Source: Paramacrobiotus metropolitanus
Taxonomy: Eukaryota; Tardigrada; Eutardigrada; Parachela; Macrobiotidae
DNA: 64,000 nt
Direction of reading: 5' to 3'
Assembly (NCBI RefSeq): GCF_019649055.1
Contig: NW_026570234.1
Coordinates: forward strand, 1,054,001-1,118,000
Translations under genes and position numbers: made by a program
Notes under the pieces: generated by a model
What the model was told of the DNA's origin: nothing
The model's database searches: none
Seen by the model: only the letters and a program-made list of their open reading frames with translations
Part shown: piece after piece, positions 1-64,000 of the stretch
How positions within the stretch are numbered: position 1 is the stretch's first letter
How the letters are laid out: every line of letters begins with the position of its first letter

Positions 1-630
1 CCAGCCGCCCAGGGTGGCATGCGCAGCTTACGCAGTTGACTGCGCCGTCTTCGCGTAACGTACGTACTAGAGACGATTCATCTCTTCAACTGCGAAGTGG
101 GCTTCCTCCTCTCTTCCGTGGTTAACTTTCACTGCCAGCCTTCTGTTTCCCAATGGAATTGGAACATCATCTGCGAAAAGGCCTGCGGCCCAAAAACGGG
201 CAAGCTGAAGCCGAAAAACCACTTCCATTGGGTTGTCCGTGTTGGGAGGAATATTATGTCCTGTAGAAGCGAACGTCTATAACAGTACGCCATGGTACTA
301 CGAAGTCGGTACGTAAAAATTATTTTATTTAAACTCCCAGGCCGTACGGATGCCAAGTTATTTGTCAGATATGAAAGAAAAGTAAAGCTGGATACTTACT
401 AATATTAAGCATTTGCATCGAGCGCAGCGAAATGTACAGACTAATTTGTAATAAAGAGCATAAAAGTTTGTCTGACGCCCTCACGCCACAAAGAGCGTTA
501 CGTGACTTAAGTCCTACTTTTCCTATTCCACAAGTCCAATACCATTTCCAAGTGGAACTGGAGCTCGCGCTCGTGCAACAATGTGGTTATCAACCACCCA
601 CCACCAGTCAAGAAGTAAAAGATAGATTGA
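1..630. other. Left flank, no supported gene
   Basis: Short open frames on both strands overlap here but none has a recognisable domain. The segment just left of the retrotransposon may be its more decayed 5' part: the reverse-transcriptase-like frame starts near 641 and is closed by stops before that. I see no splice-supported gene. Confidence 0.4.
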
Positions 631-639
631 AGTAAAAGA

Positions 640-2850
640 CGGACTGCGAGCACAGCACTTAAAAGAGTTAGTAAAAGTACCTGGCGAATGCGGAGAAGTG
701 TTTTTAGCGGCGCTTACAAAGCTAGTGAACCACGTTGTCTTCAACCCGATTCCCGATAGCGTCCGCACAGTGCTTTTTGGCGCCACGCTGATACCTTTCA
801 ACAAGAAAGCGGGCGGGATACGGCCCATAGCGGTTGGCTGCACCATAAGACGCCTGTGTGGGAAATTGATTAGCAGACGCGTACAGACGGAACTGGGCGG
901 CATTTTTCGCCCAGTGCAGTTGGGCTACGGAACACCGGGAGGAGCAGAAGCAGCTGTACATGCCACGCGGAAATTTCTTCGAGCCCACCCAGCCAGCCCT
1001 ACCGTGGTGTTGAAGCTCGATTTTCGTAATGCATTCAACACCATTCGTCGCGATGTCGTTTTGAAAGAAACAGCTGACAAATTACCGCAATACTTCCATT
1101 TTATTTCCCAGTGTTATAGGAATTCTTCTACCTTGTTCTGCGGCGAAACTACGATGCCATCCGCCCATGGGGTGCAGCAAGGCGATCCCCTTGGCCCGTT
1201 ACTGTTTTGCCTTGCCTCGTACAAGCTTGCAAAAAGTTTCCAGTCCGATCTCAATGCCTGGTTTCTCGATGACGGGACAGCAGGAGGAGACCCAGAAGTG
1301 GTCCTGGAAGATTTCATCAGAGTTAGTATTGATGCGCCTAAGATCGGTCTAGAACTCAACTTCGCAAAGTGTGAGCTCTATGTTTATGGCGGGTCTGAAG
1401 CGGAACAACAAGACATATACGACCGGTTTGCCGCAGTCGCACCTGGTATTCAAAGGGTCACCCCAGAGACGTTGGAATTGCTCGGTGCTCCCCTTACGGA
1501 CTGGTCCATCGGCCACTGCTTGGACGGTAAAATTGGCCAAATCAAAAAACTGACAGACTCATTAAGCGTCTTGCCGGCGCAGCAAGCGTTATTTCTCCTA
1601 AGAAACAGTCTGTCATTGCCGCGACTTATGTACACTCTAAGAGCGGCCGCTTGCTACAAATATGCGGAGAAGCTCAGGGAGTTTGACGAAGGATTAGGTC
1701 AAAAGCTGAAGAGATTACGAATGTTGTGATGGACGACTGCACGTACGTGCAAGCTTCTCTGCCGGTCAAAGCAGGCGGCTTGGGTTTGCCTAAAGCCGAA
1801 GAAATCGCTACCCCGGCCTACCTCTCCTCGCTGTATTCTACCGACGAGCTAGTACGTACTATTGTGCCCGAAGATTGCCCCGACGAGCGGTCTGATGTTG
1901 AGCTGTGCTGGGAAGAACGTACAGGAAAGAGTGCACCTGCGATGGAAGACCGGAGCAACCAACGCTTGTGGTCGGACATGTTGACTGTTGGGAAACTGGA
2001 AGCTTTAAAAGATAGCGCTGACGTTATTGCCTCTGCTCGTCTGTTGGCGGCCTCTGCTAGGGATGCCAGTGCCTGGTTGTTTGCATTGCCGGTCGCCAGC
2101 CTTGGCACACTGCTGGACGATGCCGGTCTGCGGATCGCTGTTGCTTTGCGGATGGGGGCGCCTATTTGTAAGGAGCATAAATGTCGGTGTGGTGAAATGG
2201 TTGATACACGCGGCTTACATGGATTGTCGTGCGTCAAAAGCCAAGGAAGGTTCAGGAGGCATGCGAGTTTGAATAGCGTGATTCAGCGTAGCCTGGGTTC
2301 AGCAAAGGTGCCGACAATCTTGGAGCCTCCCGGACTGTGCAGACGGGACGGGAAGCGGCCAGACGGCTTATCACTCTACCCATGGAGAATGGCCTCCCTC
2401 TGATATGGGATGTGACAGTTTGTGACACATTCGCTACTTCGTATATAGCTGGCTGTTCAGAAGCAGCGGGATCGGCTGCCGAAGACGCGGAAGTGCGGAA
2501 GCGAAACCTCTATTCCGAACTCACTGATCGGCATTTTTTCCAGCCAGTGGCACTCGAAACTATGGGAAGTTGTGGCGAAAGTACCCGCCAGTTCATCAAT
2601 GAAGTCGGCCGGCGTATCAAAGAACAAACAGGAGAAGCGCGCGCTGTTCAGTATTTGTGGCAACGTATAAGCGTTGAAATTCAGCGCGGAAACGCGGCTT
2701 CTGTCCTGGGGACGGTCGGGTGTTCTCGAGAGTTAGAAGAGTTATTTTTCTTGTTCTGATTACTGGGTATTTAAAGTTTGAATGTAAATGGCATTGGCTT
2801 GTACAAGTTGATAATAAAGATATTTTTAAAGATAGATAGATAGATTACTT
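640..2850 (+). mobile_element. Decayed non-LTR retrotransposon (RLE class)
   Basis: Reverse transcriptase followed by a C-terminal nuclease region of an R2/NeSL-like element that carries a restriction-like endonuclease. The RT frame (about 641-1729) reads GLRAQHLKEL at its start, then QQGDPLGP and a catalytic FLDDGT (a variant of the usual YxDD). The second frame (1726-2403) has QASLPVKAGGLGL and a CCHC-like knuckle (CRCG...HGLSC). The third frame (to 2759) continues after RPDG with WDVTV, consistent with the RPD..D core of the nuclease. The three frames are in different phases, so at least two frameshifts break the protein. No N-terminal DNA-binding domain is visible, so the copy is probably 5' truncated. 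An AATAAA lies at 2813-2818, followed by a GATA-rich tail that marks the 3' end. It is an inactive copy; the clade assignment is from memory of motif spacing. Confidence 0.8.
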
Positions 2851-2870
2851 ACTTATTATTAGATTATTAT
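2822..2870 (+). repeat. GATA-rich 3' tail of the retrotransposon
   Basis: After the AATAAA the sequence becomes AGATAGATAGATAGATT and then AT-rich ATTATTA runs. Simple-repeat tails, rather than poly(A), are typical of several non-LTR clades, so this probably marks the 3' boundary of the insertion. Confidence 0.6.
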
Positions 2871-3431
2871 CTATTACTTTTTAACTAGTATAAGTACAAG
2901 TATGTACTGTACCTCTCTGTATATCCATGCTATCTTGATTTTAAATTTTCCTTTCGATTCACAAATTTCGAATCATTAATCCTGTTCCTCGCCTGCTTAC
3001 CTTGGTAATAAAAAATTATGTGTGAAGCAGCCATGCCTGTGATTCGGTGACTTCGGGTCTTAAAAGACCACTTCTGGACGATTTTTACCGTAAGGCTGGC
3101 AAACTGGACGTCGAAGTGTTCGTTACAAAATTTGACTAAGCAATGGTCTGAATTTAGTTAACTGTATTTTTAAGCCTTATTAGCACTAGTACGAGCGGAA
3201 AGGCGAAAGAAATGTGCAGTGAGCCGCGCGAAAAGAGCCGAAGCGTTCTTCAGGCTCACTGCTCACAACAGTGTTTTTCTCCTTTCCGTTATTCCGACAT
3301 CGGCGACATGTGATGGTTTCAGACGTGAATGATCGTTTATCAAGATTTGATCAGTTTGGGTCAGCGCTTTACCGGTCATTTATCCTTTATGCGGGGTTAT
3401 AATATTATGGCCTTTCACAATGAAGTAGGAA
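2871..3431. other. Intergenic, no gene seen
   Basis: AT-rich spacer. A 10-base inverted pair (GCAGTGAGCC near 3213 and GGCTCACTGC near 3253) could form a small hairpin. No open frame with support. Confidence 0.4.
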
Positions 3432-3558
3432 TCGAACATTTTGTTTCATGGTTTCATCCCAGAAATTTTCTGTTATGAAACGCAGAGGCCTTGGGCCAAG
3501 GCCTCTGCGTTTCATAACAGAAAATTTCTGGGATGAAACCATGAAACAAAATGTTCGA
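3432..3558. repeat. Perfect 63-bp inverted repeat, 1-base spacer
   Basis: The arms 3432-3494 and 3496-3558 are exact reverse complements around a single G at 3495. The centre reads GGCCTTGGGCCAAGGCC. The match stops abruptly at both outer ends. The next inverted repeat begins at 3557, so the two structures abut. Confidence 0.95.
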
Positions 3559-3898
3559 GGGATTCCATTAGGAAAAGCCAGCTTTTCAAGCACACCTGCC
3601 ATCTTCCAACAACTGGATTCGACAACTGGAAACTTCCTGCGATGTATGATAAGATGATAAGCTTGGAAGCACACCGCCAAGGCCTTGGCGGTGTGCTTCC
3701 AAGCTTATCATCTTATTAGCTTATCTTCCAAGCTTATCATCAGGATTTCTTAGGTTTCTTAGGTTTCTTAGGCCTTGGCGGTGTGCTTCCAAGCTTATCA
3801 TCTTATCATACATCGCAGGAAGTTTCCAGTTGTCGAATCCAGTTGTTGGAAGATGGCAGGTGTGCTTGAAAAGCTGGCTTTTCCTAATGGAATCCCTC
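3557..3898. repeat. Nested inverted repeat with 126-bp perfect arms
   Basis: Arm 3557-3682 and arm 3773-3898 are exact reverse complements. The first 34 bases of the right arm also appear immediately after the left arm (3683-3716), giving a second perfect palindrome (3649-3716) with no spacer. A further short copy of the same arm lies around 3727-3741. Between the arms there are three tandem copies of TTTCTTAGG (3746-3772). The pattern of partial copies in alternating orientation looks like repeated template switching, either during replication or as an assembly or amplification artefact. Confidence 0.95.
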
Positions 3899-3944
3899 TT
3901 AGGTTCCCAACCATCTTGATCTCCCCATTTCGGACAGCGCAGAC

Positions 3945-6195
3945 ATGGACGCAAGTACAATTATGTAAGTTTTAAATGCATGCATAAATTATTACAAACC
4001 TCCTTTTCAGCGCCATTATCATCGTTTTTATGCTGATTATCATCTTCGGAACCGTAGCTTTTCCTCGCGTATTGGGGGGCATTTTGCGAGATTTTCCTTA
4101 ATGTTTGAAAGCCTCTTGTGAAGAACATTCGCTGATAACACAAGGCAGGTGCTTGATAACGCTAGTTTCAATCTGCGTGGGAAATTATATATTTTTGTGC
4201 AGTTTGCACGTGGAGATTATAAGGAAAGTGGAAGTTCGTTCAAGGAAACAAGCAAATTAGCACCCGATCTTCGAACATTTGGCATACAATACGACGATCC
4301 CGAAACGGTACGTTTTATATAAATAATATAAATGCGTGTTCTGTTACATGTGTAGAAATGTTTGTACTGTAAAAGCCCATTTTTCCGGTTGGAATTTGCT
4401 CGGTACAAGTTTTCGTCTGTATGACATAATTTTTTTATTTTCATTGAGATTGATGTTACATTGTTACTTGCATTCGTTTGCTTTTTTTTAACGATTTTAT
4501 GGTGAAAGAATTTATTCTGATTTTGAATTAATTTCACCGCCAGAGCATAACGATTTTCTACCGATACTCGTAATGCTTAAATTTGCGGGTTTTTGCATTT
4601 TACTTACAGTACGAATTTATGTTGCTTTAACTGCCTTTAAGAATGACTACGAGTTTGTTAACTTTCGACAATTAAATGCGGAACGCCTCGGCGGTAGCTT
4701 ATATCTCTGGTCGTTGTTAATATACGTTCAAGGGTTATGTGTAAGCGCATGCGATTGTGTTGCTTTTTTGCAGACTTGCTGTCTTTGCTAATTGCGTTAC
4801 TGGACAAGGGACATGCGATAGTGTGCATAAGGATTAGTTAACACCCTAACACCAGTCATTTTTTCCAGACACCGTTTGCCAGCCGGCGCTACATAGCAGG
4901 GACGATCGTTGAAGAAGAACCACATGTAGACTGGCAGTTCGAGGAAGCTTTAAAAGAGCACGGATATGAAGAACGTGAAATCCCTCCGTTGAGAGTGTTA
5001 CTGCATTTGTCATATTTCCATGGTGGAAAAATTTAGTAAGCATTCAGTAAGCACTTAATTTCATGAAGGTGACCTGTTTGCACGAGTACACTGCATGTTG
5101 GCCGTTAAGCTTTGTATTGTATCAAAATCTTTTGGATACTGTTGAGCAGCACACTGACAAGTTTCCAACAAGGGAGCATAGATAGCATATGTTACAATAG
5201 TTATTGGCATATTAGTGATTTATCTGTAAGAACTTTATGTTTTTTCAAAATCGATAATTTTAAGCGGTATCGAATCCATTAAATTCATATTTTCTTCTCT
5301 GTAGTTTGCAGACTACCGTTTGTTACGAGGTACATTTGGACAAAGTTGACAAACATACGCTAGAGTAGTTAGGGATGGGGTAGCTGACTGGTGAGTAGAC
5401 ATAACCGCGCTCTAGTTTGTCTTTCTGTCTGATGAAATATAATTTATTATAGGTGTATTTCTATAAATTAATGATTGTAGAATGTAGATTACAGATGTTC
5501 TATACAGTTGTGGATGATTGATAATTTGTTTTATAAAGGCTGCTTTGAATAGCTGTTTAATCTACCAGTATACACTTGTACAATACTATGTTTATGGTTT
5601 AGCTGCTTTCATAATTCATAATGTCCCGCACGGAGAAATACCAACCGTAGGCGTACTGAAAGCGAGTCGCTTATTCGTGGTTGTCGTGCGCTGCACATGA
5701 ACAACATTCTTCGGTTGTTTTGTGATGATTTGAAATTTCGAAGGTGAATTTTCCTGTTTTTGAAAATTATAATACTTAGTTCTCCTTTGCCGCACCAGTC
5801 TGTTAATCGTGTTACAGTTGGCCCATTTTGGGAAACGTTGATCAAATCTTTCTCCAAAAAGCTGATCGGAAATCGTTCGTGAGCTTATCGTGTCTTATGC
5901 TGCGTTTGCTCCGGCATTATTTTGTCGATTTTCCTGTCCCTGACCCTGTGGTTTCTCATAGAAAAACATTTCGATCACGGTTTATTTTTGGAGGTGTTGG
6001 AGATGCTCAGCTGACCTGGTGAAGCCATTCTTTTGCCAAACCTTTGGAAAGGTTGATGATTTGTATGTGCTGTACGGTCTGGAAGCGAAAACGATAAAGG
6101 CTACGAAGATCTGCGTCCAGAAAGCGCCAGTAAAGACTGAAGATGCTGAAACCGCGGATGGAGTATCCCGAGACGTACCCAAAGATAGTGAATAA
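3945..6195 (+). CDS. TEX264: TEX264-like ER-phagy receptor
   Basis: Six-exon model: 3945-3964, 4011-4068, 4149-4307, 4869-5035, 5818-5878, 5962-6195; the phases agree and give about 232 residues. TEX264 is a single-pass ER membrane protein with a cytosolic GyrI-like domain that links the ER to autophagy. The N-terminus (MDASTIIAIIIVFMLIIIFG) is a membrane anchor. The body matches the family: FARGDYKESG and FGIQYDDPE in exon 3 align with the vertebrate FHMGLYGETG and VYYDNP region, and SRRYIAGTIVEEEP in exon 4 aligns with the CRCAVGSILSEGE region. The last exon contains CQTFGKVDDLYV (compare CPLARQGDFYV). The protein is shorter than the human one (313) because the long acidic tail is missing; the tail here ends soon after KTEDAETADG. 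Exon 2/3 borders are less certain. The start is 47 bases downstream of the palindrome cluster. Confidence 0.75.
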
Positions 6196-6766
6196 CGGTG
6201 TCAAAGACGGCTGTCAGATTATAAGTGGCGTTTGAGTAAATCTCTTGATGGTCTTTACCGATCAACGCTTGTCTGTACGTTTCAACCAAGAATTTTATGA
6301 AAATATTCCATGTAAAACGTGTCTTGAAGCAGATTTTTATATTTTTATGAAGTGATATTGTGCAAAGTTTATGTTATGGCGACGCGCCTAGTTCCCCATT
6401 TCATCAGTCTGTATTTCAAAAATTTCAAAGCCTCGGATGTGCAGTGCAGTGGGATAAAACCGCGGGCGATCGGAATGGTTGCAGTATGACTAGAATATAG
6501 CTCTTTTCTGGATTCGCGCTGTCGACTGTTGGACGACTAGTGCTTTCAAACGGACAAAACTAATTGTCAGAAAATATATTTATACTATAACATGATTTGC
6601 CAACTTTTTACGCCATTAAGGGAAGTGGCCCCGTACATGGTACCTAATTCATGTACATGCACGGAAACTCACTTTCGCGCACTCCCAAACACATTTTTGT
6701 TTCGGTTTATGTGATTTTGTAGCCAGATAATTTGTATACACTGGTGTGAAAACCGTTTATGCGCGC
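6196..6766. other. Spacer downstream of TEX264-like gene
   Basis: No gene-like open frame. It contains the 3' UTR of the TEX264-like gene and AT-rich sequence up to the foldback element. Confidence 0.35.
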
Positions 6767-7159
6767 AACATCCGGTTCGGGAGTTATGGCTGTAAAAAAA
6801 TTCCCAAAAGTTTAAATGCATTCAGGTGTACCAAAAGTCTCATTATGGACCAATCTCCTTCAAATTTTGCACGTAAATGCACATGGCCATGAAGATCGTT
6901 TTTACACCGATCCAGACTTCCAGGATTTTTTTCAAATTTTAAAATGAATTTTAAAATTGTTGAAATTCATTTTTAAATTTGAAAATCATGCTAGAACAGT
7001 GGATCGGTGTAAAAACGTTCTTCGTGGTTATGTGCATTTACGTGCAAAATCTGAAAGAAATCAGTCCATAATGAGACTTTTGGTACACCTGAATCATCGG
7101 CTGAATGCATTTAAACTTTTTGGAATTTTCTAACAGCCATAACTTGCGAACCGGATGTT
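6767..7159. mobile_element. Foldback / MITE-like element with long imperfect inverted arms
   Basis: The ends are inverted copies: AACATCCGGTTCG near 6767 and CGAACCGGATGTT near 7147-7159. The two halves remain complementary for about 180 bases each, including GTTATGGCTGT/ACAGCCATAAC, CAGGTGTACCAAAAGTCTCA/TGAGACTTTTGGTACACCTG, GTGCATTTACGTGCAAA/TTTGCACGTAAATGCAC and GGATCGGTGTAAAAACG/CGATCTACACC-like inner parts. The centre is an AT-rich run of TTTTAAAAT motifs. There is no coding capacity. Size and structure fit a non-autonomous foldback or MITE element; I cannot see a clear target-site duplication. Confidence 0.8.
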
Positions 7160-7249
7160 TGTGAACCTGTCTCCTCAAACGTAATCCAACTATCAGTTAA
7201 TGACCAAAACTAAACACAGTGGGTAGGGCGGAATTAAAAGTATTAAAAA

Positions 7250-10107
7250 TTAAGTACGGATGCTATAATTAGGAACTGTTGCTGAAAGGAGGGATACTTC
7301 ATTCCCGGCATCGTTCTCCTCGTCTTTGTCAGATACTTTGGTCGGCTTAAATCTTGTTGGTAATACCGCGCATGCGGCTAAGAAAATTAAGCAACATAAG
7401 AAGTTAATCCAGAGGCTGGCATCCTAAAATCAAAATTTTGAAATTATTGTTACCCAGCTATCAGCATACGTATATTGAAGCTGTACAAATACAGATAAAT
7501 GCCAGCAAAATTAGCAGTGCCAACCGGGTGCGAAATATGAACTTAATTGCATACCTGAACCAAGACAACGACTACGACTAGATTAACGGGAATTCGAAAA
7601 TAATTCATTAATGTGGAGCGACAGTCTTCCGGCACATAGCGGCCACGCAGTGCACCCATACACGGCCAAAATACTCCAACACAGAATTCGAATATCACAA
7701 ATCCAGCGAAAACAGCCCAGGCATCCTGAAAAAGAAAACGGCAGGGTTACAAAGTTCACCATAATTTCGTAGTGGAATACGATCTTACCTCGGGAATCGC
7801 TAATGCCGGTACAAATGTTAGCGTGGATATTATTAGAAGACCCATCAGGATCCTTTCTAACGATAATCGCCTACTTAAACAGCTGAACAAAAAGGACCCC
7901 AGTGCCACGGCTATCATGAAGGCTGAGAAGATGTATCCATGAGGAAGAAGAATGTTTTTCGGCTCTCCCGCTTTTTCTATGTGGTCTTTGCTTTTGACCT
8001 CTAATGCCGGCGTCCATAACAAAACGAAAATGTACATAGAGCCTTCGAATAATGATTGAATGAGCCCCACAAGTAAGACATTGGTGTCTGCAAATAGCAA
8101 TGTTCACCATCTAGTTACTCTTTGTTATACCGTAGAATTATAAAAACTGGAACGTTAATCCATAACAATGCTGAACACAATCGCAAATAATACGAGAAGT
8201 TTAAAACCTTACTCCGAGTAAGTAGATTAACTGTAACATATTCAGTTTTTTTAGCCGGTTTTCCATCGCTCTATAGTGTGAATCAGATTCAAATCATTCA
8301 ATTGAAACAACCATAAATATGAATATAAAATAATACCTTTGATTATGTAATTCAGATAACTGCAATTCTCTATAAAGAGGAAGCAAAAACAGTTTATCTT
8401 TAGCGGTTACATCTAAGTAGCAAAACCGTAGCTGTCATAATTATTGTGTAATGATTTATGCAGCTGATTTGGAAAACTTGCAAAATTTCTTATAAAATTT
8501 TTTTGGCAGAATGCAAAGTCTTACACGCATTACCTGCTAGTAATGTTTTGACGCCGGAAGCGAAAGGTTGCAGATGTGGAGCATTCTGGTCTCCGTAATT
8601 CTCCGTCCACAAATAGTACACAAGAATCGATGTTACTGTTAAAATACCGGCAGCCACATCAAAAGGTGATCTAACCCAAAAACACAGTTTTCGGTATACG
8701 CAATGCAAATTTATTTGTCGTATTCTCTCCGTACACTAATTTGCCGGAAGTATTGACCGCGAACTGCGCGACTACACCGGACAGAATGGCAATAATTCCA
8801 TTAAGTTTCGTAGCTCCTGATAGTATGTCTCCCAACTGGGCTATCGACAGACCCTTCTGTAAAATTATCAATGATTTATTTGCTGTTTTAAAACTGTTGA
8901 GTGCAACAGTGCATTTTGTTATATAAACACGCTTAGGTTAACCTTGTTGCATTCGCACACAAGCCAAGCCTCAAAAGATGTGCACATAATGGAAGTGGCA
9001 ATACCGGCCAACAGCCGTCCTCCCATTAAGATCCATAAATTTGGCGAATGTTTCGTCAGACACGAAAGCCCGTAAATCACTCCATATGCAATGCATACAT
9101 TCCGCCGTCCGCTAAAAAACCATCACTATTAGCAGACGGATCTTAGTAAATGTATGTACTATGCTTGAATTCTACTTTTTTCTAATTTAGAAAAATTTAC
9201 CAGACAGTTTAACACATTTTTTGCTACTCTTATTGATGTTCGAACGGTAAGGGCACCTGGCAGAGATATGCTACACTAGCGCTACATTTAATAAACCATT
9301 ATCTACGCTCTATTATAAATACACAGCTAGGATAACTTTTTAACACTCAGTATGACACTAATTTAGTTAGCTGATGTTCATTTTAAGTGCAGTACCAAAT
9401 TTCACCTGCTGTAATCTGCGGTTACAAATAATCTTATGGTAAGAAGTTCTACCCTGGTGAATGCAGCACGGTTATCCGTAATTAGTTATTATTTTAGCGA
9501 AAATAGTAATACAGCATATATACTATTGGCGCAATACTCTGGCAAGAGCAAGCGTGTGAAGCACCTCTGACTCAGGCGAGAAGACAATGAAGGGTAACAA
9601 GTTAATTCTTTGTTCTTACAGTTTGTCTCCGAAAGATGCTACAACGGTCCCCAGGAGCAAACTGGACCCAAATCCCATAACGAATAGTAAAGCAATATCT
9701 CGCGAACTGATTCCATAGGATTCATACAGAGCGTAAACATGGGATCCTTGAAGCCAGTCCGCCGCTACAAAATAATAAGATGACAAAGATTGGGTATGTC
9801 GATGTTAAACGTCAGTGACAATATCAAAAGAGTACCAATGCAAAATTGCAACTGATAGATAGATGTGCAATAATTACGAATGTTCATACAAATGCCCACT
9901 CGTATAATTGTTTTGTCACCTATATTTCTATACTCGTATGGCTACCTGTGTGGACTTTGCGAGTAAAACTATACAGATACGTAACTGTACTGTCGGTACA
10001 TACAGGAATGCTGTTTGTACAAATCGTACCTTACCAACGACCAAGCCGTAAACAAACAGATACCGTCGCCGGAGATCCCAAAATTCTTGAATCTTTAGAT
10101 GGTCCAT
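7250..10107 (-). CDS. MFSD5: MFSD5-like major facilitator transporter
   Basis: Eight exons on the minus strand: 10035-10107, 9620-9764, 8943-9111, 8735-8856, 8534-8670, 7789-8087, 7555-7725, 7250-7423. Every junction keeps phase and the sum is 1290 bases, that is 429 residues, close to human MFSD5 (450). MFSD5 proteins are 12-helix plasma-membrane carriers reported to take up molybdate. Diagnostic matches are VVAADWLQGSHVYALYESYG, GRRNVCIAYGVIYGLSCLTK, SFEAWL, the helix 7 segment GLIQSLFEGSMYIFVLLWTP, and MNYFRIPVN near the end (human LNWFRVPLH). The start is the ATG at 10107 giving MDHLKIQEFW, which is shorter at the N-terminus than the human protein because the first helix of the human sequence is not seen. 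The final exon ends with an acidic hydrophilic tail. The reconstruction is tight, so confidence is high for family and good for exon borders. Confidence 0.93.
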
Positions 10108-10691
10108 CTTACCGGATTATGCTACTTTGCACCAGAGACAATTCAAGCACTTCCGAACTTTTTTTGTAACAAACCTAGTTTTTCACGTGGTTCCGCAGTG
10201 TAAAAAATACCGGTTTAAGGCAATGACCCTTAGGGTGTGAATTCATAACGCAACTGCATCCAGTCACTGTCCAGTTGCTCGAGGAAAATTATAATTAATT
10301 TTAAGACAGCGTAACACTGCGTTACACACGTGTCGCATAGTGAAGTGTACTTTTTTGATGGTTCATATGTAATGAACCACTGATCGGAGACAAAAAACTG
10401 CAGACACGAAAACTGTGAGTTAACGAGATATTGACACTTGAAAGACGAAGGTGTTGTACTTAATTATTCCAAAGATGCTACACTTCATTAACAAGGTTGA
10501 GCATCTGTTTGAATGAAGCGAAGCGAATGTGCAGCTCGTGAACCGTGGTCAAAAACTTTTCTAACCGGCAAATGCTACCTTGAAATGTATTAATTTTGAT
10601 ATTTCTTAATTTAGGATTAATGTTTTGACTTCTACCGTGGTTCTGCTGTTACTTCTACTGTTCTACCAATATATATAGCACTGTAGTACTG
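10108..10691. other. 5' flank of the MFSD5-like gene
   Basis: No gene seen. As the MFSD5-like gene is on the minus strand, its promoter should lie here. No clear TATA box stands out. Confidence 0.3.
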
Positions 10692-10941
10692 TGCTTCCAT
10701 GCTTTACTCACTAATTTGTCACTTTTCATGGTGGTACCCTCTGGGCTCTGGCTAATAGTAAAGTTAGCATTATTCTATGCTGCGAATCGTGTATGACCGG
10801 TCACCCTGACAGGCGTTGCTTCCATGCTTTACTCACTAATTTGTCACTTTTCATGGTGGTACCCTCTGGGCTCTGGCTAATAGTAAAGTTAGCATTATTC
10901 TATGCTGCGAATCGTGTATGACCGGTCACCCTGACAGGCGT
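10692..10941. repeat. Perfect 125-bp tandem duplication
   Basis: Bases 10692-10816 are repeated exactly at 10817-10941; both start TGCTTCCATGCTTTACTCAC and end CCCTGACAGGCGT. Identity over all 125 bases implies a very recent duplication (or a local assembly error). It is non-coding. Confidence 0.95.
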
Positions 10942-12066
10942 TGTTGTCATTGGTACTTACTCTTACTGACCAAATGAACGCCAACGCGTACTGTAGATTT
11001 TTGTAAGGGTGCAAAAAAATTAAGCGTGTGTGAACGTCAAACCAACGCACACGGCATCGTCAGCTGCACCGCATTCCTATAGAAAATGTAAAAAGTACGA
11101 GCTAAAACAAAACTGTCTATAATATTATCGTTGCCGTTTCAATTAATACTTACTTAAAGCAGTCTCCGACAACAACAACCACCGGTACCGGTATCAACAC
11201 GTGCCGATTAAGGTTTGGCTCTATCTGGACAATGGGAGAAGACAACAGCACCAGAACACCGGTCACCGACGCACCCGGCACCGCCGACCTTGCAAGATCG
11301 GCGGTGCCAGGTTGTTTCACCAATTGGTGAAACAACCCCCTCCACTCAACCGAGGATGGGCGGGAGGGCAGAACTTGCTAATAGGTGAACCACCACTGAT
11401 GCAGCCCGGCCAAATATCTATAGAAGTATACCAAACACTAATGCAAAACGGCTATGCTTCATCCACAATCAAAGTCATACTTTTTTATCATCTCTATGCA
11501 CATCCCGCACCGACACACCCTAATGGCTTTTCTTGGCTGCACACTGGATAAACTACAGTAGCAGTCAAGCCGCGCAAGCACCTTTGCTGCATTAATTAAG
11601 CGGTATTACTCGTACTTTGCTGATTGTGTATATTACCGGTATACCCAGGTTGATTTTCACTACTAGTACTTTCACTGAGTGTGAATGGGCAGATTACCTG
11701 CTGTTAAATTAAACATGCAATGCAGGTACGTATACACATAATAAAAAGAATAAAGTTTTACTATTCAATGCAAAACTTCCTATTGTACCAATAACTTCCT
11801 AGCCTTCGAATTCCTTCCTACTGACATACTTTCGGTGTTTTTAAACTAAAATGGTCTATAAATTAATACAAGATAAATAAAGATAAATATAAGATAAATA
11901 AATCAATAATTTATTATGGCTTTAAAAAAAGTTAGATGTCTCTTTGAGGCGATACCATTATGATCTTCTTAGCAACGGCACAATAAGTAATTTAAGATGG
12001 GTTACGGAAACAAAAAAGAGAAGACAAGCAAAATAAATGTGCTATACGGTGAACGTAATAAATTTG
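10942..12066. other. Intergenic with two strong hairpins
   Basis: No gene is supported. The 116-residue open frame at 11201-11551 has no recognised domain, and part of it is explained by the two hairpins at 11277-11337. The 11.2-11.4 kb segment is noticeably richer in G+C than its surroundings. Confidence 0.35.
11277..11337. repeat. Pair of adjacent perfect hairpins
   Basis: GGCACCGCCGA (11277-11287) pairs with TCGGCGGTGCC (11298-11308) around a 10-base loop. One base later, 11310-11337 is a perfect 28-base palindrome whose centre is CACCAATTGGTG. Two adjacent perfect dyads suggest a structured element end or a protein-binding site. Confidence 0.85.
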
Positions 12067-12074
12067 TATAAAAA
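12067..12074 (+). promoter_or_regulatory. TATA box of the FABP gene
   Basis: TATAAAAA lies 85-92 bases upstream of the FABP start codon, which would place transcription start near 12097 and leave a 5' leader of about 60 bases. Spacing and sequence fit a core promoter; no start site was measured. Confidence 0.5.
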
Positions 12075-12158
12075 ACAGAGCTTGTAGAATCTTGAGAAAC
12101 TGAACCGTCCAAAACAAAGTTGTTGTAAAACTTTCAACTTTTCGCTCCCGATTAGAAC

Positions 12159-12575
12159 ATGGCTGCTACCGATATAACCGGCAAATTTCAACTGACATCC
12201 AGCCAAAACTTCGACGACTATTTGAAAGCAGCCAATGTGAGTTTTGTTTACAGAAAACTGGCGACGACTGTGGAATCTGCCACCGTGGAAATCATTAAAA
12301 CCGGGGGTGACGAGTACACCATGAAAACCGTGACCGCGGTGAAAAGTCACGAACTGAAATTCAAACTCAATCAGGAATTCACAGAGCAAACGATGGACGG
12401 CAGAGCACTGCAGACCACCATGAAATTAGAGGGCAACAAATTGATACAAACACAAAAAGATGCGAAGACCAACACTGATTCCATCATTGAACGGGAATTC
12501 ATGAAAGACGAAATGGTCACTACGCTGAAGTGCAAAGGCGCGGTCAGTGTGAGGAAATATAAGCGAATTTCATAG
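12159..12575 (+). CDS. Fatty-acid-binding protein (FABP/CRABP family)
   Basis: Single-exon gene for a 138-residue cytosolic lipid carrier of the beta-barrel FABP family (usual size 130-140). The N-terminus has the family signature GKFQLTSSQNFDDYLKA. The middle has KLNQEFTEQTMDGR, where the E.T.DGR pattern marks strands E-F. The C-terminal strand ends VSVRKYKR, containing the R-x-Y pair that binds the ligand carboxylate. The usual GxxxRK motif after the helices is replaced by VSFVYRKLA, a modest change. Most FABP genes have introns; the lack of any here may mean retroposition or intron loss. A TATA box is present upstream. The exact subgroup and ligand cannot be told from sequence alone. Confidence 0.95.
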   Translation: MAATDITGKFQLTSSQNFDDYLKAANVSFVYRKLATTVESATVEIIKTGGDEYTMKTVTAVKSHELKFKLNQEFTEQTMDGRALQTTMKLEGNKLIQTQKDAKTNTDSIIEREFMKDEMVTTLKCKGAVSVRKYKRIS

Positions 12576-13946
12576 ATTCAAAAATTTGTGCTATGCATAT
12601 GTGCGTTCATTGTCAACTTCAGGTCTGGCACAGTACATGTCTCTAAATTCTTTATAACGCTTTTATTCTTTTAGGGTGATATAATACTTAATTTTTGTCC
12701 AAAATGGTTTGCAAAGACAAAGCGTGCATCTTGTTAGCCAAAATTTATTAAAAGAAAAAACGCGTATAAAAACTTTTTCAGCTCTGTATATACGATATAC
12801 AATACAGTGGTAAGACACTCGTACGGTACACGGAGCGGTTATCTGTCGAAAGCTATTTAATTAAGTGCGTCGCTGCAGAAGTTCACCAATTAACTGCTGG
12901 GAAACGAAAAGCTAATAAACAAGTTCTACCTTTAAGATTTAGCGATTTATGTATTGCCAAATCGTCATGCTAATCGTAACGGAAACAGCCGAAACGATGC
13001 TGATAAAAATCATTCTTGTAAGAAAACAGCTACCCTTAAGCGAACCGAACACTCCCCAGCTAAATAAAATGCTCATACATAATGATGAGCTTCGGCTTAA
13101 TTAAACACATAAGTAAATACTCTGTACCTGTTTACTGAAACAGTCGAGAAATAATTAATCAAGGTAAATACCCTATTTTACCATACCGTACGACGCGTGT
13201 CTCGAAACCCAGTTCTAGAAGTTTTATGAATGCACGTTCACTAAATATTCACGATAAAAAAAAGTCGGAATTCGCGTTCGTTAGTATTAAATCAAACGCA
13301 GCCAGCGTCTGGCCAGAGGGCAGAAACTACTGACGATATCTAGCACCCGCTGACGGTTGACCTTAAAAAATTCCGTTTTCTTTCGGTAAACACATATGAC
13401 GATGCCGTTTTTGTGTTCGCCCTTGTAGCTAGGTGTGCCGCTCCAACAAGAGTAAAGAACGAGCTCTGTAGACAATGCTCATCTGGTTTTCCTTCAGCAA
13501 CTGTATTTGTGGTCATGAATGAAACAGATCGTGGTAGGTCAATTCGATACAAATAATTGGACTGCACGACGTACGCGCCGTTTCATGGCATACTGTGGAA
13601 GTTAAATATTACGATGTAATATTAATATTACGAATTGTCTTGCAATGAATCTCACAGTTATTGGTTAGCTGACTCCTACGCTCATTCCGGATCCGGTATA
13701 GTTCCACCAGATGCAAATAGTTTCAGCACTCTATATTTTTTATTCGGTATCTTTTAATACGAGCACTGCATTGAAGAATTTGAAGTATTAATTATTTAAT
13801 TAATAACTTCCGCGTTCGTGAATGTGCCGTGGTCAGCTTACATAGCAAAGGCCTGCAGACAGTCAGCCGTCGTTCGTACTCGATGTGTAAATGAATATTA
13901 TGTGATACTTGTATTTGACCTTCGGGAAGTGCGGAAGTTGTATGCG
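12576..13946. other. Intergenic, no supported gene
   Basis: About 1.4 kb of AT-rich sequence. Overlapping minus-strand frames at 13287-13567 lack any recognisable motif or splice support. The part from 13818 is the leader of the next gene. Confidence 0.35.
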
Positions 13947-15971
13947 ATGCGGAAGATGCGACCCTGGACGTCTTTATGCAGTCTGCTTTTTGTTTGTGGA
14001 TGTGCTTATCGCTTTCATTCGGCCAGCGCAAGTATAGCCGGCCACTACAGGATGTACGTCCTTTATGGAACGGTATGCACGGATTCATTCATTTTACTTT
14101 AAAGTTAAATTTAACTCTTTGGTCCACAAAAATAATAATTATTGTGATCCGATAAAAGTACCTTATGCAATGATATTGTCATGTCGATTGCTGAAATATT
14201 TACGTAAACGTTGAAAATCTGTGTAGCGACTGCATTACAGGGTGACACGATCATAGAGAGCTGGGAGGGTCATGGTGGGAATAACTACAATCATCCGAAC
14301 CGGAAGTGGACTCTGGAATGCTTTGACGGTGATGCAGTAATAGGTACGTGAAATTTGTATTAATATTTTCTTTCATTTTTCTTTAATACGGTCGAAATAT
14401 TGTATATATGAAAATGGTACGCCGGTCCTACTATGCTTAAATTTTACTGTGTTGTCATCTGACTTGCCACTATATTGTACATTAAAGGCTTGAGCCACCT
14501 GATACAGTAGCAATATACAATACATAATGGTGTAATATCATTGACACAATTTCCTTTTCCGGTGCTTGAAATGAACAGCTGTGATGTAAGTAAGCAGTTC
14601 CTGTCAACCTTGCTCATGTCACGGACCTAAAACTTTCAAGTAATACACCTTTATTTGACAATTGTAGGGGTGATGGTGATGATTTTTCGGTGAGCGCGTT
14701 TTATTTGCTGCAATTTTTCTTCTTATTGAAACAAATTGGTATACGTGTGGATTTTGTGATCTGTAGCATTTGTGGTATATTTGGTGCAAATTCATGTTCC
14801 CTTACAAACCGCCGTCCAAAGGCATCTATCCATATTATCCAGGGTAAATCATTAAATATACTGCGACAATCTCTGGATCGCGCAGTCTTTTATCGCAAAA
14901 ATACTATATTTTTAGCCCTTTGCAGGTGTCATGTGCGGAATTTTACTATCCAGTTTTTTTGTTACACTGCTCTTCAGCATGAGTTGACCGTTAACACCTT
15001 TATAACCGGTACGTCTTAAAACAGTGTACAATACAGTCAGTATTTAATGTTTAGAATGCGAAAGGATTTTTCAGGCGCCCCTCAAAACGTAATATCATAA
15101 CGATGAGCCAATTTTAAGGCAAGTACAATTATATTTTTTTACTGGATAGGCTTTTATTGCGACGAATTTGAGTGTGTTATCTCTCGTGCACCTGGACCTC
15201 CGGGATCTGGTGATAATGGGGATCTTCTGAATCCATATAAGTGCTGCAAGACACCGAAAGGTTATTATATCGACTACACCGCCTGCTATTATCAGCCGAC
15301 GCACGACCAATACGGGGTACTTCTAATTTTTTTTCTTACTGATTTTGCAACAAATTAAAAGATTACTTATTAAAGTGGAAGTTTATTGACAGGAATTTTA
15401 TGATGCGTCGTCGCGGCATTTTCTTGTCTTCTGTGCCACGGGTTACGTCATGACCGGCTTGAGTCGTAAAGTGAATCCGTGGAAGACGCCAGATTCCGAC
15501 ATCGACTGGCTGCAATGTTGTCGTGTGGCGTACGGCATTAAGCCCCCTCAACCACCCCCACAAGCGAATAACCAATCAGTTTACTCCACTCCGACCATTG
15601 AGATGCCGACGGCCTACGAATATCCGCCGCGACGGCGTTCCAACCAAATGGCCCACTCACGATTTCCCGCTGATGCTCGTTCGGGAGGTCTGTCGATGAA
15701 TCTGGAAATGACCACAAATTCCCATTTTCAGCCGGGCGAGAACACACATCCATGGATGTATAATGAACTGCCCATTGCCGGCGAGGATGACCACCGAGAT
15801 ATTGTAACCTTTAGTAGCGATGCTGCTGATGCTGTTGATAATCCTCACACATCGGACGACCATTATCTGGAGCAGTTAAGGAATTTTTTTGCGCCAAGAT
15901 CAGGAGGTGATAATAACCCTGCTCAACCGTTGATTCTTTCTGATGACATACCCCGCATTCAGTCGGTGTAG
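13947..15971 (+). CDS. Secreted cysteine-rich protein, unrecognised family
   Basis: Six exons: 13947-14072, 14241 to about 14336 (or 14343), 14767-14843, 14926-15008, 15150-15316, 15393-15971. The start (MRKMRPWTSLCSLLFVCGCA) is a signal peptide; a second ATG nine bases on is equally possible. The mature part has scattered Cys and CC pairs (KCCKTPKGYYIDYTACYY, VFCATGYVMTGLSRK, WLQCCRVAYG) and aromatic-rich stretches, followed by a Pro/Ser/Asp-rich tail of about 140 residues without cysteines. Phases agree except at the exon 2/3 junction, where two donors are possible. I do not recognise a named family; the GYYIDY..CYY and GYVMTG..WLQCC blocks resemble uncharacterised secreted invertebrate proteins that I cannot name. 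An AATAAA lies at 16322. Likely an extracellular or cuticle-associated protein (inference). Confidence 0.75.
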
Positions 15972-16450
15972 GCAGCAGTCGGTGGCCAGTGAGTTTGTTT
16001 TTGTTTGTGTGTTTTGCAGATCTTAATGCAATTAATGCGCATTCTTTACCGAGGCAGTATTTGAATTTGTTGATTTCTAAATGCGATATTGATTACAGCT
16101 AAATGTAATGAGGGTGTTGATTAAATGTATAGGAATTACATTTGTCCTACTGGATGCCGTATGGCAGTTATGATTTTGAACTTTCATGGAGCTCATTTTG
16201 TCGGCTCGGGGATGAATTGTTTTCTAGCGGACCAAGCCGAGCAAATGACGATAAAAGCTCAACCTGACTGCTTTAAAAACCCCAGATCGCATTGTCATTT
16301 GCTACTAAATTTTTTAAACAAAATAAAATTCTGTGTGTGCACATAAAATAACGTCGCTTTTCAGTAAAAATTCTGAGATCATCGGTTTAGTGGCACAAAC
16401 ATCAGGAACTGTCATTCGAATACAAACCCACAAAATTTAACTGCATCACA

Positions 16451-19400
16451 TTACTGGCTCAACAAATAAACCAAGTCATCCGGTCGCAGCGGATACTCTT
16501 TGGGGGGATTGGTCAGCACGCATCGTTTACTTGTTTTCTGGGAATCTGTGTCATTCGGATACATCAATCTTGCCAAGCCTAGGCAAATAACTCCAATTCG
16601 GACGGCGCAGACGAACAAGGCTCCGTATGTCGAAAACTGCAACAAAACATGTGAAAATATTAGCAAGGTATTTTAATAACCTTATAAGTAATAATTGAAT
16701 ATATGGGAAGGCTAGTTTTATTGAGATATTCGGCATCCGTTATAAAACCTACATGCATTTGGTTTCCCGCAAATATTTCATCATCCAGAGCAACAAGTCG
16801 AATACCCACGCTATTTCCAGACTGATTGGCGGGATTATCGGACGAGTTATCGCCAGGAATCAAACCCAATCCCTCTGACAAGACGCTTTCAAAAAAAGGA
16901 CTCTGGAAGCCCCATAGCAAGTAGCGGATTAGCGGTACCGCCAGCGGATTGTAATACGTCTGCAAAATTGACGTTATTTTTATTTCGTAAACTTGTTACT
17001 GTTTTTGCTTTTGTTTAATGTTACAATGTTATTACGCGCTATTGCTATTTTGTTCTATTGTTACATTGTAGAGTTATGTGACCTTTGGTTGTTTTTATTA
17101 GAATAATGAAATTCGTTTTCGAACGGAATTTACCGCAACAAGCATTGAATCCAGCGAACTCAAGGTCACCGCCGAGCCACACATATAAGGTTCGCTTAAA
17201 AAGACATCGTCACAATCTTCGTCGTGTTCCGTCCATGCATATTGATCCAACAGCCGAATGTTTGAATCATGCTCTGCACAAAAAAATACTGCTGTGTGGC
17301 TTCGATGTTACCAACATGTGCTACTGAAAACACTAGATGAGTACAGTACTTTATTCTTTTCCAATTGTGTGCGCATATACAATGATCTACAAGGAAAAAG
17401 CATTGCTTACGGATTTCTGTGATAACGGGAATTTGATGTCCGCTTATTCTCCGTGAGCGGTCGATCAAGGGTTCATCATTTTCGAAGACCATGGCCTTAA
17501 TATTCAGCGTGGCGAGGATGGCCGCTCGGTCATCGAGGGTTTTATCGGCTGATGTGCCCATCCCGGCGGATAATATTACACACGATGAACAACTGTGAAC
17601 ATTGGCCGCTCGCAGATCTGCGCGGCCCAGCGCATCACCGGGAACAATACGGATTCTGGGGAAATTGTGCAGCATTCGCCATTCCTTCTCCAGAAACACC
17701 GGATCACCCAGGAAAACAATCTCCTTTAAGTCTGTATACGGTATCTTGCTGGAACGTAGCGGCATGACTAAATCTCGCAATCCGATGGGCGAATCGTAGG
17801 CACTGCACATTACGAGGACGAGAATGTGGTCGTGGAAACCGGCTTCAACCGCATCGGATCTCGTCTACAATTAAATCGATTCTTAATTGCGACACACCCA
17901 AAATAGCCTAAATATTTTATTCAGGCCAGTTAACGAAAAATTTAAGTAAGTATAGACAATTAGGAGTAATAGGCCATGTATTTGGGCTGCTCTTGCATTG
18001 GTAGCGCAGGGTTTTTGCTTACCAGGAAGACGGATCGGAAAGTTTGGGTGGGGCACCAGTGAAAGGCTTTGGAAATATCGAATTGCCGCTGGTTTCGCTT
18101 GATGGCTGGATCCTCCAGAATCCCATTTTCTTCCCGTCTGTTTTGTAATTAGTTATTTAGGCTACGCAAATATTATGGGCAGCGTAGCATCAAAGTGTAA
18201 CCTTTGTAAAACCGAAGCTCCGTGACGAAGATGTCCCAGTATTTTGGCTTCAAATCCTCGTGGTGGTCTGGCTAATTCGTGATGATGGACAACATTCAAG
18301 TCGACGCCGGTAATTTTCAACAAACGCTCAAACGGATTTCGGATTGCTGGATATACCGGCCGACTGTCAGCTATACGGAAACAGAATGCAACATGTCATC
18401 TAATTTCAATGCCGGAAGTGCATGTTTATCAATATTGTTCTAGATCTGTTTTCACGCAACCCGTGCGTTAGTACAGTATTATGAAACTGCTCGACATAAG
18501 TACCTTTTGAACATTTGCAGTGAGTAATTTTTTGAGGATCCGTTTCATGGCGGTGGCATACCGAGCAGTAGTGACGCACTCTGTTTTAAGTATTAAGCAA
18601 ATTTAATGGTATACATACTGAGATATTTATGAGCGTTTTCGTTAATAATTTTGTTTTTAGTACTTTAAGCAAGTATTTTGTTAGAGGTTTGAGACATTTG
18701 AAATAAACGGTAGTACATATTATGTTTGCTGTTTTACTGACTGCTGTATAAGCAGGTACATAGGTAGCGTTATAATGCGTAAAAGAATGTATAAAAAAAT
18801 TACCGGCTCACATCACTGGAACTTTTTGCAACAAAAATCCCCACCCGATCCTCCGTAATCACTAACATAACCGGACAGAGTAGCAAGCCTTGCTTGCGAT
18901 TATCTCTTTCCGGTCGGAAAAGTCCAATGAGCAGCAGGTGCAGTTTGGTAAAGCACTGCCTGAAAGCATTTTTGAGCCACTTTAATAAATACGATTATAG
19001 TAATCATTGTGGGAAAAACTGATTGTGAGAGGACTAATAATTTACTCCGCTGCTTCCGTGTATTTCATGCCCAGGAAATACGCGCCAAAGGGACTGACAA
19101 ATAGCTCCAATTGGCTGCCGTAGACAAAGTCCTGAATGATTTCGCGTCGCGGTGCCAGGATGATGTTGCGCGATGGGGATTGTATAAGATTAGCCAATAA
19201 GGTCGACGCCCCAGGAGCAATACACGATTGAGCAATTAATCCGTACTCGATTTCTTGAAAGCACACGATCGTGTCACCTCTCTTCAAGGCAAACCCAGGA
19301 ATATTCAGGAGTAAAGGCTAAAAAGCGTGAAATAATTTTATTAGGTATTGCTTATAATCCCAAAGGTCATAAGAATTATTATATGCCTTGTGATCTAATA

Positions 19401-22400
19401 TTTTACGATAGCACTTATTAGATTTGTTTACAATTAACTATATGGTTGTATCATGTTCGAACAGATGACATTGCATTGTCTTGATACTTCGATATGTGTG
19501 CAACTCTGGGAAATCCATGGCCAGCTAACCTTAACCTTCCCTGTTGAAGGCAATTAGCACGAATGTTTCCTTTGTTTACAATTAGCTGTAATCCGGTTAC
19601 AAATAATTTGGCGAGTGCATATACTTAATACTGAATCTGACTGTGTCCGCATAGAGATTTATAGTAACGTTACTCTAATTCTCTGCTGTGTCGGTATTCT
19701 GTTGTAAAGAACTGAAAATGTATTCGCTCACCTTGGCCTGGTTCTGCAACAGCTGGACTATGCATCTCGTATGCGGGTGGAAATTCTTTATCGAGGTCAC
19801 CAGCATAACCGTGGCCAGGTCTTCTTTTACGGGAGACGGTGAACTTTTGTCGGTGATGACGAAACAGGCCATTGCATGGTGCAGTTGCGCTCGGCGGAGA
19901 TCTTGGATCTGCATGAGCGATCCTTCCAAATAAACTACGGTTGATCCGTAATGTTTCAGCACCGACTCCATTTCGACATCCGGTACACTGCAAACATTGA
20001 TCAGACGGTGCACATAAAAATTTAACGGGTTCTGTAATGGAACATTTGTCTAGACACAACAAGTTAAATTACAAAACACACTCCCATACATTATACACAT
20101 GCACATAACTATCCGTACAATATATGGATTATCGATAAATATGTCACTTGTCACAGTACTCCGCTTGATTGTTACATACATCTTTTGTATAACGCTGAAT
20201 TAAAACTCATCACATCACAGTGTAAAAATACGTCATGATCACTATTATTTCTTACTGTCCAACGAAAACCACGCGAACATCATCCCTTCTTCGATCCTCA
20301 CGACAAAAATCACTCAAAAAACGGGACATGAATGATGCGTCGATGCGCCCGGTAACTACGACATGTCCAATTCCGTTCTCTGGTCGGTAATTTCCTCCAA
20401 AACGCTTACGATTGCAATAAAGCAGATAGACTTCCGGTATTGTCGAAGCAAACAGGGCCTATAACGCAATATATATACTTTGTACCACGGAAGTTGGATG
20501 ATATATTATCGCAATTATGGCAAGGAGTTACTATGTCAGAAAAGGCAAAAAATACTTTAGCAAAATATTTCATATTTTACCAAAAAATATTTACGAAACC
20601 TGAATTAACAAATCCACCTTACCAATGAAGTCATAACAAATACACAACAAAACAATCGTCCTAATGTTGTCTCGGGATTAATATCACCGTATCCCACTGT
20701 CGATAGAGTGACAAAGGAAAAGTATACGGATTCAAAGTAGGACAAGTTGTGGATGCGTGGCTGGTTAAGCCAAAAGTCTCCACTGTTTTCCAACTGCAGC
20801 AAACAAAAATTAGCGGAAAGATGAAAAAACTGTGCACATGTTAGCACAGCTGTGCAGTTGTATAGCCTAGTAAAATACAGTAAGATCGTACCAAATGGAA
20901 TACGCCACTGCATGCTAGTAAAATTGTTGTTATCAGGCACAGGCTCTGGGCGAGTCGGATCATGGGACGGGTTGTCAATAATCCAAATGTCTGCAGGATT
21001 TCGGACACGGACATAATGTGGTATGCACGCGCGCATCGAAATCCTAAACAGTTTTACAACTTAAATCATGTTCATAAACAGGTAATTTAGTGAATAAAAT
21101 TCTGAATCGCTGCTTCGTAGATGAATAATCATTTTTGCCCGTACCTATCCAGTGCCGGTGCGTAATCAGTGATAAAAATGCCGGAGGAACTGTACAGTAA
21201 TTGGCAATTGCGTTGAGATCCAAAAGATACACAAATGGCCTGGCGCTTCCGCAGAGCTAAGCACACAAAAAATAATACAGATAAATTTTATTTAAAACAT
21301 TTTATAAAATTTTAAATAAATTCGTTTAATTGTTTCATTTTATACGTAATTACGGATTAAGTTCAGTAAACACCTTTGTGTTGATAACCTTTGTATTTAA
21401 GGGTCAAGTATACTCTAATGATTAAGATGCTATGGTAAAACCGGATGAAGCCGGCGGGATCATTTTCCCAATGTAAACAATTCAGGTATTCGATTTCCAC
21501 TTTTCTCATTTTGATGAAAATGTCGCCCTTACTGCACTGCTTACCCGCAACCCAAAGGTAACCATTAGAATAATATTGCATGTGAAATCAATATACCAAT
21601 CAACACTGAAAGGTCCGCGAGAGCAATTTTCAACGTTATTGATTTTCCTGCAAAATGAGTGATTTTTAACACATCTGAGTCAAACACTGCATCTAGTCTT
21701 AAGATGATAGATTCCGTGCCTCTTAAATTCTATAAATCTTCGGCGAATGAGTGCGCAATTATGAGGTATTGACCTTTAGGTTAATGGATTACTCTGCATG
21801 AACACGGTTGAAGGTATTCGGCCATTCAACGCTTACCAAGAAACGTTGTAAAGATAAATGCAGAGGGAAATCATCCCAACCACAAACTCCAAAACCATCT
21901 AAAACATACAAAAAATGAAAATAATAATTACCGTATAAGTATAATTTTGTCTTCATGATACGTAAATTAGGCCCCATTCACGCTGACTTCTATCTATCCG
22001 ATTTCCTATTAAAGCACCGCCCGAAACGGCCGGTTTCTTAGCAGTGCGCGTGAACGCGGCGCGCTGTAATGTTGCGTTACTGTAAATTCAGTGTTTTATC
22101 TAGTTGAGTAATATTATAAATTATGAGCCGGTGATACTGACACTATAAATATAATATTTTAGAAAAAGTAAATAAATTTGAACAAAATTTATTTCAATCT
22201 CCAACCCCAAAGCGCATCCTCCCACATGATGACGATTCTAGCTGCTAGGAAAAATAACATTACTAATTTACCAGCGCATAAGGTATTTTGCAAAAATCAA
22301 CCGCTATATTTGAAAAACTGGTTCTTTTGAATGTTTGCAAATCAGCATTTATATTTTGCAAATAAAAAATATTTTTATCACTGACGTACGGGAATAAGCG

Positions 22401-22781
22401 GGCTGAACCGATGTTACCCGTTTCAACTTTGTGTTTTCCGTATAGATAGTAAGTTACCAAAACTTTTCCGGGGTAGGATTGGGCAGAAATGATCCGAGCA
22501 CAGAAATGCCCATATTGAGCAGTCCATGATTGCCAGTTATTTGTTGTCGAAGCATGCTCATTGCGTTGTGTGGTCAAGTAGTAGCGCTGCTGATTGCGTA
22601 TTCTAATCCTTTGAAATATCCAGATCAGTTTAATCAAACCAACAACGATGGCCAACACAACCGGACACAGCAGGGAGGAGAACAAAAAAATCCACCATAT
22701 TCTAGTTTGTCCGCAGGAATCATGGTTACCGCTGCCAACAACAATACAAGAGCGTAAATATTGCCTGCGCATTATGATCAA
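16451..22781 (-). CDS. slo: Slo1-type large-conductance K+ channel, divergent
   Basis: Seventeen exons on the minus strand: 22458-22781, 21837-21898, 21545-21647, 21145-21256, 20892-21043, 20623-20793, 20256-20458, 19732-19987, 19046-19317, 18804-18959, 18504-18580, 18202-18370, 18023-18137, 17411-17864, 17134-17273, 16753-16959, 16451-16636. They sum to 3159 bases, 1052 residues, in one frame. BK channels open on voltage and Ca2+. Seen in order: S0 (RIWWIFLFSS), S1, S2 (YIDFTCNIIL), S3 (DLNAIANYCTVPP), S4 (GFRCARAYH), selectivity filter TVGYGD (residues 283-288), RCK1 (GHVVVTGRID; YGLIAQSCIAPG), linker with a CSVCH motif, FHWC, RCK2 (GLRDLVMPLRSS; WRMLHNFPRIRIVPGDALGR), and the end KRCVLTNPPKEYPLRPDDL. 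Odd points: the S3 Asp and last S4 Arg of the voltage sensor are Asn and His, and the acidic Ca2+ bowl is disrupted. Slo1 or a Slo3-like paralogue are both possible; Slo2 fits less well. Confidence 0.95.
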
Positions 22782-23065
22782 CCAGGCTATTCGATATCGA
22801 TTTTTTATTGACTACGCAAATGTACTTACATATAAAACTACTTTCGTAATAGCATATTTTCTAATTATAATTATATACATTTTCAGTAGGGCATAATAAA
22901 ACTATGGAATCGATTGATGAAAAGTATTTAAAATTATTATACCGTTATCAGATGCCTTTTACTTGCTACCTGACCAAATCTAAGAAAAACCTGACCAAAT
23001 CTAAGAAAAAGTAAAAACATAAGCCAGGCTCAATTTTTTGGGGCAGATCCAGTAAATTTTATTTC
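22782..23065. other. Spacer upstream of slo
   Basis: The 5' flank of the channel gene. It contains two exact tandem copies of CTGACCAAATCTAAGAAAAA at about 22971-23010. Confidence 0.5.
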
Positions 23066-23366
23066 TCACCGGTCAGGATCCGTGTAGTTGGCCGCCCCAT
23101 GCGGCATAGCCTTCGTTTCTGGATCCATCATGCAGTTCCAAGCGCAGAAATCCTCAATTTTCATCAGGCGGCATTTGCCGACTAAGGGGCCGCTTAGTGG
23201 GTCCGACTTTTCAAATACATATAATGTGTTGAAACGATCTAATTAAAGGCGATTCTGGATAGTCGGGATCCGGTTATCAACAACCTGCATAACTTGATGC
23301 GGGGACCGGGAAGCACGCCAAGGAAAACTGCCGAGTGAGCTCTACTGGACACTCGACAACGATACA
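23066..23366 (-). CDS. 3' end of a secreted Cys-rich protein gene (partial)
   Basis: Two minus-strand exons are proposed: about 23285-23366 (CIVVECPVEL...FSLACFPVPASSYA) and 23066-23238 (DRFNTLYVFEKSDPL...KCRLMKIEDFCAWNC...YTDPDR, stop). They join in phase across a 46-base intron. An AATAAA-type signal follows the stop within a few bases, which supports a true 3' end. Six or more Cys in a compact region suggest an extracellular disulfide-bonded domain. I could not trace 5' exons: an in-frame stop blocks extension above about 23372, and the acceptor used there is a guess. The family is not recognised. Confidence 0.45.
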
Positions 23367-23791
23367 CTTGATGCGGAAGTAGTAGCAAAATCAAACTGGA
23401 AGACAAAATTATAGTCAAATGACAGGCATAAAGCCATAAACACTGTCATTAGCTAGAACGCCCCAATACAAACAACTACACCGGATTAAATCGTTTTCTG
23501 CAGACCGATGCGGCAAAATTTGTACTTCTCGGCTTTTGTGCTCTCCTGGTCAAATGCACACAAAAGTTTAGTTGTCTAAACAAAAAATATTCACCTATAA
23601 GGGCCCTATAACTACTAAGTATACAGTGCAAAGATATGGTGGGACAAAAATAAACAGTTTAATATAAACTGAGTTGCCATTTTAAGTATTAAACAGACCG
23701 ACGAAAACAAAAAGCTTTTCTGTACAAGCGTAACTAGCGGTATTGAACGATTAATAAAATCTTTTAACAATACTTAATAAGTCTTAAGAAA

Positions 23792-23820
23792 TGCATTGAC
23801 TTAAGTCTTAAGTCAATGCA
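23792..23820. repeat. Perfect 29-base palindrome
   Basis: TGCATTGACTTAAG (23792-23805) and its exact reverse complement (23807-23820) flank a single T. Confidence 0.9.
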
Positions 23821-25741
23821 AAAGTGCCAAGTAGCACTAACCGCACTGCACAAGAATAAGCAATCAATAGACAGCGTAAGCGGCATGTAGTACAAATGGC
23901 AACTTGATGTACAGTCTAGGTCTACTGACTCTACTCATAGTGCGTTTACTACGTGCCAGTACTGTTGATCGTAATGTTAGCCCATTGGTACAGAAAAAAG
24001 GCTGCGACAACGTCTAAACAATTTTCTGAAACCTTAGAAAACTGATATAAATGCTAAAGGATTTAAAATGCATCCCAGGATAAGCGCCTGCCGGTGAATG
24101 CGAGTGTAACGCTAACATTGTACGTATCAAGGAAACCTGTGGGACACAGTAGAAATGCAGCGCTTTTTTAATAGACGGAAGGGCTTAGACTACTCTTGTT
24201 CACGTGCGACTGCTCCCAAATAGCTGACACCGTTTTTGCGATACGGAGTAGAGTATGCATCCTTTAGAGTCAAGGGAATGGTTATCGCGAAGAAGCAGTG
24301 CGTCTAAGTAATGCAACATAACGGCAACAAGGGATCCGGAGCTGAAATTATCAGTAACTGCTACGTCATTCCTGTGAGGAACGGCAGACATCCACCGGAA
24401 GTTCAAATCAGATGCCGTTGATGCCTTATAATGAGTGATTTATTGTGTGTTCAGTGTACTAGCGGGATGTTCCGCGGGTCGAAAGTGTCATGGTCATTAT
24501 TGTTATTATTATCGGCACTTTCGCCTGCGCTACTGTAGTACTAGGGTCACAACATCGTAGATAACTGACGCGCCAGCTTCTAACCGTAAGTTCTTGTAGC
24601 GATGCTACTGGTAGTAAGTAAGTAAATATGAAAATCAAAAAGCAAAAGATATCGATGTAGGTGCAATCTGTATGCATCATATCTACGAGTATACTTTTTT
24701 CTCAAGTATAGGCAAGTACATATTAAAATAACGCAAAAAATAGGCATTAAAATTATAAAATTTTAAGTTGATATCATAAAATTGCAATGGAAATTATTGC
24801 AGTGTACTGTGTGTATCCATATGTGCATTTATGTACAATAGAAGCACCTGATGATAGTGTTATGCCAAAAACTGCAGTAATCTGCAATGAGTTGCGGCTT
24901 CGATCTAGATCTGGGAAGCTGAATCTGTCGACCGGGTTTGAACCATTTGGGAGGTGCTGCACATGTTGACACATTTATTTGAAATGTTTAATATTTGCAA
25001 AGTCCTGTTTGCAGAAAGCTACAATGCAGAAGATCAACTCTTGATTATACTGCTTGACGTAAAAACGCTATTAAAGCATGAGAACACTATGTACTGAATC
25101 CTTTAGGGTATTTGTTCTTAATCGCAAATTGCAAAGCGACTGGTCGGCGTGAGTGCTTTATGCTCGTACTTTACGTTCACCAGTATGACCCAAAACCCAC
25201 AGTTTTATTAGCAAATGGATGTGCGGCCTTATCAGCCATCCATCCAGTGTACTCCAGCAATTCCAGGGAAAACATCAGCGTACGTACCTTAATCAATTTA
25301 AGCTAACTGGTAAGTGATTTTTTCTCTTCCTGGTACGATTTGTAGTGCACACTGGAAGCAATTATTACGGTTTTGCACGTTCCTTCCGGAAATTTTAACT
25401 CTCTTGGGTAGCATTTGGCGAAGTTTCGTATGATTAACCTTAGAACAACTCGATTTCGGCGAAATCCGAATTAAACGCAAAAACAAAAACATTCACACAA
25501 GCAAGAACGTTAACGTGAAAATTTTGTTGTTAGGTACTGTCACAGACTCACACTGCGTCACCATAAAGTATAAGTACGAGTATACACACTAGGCAGTACA
25601 GCATACTTACTCGAAGGTTGCAGCGTTGCGTCCGAAGTTATGCGACTTACGGTTAGTACTGCTGAAAAATATCAACCGAGTTTGTTTTGAAAATACGTCA
25701 TAATTTAAAGCTGCACGGAATAAATTATTCTATACAGTCAT

Positions 25742-25819
25742 ACAGATTTTGTGGTAGAGAAATTAATACATTTGTATTATAACTGTTTAACACCACAATT
25801 GTCCTACCACAGAATCTGT
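25742..25819. repeat. Hairpin with 16-base arms
   Basis: ACAGATTTTGTGGTAG (25742-25757) and CTACCACAGAATCTGT (25804-25819) are reverse complements apart from one T/C difference. The loop itself contains the perfect dyad TAATACATTTGTATTA. About 80 bases in all, so perhaps a very short foldback element. Confidence 0.75.
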
Positions 25820-27300
25820 TACAGTGTCAAGTTCCCGCGAATGATACAATATGCCACTGTCATTGATTTGTGATTAAAGTATTGTGCACGTTTACGGACA
25901 CAGCCGGCATGTAATCAGTGCCCTGGAAATTAGCAGAGTGACATCGAGGGTAGGGAAGAATCGCCTATGGATGTCTCCAGAACACAAAGAGCACTTACAA
26001 GCTCTTTAAAATCGAAGATTCATCCTTCACCATGGATTTATTTGAGTTCTGTGCATAAGCTGAGAGCAATCCCCGGCTTTTGCAGTAGGAAAACTTGATT
26101 AGTAAACATTTTCTGACCGCCTCGTTGTTCATGCAGCAGCACATAGAACGATTCTTGACCTTTAAAACGATGACCGGCTGCAGCCATAAATGTGCCGTAT
26201 TACTCTTTGTAAACTTACATATGTTCCGTACGAAATATACTTTACTAATAAATAATAAGTACAATATTGGTATAACGTTCACGTTTACGAACCTGTTGAT
26301 AGTCAACAACTAATTCGGAAATAATGTTTCGACAGAATTTTGTCCTAAAAATCGTCTTCAAGGAGTATTTTTGTTGGATGAAATTCTAAAAACTAAATGA
26401 CTGTATCGAGACAAATTGTTAATTACAGCTTGTATTACTTTTGCGTCGTCATGTTTTGTATTGACATTTGACATCGGGAGGATGTAAAGCATAAGAAAAG
26501 TGCGTGAAACAGTGAATTCCTATTTTGTTTTCCGTGAATTGTTATTTTGCGACGCGTACCATTTTTGCCTAGGATACCCGGCGACCGGTGTTGAATCACT
26601 TGAATCCTGCGAGAGGTATAGTATCTGTTGTACTTCTATGTCCAGAACCATAATCTTGTTTAAAAACCGGCAGTTCTGAGATCTCGGTTTTCTCGTAGAG
26701 CTCGAATAAACTTGATACTTAAAATCATAATAAAAATCATTTACAACATCGGCAGCTATCCAGCTATACAGAATGAACTACCTTTGATGTAGTTCACCTC
26801 GTATCGGATATTATAAAATCGGATTCTCGGGCGCATTCTGCCCCGACTTGGCAGTTTGATCTACGAATTCTAGATATATGAGGGAAGGGAAGTTAGCATG
26901 GGAAGTTGATACTGCTCGTACACTAATGACAAGTAAATCATTTATATTTATAAATTTTAATTGTCAGGAAGAAGGCCGCGCGTTTGGCTTGTTGGCCAGT
27001 TGTTCCGGTGACCATTACCTGACCTTTGAGGCGGATTTTCCAACAATTAAACTCGCACTTACAGTAATAATTTAGTGGTGCCAGCACGATACGTAGATAT
27101 TATTGCAAAATTTGATTTTTCGTTTGTTTATTCGTTGCCAGATAAACGATATTCGTCGCTTGATCATGAGATCACAAAAATGCTAAAAATCAAATCAAAA
27201 CACTGAGGAACAAAAATGCCAGCATCAGCGTCGGTAAGCTCGTTTGAATTAATTTCTAATATGCCACTAAATAATTTTGTAATTCATACTAACGACAGTG

Positions 27301-29396
27301 TCAGTTAGCAAGATTTGAAATGGTCAGGTTAGTTCCCGAAGAAGTGTGGAAAAACTCTCTCCCCAACGCCTTCAACAAAATTTTATCCCAGAGCCCAAAA
27401 AGATGTCTTTCCGACATACCGTACAGTTTCTCCAGAACCGCCCAGCCTTTGGTTTGCGTGGTGAGAACATACATATTTCCTGGTTGCTCAAACTTGTACG
27501 TGTACAATCCAATAACGAGCGACTGTACACAGCGGGCTTCGATGCCGATTTTCAACATTCTGATTTCCGCTGGACTTATCACGTGCATGGACAGATATCC
27601 CGCCAAAACATATCCGCCCGCTTCAATCGGATCGAGTGTGCCCTTGTCAAAGCACTCCAGCATCATGTACATCATGGCCAGAATCAGTTCGAAGATCCGA
27701 CAGCTTTGGTGTAAATCACCAAAATCAATAAGACCATTCAGCATCCAGTCTTCCCCATCTGATTAAGAAGACAACAAAATTCAAGGCTATCGAAAATGCA
27801 AAACAAATTCACCACAAAGGTCAGCGATTCAGCCTCACAATGCTGCGTTACAGTAGTCGAAAAGGGAATAGAACAATAAAAATTAAACTATATCTATATG
27901 TATCCGAACATATTCACAACGTATCTGCATATTTATTATGCAATAGAGAGCGGCTTTGGGCGGGAAAACTCACCTGCTGCACGGTTCAGCAGAACGTTTC
28001 CTTCGTTAATGTCTCCATGAATGATCCCTGCAGAATGTATTATTTAACTATAACCAATTTTATTGCAGTTTTGTTTTGTCCCCATATGACTACAAAAATA
28101 TGACTTAGCACAGATGTAAAAAATAATTAACTAAGCGCGTGCTGATCGAGGACAGCAGATAAGGAACAACGATGATAACGGACATGAATGGCGAATAGAC
28201 TTATCGCACCCGGTGCTCTTTAGTAGTTGTCCGATTTGTGCAGAAAGAGATCGCTCGGAGCAAGTTAAACTGCATCAAATTTTAAGCCGGATTCATTTGA
28301 TCTTATTAAATAAATTTCATTTGTACAAGAGCACTACCGTAGAGACTACTGAAGAACGCATACCTCGTTCTAAAAACGGTGACGATTCCGACATTTGCCG
28401 TCGAAATTTCCCAATAATATCTCGAAATATTTCCAGCTTCAAAGGATTGTCCACTGCTTGCAGGAGAGGCTCCAAATACCCGGCACAGATGCCCTCCAGC
28501 GACCACAGCATGGACGAGGCGGTGCTCAGTACACCGGCAAATCTGGCATCTCCGTCGCATCCCTATACAGAATTCGAGAGTAAAATTTCACTTTTAATTT
28601 ACGCATTGCAAGAAATATTTCGCTGGTTGACTGATATCAACTAATTTAGTTTTGGATTAATTTAAGTATTTTACCGAAAACGTCTGCACCAGGCGAGCGG
28701 CTAAAACTCCAATGTCCATAAGAGTTTCGGCGCTAGGTTCGCACTTGACAGACGACATCATGGAGCCAGGAATGAAGGAATATAAACGGATAATATGCTT
28801 TGCTGAAATGTCCAAAGACGGTTACGCAGTGATGCAAAAAAATACAAAATAAAATTTTTTGTCTATTCACCGCGAAAAGAATTTGTCAAAGATATATACA
28901 GCAACTTTGCATTCCGATATGCATTTACACGTCACATAATATTTTTATCTATATAGAACACCTGAATGGATTTACACGAATTTGATGCAATATCGAAAAC
29001 AAATAATTTTCCGTGACGCTTACAGGTAACAGGAGTACCGCCAGTTGTACCGGCATCACGCATCGGCAAGTCAACATATCCCAGTGTTTTCGATTCCTTA
29101 GTGGCTTGTGGTATCGGAACCTGGACAGGTCCTAATTGTCCGCTAAGGCAGTGCATCAACTCATTTTGAACTTTTAGCTGTTCAGAATGGGAAGTAAATT
29201 TCCCATGACTGATCTTCAGGACGTATCCATCGGGCGCAGGGGCTGGTATATTCGCGTTGTCCGATCCCTGTCCCACTTGGATGAAGAAATTTGCGTCATC
29301 GTAGCCATCCAGCTGCTTAGCGCTTGTGACAGTTAAGCCGTAAATTTCTTGCACGAGATTCCTGATATCATCAAATGTAACGCACGGTTTAACCAT
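27301..29396 (-). CDS. HYKK: Hydroxylysine kinase (HYKK/AGPHD1 family)
   Basis: Five minus-strand exons: 28976-29396, 28675-28802, 28364-28562, 27974-28027, 27301-27758; the phases agree and give 419 residues (human 373). The enzyme phosphorylates 5-hydroxy-L-lysine with GTP in lysine breakdown and belongs to the aminoglycoside phosphotransferase fold. The N-lobe has LDGYDDANFFI and YVLKISHGK (the Lys that holds the nucleotide phosphates). IIRLYSFIPG follows. The catalytic Brenner motif HGDINEGN is at residues 253-260 and the metal-binding IDFGD at 278-282, followed by FELILAMMYMMLE and GGYVLAG as in the family. The length difference is mainly in loops of exon 1 and a longer C-terminus. The start ATG at 29396 (MVKPCVTFDDI) gives the expected N-terminus. 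Confidence 0.93.
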
Positions 29397-29970
29397 TCCA
29401 GAACTGCTCAGCGATTTTTATATATACATATATAAACGTAGCTGCACGCGGTATGCAGCTGGAGACACCACGAAATGCAATGGCATAACAATCGCAGGGT
29501 ACAGTGCTGGACGCCGAAAATTGGTAATTAACCTTCCACTGATCAAATCGCGGATCACAGCACCATAACATTTCTGATATGATCATAGATTGTAAGTACA
29601 ACACTGATATCTAATCTCTAATTAGGGTGATTCCATCCCTTTTTGCGGTTATCACTGAAATTAGACAGTTTGTTCAGAAATATTATTCTAAATACATGCA
29701 GCACGCTTAATCATCTTCTTTACGTAAATCATTCAATTTGAGCCGACATACTACGAATTATAAGTCATCGAATCCTTCTTTTTTTCAGACAGCACACCGG
29801 CATTCATCATATTCCTGGCAATCCTTACAGCACTCATTTAAAAGCACGCGTTCACCATAACGTAAAGCGGCTTAACAATAAGAAATGTACAAGTAAAAAC
29901 AAAACCCTATGTCAAGAGAGGCACAAACCATTATATATCACAAAAAAGGGCATGGTGGTTTCATAGAGTA
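29397..29970. other. Spacer between HYKK and MTG1
   Basis: The 5' flank of HYKK and the 3' UTR of MTG1, both on the minus strand. No other gene seen. Confidence 0.4.
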
Positions 29971-32115
29971 TCAGGAACGATAAAGATCTAATTTATCATC
30001 ATCCAGCATGATTTTACCCATTTCACCGCTACGGAAGATCTTTAGTATTCTTTGAGCAGCCAAAAGGAAATTCGGGATCTTGCGATATCCGATGGACCCT
30101 ACAAACAACAAACATCAACACAGATAGGAAAGAGCGTTGTTTGATGTCGAGGATGCTAACCTGAAGCAAATTTTTTAACAAAATCAATATCGAATTTTTA
30201 AAAAAAGGGAATTCATGGGTACAAAACAGAACGTCAACATGGCTAACACAGGCAACTGCAGGTACAACAACGGAACAGGGTTCAATCGAAATTACCACAA
30301 CCCCAAGCCACAGAGTATTTCAAAAAGCTAATATAAATACAGATATACCAAAGATGATAACTAAAAATTACGAAGTTAACAAGAACTCAAACCATAAATC
30401 AAACTGTTACCTTCGACGCTTTTCACTGACAAGAACAAGTCGTGCTGAACAGCATATTGTACCAATAAAATTCTCACATCGTCCACTGGTTCCGTCAAAC
30501 CCAAATGTTCAACATACCTTAACAATAACAACTCGGTAATTATGATGAAAAACGGAAATCCAAAAAACTCCAAAGTTTGATATCTGAGAATTGCGGAGCA
30601 AAATCTACAGTAGGTATTTTTCTCACCTAAAATCACCTCGCCGATTGAACCAAAATAACATATAATCGACTATAAGTTCTTCTCCAACTAACACATCATC
30701 CATGATATGGCAAAGTGCCAATTTCATAGCATCATCGGGACTCTTTATTGACGGATGCGCGATTCCGGGCGTATCGATAACATCAATTCTAGGTTTCTCG
30801 GAGACGGTTATAACGTTTTGTACGGCGCGTGTTATTCCGGGCATTGCGCCAACATGTGCTGCTTTTGCTGCAACAATAAACCGAAATGCTGGAAATGTAA
30901 AAGCCCCAAAGGTGAAAATGCGTAAAGTACTGCAGATTTCGAGGTGACAAACCACTGCATACAGTATGTTAAGGAAAAGGAAGAAATACTACAAATTTAG
31001 AAATCTTTAACAAATATTAAATCGATTTGATTAAATAACTGAAAGTGTGTACCATGAAATACAAAATGAAGGATTTAATTTTCTAATTCGCAAAATAGTG
31101 TACCATGCGCTGATACGCGCACACTAATAATTATCATCCAGTGTAAAACTGAAGACACTTCAATATTAATTAAGCAAGTACCTCTTTTCGTGAAAACTCG
31201 CCGTACGGCATTGATAAACGAAGATTTGCCAACATTAGGAACACCGATGATCATTAGGGTATAACTGGAAGCCTTCATCTACAACAAACAGATCTCAGTA
31301 CGCGGACATCTGGAAACATTTTTCGTGAGAACCGCAATCCACAGCTATAAGCCACAGATAACCAGCAAGCAGCAACTACAAACTTTTGCAAAGTTTAAAT
31401 TTTAACTGTAGAAGCAACGTGCCCACGTTTGCAGTTTTCGTTATTTTGACGACTATTACCGATTGAAGTGGCACTGCAACTACAAACTATGATTAATTCT
31501 AAAAATATGAGTTCATACTATATAATATTCAGCTTCTTAATATGAGCGTATAATTATGTCGCAGTATGCGGATTGACTTACATTCGGGGTTAGATACCGC
31601 TGCCCGGTTTTTATCATATCCACCATTTTCGGCATGATCTATACTGTCGAATAATAATCAAGTTGCAATTTTGTTAAAAACAAAATCTTGACATGCGCGA
31701 AAACAAGAAACGTACCTGTTTGACGGTTTCATCCTGATCGCGAAGGCAGTCCGTATAAAACACTTCGCTGACTCCCTGTTCTTTTAACCGCCGCACAACC
31801 TGTTCCTGCCTCGTTAAATCAGCCAGGTCCTTCTTGTTTAGAAGCAGCAGATGCGGTCGTACCAGGGACAGATTTTGCCGGAAGAGATCATTACGGCCGG
31901 ACAGCGGAGCGCGAGCGTCGTGCAGTTCAATGATACCATCGATGGAGCGAAGTCTCTGCTGCATCAGGCGCATACCTGCAGATCCCTTTCTCCAGTACGT
32001 GGTTCTCATTTGCGACTGCGAGTTATCACTAACCTTTTTTCATATGACCAGGAAACCAATTAAACGTTTCTTTGTGAGCATGTCTGAAAACTTCCCGGAA
32101 AGTTCGGGAAGCCAT
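29971..32115 (-). CDS. MTG1: Mitochondrial ribosome-associated GTPase 1
   Basis: Seven minus-strand exons: 32034-32115, 31716-31975, 31582-31638, 31182-31278, 30627-30867, 30411-30517, 29971-30098. The sum is 972 bases, 323 residues (human 334). MTG1 is a circularly permuted GTPase of the YlqF/RbgA group that helps assemble the large mitochondrial ribosomal subunit. The permuted order is visible: FNWFPGHM at the N-terminus, DGIIELHDARAPLSGRN, the G4 motif LLNKKDLADL, then the G1 P-loop IIGVPNVGKSSFIN, G2-side PGITRAV, and G3 IDTPGI. ALCHIMDDVLVGEELIVDYML and a C-terminal YVEHLGL follow. The start ATG at 32115 (MASRTFREVFRHAHKETF) gives an Arg-rich, acid-poor leader suited to mitochondrial import. 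It is divergent from MOCS1, about 1 kb away. Confidence 0.94.
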
Positions 32116-33154
32116 GTCCAATTACCAATCAGTAATCACAGGAAAGTGACGAAAGTCTTTATAAAATTAGTATCGCTGTATCTCTGCAGCGTCGAAGGAT
32201 ATGCACCACTTCTACAGGAAATAAGAAGCACAACACTTGCGAATAAAACCAATGAATTTAAGTAAAATATTGTTTTTACAGAATCAGTACTAAAATGAAT
32301 TACAAATAAGAAGAATAAGTGAGAAAATATCTTTCAAAATACCCGCCGACAAAGACAAACTTTAAAAACTAGGTAGGAAATCAAAGGATCTTCAGTTCAA
32401 GAAAATTCGGTTGATGTTGTTTTACCGGCAACCACCTGAGAAGGCGGTTTGCCATTTTTTTGGTGGCGTGACGAGCGGCAGTGGACGGTGGCGTAGCGAG
32501 TATGCGATCGGATTGCTGCATCCTTAGGGGAGCTCGCGCAAATACCGGTCGCGCAGTGTGCGCATTTCTCTTGGCCAAGCAAAATCGATCAGCTGTTGTT
32601 TACATTAGATTAGTTTTCTGAGTACCTAATGCGAATCGTGGTCGTACTTGCGTACTCAACTAACTGAATGTCATATCTCGGAGCAAATTTCTCATAATGT
32701 AGCTTTCCTAACGTTAATAATTGTGAACGCTGCTGTTCTCTAATCGCGTCTGCGGAACTTTGCCGTTTAAAGATTGTACAGCATATGCATTCGCATTGTG
32801 CACAAGCACATCGGCGGCGCTTGCGTACACATGTCACCCATTTTGACGGTTTAGTTCGGAACAGGTTCTTCGCCGTTCTTGAATGTCGCCAAATGCATAC
32901 GCAAATACCGGATAGCCAAGACTTCCATGCATAACGCAGCTTATCATCATATTTCTTGTTGCAGTCGACTCAAGTAGAATCTGCAGCGTAAGGTGTGCAT
33001 ATTGGTTCGTTTTTTGTCGTGCATAATTCATCCGCTTACTCGTGCTTGTTTGTCGATTTCATAAAGCGGTACGCAATCAGACGCAATAATTACGGCACGG
33101 CTTCTTCTAGATAACCTTTACTGGATGCAGTTTTAAGCTGCTTGGTGAATAATT
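32116..33154. other. Divergent promoter region between MTG1 and MOCS1
   Basis: MTG1 (-) and MOCS1 (+) are transcribed away from this 1.04-kb segment, so both promoters should be in it. Small minus-strand frames (32381-32582, and 32610-32837 with an Arg/Cys-rich start) have no recognised domain and no splice support. Confidence 0.45.
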
Positions 33155-35814
33155 ATGAAGTCGTCCGGTTTACGGGCTCTAATTTCTTGCGTTCTGCGAC
33201 AACCCGTTCAAGTTCGGCGATTTGCATCGGCCGCCGTGTCGCCGTTATGGGATTCTCCTGAGTACGATCCCGAAATCAGTCAAGTGGCAGAAAGACAGGT
33301 ACCGTACATATGCATTTCGAAAACTGAATCTACCGGCCTAATCCGTAATTAGACATAATTTTATCTCGACTTGTAGCTATTGTCTGGCATACGTATTGCG
33401 CGCAAATGATAGCAGATTATCCAGTTGTATCGTTTTGATATTGCTTCTGAAAATTATTATTGTTCTGCCGCCTTCACCATTGCGATAACATACAAAAATT
33501 TAATGACGGCTCTGATGATATTAGGCAGTTAATAATATAAGGAATACCCCTGGGGATGCTGAATTTCTCCGGGACACATTCGGACGACAACATACCTACC
33601 TCCGCATCAGCCTCACCGAGCGATGCAATCTTCGATGTGAGTTGGTATTCGGGAGGTTTAAGTGCTTTCTACTTCCATATATAAACAAAAATTGAATGAT
33701 AACACAGCAGTTGCGCAACATAAAATACATGAGAATTATTATCTAGTAATTGTTGCTTATTTTTAGTTAAATCATAAATGGTAACCATTAGTTAAGTGTT
33801 TAGTAAATCCGTTAGTTAAGTGTGTTGCTGTTGTTTTTTTCAGGTCAGTATTGCATGCCTGCCGAAGGCGTTCCTTTAACCAAAAAGGACAACCTATTAA
33901 CTACAACCGAGATTCTACGATTGGCATCGGTATTCGTGTCCGGTGGGGTGAAGAAGATTCGGCTGACCGGCGGAGAGCCGCTGCTGCGAACGGATATCGT
34001 TAACATATGTGGTAAGGATTTAAATTTTCAACTTCAGATTGGCAAAATAGAACAGTTTTGCGTTTTTTTCGCACTTGTGGTAGCTATCAACAGTTGCTTT
34101 TAGTTTTTGTTTGTTATGAAGCAACATGGGCTTGTGGTCACCAACGTGTCTCGTTCTGGTTACGAGCAGTACTGACTTGGGAGTACTACGGTAGTGACAC
34201 AGTAATGTTGTTGTTGTAGAGGGACTTAATGCTTTTGATGAAGTGGAGGAAGTGAACATAACGACCAATGGGATCTTATTGGCTAAGAAACTTCCAGCGC
34301 TCCACAAAGCTGGACTGCGCACAATCAATGTTAGTCTGGACACCCTTGTTCCTGCCAAGTTCGAACTCATAACACGCCGACGCGGATGGGAAAAAGTCAT
34401 TGAAAGTATCGATACGGCTATTGACCATGGATATCGGCCCCTGAAGGTTTGTTTGCTTTTTTCAGTACTTCTACGCATAGTATCGACGTCTGCACTTGGC
34501 AGTACAATCAGTTGGCTGTATTTGCCGTATCTGTCCTGGACAGAGTTATTTTTCGAATCGCTTAAATTTATTCCGGAACGGTCCACGTAGGAGCGATTTT
34601 AAATAAGTGACTAAAATTACGATTTTCAGGTGAACTGCGTGGTTACGAGAGGAGTGAACGAGGACGAAATAGCAGATTTTGTGGAATGGACAAGAAATAA
34701 GGTAGACATATCAGGAGTGTGTGCGACATACTCTTGCTGAAAATGCATCGCTCATTTGATAGGCTGTGGATGTGCGTTTTATTGAATACATGCCGTTCGA
34801 CGGAAATAAATGGAACGATAAAAAAATTGTGCCTTATGCCGAAATGCTGGATATTGTCAAGAGAAGGTTTCCGGAAATTGTCAGATTAACAGATAAACCG
34901 AACGACACTTCAAAGGTGAGAAAGTTTGAATGGTTATCATTTGCGATGGGAGGGTGCACTGTTGGGTATTTAATGGTAAATGCGTAGATAGAGAAAAAGA
35001 AAAATCTATCACTTCTACTTTCTTGTACATATTGCATGCTGCGTTTCACTTGTAAGTATGCGTTTACGTTACTTTAGGCATACAAAATACCTGGATACGT
35101 TGGGCAGTTCGGCTTCATAACTTCCATGACCGCAAATTTTTGTGGAACTTGCAATCGTCTGCGTCTCACAGCGGACGGAAACCTCAAAGTACGTTATCTC
35201 TCTTGGTCGCTGATTGTTTATTTAGCGCTAAACATTCATTTGTTCGATAAAGACTGCTTGATAGCTTCTACGGCCACATTTGTTAATTGAATATTACTAT
35301 AAGATATGATAATTTGTTATTACGCATATTTGTCTGCCTGAAAGAAATTTCAACGTGAATACGTATGCATTATGCTGGAAAAGTGCCAGTTTTGTTTATT
35401 CGGTTATCTTTAGCTTATGGTGCAGATGCTTGTGGGCTTACTGAAAAGATTTACTTTCTCGTTCACGCAGCGCGAAATTTTTCGTAGGTGTGCTTGTTCG
35501 GAAATGCTGAGGTTTCATTGCGAGATGTTTTGCGTTCTGGCGCTAGTAATGATGAACTGAAAGAAGTGATCGGTGCGGCTGTTAAAAGAAAAAAGAAACA
35601 ACATGCCGGTTAGTAATTTTTACCGTTTACCGTTCTGCAGTTTAAACGAAATAACTTACCCAGTTTTTTTAAGTAGTAGTGTTACTAGTGTCTGGTTTTA
35701 GCCTTGAGAATTGATCTAAAGCATCACATAAATATCTTAACAATAACATCTGTTGCAGGGATGCTTAACATTGCGAAACAGCCTGGGCGTCCTATGATTC
35801 TCATTGGTGGGTGA
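33155..35814 (+). CDS. MOCS1: MOCS1A, GTP 3',8-cyclase (radical SAM)
   Basis: Nine exons: 33155-33303, 33542-33636, 33844-34011, 34220-34446, 34630-34701, 34763-34915, 35078-35188, 35488-35608, 35759-35814. They sum to 1152 bases, 383 residues (human MOCS1A 385). This is the first enzyme of molybdenum-cofactor synthesis, turning GTP into 3',8-cyclo-7,8-dihydro-GTP in mitochondria. The N-terminus ([20 protein letters not shown]) is a likely transit peptide. The radical-SAM cluster motif is ERCNLRCQYCMP (Cys 78, 82, 85), followed by [11 protein letters not shown]. The second [4Fe-4S] site is in [10 protein letters not shown] and [22 protein letters not shown] is strongly conserved. The protein ends in the catalytic Gly-Gly before TGA. 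The exon 1/2 border rests on a weak acceptor but is required by the frame. Exon 9 also carries an alternative donor that would delete the Gly-Gly. Confidence 0.95.
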
Positions 35815-35837
35815 ATTTTCCGGTAAGCATTTCTGTT

Positions 35838-35912
35838 TTACTAGTACTAGTAATACTAGTAATATAGTAAGATAGTACTAGTAATATAGTAAGATACTAG
35901 TAATACTATAAT
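35838..35912. repeat. ACTAGTAAT/ATAGTAAGAT short repeats
   Basis: A low-complexity stretch of interspersed ACTAGTA, TAATA and ATAGTAAGAT units just downstream of MOCS1 exon 9, in the intron that would join it to the MOCS1B exon. Confidence 0.7.
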
Positions 35913-36655
35913 GAACAGATATTTCCATCATGCTAGTGGCAAAAGAAGCGTTGTAAAAAGAATAACTAGTGATAAAGAGTTTTAAATCTTGAATGCTTCG
36001 GATGGATTATGTTACCGTAAATGTTCCCAAATTTCATCGATACCTTAACGAGAGAAGTTTGAATTACTTGCCAAGATGCATTCAGTAAATGCGTGACGCG
36101 TAGACATGTGATTTTAATTTTGTGGAAGTTTAATTTTCCTGTTTCATAGCCACGGTTTTTGCAGCTGTTGTTATTCTATGCTGGTTATGCGAAATCAATG
36201 CTGAAAGAGAAAAACTGGTTAGCAGAACAGATCTGCCGGTTGCTGCACGGTCTTGTACAGCTGGCATTGTTTGTTTTATTTAGACGACAAAATAGAAGTG
36301 TCCGCTCTTTATTTTATCCAAAGTTTTTCGCGCCTACTTCTCACCACAGCTCTTTTATTTTAATTATACTTTCGACGAAATGGAACACGCTGCACCATTA
36401 CATGACAACATCGTGCGTAACGGAGTGAATGCTTTTATGCGCAATATCATTACTGTGTCTACGCGGTTTTATAGTCTTTGAATTATTGTAGACACTTGTT
36501 CTTAGAGAAATTACATTTTTTTATTTTTCATAGAAGGTATCGTATAGTTTCATTGGAATGATTGATTATGCAAGAAAGTTTTGTTTTTGCGATTATTTCG
36601 CACGTACACTAACTGCATCCTATTTTTTGAAGGATCGGAAAATATGTTTTGCAAG

Positions 36656-37206
36656 CCAGTATCTCCGCAAAATGTTTGGTGTCGCGGTTTTCATACATCT
36701 CATCCCTGCTTTCCTCGAAAGTTCCCGGTGAATTCAGCCATGTCGATCCCGCATCCGGTAAAGCCAACATGGTATCGATTCGAGACAAGTCTGTAACTCA
36801 TCGCCGCGCTGTTGCTGAAGCTACCATCTATCTCGGACCGGAAATCTTCCAAAAAGTCCACAACAACGACATGAAAAAAGGCGACGTCATCACCGTGGCC
36901 AAAATAGCCGGCATTACCGCAGCTAAGAAAACCAGTGATCTGATCCCGCTGTGCCATCCCATTTCGCTGGATGTGGTTCGTCTGGAGCACAGTTACCTGC
37001 CGGAAACCTCTGAACTGCGATTGGAGGCCACAGTGGAAGCCAGTTGGAAGACCGGTGTGGAGATGGAAGCGCTGACAGCCGTAACGGTTGCAGCGTTGAC
37101 GGTGTACGATATGTGCAAAGCCCTGAGTCAGAAGATGATTGTCAAGAATGTCCGATTGTTGCGCAAATCCGGTGGGACACGTCCAGATTATAATAGTAGT
37201 GATTGA
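36656..37206 (+). CDS. MOCS1: MOCS1B, MoaC-type cyclic pyranopterin phosphate synthase exon
   Basis: Single long terminal exon encoding the MoaC part of MOCS1, which makes cPMP from the product of MOCS1A. Visible motifs are FSHVDPASGKANMVSIRDKS, KKGDVITVAKIAGITAAKKT, LIPLCHPISLD, the active-site block KTGVEMEALTAVTVAALTVYDMCKAL and the C-terminal LLRKSGGTRPDY; all are close to bacterial MoaC and vertebrate MOCS1B. No in-frame ATG lies upstream of the domain: the first is inside the conserved GKANMVS. The frame instead opens from a splice acceptor (TTTTGCAAG at 36655) in phase 1. That phase matches both the alternative exon-9 donor at 35806 and the exon-8 donor, so the domain is probably made as a fusion to MOCS1A. 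An AATAAA is at 37303-37308. Confidence 0.92.
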
Positions 37207-38174
37207 GACAGCTGTGTTAGATTTTTACACGTGTGCAGTATTTAAATCTGTTAGATGTAGTGCGTTATGACGTCTCTGCTTAATTTAATTTCAAAGAGAA
37301 CTAATAAATGTTTGAAAGAACAGTTTGCGATCGCAGTCAGTTCAGGTAGAAGATACCAGCGTTCTTTGTGAAGATCATCAGACAATTGAATGTAAGGTAA
37401 AGGAAGCGTGTTATGCAAGTGCAAAGTACTTATTTATGTTGAAAACATTCCTCGGCAGCTGCAGAATATAAAATATTATTGGATCTCTGAATGCGCACTA
37501 TATTGTACAACTGTCTTAATTTTTAAAGTCCTTCTAGTGCGTTTCCTTTTACAAATAATACAGTATCTGTAGAAGTATATACGTTGATATATTCATATTT
37601 GTGCTGGTGCGCACCATGGAACAAGTGACGTTTTCGGTAATTTGGTTGGATCGAATGTTTAACTTAATTTATGGCTGGGAGCAGGGATCCGTAATAATAA
37701 TGCGATCTGGTGTTTGGGTAAAAGCTTGTTACACTGCTGTCACAATGCCTACCGAGCCGGAACAGCTTAAGCTGCACCATAGATTACATCGATTTAATTC
37801 AGGAGTGAATCGATATTGACTTTTGACACCCCTATCCAACACTTGATTACGATGAAATGATATACCTATAACAACTTTTGTAGCTGAGTGGTAAACATTT
37901 GATGGAGATGGTATGTACCAGACACGGGGACAGATAATGGTCTGGAGGTTTTGAATTAGTGGTATTACAAACGTCAGCTGTTTCATGTGATGCAGCAGTT
38001 ATAGGAATCATGGTTTACTTATTGATTTCCGTGAATCCAGTGGTCAACTAAGTCGTACCACTTGGAAATTTCGGTTTTCTTGCAATCATTTGTGCAGTTT
38101 TATGTTAGAAATTCTTTTCTTAATAAGACACTATCAAAGGAAATCAGCAGTTTATGTGATTATTTTCGTTTGTT
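37207..38174. other. MOCS1 3' UTR and spacer
   Basis: Contains the MOCS1 poly(A) signal and the DNAJC12 promoter side. A short plus-strand frame at 37601-37819 has no recognisable features. No other gene seen. Confidence 0.4.
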
Positions 38175-40106
38175 ATGGACGCCATATTCAGTTACCAACC
38201 TGATCCGAACGATGATCTTTACAGCATTTTAGGATGTGACGAATTATCTACCGTAAGTTAAGCTAGCCCTTGCTATTTTTCCGACCGCATTCTCACTAAC
38301 GCTGATTAACTGGTACTCGATAGCGCGATGCATTATAGCATGTGGCATCACTCATCAGTATCTCAAAATGATTACGCGATTTAGAATAAGGAATTAAAGG
38401 TAAGAGTGCACTCTATATTTTTAATCGCGGTTCGTTTTGCAGCCGGAGCAAATTCTAACGGAATACCGCATCAAAGCGGTAGAGTGTCATCCGGACAAGA
38501 ACATTGGCGATTCCTCAGCAGCGGAACGGTTTCAGGTCAGCTTTTGCGACTTGAAATCTTATTACAGGCATTAACTGTAAATTTGTGAAAATCTGGACAT
38601 TGTTATGCAGAATCTGCAGCGTGCCAAAGACATCCTGTCGGATGAAAAACAACGCAGTGATTACGATTTGTGGCGCCGAAGCGGCATCCAAGTGTCGTAA
38701 GTCACCATTGAGCTACTCTGTACATTATTCGCAATTTCACAAGTACGGGTCTATACGAGCATCATAATTATTTTACAATGTTAGAATGGGGTGCTGCAAG
38801 ACCGGTACAGTGGAACTTCTCTATAACATACACCCTCCGTTCCAGGCTTTCTGAATGTTACAGAGAGGTGTATGTTATACAGGAGCACTACCCCCAGGGG
38901 CACTGCCTTCAAGGGCTCAGGGGCGTAGCCGCCGAGGGTTTTACTTGAACCAAAAAATTAACAAAATAGCAGAGTGTGGATATATTCGGTCTGAATGTTG
39001 GTTTTGCTGCCCTTATGTATGCCTGTAGTTGGAAGATCCGGTACAGAACGGATTACAAATAGAAGCCGGAACTTTGTTTTAGAGTCTCCGAAATGTTTTT
39101 TTTTACCAGCCTAGCCAACTGTATGTTATGCTGGGGTTGAATAAGCTGGTAAAACTGTTACCGGTTCCATAAAAGGTGTATGTTATGGCTGTAAAGGGGT
39201 GAATGTTATATAGAGAACTGCCCTTGTGTTAAAGTCTACCGGATGGTTTGGTTCCCAGCCTCATGTATGCAGTAAAGGGGTGAATGTTATATGAAGGTGA
39301 ATGTTAAGAGGAGTTTCACTGTAATATATTTTTTTCTAACGATAACAACGAAAAAACGACAACCGATATCAGCTGTGTGTTGCTGAAAACTGATTTGACT
39401 TTGCTGAAAACTGTATGATCTGCATAAATGAGCATGAGAACAATTTCGATATGAAAATTTAATCACTTAACGGTTTTTCCCATCAGATACGATGAGTGGG
39501 TTGCACGACGGGAGAGTTTGAAACCGGTAAGACCTGTATAACTAAGTATTATTTTTTTGAAAAACGGCTTCACTGTAACATTGCAAGAATTAAAATGTAC
39601 AGTAAAGGCTGGTACACTGGCATATAAGTCCTGTATTGATTAAAATTTATGCGTTATTGATTATTTTCATATGCCAATCACGTATGGAAACAAGTTAGTT
39701 TTTCCCACACTCTGTGATTTGCATAGTGAAGTTAAAGGGTCTGCACTTCCCGGGAAAAGTTCGCAATATCCCGTACATGTTAAATCGACTATGATTGTCG
39801 TCATACAATGATTAATGTAAACGAAATGGCGAATTAATGTGGGTAAAATATTATGTCCTGCACTGTACGGAACGTGCGCAATCCATTTAATTTTTGCAGT
39901 CGATGCACTGGTACGTTCGTACAAAGAAGGAGCCCATGATCGATGCGCCGCCTGCGAGTTCCGGCGCGACTAGTTCCGGCGAGGGAAACGCTAATCCATC
40001 TCCCACCGGTACAGCGGCGGCCACTGAGCCGTACTTGCCTAGAGTGATCTGGAACAGCGAACGAGGATCTGATACAGTGCGGAAGTTTCGCAACTATGAA
40101 ATATGA
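38175..40106 (+). CDS. DNAJC12: DnaJ homolog subfamily C member 12
   Basis: Five exons: 38175-38252, 38443-38535, 38611-38696, 39487-39526, 39900-40106; 504 bases, 167 residues (human 198). DNAJC12 is a cytosolic J-protein that, with Hsp70, helps fold and stabilise the aromatic amino-acid hydroxylases (PAH, TH, TPH). The N-terminus MDAIFSY...DDLYSILGCDEL matches human MDAILNY..YYTLLGCDEL. The J-domain HPD is at residues 42-44 (ECHPDKN). The middle has SMHWYVRTKK (human SMHWVVRGKK), followed by a Ser/Gly/Ala-rich low-complexity linker. The extreme C-terminus KFRNYEI is identical to the human end. An AATAAA is at 40227-40232. Intron 3 (38697-39486) holds a family of short repeats. Confidence 0.96.
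38821..39306. repeat. Dispersed GGTGTATGTTATA repeats in DNAJC12 intron 3
   Basis: A 12-13-base motif GGTG(T/A)ATGTTATA occurs at about 38867-38880, 39118-39130, 39175-39186, 39199-39210, 39279-39291 and 39296-39306, plus once inverted at 38821-38834 (TATAACATACACC). Two of the copies share a longer block, GTAAAGGGGTGAATGTTATA. The first inverted pair could form a stem. Confidence 0.8.
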
Positions 40107-40989
40107 TCGGTGATACGTATATTGTCGTGTACATGTACAATATATTGTCCAGATAATAATATGTTTTTATATTATGTACTCTTTAATCGTACAGTGTGTT
40201 TTGCTGTTTGCAGTTGTATTTAAGGGAATAAACGTTTTTCACTCCAGAATTTGTGTATGATTCGACATACTTAACATTTTTTTGTTGCTTGTGTAGTGTC
40301 CAGTATCTTTATACGGAGTATGTATTTTTACAAAAACTTTTCCTTTCGCCATTTTTGTTTTGCGCGCAGTACACTGTCATAATGCAGTGTACAGCAGTAC
40401 GTTAACCTTTCCCTCTGATTTTGTTTGATTAGTAGGGTACTTATCGTTACTGTAAGTATTTTCTGTTTCTAATAAAAGCCGTAGCCGATCTGAAATCCGT
40501 CCGTATATTGAAAATTCGTCTACAGTACGTACGCACTGGTTTCCATGGTTGTCCACAAAAAATGAACACAAATTAATGTCATGATCATTTTAAAACATCA
40601 TTCACCTTGGCCTTGCTCAACGCACGATGATACGAGTAAGCAGAAGCCATAGAAAACTGCTAATTTTGTACCTACGGTCCTACGGAGTGTATGCACTGCA
40701 GTGTTTCATTCTTAACAAGTTCTTATATTTTATAACTGCGTAATTGTTAACCCAAGCTAATAAAAATTTTCGTATAACCATTACTGACGTAGAGCTCCTG
40801 CAATAATTGCAAATTTGCTGATACTTGCTAGTTGCTTCATCATGTCATTGTCAGCTGTGTTATTCCAAAATTTACATTTAATTACGTTTTTATGTATTAC
40901 GGGTAGCTTTATTTGTTGAAAACCACATTTTTTAATGACTGCCGCACTGATTATAAGCTGTAGCTGTGATTATCTGTTCAGCTGTGACG
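40107..40989. other. Spacer between DNAJC12 and adenylate-kinase-like gene
   Basis: AT-rich, with the DNAJC12 3' UTR at its left. No gene seen. Confidence 0.4.
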
Positions 40990-43002
40990 ATGTCCACTAC
41001 CGCCTCCGTTGTCATCCCACAAAACAAGATGCATAAGAAATTTAAGCCAAATTTTTCTCATCTTCCAACGATTATACTCTTAGGTACTGGTTCTGTTAGT
41101 AGAATCTTTGGCCGCGCTCTGTAGTAATTTAAATGGTGCAAGGTTATTTGAACAAATATAGAAGGATTTAAGGGACCGTCACACGAACGTTTAATTTCCT
41201 TCATGAGCCAAGACAAATCGCGATATAAAATTATTAGTAGCGAGGCTGTCTTTTTATATTATTATTGCAGGACTCCCTGGAAGCGGAAAGCGAATGTTAG
41301 GTAACAGATTAAGACAGCTAAAAGATTATTCGTATATCAGTGTCGGGCAAATATTACGCGAACACAAAATAGAACATCCAAGCATTATGGGATATGCCAC
41401 CGCTCCAGAATTAGCGCCAAAAGTAGGTGAGATGCTTTGAGATGGAGATACAACAACGCACCAGTAGTTTCGTTCCATTTTTAAAAGTCGAGGATTTTTT
41501 ATGGGTAACTGTGTTCGCCGTGAAAGAGGTAATAATATTGTAAAACGGGAGAAATTAACTAACATAAACCATGAAATTGATTAGAATATACCGTACAGGA
41601 AGTATTGGTAAGGATAATAGGAAGATACCGGTAATACTCCGAGCCTAAAAATTTCAAAAAATTAAGCGTTGCAAAATACTATCAGAATACGGGAATAAAA
41701 TAAGATGAAACGGAATGATTAACGTTAAGATTCATAAATTTATGACCAAATTTAAATTATACGATACCATGTACAGTAATTCTGTAACTTTTTAAAAAAC
41801 ATTTGTACATATTCATCTAACTGTGACTTTACAGGATGTGGTAACGGATATTATAAAACACGAAATGACCGCCCGAGCTTCCAAAAATCGCGAATATTTG
41901 TTGCAAGGCTTCCCAATAAGTACTGACCAATATGTGTGGTTCGAGAAACAGGTAGGAACTGTGGATTGCTGAAATATTGTAGAAGTACCTATATTATACC
42001 AATACAAGCACTTAAAAAACACAGATAATGATATACAAGTTACTTGTGAGGCGACTTTTGCGCCTACGCCAATACTGTAAATGTATTTACATAACTATAT
42101 GTACAACGGCATCACTGCACAGCTCGTATTTCTTGCTCCATAGCGCAGTATAACGTTCACCATATTTAGAAAAGTTTTTAAAAATAAAAAATTTATTTAC
42201 AAACGCTAGAATGTGTCAGAATAATTTTTTATTTACTTCTGCTTATAATTCGAGGCACGGACATATTGCTGCCGTTCAGCAGCATGGATCACGTTAGTGA
42301 CAACAGCTTACAACGTAGTAATATCTATGAATAATTAGCACCAAATTATTAACGTGGTTATTCACGAATACCGACTCCCAAAATAATGGAGCTACTTAGC
42401 AGATCTATCTTAAATGTGGTAAGACTCGGTTTCGTAAATTGGCAGTTGGGTGGAAGTGTTCACTTAGCCATACTCCTGGACATTCCTGTTCAGTGCGCCA
42501 TTGAACGAACTGCCCGGAGGAAATTATGTGGTTCGCGGTGGGATGACAACTTTAATGTGGCACTGGAGCGGATAAAGATTTTTGAGCGCTTAACTGAACC
42601 TTTGTTGGAGCATTTAGATACGACCGGCAAACTACTCAGAGTAAGATTAAAAAGAACGGAAAGGCTCTGTATGACAAAAAAACGCCTGTAAGCAGTCTCT
42701 GAATGCAGACAATGAGCGGATACTGTACTGTAGATTTAGCAGATTCAACTGCAAATGTTAACCATTATTGCGTCTTTATAAGACACTTTACCCGAGAATC
42801 GCCTACTGATAAATTTCGTTGTAATATTATTTGGTTTAATGCGTAACTCAGGCTCTGGTTTGCTTTCTACTAGAACTGAATGCTGACACTTTACTGATAA
42901 GAACTTTTATTATAGATATGTGGCATGCGGGATCCGCAAGACATTTGTGACGAAGTCCTCCACAAAGTTATCAAAAGCTTACAAACCTTTGCAAGGAAAT
43001 GA
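40990..43002 (+). CDS. Adenylate kinase-like nucleotide kinase, altered active site
   Basis: Five exons: 40990-41083, 41271-41422, 41835-41951, 42446-42640, 42916-43002; 645 bases, 214 residues, the size of short adenylate or UMP-CMP kinases. These enzymes move phosphate between nucleoside mono-, di- and triphosphates. Seen: P-loop LLGLPGSGKRML (residues 32-38 GLPGSGK), SVGQILREHK (the NMP-site Arg), IERTARRKLCGSRWDDN (lid Arg and R-x-DDN) and RIKIFERLTEPLLEHL. The normally invariant DGFPR is LLQGFPIST (residues 106-110): the Asp and the Arg are replaced by Gln and Ile. The chain ends ICDEVLHKVIKSL, like the C-terminal helix of AK1. The phases agree throughout. It could be an active but divergent kinase, a pseudoenzyme, or a single-domain relative of AK7/AK8. 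Confidence 0.85.
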
Positions 43003-43169
43003 CCGCTTACTCTGGAATAATATTCCGTACATATGAAATTGCCTTGCTAGACTGCTAAAATTCAGTGACCTTCTACTCTAGGGGAACGGATTTACTCATT
43101 TTGTTGTGCTACATGTTATAGCGCTTTTATCATAATTATGATCTAATTAATTAAGGCAGTGGATTACAA

Positions 43170-43742
43170 ATGGCTACAGTATGGCTGTTAGTACTGTACT
43201 AATCAATTTACATATATAAATATTTAAAAACCAACGGTGTGCACGTATGTACCATTACCCACAGATTTGTGTTTCAACTTTAGAAAGCTCGATAGCAGTA
43301 CAATTAGAACAAATAATTTAATCGTGTTTTATTCATCTTATATTTTCCTCGCACAGGTAATATCAAACATCAAGAAGAAAACTTGTGAGTACCTTGGTAG
43401 CGATTGCTTGGAATATTTTTTAATGTTTGCGCTGACACCATTAAAAGCTCAATTAACGCGAAACCTTTTCGAAAATTACTATGACAAGTTGGGTATCTTT
43501 TCAATGAAGTTTCTGCTAAAGTGCAATTAACTTTGATAATAGTAAAGTTTAAATTGTTCATAATTGTCAGTGCATTAGGCGAACAACTGTCTTTCATTGT
43601 TCTTTAACATGTCTATCTGTCACAAAAAGCACCGGCTGGTCTTCTACCGGAAGCCAAGGCACTATTACAGCTAGAACTACCGTACTACGATTTCTTCGCT
43701 AATGCGCGTCTGCCCATCACGACGATTAAGCCACATTGTTAG
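43170..43742 (+). CDS. Small unrecognised protein, about 89 residues
   Basis: Two exons are well supported: 43357-43492 (VISNIKKKTCEYLGSDCLEY...NYYDKL) and 43630-43742 (PAGLLPEAKALLQLELPYYDFFANARLPITTIKPHC, stop TAG). They join in phase 1 with proper GT and AG sites. A possible first exon 43170-43190 (MATVWLL) joins in phase 0 with a GTACTG donor. I do not recognise the family; there is no signal peptide in the supported part. It lies 170 bases downstream of the adenylate-kinase-like stop, so an alternative view is that these exons belong to a variant transcript of that gene. Confidence 0.45.
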
Positions 43743-44294
43743 ATTCTGCTGGGATTTCATGTTTAAAAACATTTTTATATGTTCAGGTTAGTTATGTTTT
43801 TTATTATACAAACAACTGAAAAGCCTCTCAAAAGGCCCCACTGTTAGCAAGTGCAGAATTAGAAATTTTATGAGTATGTTCAGCTGTTTATCGAACAAAT
43901 ACCCCTTATCCAAACGGAAGGTTATTAATAATTTACATCAAAACCCGAAATCGAGTTCCAACAATAACAGCCAAAGGTGGGCGTCACCCATCGATACATA
44001 CGACGGGAGATATGCTGGCAAAAATGCCGTCAACGGTACACTACTGCATATTATCGTTTAACCACAACTCTCCAGAAATCATTGCCGGTTTTCAATTTCA
44101 GGGATCGCTGGCGTTGAGTAGTCATCGTACGCACTATACAGCTTGTGCATCATGTATCGGCAAGCGGTGCAATTAAAATCAATCACTGAATCTTCCGATT
44201 TGGAATCTGAGAATTTCTGTCAAGTACTACTCAATTTATACACCATTTGCCAGCTTGTTAACTCATGGCTGTCTGAGTTGTTTCGTCCAAGGAA
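43743..44294. other. Spacer upstream of the GPCR gene
   Basis: No gene supported. It probably holds the 5' leader and promoter of the GPCR gene. Confidence 0.4.
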
Positions 44295-47200
44295 ATGAAG
44301 AACAATTCGTCGGACATTTATTCTTTACCCAGTATAACTTTAACAAGTACCGCCATTCCGGAACATTTGGATGAGGAAATTACTATCGCTTCCTATCCGG
44401 TGCTTCAAATAATACTGGGCACTATATATTTTATTATAATATTTCTAGCATTGTTCGGCAATGCCACTGTGATTACGGCGGTAACCATTATTCAGGAGAG
44501 AAAAAGTCCGACGCACTGGTTATTAGTGTCACTAGCATGTGCGGATTTAACTGTCACGGTAAGTGAAACCGTAATCGTACTGCGTACATATGCAGATACA
44601 AAGTACTTTCATAAATGCAGCATCATAAATTAAAAGAAAATATAGTCTCTTACATGTGCTTCAATCAATTTTGGACATTAAATTTACATATGCAAATATA
44701 TGCAACAAACGTAACCCATGCGGAAGTATAAAAATAAAACAGTAAATATATAGCGTACTTGGCATTTAAGTCACGTGGTTGACCAAGTCTATACTTGATG
44801 TCTTTGTAAAAGTTGTTTAGCTTAATTCGACGCTTGTGGTATAGAAATTTTGTTGATGCCGCATATTCGTTACAACAGACTTTTATTAACCGGCTGCATT
44901 CGATAGAAACTAACAAGTTTGCCAGGAAAAATACAAGCATATATAAAAAATCTTCCAGGGTGGCATCTTCAGTATTGCAGCTACAGAGTACTTCAGTACA
45001 TAGAACATTATTCAAGCTCATTTCTTGCAGCTTTCAAGGTATACTGAATTAGTACGGTAATTAGCGCTCATTAAATGATATACTTCTACAAATGTGACAA
45101 GAGCTTTTGTTGCTTCACAGCTTTACTTGAGTATGTTGAAAACACTCAAGAACGAGTGGAAAAAGTATATAAAAATCAGCCTAGTGAAAAGTTAACTGGA
45201 AAATATAGAATACATACATAGCGTCGATCAGAAGAGATGAGTGTGTGATTCTGGCTACAAGCTGCACAGTTTTTCTTTGAGAAGGTTGCAAGAAAACTTT
45301 TGATGAGCTCTACCGGAAAAGCATTGAAATGTATGACATGAATGTCACAAGCAATTATTAATCGGCAATTTTAACTGCTCACAAATGTCGGCAACACTCT
45401 GCGGTTTCAAAAATTGCGTGCGGGGAATGCATCATGTACTAATGTTGTGTATTATGTAAGACCATTTGCGCGTTTATGAAAGGAGTATATTACAGTAAGA
45501 GTGAATTAAATATTGTAGCATTTTTTGTATACCAAAGCAAATTTTTGCAGCCGGGCTTCTATTAGCGGATATATAACCGTAATATCAAAATTAAAATTTA
45601 ATGGAAATCGCTTCTCACAGTAGGTAACGGACTAAATCGACGAATGTATTGGGTCATAAGAAGAAGAAATGCATTTGAAGAGGGATCAATATATCCGAAT
45701 ATGGATTGCACTTGTTATATGAAGAACCGCTGTGGCGCACTGCATGGTCCGGGCAGCGGCAGGAGATGTTTTTTCCCTTTATTCACCCGCTTCCTCTCGT
45801 AACCACTTTGGGTTCACGTGCTGCTTTGGACCGTTAAGTAAACTGGAGTGTACATAAGCAAATCTTATGAATAAGTCCGCAAGTCAGGATAATTGGCAGG
45901 CCTCCGCCATTCCATCTGAATATGTCTTACTTAACTATACAGCCGGCATATAAAGAGACTGTAAACATAGATCATCAAGAGGATGGCTTTTTGCACGGCG
46001 ACAACGTTCAGCCGGAATGTCTAAATCATCAAAATATTATGGCGATATTTTAATCTCACGACGAGAACAGCTTTTACCGTGCTGAAGGCACACAGGGTCT
46101 GACAAAATGTAGGCCTCTGACTGCGCAAATTAGATGCGCACTGTTAGTGCTTAATATAACGCATGACGTTCATGAATCCTTCTTAAAAAGTAAAAAAAAA
46201 CCAAAAAATAATGTTGCCGAAATTTTTTGGATTAGAAGACGTGTTTCCTGTATATCCATGTATTCCAAATCCAACGTATTAAGCGATATCTGTGTAATAA
46301 GCTATATACCTTATGCCTAACTAAGGTATTGGATTGCTTAAAAGAATACGAAGCAGAAACGTAGCTAAATTAGTATGTAATCAAAGCATAGTGGCTGTGG
46401 AAGCCTTTGCCTGATCCCTAAATCACGAAGTTATGGAAAGAAATATTTAATATGGCCATCAATGATTTCCGGGGAAATAGACCAGCTTTATTCAGCATAC
46501 ACTGAAAGGGAAGCCCATAAGACATTAATGCATACACTGCGTGTCAGGGTCGGCATACAGCTGCACTAATAAAATAATTTATTTCATGTTGCAGGTCTTA
46601 GTGATGCCCTTTGCCCTAACATATGACGTTCTTGGTAATTGGCAATATGGGAGTACATTCTGCCGATTCTGGATGAGCTGGGATGTAATGTGCTGCACTG
46701 GTAAGCTGCGATTGCGGAGTGGCGTGATCGTCCATGGAAGATTATTTACTTACTTCTTACATGTGTATTTTAAAATAGATAATCATCGATTGTTGATGTA
46801 CAGATATATTATGCATTATGTCTGTATGTTAACAGCCAGCCTGCAGCATTTATGCGCCATCGCCTGGGATCGTTATGTGGCCGTTACCGATCCATTCGAC
46901 TATCCGCACCGTATCAATCTCCGCAAGGTCATCATCATTATCCTACTGATTTGGCTTAACAGTGCTCTTCTCTCGTTTTTTCCCATCTTCACCGGTTTGT
47001 CATCGAAAGCAACGGATAATGCGGAGTTTTCGGCTGACAGTCTGCAGTGTTTTCTCAGCACTAATCCCGTTTACGCCGTGATATCCGCGACGATATCACT
47101 ATATCTTCCGTTTGGCATTATGTTATTTTGTTACATCCGTATATTCAGTATTGTCTGGGAGAAGATTAAGGTGACGGGTGAACATAGCCGGCGACCGGCA

Positions 47201-48133
47201 TCGCATATTGAACTGAGTGACGGCGATGATGCGGTATCACTTCGGACATCCGCTGCATCGGGCCCTTCGCTAAAGGATCTGAAGGCGACAAAAACATTGG
47301 GAATACTGTTTGGTGTACTATTCTTCTGCTGGTTGCCGTTTTTCATCTGCTACTGGATTAATGCTTTTACCACAACATTGCTCATACCCCAGCCTATACA
47401 TTCGATGATTACATGGTACGGTATAACCGATGATTTATTAGTGGGCATTAAAAGTCATTCAACTAGCGCAATTCACGAAATTTACATATGGACTATATAC
47501 TGCCCTATTTTCAGTTATTATGTTACTTGTGTTCGCCAACTTTTTCACCTTTTTTAAAAATCGTGGCATAAAGGGTGAACGTAACTGTGGTGGTTCATAT
47601 TTTTATTCATAATCGCATTACAAGGGTTTTGTTAGTTATCAAATTATTTTTGTAGTAGTTTTCTTTCGTTCAGGAACAGATTAATAGGGTGGTGACAGGT
47701 ATTACAGGAAAAAGTTCACGTTACTGATTTTTAATCCAATGGTACAGAAATCCTTGGCATGCAAAGCAAGTACACATTCACCACGCAAATCCGTTTATGT
47801 TTTTCCAGGTTGGGATATTTTAATTCTACCATGAATCCTATAATCTACTCGTGGAACCCTGTTTTTCGTGCGGATTATAAGCAGCTATTCCTTTACATCT
47901 TAAGCTTATGTAAGGAACGAAATGAAGCGGAAGAAATGTTAAGATTACATGATTTAGATAGTAATGGAAGAGCGCACTTGATGTCGGCATGCTCCACTGA
48001 CGGCCAAACGCAAGTCTTGACCCAGGAAGATATCGATGAGCTAGAGAAAATCTTCTGGCCTGTCAAGAAGCCGCTACTGGATCGCACTACCACGGCACCA
48101 GTACGCAACCATGGTAGTATTGAATCAGTGTAG
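44295..48133 (+). CDS. Biogenic-amine-type rhodopsin-family GPCR
   Basis: Four exons: 44295-44558, 46595-46700, 46836-47415, 47809-48133; 1275 bases, 424 residues. A seven-helix receptor close to the serotonin, octopamine and dopamine groups. The extracellular N-terminus has an N-glycosylation site (NNSS). TM1 has GNATVI and TM2 has SLACADLTV. TM3 has the amine-binding Asp at residue 118 (SWDVMCCTASL) and the DRY motif at 135-137. TM5 has Pro in SLYLPFGIM, TM6 has FFCWLPFFICYWIN, and TM7 has WLGYFNSTMNPIIYSW with NPxxY. The third intracellular loop is short to moderate (about 65 residues). The tail of about 85 residues has no Cys cluster. Intron 1 is 2.0 kb, the longest here. The Asp at TM3 and the Trp/Tyr in TM7 argue for an amine ligand, but the subtype cannot be fixed. 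AATAAA at 48212-48217. Confidence 0.9.
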
Positions 48134-49056
48134 AGTTCTCTATCAAATTTCATAAAGAAGTCTGTTTGCTGGAATATGACTCTTATATGAGTACATACAC
48201 TTCTATGGAGAAATAAAACTGTCTTCGGATATTGCGGAAAACTGAAAGCAAAAAGCGGCAGTTAATTATGCACTCGTAAAACACTAACAATAAACTGGAC
48301 ACCTTAACAACTGATTTATTTTGTGTAATGCGATGTGATGTCGAGGAAGATGCGAAATAATTGGTTCATAAACAAAGGGATTTTTTAATAAAGTTGACTG
48401 GCAATGAGGTTGCTAAATCAACTGTAATTTCTGTGATGTAACGAAGGGAGTAACGGCGTCATAAATAAATTAAAGGAACTGTAAACAATCTTATGTGCGG
48501 CATTTCTAATGACGAGCTTGTCGGGCTTAACGGAAACGGGTGCATTTCCTTTCAAAACTAATGAATTAAGCGTCGGTTGGCAAACCAAATGAAACCCTGT
48601 CACTCACGAACGTAAATAGCAACAAAGCAGATAAAGACGTGTCGCCCAGAAAATTCCCATGTTTTGCTAAAATCTGATCAGGGGCTTTGGGATAATTAAC
48701 TCGCGCCACGACAATGCCCGGCAAATTCACAGAGCCACCAGCGTAGCCAGTCGACTGATGATTTCATATTAACAAAATGTTCCCGCCATTCCCCGGGGAT
48801 TTGCAGACCAACGCTCTTACACGATCTGCGCAGCACTTCAACGATCTTCCATTAGACAAATCACAATTTACGAGTTCCGTTCCCGTGTGATGATACTCAG
48901 GGCGCTATCCTGACCCGTGATTGCTGTTTATTCGATTCAATGCACAAAAACCACTTAATTCCGTCTACAACCCTTGGCCAATATTGGAAAGTTAAGACAA
49001 AAAATGTGTATACGCCATGCCACTTGTTTCTGGTAACAAAACGAACTAATCCTTAC
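48134..49056. other. Convergent 3' region of the GPCR and SGT genes
   Basis: 3' UTR of the GPCR (+) on the left and of SGT (-) on the right. A minus-strand AATAAA (TTTATT at 48927-48932) lies about 125 bases below the SGT stop. No gene seen. Confidence 0.45.
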
Positions 49057-51333
49057 TTAAGAGAAATAACTGGGATTTCCGCCAGCACCGCTGCCCGGAC
49101 CTTTGTCATTTTTATCTTTATCTTCGGGTTTAGGCTGCGAACCCGGCTGGCTATCCGGTGGCTGTTGTCCGCCGAAGAGTCCGCGCATTTGTTCCGCGAT
49201 TTGCTCCGGCGTCATATTGCCCATCCCCGGCATCCCTCCACGGAGAAGTTCCGCCATGTCCGGCATACCGGGTGGCATTCCTGGAGGTGCTGCTCCGCCA
49301 GGCGCGCCGCCTGCACCCGCCATCTGGTTCATGAACATGTTGGAGAACTGACCCACCCTAGAAAAAACCAAATTTCAGTACCAAAATACAAGAAGTTTCA
49401 CTACGTCTTTCATAAAGCTGTGCCAATATTGCTCCCGTTAACCACGCAGGTTCAATATGCACAATATTTATAAAGCTTTAAAATATAACACCTCGGTGTT
49501 TGCTGAGCACCGAAGATCTATCTCAGAAAGTGGAGGGTTCTATTTCATTTTTTTTCAACAACAACAAAACTGATGCAAACTAGTTTTTGTCTATCGTACA
49601 TTTGTTGGACTTGTGGGTTTTGCATCATTTGCATCATCTGTAAGCAAAGACATGCAAATTAATTAGTGAGATCATTCATAAAATATCGAAACTACAGTAG
49701 TAGCTACCGTTTGTTGAAATTCCTGATTCTGCAGCATGTCAAATATTCCACCTCCACCCATTCCACCTGGCATTCCCGGCATCCCTGGTATATTAGGGAA
49801 ACCTCCCGGCATGCCGCCAGGCATTCCCTACAAACGCAAATGCAAATTTAACCAAACTGTCAATGAAAGATGTACAAGCAAACTAATAGTGTGGCAGATG
49901 ATCAAATCGAGTAAATCCCCACAACTATCAAATACGAAGAAAGAAGAGCTACAAGATAGTTGTTGTAACTTACAGCGTTGGCTCCGCTAGCTGCGTTAAT
50001 GGCATCTTCGACCAGTTTCAGATTATTCTTGTACAGCTGATTTTCGGGATCCAAACTGACAGCCTTATCCAGAGCATCCTTGGCTTCCTTCAGCAGTCCC
50101 AACCCATGCAAGGCCAAACTATAAAAACAAAATCTAACAGACTAAAAAACATCTACCTTATTAGCTAACAGTAAACACTGGTAAAATAATAACGTTGCCT
50201 CAATACGGTCATAGTGTCATACCCATAGCGTCCGTATGCCTTTGCATAGTTGCCGTCAAATGCAATGGCAATTTCGCAATCCTTAGCAGCCAAATCATGC
50301 TGATTCTTTTTGCTAAAAGCTGCGGCTCTGTAACCGTGATAAAAGAAATTTATTAAGATGATTGTGCACGATTGAAATGCCACAGCTGAGTAAAATTAAC
50401 ATATCCGACTAACAATTAACACATAATACTGTATGTACGGCAATAAAAAAAAATGAACGAAATGCAGCGCATAAATAGCAAAGTAAAACCGAATACTTTT
50501 TCAAATGCATGATTTAAACAAAATTTCAAATACCTGTTACAGTACAGAATCGGATTTGTGGGATCCAAAATGACCGCTTCTGTATAAGCCTGTAGCGCCT
50601 CGTCGACCTGGCCGTTCTTCATAAAGTCATTACCTACACAACGATAACATTCGAACCTGCTGTGTGTTCCTTCTCGCCCCACAACAACACTACTGTTTAC
50701 CTTTATTTTTAAACTCTTCCGCTCTGCTCTTATCCTCGGCGGATGCAGTCGGCGTGCGTTTCAGTTCGTATTCCAACACTGTTTTGGGATCAGCCGGCAC
50801 TGCGTCGGGATGAGAAGCGAAGATATCCATCAAAGAGACATTCGTCTTCAACACTTCCAATCGTTCCTCCGTCAGATCAAAAGCTTGGGACAAGCACTGA
50901 CGAGCAACTACGAAGTGCAAAAAGGTATGCTTAGTTAATAGATACACTATAGTTATACACATGCAAAAGGAATAAAATAAATACATCATAAAAGATAGTA
51001 CATAAAATAACATAATAAAACATCTTATTTTGAAATGGACACTGTGGTTTACCAGAGCAGAAAATACTTACGTTAACAGCTGCACATTTGAGATTCGCAA
51101 GCGAAGAGTGTGCCATCAAGGCAAACGAATGAAAAAGATCTCAATTATGAACGCCAATATAAGCGACTGTATCACTACATCCGAAACTAACCTTCCATGC
51201 TCTCCTTGGCAGCACTGGTAATGCCTGGTTTCTGGGATTTGTCTTTCAAATAGTGCAGGAACGCGGCCACCATGCGGCGCTCCGTAATGGCCTCCAAGGC
51301 CAGTGGGTCTTTGGGCTCGCCTGTGGATTCCAT
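49057..51333 (-). CDS. SGTA: Small glutamine-rich TPR co-chaperone (SGTA/SGTB)
   Basis: Eight minus-strand exons: 51192-51333, 50701-50907, 50534-50633, 50223-50327, 49974-50118, 49708-49827, 49600-49637, 49057-49357; 1158 bases, 385 residues (human SGTA 313). SGT dimers receive tail-anchored and misfolded membrane proteins and hand them to GET/BAG6 and Hsp70/Hsp90. The N-terminal dimerisation part (MVAAFLHYLKDKS...ESMEG..ARQCLSQAFDL) matches the family. Three TPRs follow (GNDFMKNGQVDEALQAYTEA, AAAFSKKNQHDLAAKDCEIA with AKAYGRYG, LALHGLGLLKEAKDALDKAV). The C-terminal region is longer and Gly/Met/Pro-rich (GMPGGMPGG, GMPGMPGGMGGGG) around a MMQMMQNPQVQQM block that stands for the Gln/Asn-Pro substrate-binding domain. 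The end is acidic and Lys-rich. Start is taken as MESTGEP at 51333; a later Met is possible. Confidence 0.93.
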
Positions 51334-52360
51334 TGTGTTCTCTGCACAGAAACCAGGCTTCAGATATACGTACACATCGCTCAACATTACTGTTAAACCC
51401 ACGACGAGAGGGATATTCTTTCGAAAATATTTTCAGATTTCGAAACAGCGCTAACAATAACCAATCAACAAATTATGATCAGTACACTGAGTACAGATTC
51501 GTACACGTTTTCAGATTTCGTGTAAGCGATAAGTCCTTAAAAGCCTTGGCCAAATACCACCAACAAAAAACAGTAAAGGAAAGCGCAGTGCGAAGTTAAC
51601 ACGATAAAGCCACAAGGATAAGCCAACTAAATCCGAAAGAGTATAAAGACTCTCTCTTTTTGCTTACTGATGACTTACAATACTGTTCCCAAACTCTGGG
51701 GTTAGCTTTCCTATGAATTTCTTCCGCTAGACTATCCTTCAAGGCTGACAACAGTCTTCGTATCGTAAATACGACTAGAATCGCAATGGATCACAAGCAC
51801 GAAGTAAAACTCGCGCTAGTGAACTTGGTAGAAACGGGTCCTTAAAATTGTTTGAGAAGGAAGTTCTGTCGGAGAATGTGGCGTTTAAAACTTTTAATTT
51901 GCAGAGTTTTACAGGAAAAAAACTGAAAACTAATTCTGCCATGTAATGAACAGCCGAGTCAGCACAGTTTTCAATGCGTGAGTCCATATTGAGTTAACCC
52001 CCACGTTGTGAAGTTACGTGATTGACACGCAGAACGGTTTCGATGCGGTCTTTTGTACGAAAATAAAATTCATACAGAAAAGTAATTTTCCCGACTTTTG
52101 GGTTAGAAACCGTTAAACAGAGTGCACATTGCACTGTCTGTAAGATTCTAAAATCTTATTATGCCTAGTGCTGCAGAGCCGGTAGAAACGAATTACCGGT
52201 ATATTTCGTATATATGTATAGAATAGCTTAGATTTGTTTCCGCGTTCTGATACCCCACCGGAAGTTGCACGGCTCGCGTTCGAAATCATATAATTATTTT
52301 GTGAACTGCAAAATAACCGAAGCGCAAGTACAATATTTTAATATCTGTAATTATGAAAAT
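51334..52360. other. Upstream flank of SGT, no gene seen
   Basis: About 1 kb with the SGT promoter side on the left. Short frames overlap without support. Confidence 0.4.
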
Positions 52361-53170
52361 ATGTTGGGAAAACAGAAACTGAATGATACATATATATGAT
52401 TGCGAGTTTCTATGCACTATATGGAGCATGATATACGAGTATGGATGACTCCGACAATGCCCCAGCAGTCAGCAGCAGTTATTTGGATTGCATCGCTAGT
52501 TTTAAAAATATTTAGATTTAGTAACGGAAGGATTTCAGGTGGTTGAGTTTGATTCAATCTGTAAGTATTCACTAACTTATAAGTATTTAGAATTTACTCA
52601 GCAATCGCCAATCGGGTGCGGCATTTCGACGGATGTTACTCTTATAAAACAAGCGCAGACATTCGAAATAAATTTCGTTTGCAGTTTTCACTTGCCTGTA
52701 GTGCCACCGGAGTTCTACCCGGGGCGCCCAGAACTGGTTCGAGATCTTTTGTTAGCTATAGTTAGAATTTGTTTGTTCGGAGAATTTCAGTTTGTCAAGG
52801 ATCGGAAAACAGAAACTGAATGATACATATATATGATTGCGAGTTTCTATGCACTATATGGAGCATGATATACGAGGATGTCAGTAGCAGTTATTTGGAT
52901 TGCATCGCTAGTTTTAAAATATTTAGATTTAGTAACGGAAGGATTTCAGGTGGTTGAGTTTGATCAAGTATTCACTAACTTATAAGTATTTAGAATTTAC
53001 TCAACAATCACCAAGCATTTCGACGGATATAAAACAAGCGCAGACATTCGAAATAAATTTCGTTTGCAGTTTTCACTTGCCTGTAGTGCCAACCAGCAGA
53101 ATCGAGATCTTTTTGTTAGCTTATAAGTTAGAATTTGTTTGTCAAGGATCGGACCGCTGTACAACACTAT
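52361..53170. repeat. Diverged tandem duplication of about 0.4 kb
   Basis: Copy 1 (about 52361-52802) and copy 2 (about 52803-53170) share long blocks in the same order: GGAAAACAGAAACTGAATGA, TGCGAGTTTCTATGCACTAT, GGATTTCAGGTGGTTGAG, TTATAAGTATTTAGAATTTA, GCGCAGACATTCGAAATAAA and TTCGTTTGCAGTTTTCACTT. Copy 2 has several internal deletions. The open frame over copy 1 is not preserved in copy 2, so this is non-coding. Confidence 0.9.
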
Positions 53171-53173
53171 AGT

Positions 53174-53296
53174 TCAGTAAATGAACAGAGCGGCGAGTGT
53201 GGACGCCACAAGCATCAGGTACACTCCAGCTGCAGCATAAGACCGAAGTGGCACAAGAAAAACTAAACGTCGCCGGCCGAGTGTATCAACAAAGGT
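53174..53296 (-). pseudogene. Lone terminal exon of a sugar-transporter-like (SLC2) gene
   Basis: The minus strand from a TAG acceptor at 53297-53299 reads TFVDTLGRRRLVFLVPL and then AAAGVYLMLVASTLAALFIY before a TGA. D-x-LGRRRL is the loop motif of MFS sugar transporters (D/E-x-x-GRR), followed by a membrane helix. I find no matching upstream exons in the next 400 bases, and the stop comes right after one helix. It is probably a relic, or an exon of a gene whose other parts were lost in the adjoining duplication. Confidence 0.5.
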
Positions 53297-53701
53297 CTAC
53301 GTTATATTACATAACAGCGTTATTATGGTGAGATTCTTGAAAATCACTTTCAGACCATGACGAGTATAATTATGAGATTTGTAATTAAGTTATTTGGCCG
53401 ATAGAAAAGAGTTATTTGTGTTTAGTTGCGTTCTTCAAGCATTAAGCATATATATTTTACTTAATACGAATTAATAATTACCGCAGTACCGTATACTATA
53501 TTGTGATTACCGTATATTGTAATTAATAATTTAGCCTTTCGCAGTTTTAATTTGCTGATCAGCACTATTTTTACCTTTTTTAACGCTTTATGGCGGCCGG
53601 CGAATGCTTAACTGTTAAAACTAATTTCTGTTACATATGTGTCCACCCTGGAACTAGGAAATCGGTCGGTCTTGTAATCGCCACACATTCCTGTGGTTAC
53701 C
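53297..53701. other. 5' flank of the MFSD1-like gene
   Basis: AT-rich spacer; promoter side of the next gene. No gene seen. Confidence 0.35.
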
Positions 53702-56062
53702 ATGCCTGCCGGTGCAGGACGGGAACGATGGACTTACTTGACTCATAACAGCATTTCGATGCTGTGTGGAATCGTATTCCAAGACAGTCTCAGTGGATTG
53801 AATGGCCGGTTGCAAGGAACCGTTCAGGATTGTACTAGCGGCAAAGATCCATCTTGTCAAAATTTCACAGCATCTCAGTTTAATGGCATATATGTTAGTG
53901 GGTTCTGGATAGGAGCGGTAATCAGTGTACTAACTGGATTCTTCGTAGCAAGATTCGGAATTTGGATGACCAGCTATCTCACAGCAATATTGCTCTTTTT
54001 AGGATCGTACGTACAGGATAACGTACAACCATATATTCTATATTTTCCCAAAAAATTTTGAACATGCATTTCTTTGGGCAGATTCTACAGTTTATGAAAC
54101 TAAGTTTATTATACATTATAATTTTTCTTTACATAATTATTGTAATTTCTTTTAGGACATTATTTACACTGGGAGCTTACTGCTCGTCTAGCGGGTCCGC
54201 CTTTGCCGTCATGCTTATTGGCAGGTAAAGTTTTGAGCAGTATTTTTATGCTATCGACGCCTATCGTATATAGTAGATACATGTGCAGAACTGTTTTAAA
54301 ATTACTGCTTTATTATCACACAGTTAATAATTGTAAGATCGGATTTGGATCATATTATTGTAAAAGCGAAATTGCTTATGATACTTGAACAACTTAATTT
54401 TGCGGTTCACTGTACGATCGTTTTCTTATATTTTTCGCATATCCCAAGACAAAACCCAGCTGTCATGTAAATTTTTATTTGTAATAAGCTTTTTCCAATA
54501 TTTAATTGCAGATTTTGTTGTTTGTGGTAGACTACTGGGCAGTATTGGAATCTATGGAAATTTCGTGGTGACCGGTGAAGTCAAGTCACACTGGTTTAGT
54601 GGAAAAGAGCTGGCCCTCGCGTTCAGTATCTTCTTCTTTTTTGGAAGATTAGGTTGGTCAACATTCAACACCAAGAAATCATTGTAGAAATAGCCCCGAA
54701 CCGCAACAGGGAATAAGTATTGCGGCTTTGGAATTCACAATATAATTATGCAGTTGCCAGTTAAACCTAACTGTGCTATGCATTATTCATTACAGCGTAC
54801 TGTATCGTATGCACAATTCTAACAGTAATTCTTTTACTACACAATTTAGGTTCCATAATATCTTTTGCATCCGTGGGCACTTTACTGGAAAATCTGGGGC
54901 TGCAGAATACCTTGTGGATTTTGTGGGGCATCGACCAAGTAGGCACTCTCTGCTATATTCTGGCAGGATGGGTGTACAAGTCGCACACCAGCACCCGCTT
55001 GGATGAGAAAGTGATCCACGATACCGCAGCGTCCGTGCAGTTTAACGTGTCCACACTGGGGCATCTCGGTACCAGCTGCTGGCTGATGTGCACGGTCATT
55101 TTTTTCTACTATGGAGCGTTTAATTCGGTTTTAGCTGATGGTACAAAGTTTTTTATCGTAAGTTGTTATTACAGAATAAAGAGTTAAAAATCTCTTAACT
55201 TCAGCAAGTGTGGCAGTATATCATCATTATTTGTTGCGTAGGATCACCCGGTGTTCTTTTGAATATAATACTGCAGAAATGCTACATAAGATAGTACTGC
55301 AAAACTATGTATTAATAATTTGTCCGCTGACTATGCAGTAAAAAAGAAAGTTAGTAAAATTACCGACAGTAAATTCGAAGAACTCTTAACAGCATAAGTT
55401 TAATCGATGAAGCAAAACATTTCATCAAGCAGTTAATTTTAAACACCTCCTCCACTGTCCTCTAGGAAATGTACGATTACTCGGAAGCCAAAGCCGCCGT
55501 TGTCGTCGGAATAATACCGGACATCAGTCTGATAGCACCCCTTATTGGTTGGCTAATCGATAAACACGGAAACCGGGACGTAATAACCAGCCTGGGGTCA
55601 CTGCTTCTTCTCGTGGGCTTATTAATAATTGCTCCCATCCCGGCTGATGCGGCGATGATTGTGGGTCTGAGTTTTCTGGCTGTATCGTTTTCCATGGATA
55701 TCGCGTGTTTCTGGAGCAACATACCGGTGCTGATAACTGTTCCCGCCTTAGCCGGTGTAGCTATTGGTGTGGCGATCGCCAGTGAACTGCTGGCCAGTGG
55801 GCTGCTGTTGCTCATCAGTGGATTTATTCTGGACAACACATCAAACACTACAGATATACGATGGATGAATTTCTTCGTATTGATAACATTATTCGCTGGC
55901 ATCGCTTTGGTGTTTACGGTGATATTGTTGTGGCACGATTGGAGAAAAGGAGGGTGGAAGCTGCGTCGGGCAGCTGGCGGAGGTGTAGACTCAATTCCCG
56001 CCATTATGACGGCGGAGGGAGCTCCGGTGCCGTTACCAGACGAAGGGAAACAGCAATACTGA
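53702..56062 (+). CDS. MFSD1: MFSD1-like lysosomal major facilitator transporter
   Basis: Five exons: 53702-54006, 54156-54224, 54531-54652, 54850-55157, 55466-56062; 1401 bases, 466 residues, almost the same as human MFSD1 (465). MFSD1 is a 12-helix carrier of the lysosomal membrane that exports dipeptides together with GLMP. Visible: helix 1 SISMLCGIVFQDSL, the loop-2 motif GFFVARFGIWM, the diagnostic VTGEVKSHWFSGKELALAF (human NTYAVSWFKGKELNLVF) with FGRLGS, and later APLIGWLIDKHGNRDV, followed by the second-half helices and GFILDNT. The segment corresponding to the conserved ALWPMVAFVVPEHQLGTAYG is strongly changed here (FWSNIPVLITVPALAGVAIG), losing the Pro-Glu-His core. No N-terminal dileucine sorting signal is obvious. 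AATAAA at 56215-56220. Confidence 0.88.
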
Positions 56063-56700
56063 CGAGCCACAAGATTTCGCGTTATGACTCCATCGGTTCA
56101 AAATAAGCTTATTACATTTTTACTCCAAGATGTCATGAATATCTTACATAAATAAGATAGAACGATTCTATTTTGTTCAGGATTAACGAAAATGATGTGA
56201 ACTATGACCGGGACAATAAAGCGCGCGGTTTCAAATAATGCTACTTCCAATTAGTTTCAACCGTCGCAGTTACGATAACCGAATAATTCCGACGTTTCAG
56301 ACTTCTGACAATTCGCTTACAGTTTTGTTCAAATGTATCTGGCACGAGAGGCCATGTTGCGCTACATCTTTAGCAGTTATTTTCTGGCTCCACTTGACCT
56401 TTCGTTTAACGCTGGTCAAAAATCCGCAAAACGTGACATTTTCTCAATTACTCGTATGTCTAGCTTGCATGCAACTATAATCCGCATGCGCAGTATAATA
56501 GTTGCATGAGCATAGTTGTATAATTATAATTATATCCTTTTTACATGGGATTTATGCCCTTGCCGCAAGCTCAACCGGGGTGCGCCTAAAAGTCGTAAAA
56601 ACCGCATTCATTTTAGTCATTAGCGTAATATGCAGTATTTATATGTATCATGTTTTATGCAAGATCCATAATACTCTGTGCACCCATGGGTACTTACTTT
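56063..56700. other. 3' UTR of the MFSD1-like gene and spacer
   Basis: Poly(A) signal at 56215-56220. Beyond it no gene is seen until the MFSD1-like relic. Confidence 0.4.
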
Positions 56701-56714
56701 ACTGAAAACTCTGG

Positions 56715-56820
56715 CAATGTGCACTTTGCACTTTGGTGGGTTTTACCGTTTGCGCAGCATCGTCAAGTTGGCACGGCATTCTGCGTGCTAGCCGGAATGA
56801 GTATACAATCCTGCATTCGG
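56715..56820 (+). pseudogene. MFSD1 relic, late segment
   Basis: The plus strand reads FALWWVLPFAQHRQVGTAFC and then VLAGMSIQ, which aligns with the conserved late MFSD1 block ALWPMVAFVVPEHQLGTAYG...MQSIQ better than the intact neighbour does. No flanking exon structure and no continuation into the next helix, so it is a fragment. Confidence 0.6.
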
Positions 56821-56901
56821 TTGGGTGCGAAAACAAAACAGGATTCGGTCATAGCACTATAGTACAATACCTGGAGGGTACGCTCTTGGTCATGGTCATC
56901 T

Positions 56902-56985
56902 CACCTGGTTTTTGATGTACACTGGTTTTTGTTTGTACACGCTGGTTTTTGATGTACACGCACCTGGTTTTTGATGTCCACTGTA
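56902..56985 (+). repeat. Four tandem copies of CTGGTTTTTGATGTACAC
   Basis: A minisatellite of about 18-22 bases per unit with small changes (one copy reads TTTGTTTGTACAC, one GATGTCCAC). Confidence 0.85.
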
Positions 56986-57294
56986 CAGTACATATGCATT
57001 TGCCTCAGCTACATGGCGTTCTATATGGTTGATAACATAAAACTTTATTTTTATTGTACTACGATATTCGCGTGATATAATATATGAATCCGACTGATAA
57101 AATTGTACAAGTGATGCAGTTTCAGTTCACTAAAATCCGCTATACAGCGGAGATGTATGCGAGACTGCAAGTGCAGTTAAAAGGGCTTACGTAATTTTAC
57201 AGCCTAAAAAATTCATGTGAAGCAAGTATAGGCATGCTAGGATTGGATGCGTAACCTCACCAATGCAAATCTTTTCCATATATAACGTCATAAA

Positions 57295-57395
57295 TGGGAT
57301 AACTCAAAATACAGTGATTCATTATACATATGTATTCATACATTCATTGTGCATATACATATATTGTGCATATTCATTGTGCATTATACAATCGT
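57295..57395. repeat. TCATTGTGCAT / ATACATAT short repeats
   Basis: Several copies of TTCATTGTGCATAT interspersed with ATACATATGTAT in an AT-rich stretch. Confidence 0.6.
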
Positions 57396-57542
57396 ATCAC
57401 TTTAATACGTGTTAGTTTATGCCGGCCGTACGCGCGCATTGCGGGTATAATTCTGTAAACGCTAGAGTCACAGTTGTTGTCGAGATAAATTATACAACAC
57501 CGTAATGTCGCCATTTGATTACTGACTTACTGTCAAACCGAA

Positions 57543-57663
57543 AAATGCGGAAGCAGGGGTGTAGTAACCCGTCTGTCGCCCCTGCTTGGATGCCCTCCTG
57601 GGCGCATTGATAGCTGCTCCTGCCCAGACTGAAGCGGCCATGATTGTGGGGTTAACCTTTTGG
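57543..57663 (+). pseudogene. MFSD1 relic, middle segment
   Basis: At the DNA level this resembles exon 5 of the intact gene at about 55565-55682: the run GTAGTAACCCGTCTGTCGCC...ATAGCTGCTCCTGCCCAGAC..GAAGCGGCCATGATTGTGGG parallels GTAATAACCAGCCTGGGGTC...ATTGCTCCCATCCCGGCTGA..GCGGCGATGATTGTGGG. Small indels destroy the frame. It lies downstream of the late-segment relic, the reverse of the gene order. Confidence 0.65.
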
Positions 57664-58091
57664 CCTTATGAAGTTGATGTTTACTTGTACGCGTAGTTGT
57701 ATTTACTCGTATAATGTGCAATAGCCATCCGGCCCATTCTGTGCAGATGGTTTCAAATGAAATCATAAAAAATTCAACAATTGTTTTTATGCACATTTCG
57801 GAAAGTTTTACAAAATTTTTCTCGCATTATCTCGCTGACGATGTCGATTATACGTATATGATCTATTCTTGGCTGGAAACTTATGTAAAAATGTACGGTT
57901 GTAGAGAACCAATTTCCTGATTGCTTTTTTAACTAAAAAACCGGCACAATAGCAACAGAGTTGTTCGAAAATTTCATTACATCTTCAACAATAAATAATT
58001 GTTATGTCTGTATAAATAAAGAAAGTAGCGACAACATTATACTGCCTGTCTGCCCCGCTTAATCCTGTCGGGAAAAAGAAAGCGCAAAATT
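57664..58091. other. Spacer, no gene seen
   Basis: AT-rich. A 68-codon plus-strand frame (57714-57920) has no recognised features. Confidence 0.35.
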
Positions 58092-58823
58092 TTAGGCATT
58101 GGCTGTTTTGGTCAGCCATTTTGCGTGATTTTGTAGCAAGGATCGGCGTCCCATTAGCTTCTCGCGATCGGGAAGCTTGTGGAGATTCATGGTATACAGC
58201 TGACGGAGATTGTGCCGGCATTCCGCATGATTGTTGCAATCATGGATGAACCACTTGATGCGAAGGAAGGAAGGATTTCTTCCCAAAGTCGTATCAGTTT
58301 TGCCATCTGTCGATGAATCTAAAGTGTATAATTGTAAAACGTATGATATTTCTCTGACAATACTGCTCGTCATGATACTGACAAAACAAATTTTGCTGAA
58401 TTATAAGATACATAACTAAAGCGTATTTTATTGCTTAATTAATAATTGTAGATTAATTTACGTTTACGATTGGGCTTTTTGATTGGGTATACATCTTGAC
58501 CGTCCATAATCTGGCTTTAAAAATCATAAATTTACACAGTTACAGCATATTATATATACCCCGGCATTTTGGATTGCAAGACAACATTTTTATGTACACC
58601 TACGTATAAAATATTCTCAAACGAAAGGAAATGAACGTATGAATGTCGGGCGGGCGGTCTTTTTTTGTAATTCCGTACCTAAACCCATCGTTTCCGAATG
58701 CTCTGGTCGAATTCCAGGATAGACCCGTAATCTGGAGCCTTCGATAAGGGAAGTGAATAGGAGGATTACCATTACCTCAATCACAACCGTCAGGAACTGT
58801 CGCTGTTGCGAATTACAATTCAT
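58092..58823 (-). CDS. Small secreted protein, orphan
   Basis: Two minus-strand exons, 58679-58823 and 58092-58318, join in phase 1 with a GTACGG donor and a TTTAG acceptor and give 123 residues. The N-terminus has a clear hydrophobic core (FLTVVIEVMVILLFTSLIEG) after a short polar start, so a signal peptide or a signal anchor. The mature part is rich in Arg, His, Asn and Leu with only two Cys (HDCNNHAECRHN) and ends LTKTANA. There are no dibasic sites typical of neuropeptide precursors except isolated RR pairs. The family is not recognised. The two-Cys loop could form one disulfide. Confidence 0.6.
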
Positions 58824-59891
58824 GGTAGCCGGCAAAAATTTAAGACCAATAATATGAAATGCGTCGTCTACGTTACTTTTAAAATAATGAGGTTTCAAAT
58901 TTATGTTAGTACAGAATAATTAAATCTTCGACATCACAACATGAGATCGTGTTGACAATTCAGAAACTGTAGATAAACTGTCTGATGTAAATGGAAAACA
59001 ATCTTCGATAATGGTCCCGAATGGCAGATTGTGGATGTACATTTTCGAATGTTGCTGTTTATATACCTGTGGAATAATACTGCATTAAGCGTTTAACGTT
59101 GTACGTTGCCATCGATTATTGAATTGTTATAAAGGTTAACAGAATGTGCCGAAAAGGTTATGGTTACGGATGTGCGTTCATCCATAATCTTCCAGGTCAT
59201 TCACGGTGGTAATCCGGAGATGTAATGTAACACTAAATACTGTTCCTGCTAATTGCCTCAATTGTATTGCAAACAGCACCTCTTTAGTCAGTCGTTATGG
59301 GGCGCAGGAAGTGCTCTTTCTTGGTGCGATGTTCGAGTTTTTGCGGCGTATGAGCTGTCGTACCACCTGCGGCAAGGGACGTAGAGCTCTATTCATGTCT
59401 TACTCATCGCAATACGTCGTAGAGCATTGTTCGTTTGAAACTGAAGCAATGAGAAATTTTTGTTGCGTTGATCGCTCCCTAATTCACCTTACTGTTCCTG
59501 CAATTCTAGATTTTTTGCAAGTAAAGGATGCCCCACTTAGCAACACACATCATCCACAAATATACAGCCAGGTCAAAGCTGTTTGGATTTTAAGCACAAC
59601 AAACTAAACCTAATTTATATTTTACTTTGACCTGAAACTGTGGAAAACCTCCAGACGCAATCATTTGATTTTTTTATGTTTACTTATTTTATGCAGGTAG
59701 CCATCTGACCGTGTAGCGCCGTGTAAGAGTGGTCTAACCGCAAATTTAAAAATTGTAATTGGACAAACATACGTATAACTAACTGCGCCGGGCGCAGTCT
59801 TTAAACAGCCTTTAGTTGCTCCCAAAATCAGGCACAAGGATAAGAAAACTTCTGCATATGTATGAAGAACTTGTTTGTTTTTGCTGTTTTT
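58824..59891. other. Spacer, no supported gene
   Basis: A 133-codon plus-strand frame (59206-59607) is open but begins without ATG and has no recognised domain or splice support; I treat it as chance. The right end holds the 3' UTR of the sulfotransferase gene (-). Confidence 0.35.
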
Positions 59892-62108
59892 TCAGTTAAA
59901 TGTAAATGTAGAAGGAAATCTTTCGGCTAAACCTTTGAGGTCTTCCCGGGCAAGATTCTTAGCCATCCATGTGTTCACTTTTTGATTCATTTCCGGTGTC
60001 AAATGCTCTCGCCACGCGCCTGGTACCCCTGTAGTTATTTAAATTAATATAAAGACAAAATAAATTATTCTGTGTAATCGGGCTGTAATGTTTTCCCGTA
60101 AGCGTTGATTTACCGGAACGAAGAAACGGGGAAATGTTGTGATCGTAGATACCGGCAATGTGTTTGTCGTAGCGATTAGTGAGTGGGTTAGCTTTCATCG
60201 CATCAAAAGAGCACACTCGCTCCATGGCCTTTAACTGTTCTTCTGTTAAATCTTTTCCCATGAACTTGCCGATCCGTTTGGCTGTATCATGGAAATTCTG
60301 CAAAGCAATAAGTGAAATGTCACAAGCGTATCTCGAATAAATTGCTCAGCTCTAAAGAGATTAAAAGCTGGACGTTCATCGTAAAGGTCACGCACCCACA
60401 TCCAGGAGCGTAATGTTTGTTCTGTCGCAAAACCCGTAGACATCATACTGCATATGTATACAGAAAAGCATAGCACAAACATCCGGGTGTGTAAGCACGT
60501 TCGACAGAGCTTTTACAGTTTACGCAATTCAAAGCTACTTTATTTGTAGGTAAATAGCAGTCGTACGTGCTGTCTCGCATTAAATGGTAGCCATAAGATT
60601 AATATGCCATATGCCGATATGCGCATTACAAGAAACAGCAGTGGATTACGAGATCGATGACGCATTTGTTAGTTTATGCGGCCACTAAGACGGTGTATAC
60701 AGAACTATCCACAAACCAACAGAAAATCCATAGTTGGATTACGCTTAACTACTAACCTCGGTAATTTCTTCGAAGGACACAATAAGGACATTGGGGTGGT
60801 CTCGCATCTTCCAGTAGCTGGCCAAATGGTCGAAATACGGACCATACACGATTTTGTCCGTGACGAAGGCGTCAACGATATCACCAAGGTCACCGGTATA
60901 TTTGGAAAGGATGCGTGAAATAAAATGGTAGTACAAGGTCACCATTACGTCTTTCGGATTTCTGATGTGGTAAACAATCTGCAAATTATAGTTGCATGTA
61001 AACAAGTGAGTCAAACTGCGGATAATTTTCTGAAAGTGAAAGATGCTGTTTCCCAAAAGCACGCAGTATACGTACTTTGGCTCCGTTAGGCAGCAAGCTG
61101 GGTGGAGATGCATCGTATCCTAAATGGGTAAAGTATGTTCGTCCGCCTTCAAGCTTGAGCAGATCATCAATGGACCGTGGTCCCTTTTCGTTGAGGGGAG
61201 TGCAGAATTCGAAAAAAGGGATCTTTCGATCCAAATGTGCACCCGCTTCCATAAACGCGGGATCGGCATCATGCTGAATCATTCCGACGATTGCCGATAA
61301 CCGGGAAGACCCTATACGGAATCACAGACCGTATAACAGCTGTACGTCAAGATCCTTTTACAATACTGAGGACCGTTTAATTAAGCGCAATTATTAATAT
61401 TTATTGGCGCCAATTCTATTGCATCGGCAACCACACTGCGGAAACGGGCATATATTGCCTTAATTAAATTTATGGATAATTTTTCTAAAATTGCACTTTA
61501 AATTGTGCAGCGCTACGGTACTACATGTTTATACTACAGATAACACCTTAGAAGTTAATTAAATAATTTCTAAACGCAGTAGTAGCAGTATGAATGTATA
61601 CTGTACCCTGAAACTGATAATTTTTAAAAACCCTAATCTAATCTGTAGTTTATCATGCAAATAAAAATTAAAGCAATATCCCATTACGATTATGGGTTGA
61701 TCGTAGCTCCATAATAATGGTGTAATACTACTAATTGCTTGTTCACTGAACTTTCAATGTCCCCAATACCTGATTTCGGGAAACCGGAAATAGCGACATC
61801 TTCCCGGCGAGCAACCCAAGCATCAACATCCGGCTGCACAAGGTAGAATGGAAAGTGAGTGTTTGTACCTTTGTATGGCTTGCTGCAATGCGACACAATT
61901 TAAAGCCGGTACGACCACCAAACATTACAACATTACCATTTAGTTTTTGTACGTTTATGGAGCAGCAACTTAGAGAGCTCCCGTGCGACACTTACATGTA
62001 GTCCTTATGGTGGTAACCGATGGGTGTTTTCGCATAAGCGTTCTTGTTGGCATCGTTCATCGATGACCCTTTGTATTCGGTGGCGGAGGTATCCGCTACT
62101 GGAGCCAT
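59892..62108 (-). CDS. Cytosolic sulfotransferase (SULT family), altered PAPS loop
   Basis: Six minus-strand exons: 61996-62108, 61770-61882, 61076-61311, 60757-60978, 60114-60297, 59892-60028; 1005 bases, 334 residues (SULTs are usually 285-300; the extra is N-terminal). SULTs transfer sulfate from PAPS to hydroxyls of small molecules. Seen: substrate-side YKGTNTHFPFYL, ISGFPKSGSSRLSAIVG at residues 69-85 in place of the PAPS loop TYPKSGTTW, RTYFTHLGYD with the catalytic His, IVYHIRNPKDVMVTLYYHF (the 3'-phosphate Arg is kept, the Ser is Thr), SFEEITE, FLGK-like FMGKDLTEEQL, and VPGAWREHLTPEMNQKV near the end (the usual RKGxxGDWKxxFT, here FLRSGGVPGAWREHLT). Lys and Gly of the loop remain, but the following Thr-Thr-Trp are Ser-Ser-Arg. 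All phases agree, so it is an intact reading frame, possibly with changed cofactor binding. Confidence 0.88.
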
Positions 62109-63548
62109 TGCGAAGTGGGTTTTGGGGATGCTGCTACAGGTAACAGAAAACTCGTGGTGTGCAGCAGAATGTACGTGATGCTAGACTGGGTTGCGATTCT
62201 TTTTTCCAATCTAGAAAATTCACCTAGACCACGACCACGAGGCTTGGTGAATCTTAAATAGCCTGCAAACATTTTTTTTCAGTTTTGTGCCAAATTTGGC
62301 TTACCTTGGCACTGTTGGACTGATTTGCGCTTGGAAATGAATCATCTCATACCCGACAGTATCATGTGTCGTACCGTATCACATTGTCTTGGCATAGATT
62401 AACGCCGGCACATCTCTAATATTTATATTCTGTTAATGGAAGCATATCAGAATACAGGTTTAATACCAATAATCGCGTACTTGCAAAGTTGCACGAGATA
62501 CTGCGGTACGAGATAATAAATGCAGGTGCATTGCAGATAGTAATAAGCTGCTATAAGTACAACGTTAACAAAAAAAAACAGTGCGATAAAATTATACAGA
62601 TACGAGCTGTCTTTGCGCATGCATGCACGTCAGAATTCTACTGCAAAGAAACGTTTTACGTTTTAAGACTTATCGACTAAATAAACAATGCCTTTAATTA
62701 AGCACCTCTATAAGGTGTACAACTTGTACTGTACAAACACGTCTACTTAATACCTAATAGTCATCCTAAAATTTATGAATATCATGACTGTAATCTACTA
62801 ATCAGTGTAATGTGAAAATTCCTATTAGTGCGGAGGCGGATAGTATCGTTGGAAAAGCGCATACTAATTATTAGTTGTTATTAGTTGTAATTGAGGGTAC
62901 ACTTAAATAAGTATCATATACTTTTATGTTTAAAAACGCTACTTTTACCATTTTAATTTAGTAAACTAAACCGAGGAAGATTTAATATGAGCCATCCGCC
63001 AACAAGCGATCCACCCTCGATCCGTGTGCCTGAACACCTGAAGGTGGAAAATCATTAAAGCAAAAATTGAATCGAAATCAGACGCAGGAGAAACCGTGAC
63101 AGTTAGCTTATTATTAAAATTATAGTAAAACAGAAAACGAAGTCAGTGCTCAAAAACCCAAAACCTTGACCCGATTTCCAAAAAAACCGAAATGGACCCG
63201 ACCCACGCACTGCGCGCGTGTGTTTCTATGAACGCCCGCGCATTTGCTTATGGATTACTGCCACCCGCCCTAAGAGCGGCAACTTATATCGATGACATCA
63301 GAGAAGGGTAGATTAGGACTTAGTAAATTTTCTCGTTTTGTCAGTTCACACTTCACAGTTGTCATTGAGTTTGCAAATTTTTGTGGTGGTAAAGCAGGTA
63401 AGCTTTTTTCGGTATTAAAAACATTTTAAAAAGATTTTTGCAAATAAAGTACTCCAGCGCTTAACTCTACCAAGATTAATGAAAGTTCTCAGCTAAAGTC
63501 GTTGCACACTCATCGGCAGTGAATAATTTTCGCTCAGGCGTCAACATA
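62109..63548. other. Spacer before the last gene
   Basis: Mostly AT-rich, without a supported gene. A 23-codon frame at 62987-63058 (MSHPPTSDPPSIRVPEHLK..) contains a possible donor (AAG|GTGGAA) and could be a first exon, but nothing downstream joins it. An AAGCAG|GTAAGC donor near 63396 may end a 5' untranslated exon of the next gene. Confidence 0.35.
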
Positions 63549-64000
63549 ATGGAAATTCCTAACTTACTTTACGGTTCTTTACGGAACAGTTATGTGATAG
63601 TGGCGTTCTTCGCATTGGTTTCAGGTAAGCGATTTACGAACAACGGTTACACAGGCGACAGAAAATCTCTTCAGCAGCCTTGCAAAATTTCTTGATATCC
63701 GCACAGTCTTTGGAAACCTCATATTTCTCTGCGCAGGGTATCATTCTCCGAACGCAGAAAAGCTTACCACTTCATCCAGCAAGGGTTCGCCGTGGTCGTC
63801 CAACAACGGCAATGTCCAATGGATGTCCATGCAAAACTCCCCCTTTCCGGTAATCGCCGCGCCGATGCGCACCCTGAGAATCTTCTGCTGGCCGGGCACA
63901 CGACGCACCATGCAGTCGTTATTCTACAGCGCCTACTTCAAGCTGGACATCGAAGATGAAGCCTTCCATCTGTACCGTGGAGCGTCCTCCGAAGAAGTGG
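63549..64000 (+). CDS. Secreted protein, 5' part only (runs off the window)
   Basis: Exon 1 (63549-63624) encodes MEIPNLLYGSLRNSYVIVAF and FALVSG, a likely signal peptide ending at a GTAAGC donor. Exon 2 starts at 63737 after TCTGCGCAG and joins in phase 1: GYHSPNAEKLTTSSSKGSPW..., WMSMQNSPFPVIAAPMRTLR, IFCWPGTRR, FYSAYFKLDIEDEAFHLYRG. It is open to the end of the window. I do not recognise the domain; the alternation of hydrophobic and polar residues suggests a beta-rich extracellular domain. Confidence 0.6.

Follow-up and report, generated by a model that had tools for sequence, protein, structure and literature searches.

An apparently intact, fast-evolving Slo1-family potassium channel gene with an altered calcium-bowl sequence

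A Slo1-type gene and its described relatives

Each subunit of a BK channel has two high-affinity Ca2+ sensors, and the dispensability of either has been studied mostly with engineered mutants. In the Slo1 bowl, according to PMC5765161, D895 and D897 hold Ca2+ with their side chains, Q889 and D892 with their backbone carbonyls, and an adjacent subunit contributes its N449; the two aspartates are described as essential, and the N449A exchange as causing little change in Ca2+ sensitivity. The RCK1 site comprises D367, R514 and E535 (PMC4319557), and the two sites reportedly contribute about equally to the effect of Ca2+ on the voltage sensor (PMC6763263). For Slo3, PMC5337896 names absence of the Asp string from the bowl as the criterion, and the channel described here lacks that string as well. 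Among invertebrates, trichocephalid nematodes have a second Slo-1 paralogue (PMC4270693), and an additional Slo1-family gene in an invertebrate would therefore have a precedent; the nematode paralogues lie tail to tail, whereas the window—the whole 64-kb stretch of DNA analysed here—holds one Slo gene.

This gene has 17 predicted coding exons and encodes 1019 amino acids (Table 1). When the minus strand between 14000 and 24500 was aligned with human Slo1 across introns, human residues 15–1054 were covered in 17 exons (22721–16454) with no frameshift or stop, and all 16 introns are GT-AG, as read by an aligner that imposes GT/AG ends and allows GC with a penalty. An in-frame ATG lies at 22772, 51 bases upstream of the aligned part, and the 5′ end is predicted from this codon only. 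At the other end, a TAA (16453–16451) directly follows the last channel codon, so that the protein stops right after the last RCK2 strand, unlike human Slo1 with its C-terminal tail. The exon boundaries are least sure in the linker between RCK1 and RCK2 (about 18370–18023), where the alignment is weak. GC content is 0.474 in the exons vs 0.338 in the introns, and the product matched five Pfam families at E ≤0.01 (Slo-like_RCK, 1.2e-53; BK_channel_a, 8.9e-21; Slowpoke_C, 2.3e-16; Ion_trans_2; Ion_trans). When the coding sequence was allowed to drift neutrally in simulation to 38% identity, at least 22 stops arose in 200 of 200 runs (mean 34.8). A pseudogene was rejected on the strength of the 17 exons free of frameshifts and stops.

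Table 1 Features of the channel gene in the window, with human Slo1 residue numbers and codon starts in brackets
Feature	Coordinates	Strand	Details
Slo1-family K+ channel gene	16451..22772	-	spliced alignment, Pfam
S3 exon	21145..21256	-	D186N (21202), N172A (21244)
S4-S5 exon	20892..21043	-	R207, R210 kept; R213H (21020)
Pore exon	20623..20793	-	selectivity filter STVGYGD intact
S6 end and RCK1 start exon	20256..20458	-	D362 (20311), D367 (20296) kept; H365R (20302), E374R (20275), E324L (20425)
RCK1 exon	19732..19987	-	E399V (19935), H394Y (19950); N449 kept (19785)
RCK1 exon	19046..19317	-	R514 (19170), E535 (19107) kept; M513S
RCK2 core exon	17411..17864	-	R786, R790 kept; tblastn 4.4e-32
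Bowl exon	17134..17273	-	46 residues, human Slo1 883-926; loop YAWTEHDEDCDD replacing DDDDDPDTE

Compared with the Slo1, Slo2 and Slo3 chains of the PDB, the whole protein matched Slo1 best (Aplysia 5tj6, 644.7 bits; fly 7pxe, 634.8; human, 632.8). Slo2 (KCNT1; 8hir) aligned over the pore and the RCK1 part and was much more distant, at 121.3 bits. Human and fly Slo1 score 1390 bits with each other, far above the window channel with any Slo1. On gating-ring chains the scores were 443.3 bits for Slo1 3u6n and 357.2 for human Slo3 4hpf, and gating-ring identity to the window channel was 37.6% for human, 38.7% for fly and 40.9% for Aplysia Slo1 and 34.0% for human Slo3. The slightly higher value for Aplysia hints, tentatively, at an invertebrate (protostome) source. 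Going by molecule names and the literature, we assign 5tj6 to Aplysia, 7pxe to Drosophila and 3u6n to zebrafish, and take 4hpf to be Slo3. The sequence match, the TVGYG filter, the tandem RCK domains and the RCK1 residues argue for membership of the predicted channel in the Slo1 (BK) family in the broad sense. It resembles Slo1 (KCNMA1, slowpoke) in its membrane domain, filter, tandem-RCK layout, RCK1 Ca2+ residues, N449 and assembly interface, and departs from it in the bowl, the Mg2+ site, R213H, D186N and E324L.

A gating-ring tree of only five sequences joined Slo3 to human Slo1 (99/97) and left the window channel outside; its branch is long, at 3.88 changes per column, and its own position is unsure. 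On these five sequences a Slo3 orthologue was rejected. Relatives were absent from prokaryote genome contigs (95 pattern matches) and viral contigs (53), each searched with two peptide patterns plus alignment. Within the 64-kb window, the whole human Slo1 sequence as query found no second Slo gene (best E outside the gene, 5.8), and none of the papers listed from a limited open-access collection described an invertebrate Slo1 with an altered bowl.

The calcium bowl and its alignment register

The first-pass annotation had marked the bowl on the minus strand at coordinates that proved to be exactly one exon, preceded by the acceptor GCAG and followed by the donor GTAAAT. A tblastn search with the human bowl hit this exon at E = 1.1e-7. 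No alternative bowl exon was found in the 64-kb window, the normal acidic version that could have overturned the earlier claim included: the best hits outside the gene reached E = 0.24 with the human bowl and 0.14 with the window's own. The letters read there earlier, R-LLDQYAWTEHDED, are present, with the Arg as residue 849 of 1019 in the full model (position 832 of the aligned portion, shifted by 17 residues upstream of it) rather than within the previously given 882–895. It is very improbable that the gene is a pseudogene after all or that the mature transcript swaps the bowl exon for an unseen alternative one; such a reading could draw on a 5′ end predicted solely from an ATG, and runs against the uninterrupted 17 exons, the failure to find another bowl-like exon anywhere in the 64 kb and the lengths, 137 and 174 bases, of the introns that flank the bowl exon.

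Human, fly and Aplysia Slo1 share an identical nine-residue stretch, DDDDDPDTE, in place of which the window channel has the 12 residues YAWTEHDEDCDD; over the wider bowl region all three read NVQFLDQDDDDDPDTELY and the window channel NIRLLDQYAWTEHDEDCDDVF. The DDDDD string, present in three of the three Slo1 compared, is thus absent here, and the flanking LDQ is kept. The loop after LDQ holds six acidic residues among 12, vs seven among nine in Slo1 and two among 12 in Slo3.

Because the loop has 12 residues instead of nine, gap placement decides which residues stand opposite D895 and D897. They are A/T when aligned ungapped from the N-terminal side, E/D at the single-gap optimum (alignment score 78 vs 70 for A/T), and H/E in both MAFFT and the spliced aligner. 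Weighting the registers by simple BLOSUM62 scores, which carry no structural information, gave E/D 0.798, A/T 0.117 and A/D 0.085 with one gap of three, and H/E 0.701, E/D 0.175, A/E 0.069 and A/T 0.027 when two gaps were allowed. A non-acidic residue at 895 thereby receives about 0.82 of the weight with two gaps and about 0.20 with one. Of the substitutions originally listed, the Arg at Gln889 stands, and D895A/D897T corresponds to the A/T register with its low weight under either scheme. Since Gln889 binds Ca2+ through its backbone, Q889R would not by itself remove a ligand.

The bowl differs from that of human, fly and Aplysia Slo1 and is probably impaired, a judgement that sequence alone does not prove; Ca2+ might still find a site in the lengthened acidic loop. 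The missing DDDDD and the changed loop are confirmed; outright loss, as first claimed, is unproven, with six acids remaining and candidate ligands that shift with the register. The earlier observation is, in our alignments, a real sequence difference, but its residue-by-residue description is more certain than the alignment permits.

How far the bowl might still work can be weighed from its surroundings. N449, R786, R790, E955 and K1030 are kept, R786, R790 and E955 belonging to the assembly interface; R1018 has become Met. In an alternative that we consider unlikely, though the least so of those weighed here, E841 and D843 (aligned-part numbering), or E844, would replace D895 and D897, YAW would bulge out, and Ca2+ gating would be near normal at both sites. 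The single-gap optimum (weight 0.80), the six loop acids, the five kept residues and the flanking LDQ speak for such a working bowl. It has to contend with the two-gap alignment, whose favoured H/E (0.70) replaces the Asp895 reported as essential, with three additional residues between the D892 backbone ligand and the side-chain ligands, and with the Met at R1018, which according to PMC4319557 is the salt-bridge partner of D894 and steadies the Slo1 bowl. MAFFT, moreover, places an E at position 895 of Slo3 too.

The RCK1 site, the Mg2+ site and the voltage sensor

The RCK1 Ca2+ residues D362, D367, R514 and E535 are kept in the window channel, as they are in human, fly and Aplysia Slo1. Given that each Ca2+ site reportedly contributes about equally to the voltage-sensor effect, one site could carry Ca2+ gating, and the window channel most likely still senses Ca2+ via RCK1. 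Near the site we observed M513S, S533Q and S600K; M513 is identical in the three Slo1 compared, and S533 and S600 vary among the same three. With M513 altered, RCK1 may itself be weakened, as the mutant M513I reportedly reduces the RCK1 effect much like D362A/D367A (PMC6763263). Also kept are D153 and R167 in S2, R207 and R210 in S4, E321, and the heme-motif residues C612, C615 and H616.

All four Mg2+ ligands are replaced (D99H, N172A, E374R and E399V; fly Slo1 has S at 172), with the equivalents of D99 and N172 falling in the poorly conserved S0–S4 part (29.5% identity, 57/193). PMC4319557 describes D99, N172, E374 and E399 as the Mg2+-binding residues of Slo1, with Mg2+ acting by electrostatic repulsion of R213, and reports that neutralising R213 abolishes Mg2+ sensitivity and leaves Ca2+ sensing untouched. 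Since Mg2+ acts on R213, the change of its site and that of its target form a coherent pair, and with four ligands replaced together with R213 the channel is predicted to have lost Mg2+ potentiation. R213H in S4 and D186N in S3, the S3/S4 changes noted before, are both there, as is E324L. Voltage dependence is probably reduced; because the charge carried by R207, R210 and R213 is disputed (PMC4319557 vs PMC12218146), we only infer this.

H365 and H394 are the two proton-sensing histidines of Slo1 (PMC4319557). Here they are replaced (H365R and H394Y), and human Slo3 carries the identical Arg and Tyr.

A combined reading, Slo3 and the rest of the window

We favour, at a probability of roughly 55%, an intact, fast-evolving Slo1 (BK) channel of an animal, probably an invertebrate. 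It would be gated by Ca2+ acting mainly at RCK1, its bowl weakened or altered, its Mg2+ boost gone and its voltage sensing reduced. Predicted gene structure, sequence changes and kept residues are the observations behind it, from which we infer expression, gating and affinities. Such a channel would conduct K+ through a normal selectivity filter and open as Ca2+ binds at the RCK1 site; the RCK2 bowl, with three additional loop residues and a mixed acidic run, would probably have a lower or altered affinity for Ca2+, or none; Mg2+ potentiation would be gone along with the ligands and R213, and voltage dependence would be lowered. Because the main RCK1 sensor residues are kept, we do not read the channel as having clearly given up Ca2+. 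The proposal that it is gated mainly by something other than bowl Ca2+ fits in this narrow wording, and Ca2+ bound at RCK1 is then the foremost candidate; extended to a non-Ca2+ signal altogether, it conflicts with the kept D362, D367, R514 and E535, which in human Slo3 are N, K, Q and K.

The resemblance to human Slo3 (KCNU1) comprises the 12-residue bowl loop without an Asp string, H365R/H394Y and a long branch, and the shared loop length and histidine replacements are most simply taken as convergence. One could go further and suppose that a Slo3-like channel arose independently in an invertebrate, with both Ca2+ sensors disused and another signal, such as pH, in their place. We consider this quite unlikely. 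It would accommodate the Slo3-type loop length and H365R/H394Y, the missing Mg2+ site, M513S and the very long branch of 3.88; yet the four RCK1 residues, four of four different in human Slo3, are kept, as are R786, R790 and E955 (S, H and K in human Slo3, three of three different), and the tree groups Slo3 with human Slo1 (99/97) to the exclusion of the window channel. A milder idea, speculative and on balance unlikely, is that an invertebrate lineage has independently begun the path from Slo1 towards Slo3, lengthening the loop by three, exchanging both histidines for Arg and Tyr, and dropping the Mg2+ site and the S4 charge on which it acts, with the RCK1 Ca2+ residues retained. If true, one natural channel would be divided between its two Ca2+ sensors, and its dismantling would follow an order unlike that of Slo3.

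On the preferred reading, an RCK1-gated Slo1 channel, a natural protein with RCK1 and the interface kept, the bowl rebuilt, and all four Mg2+ ligands and R213 lost would show, as a natural experiment, to what extent the sensors can be separated, and would offer a contrast to Slo3.

Elsewhere in the window, a reverse transcriptase match (RVT_1, 3.4e-18; 626–1729, plus strand) marks a retroelement at the left end, and identical peptides in frames of both strands at 3405–3975 suggest an inverted repeat set. Radical_SAM and MoaC matches lie on one strand (34198–37206, plus), 26 kb from an MFS_5 match (7756–8103, minus). We take the former to be a MOCS1-like molybdenum cofactor gene and MFS_5 to be the family that includes MFSD5, a molybdate transporter, which would place two molybdenum-related genes in one window. 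Scans of the window for tRNAs and Rfam families gave no matches. A fatty-acid binding protein of the Lipocalin family (1.1e-12) is encoded at 12156–12575 (plus), and rhodopsin-type receptor matches (7tm_1) occur in two open frames on the plus strand, at 44277–44633 (4.9e-5, under the curated cut-off) and 46529–47557 (7.2e-38).
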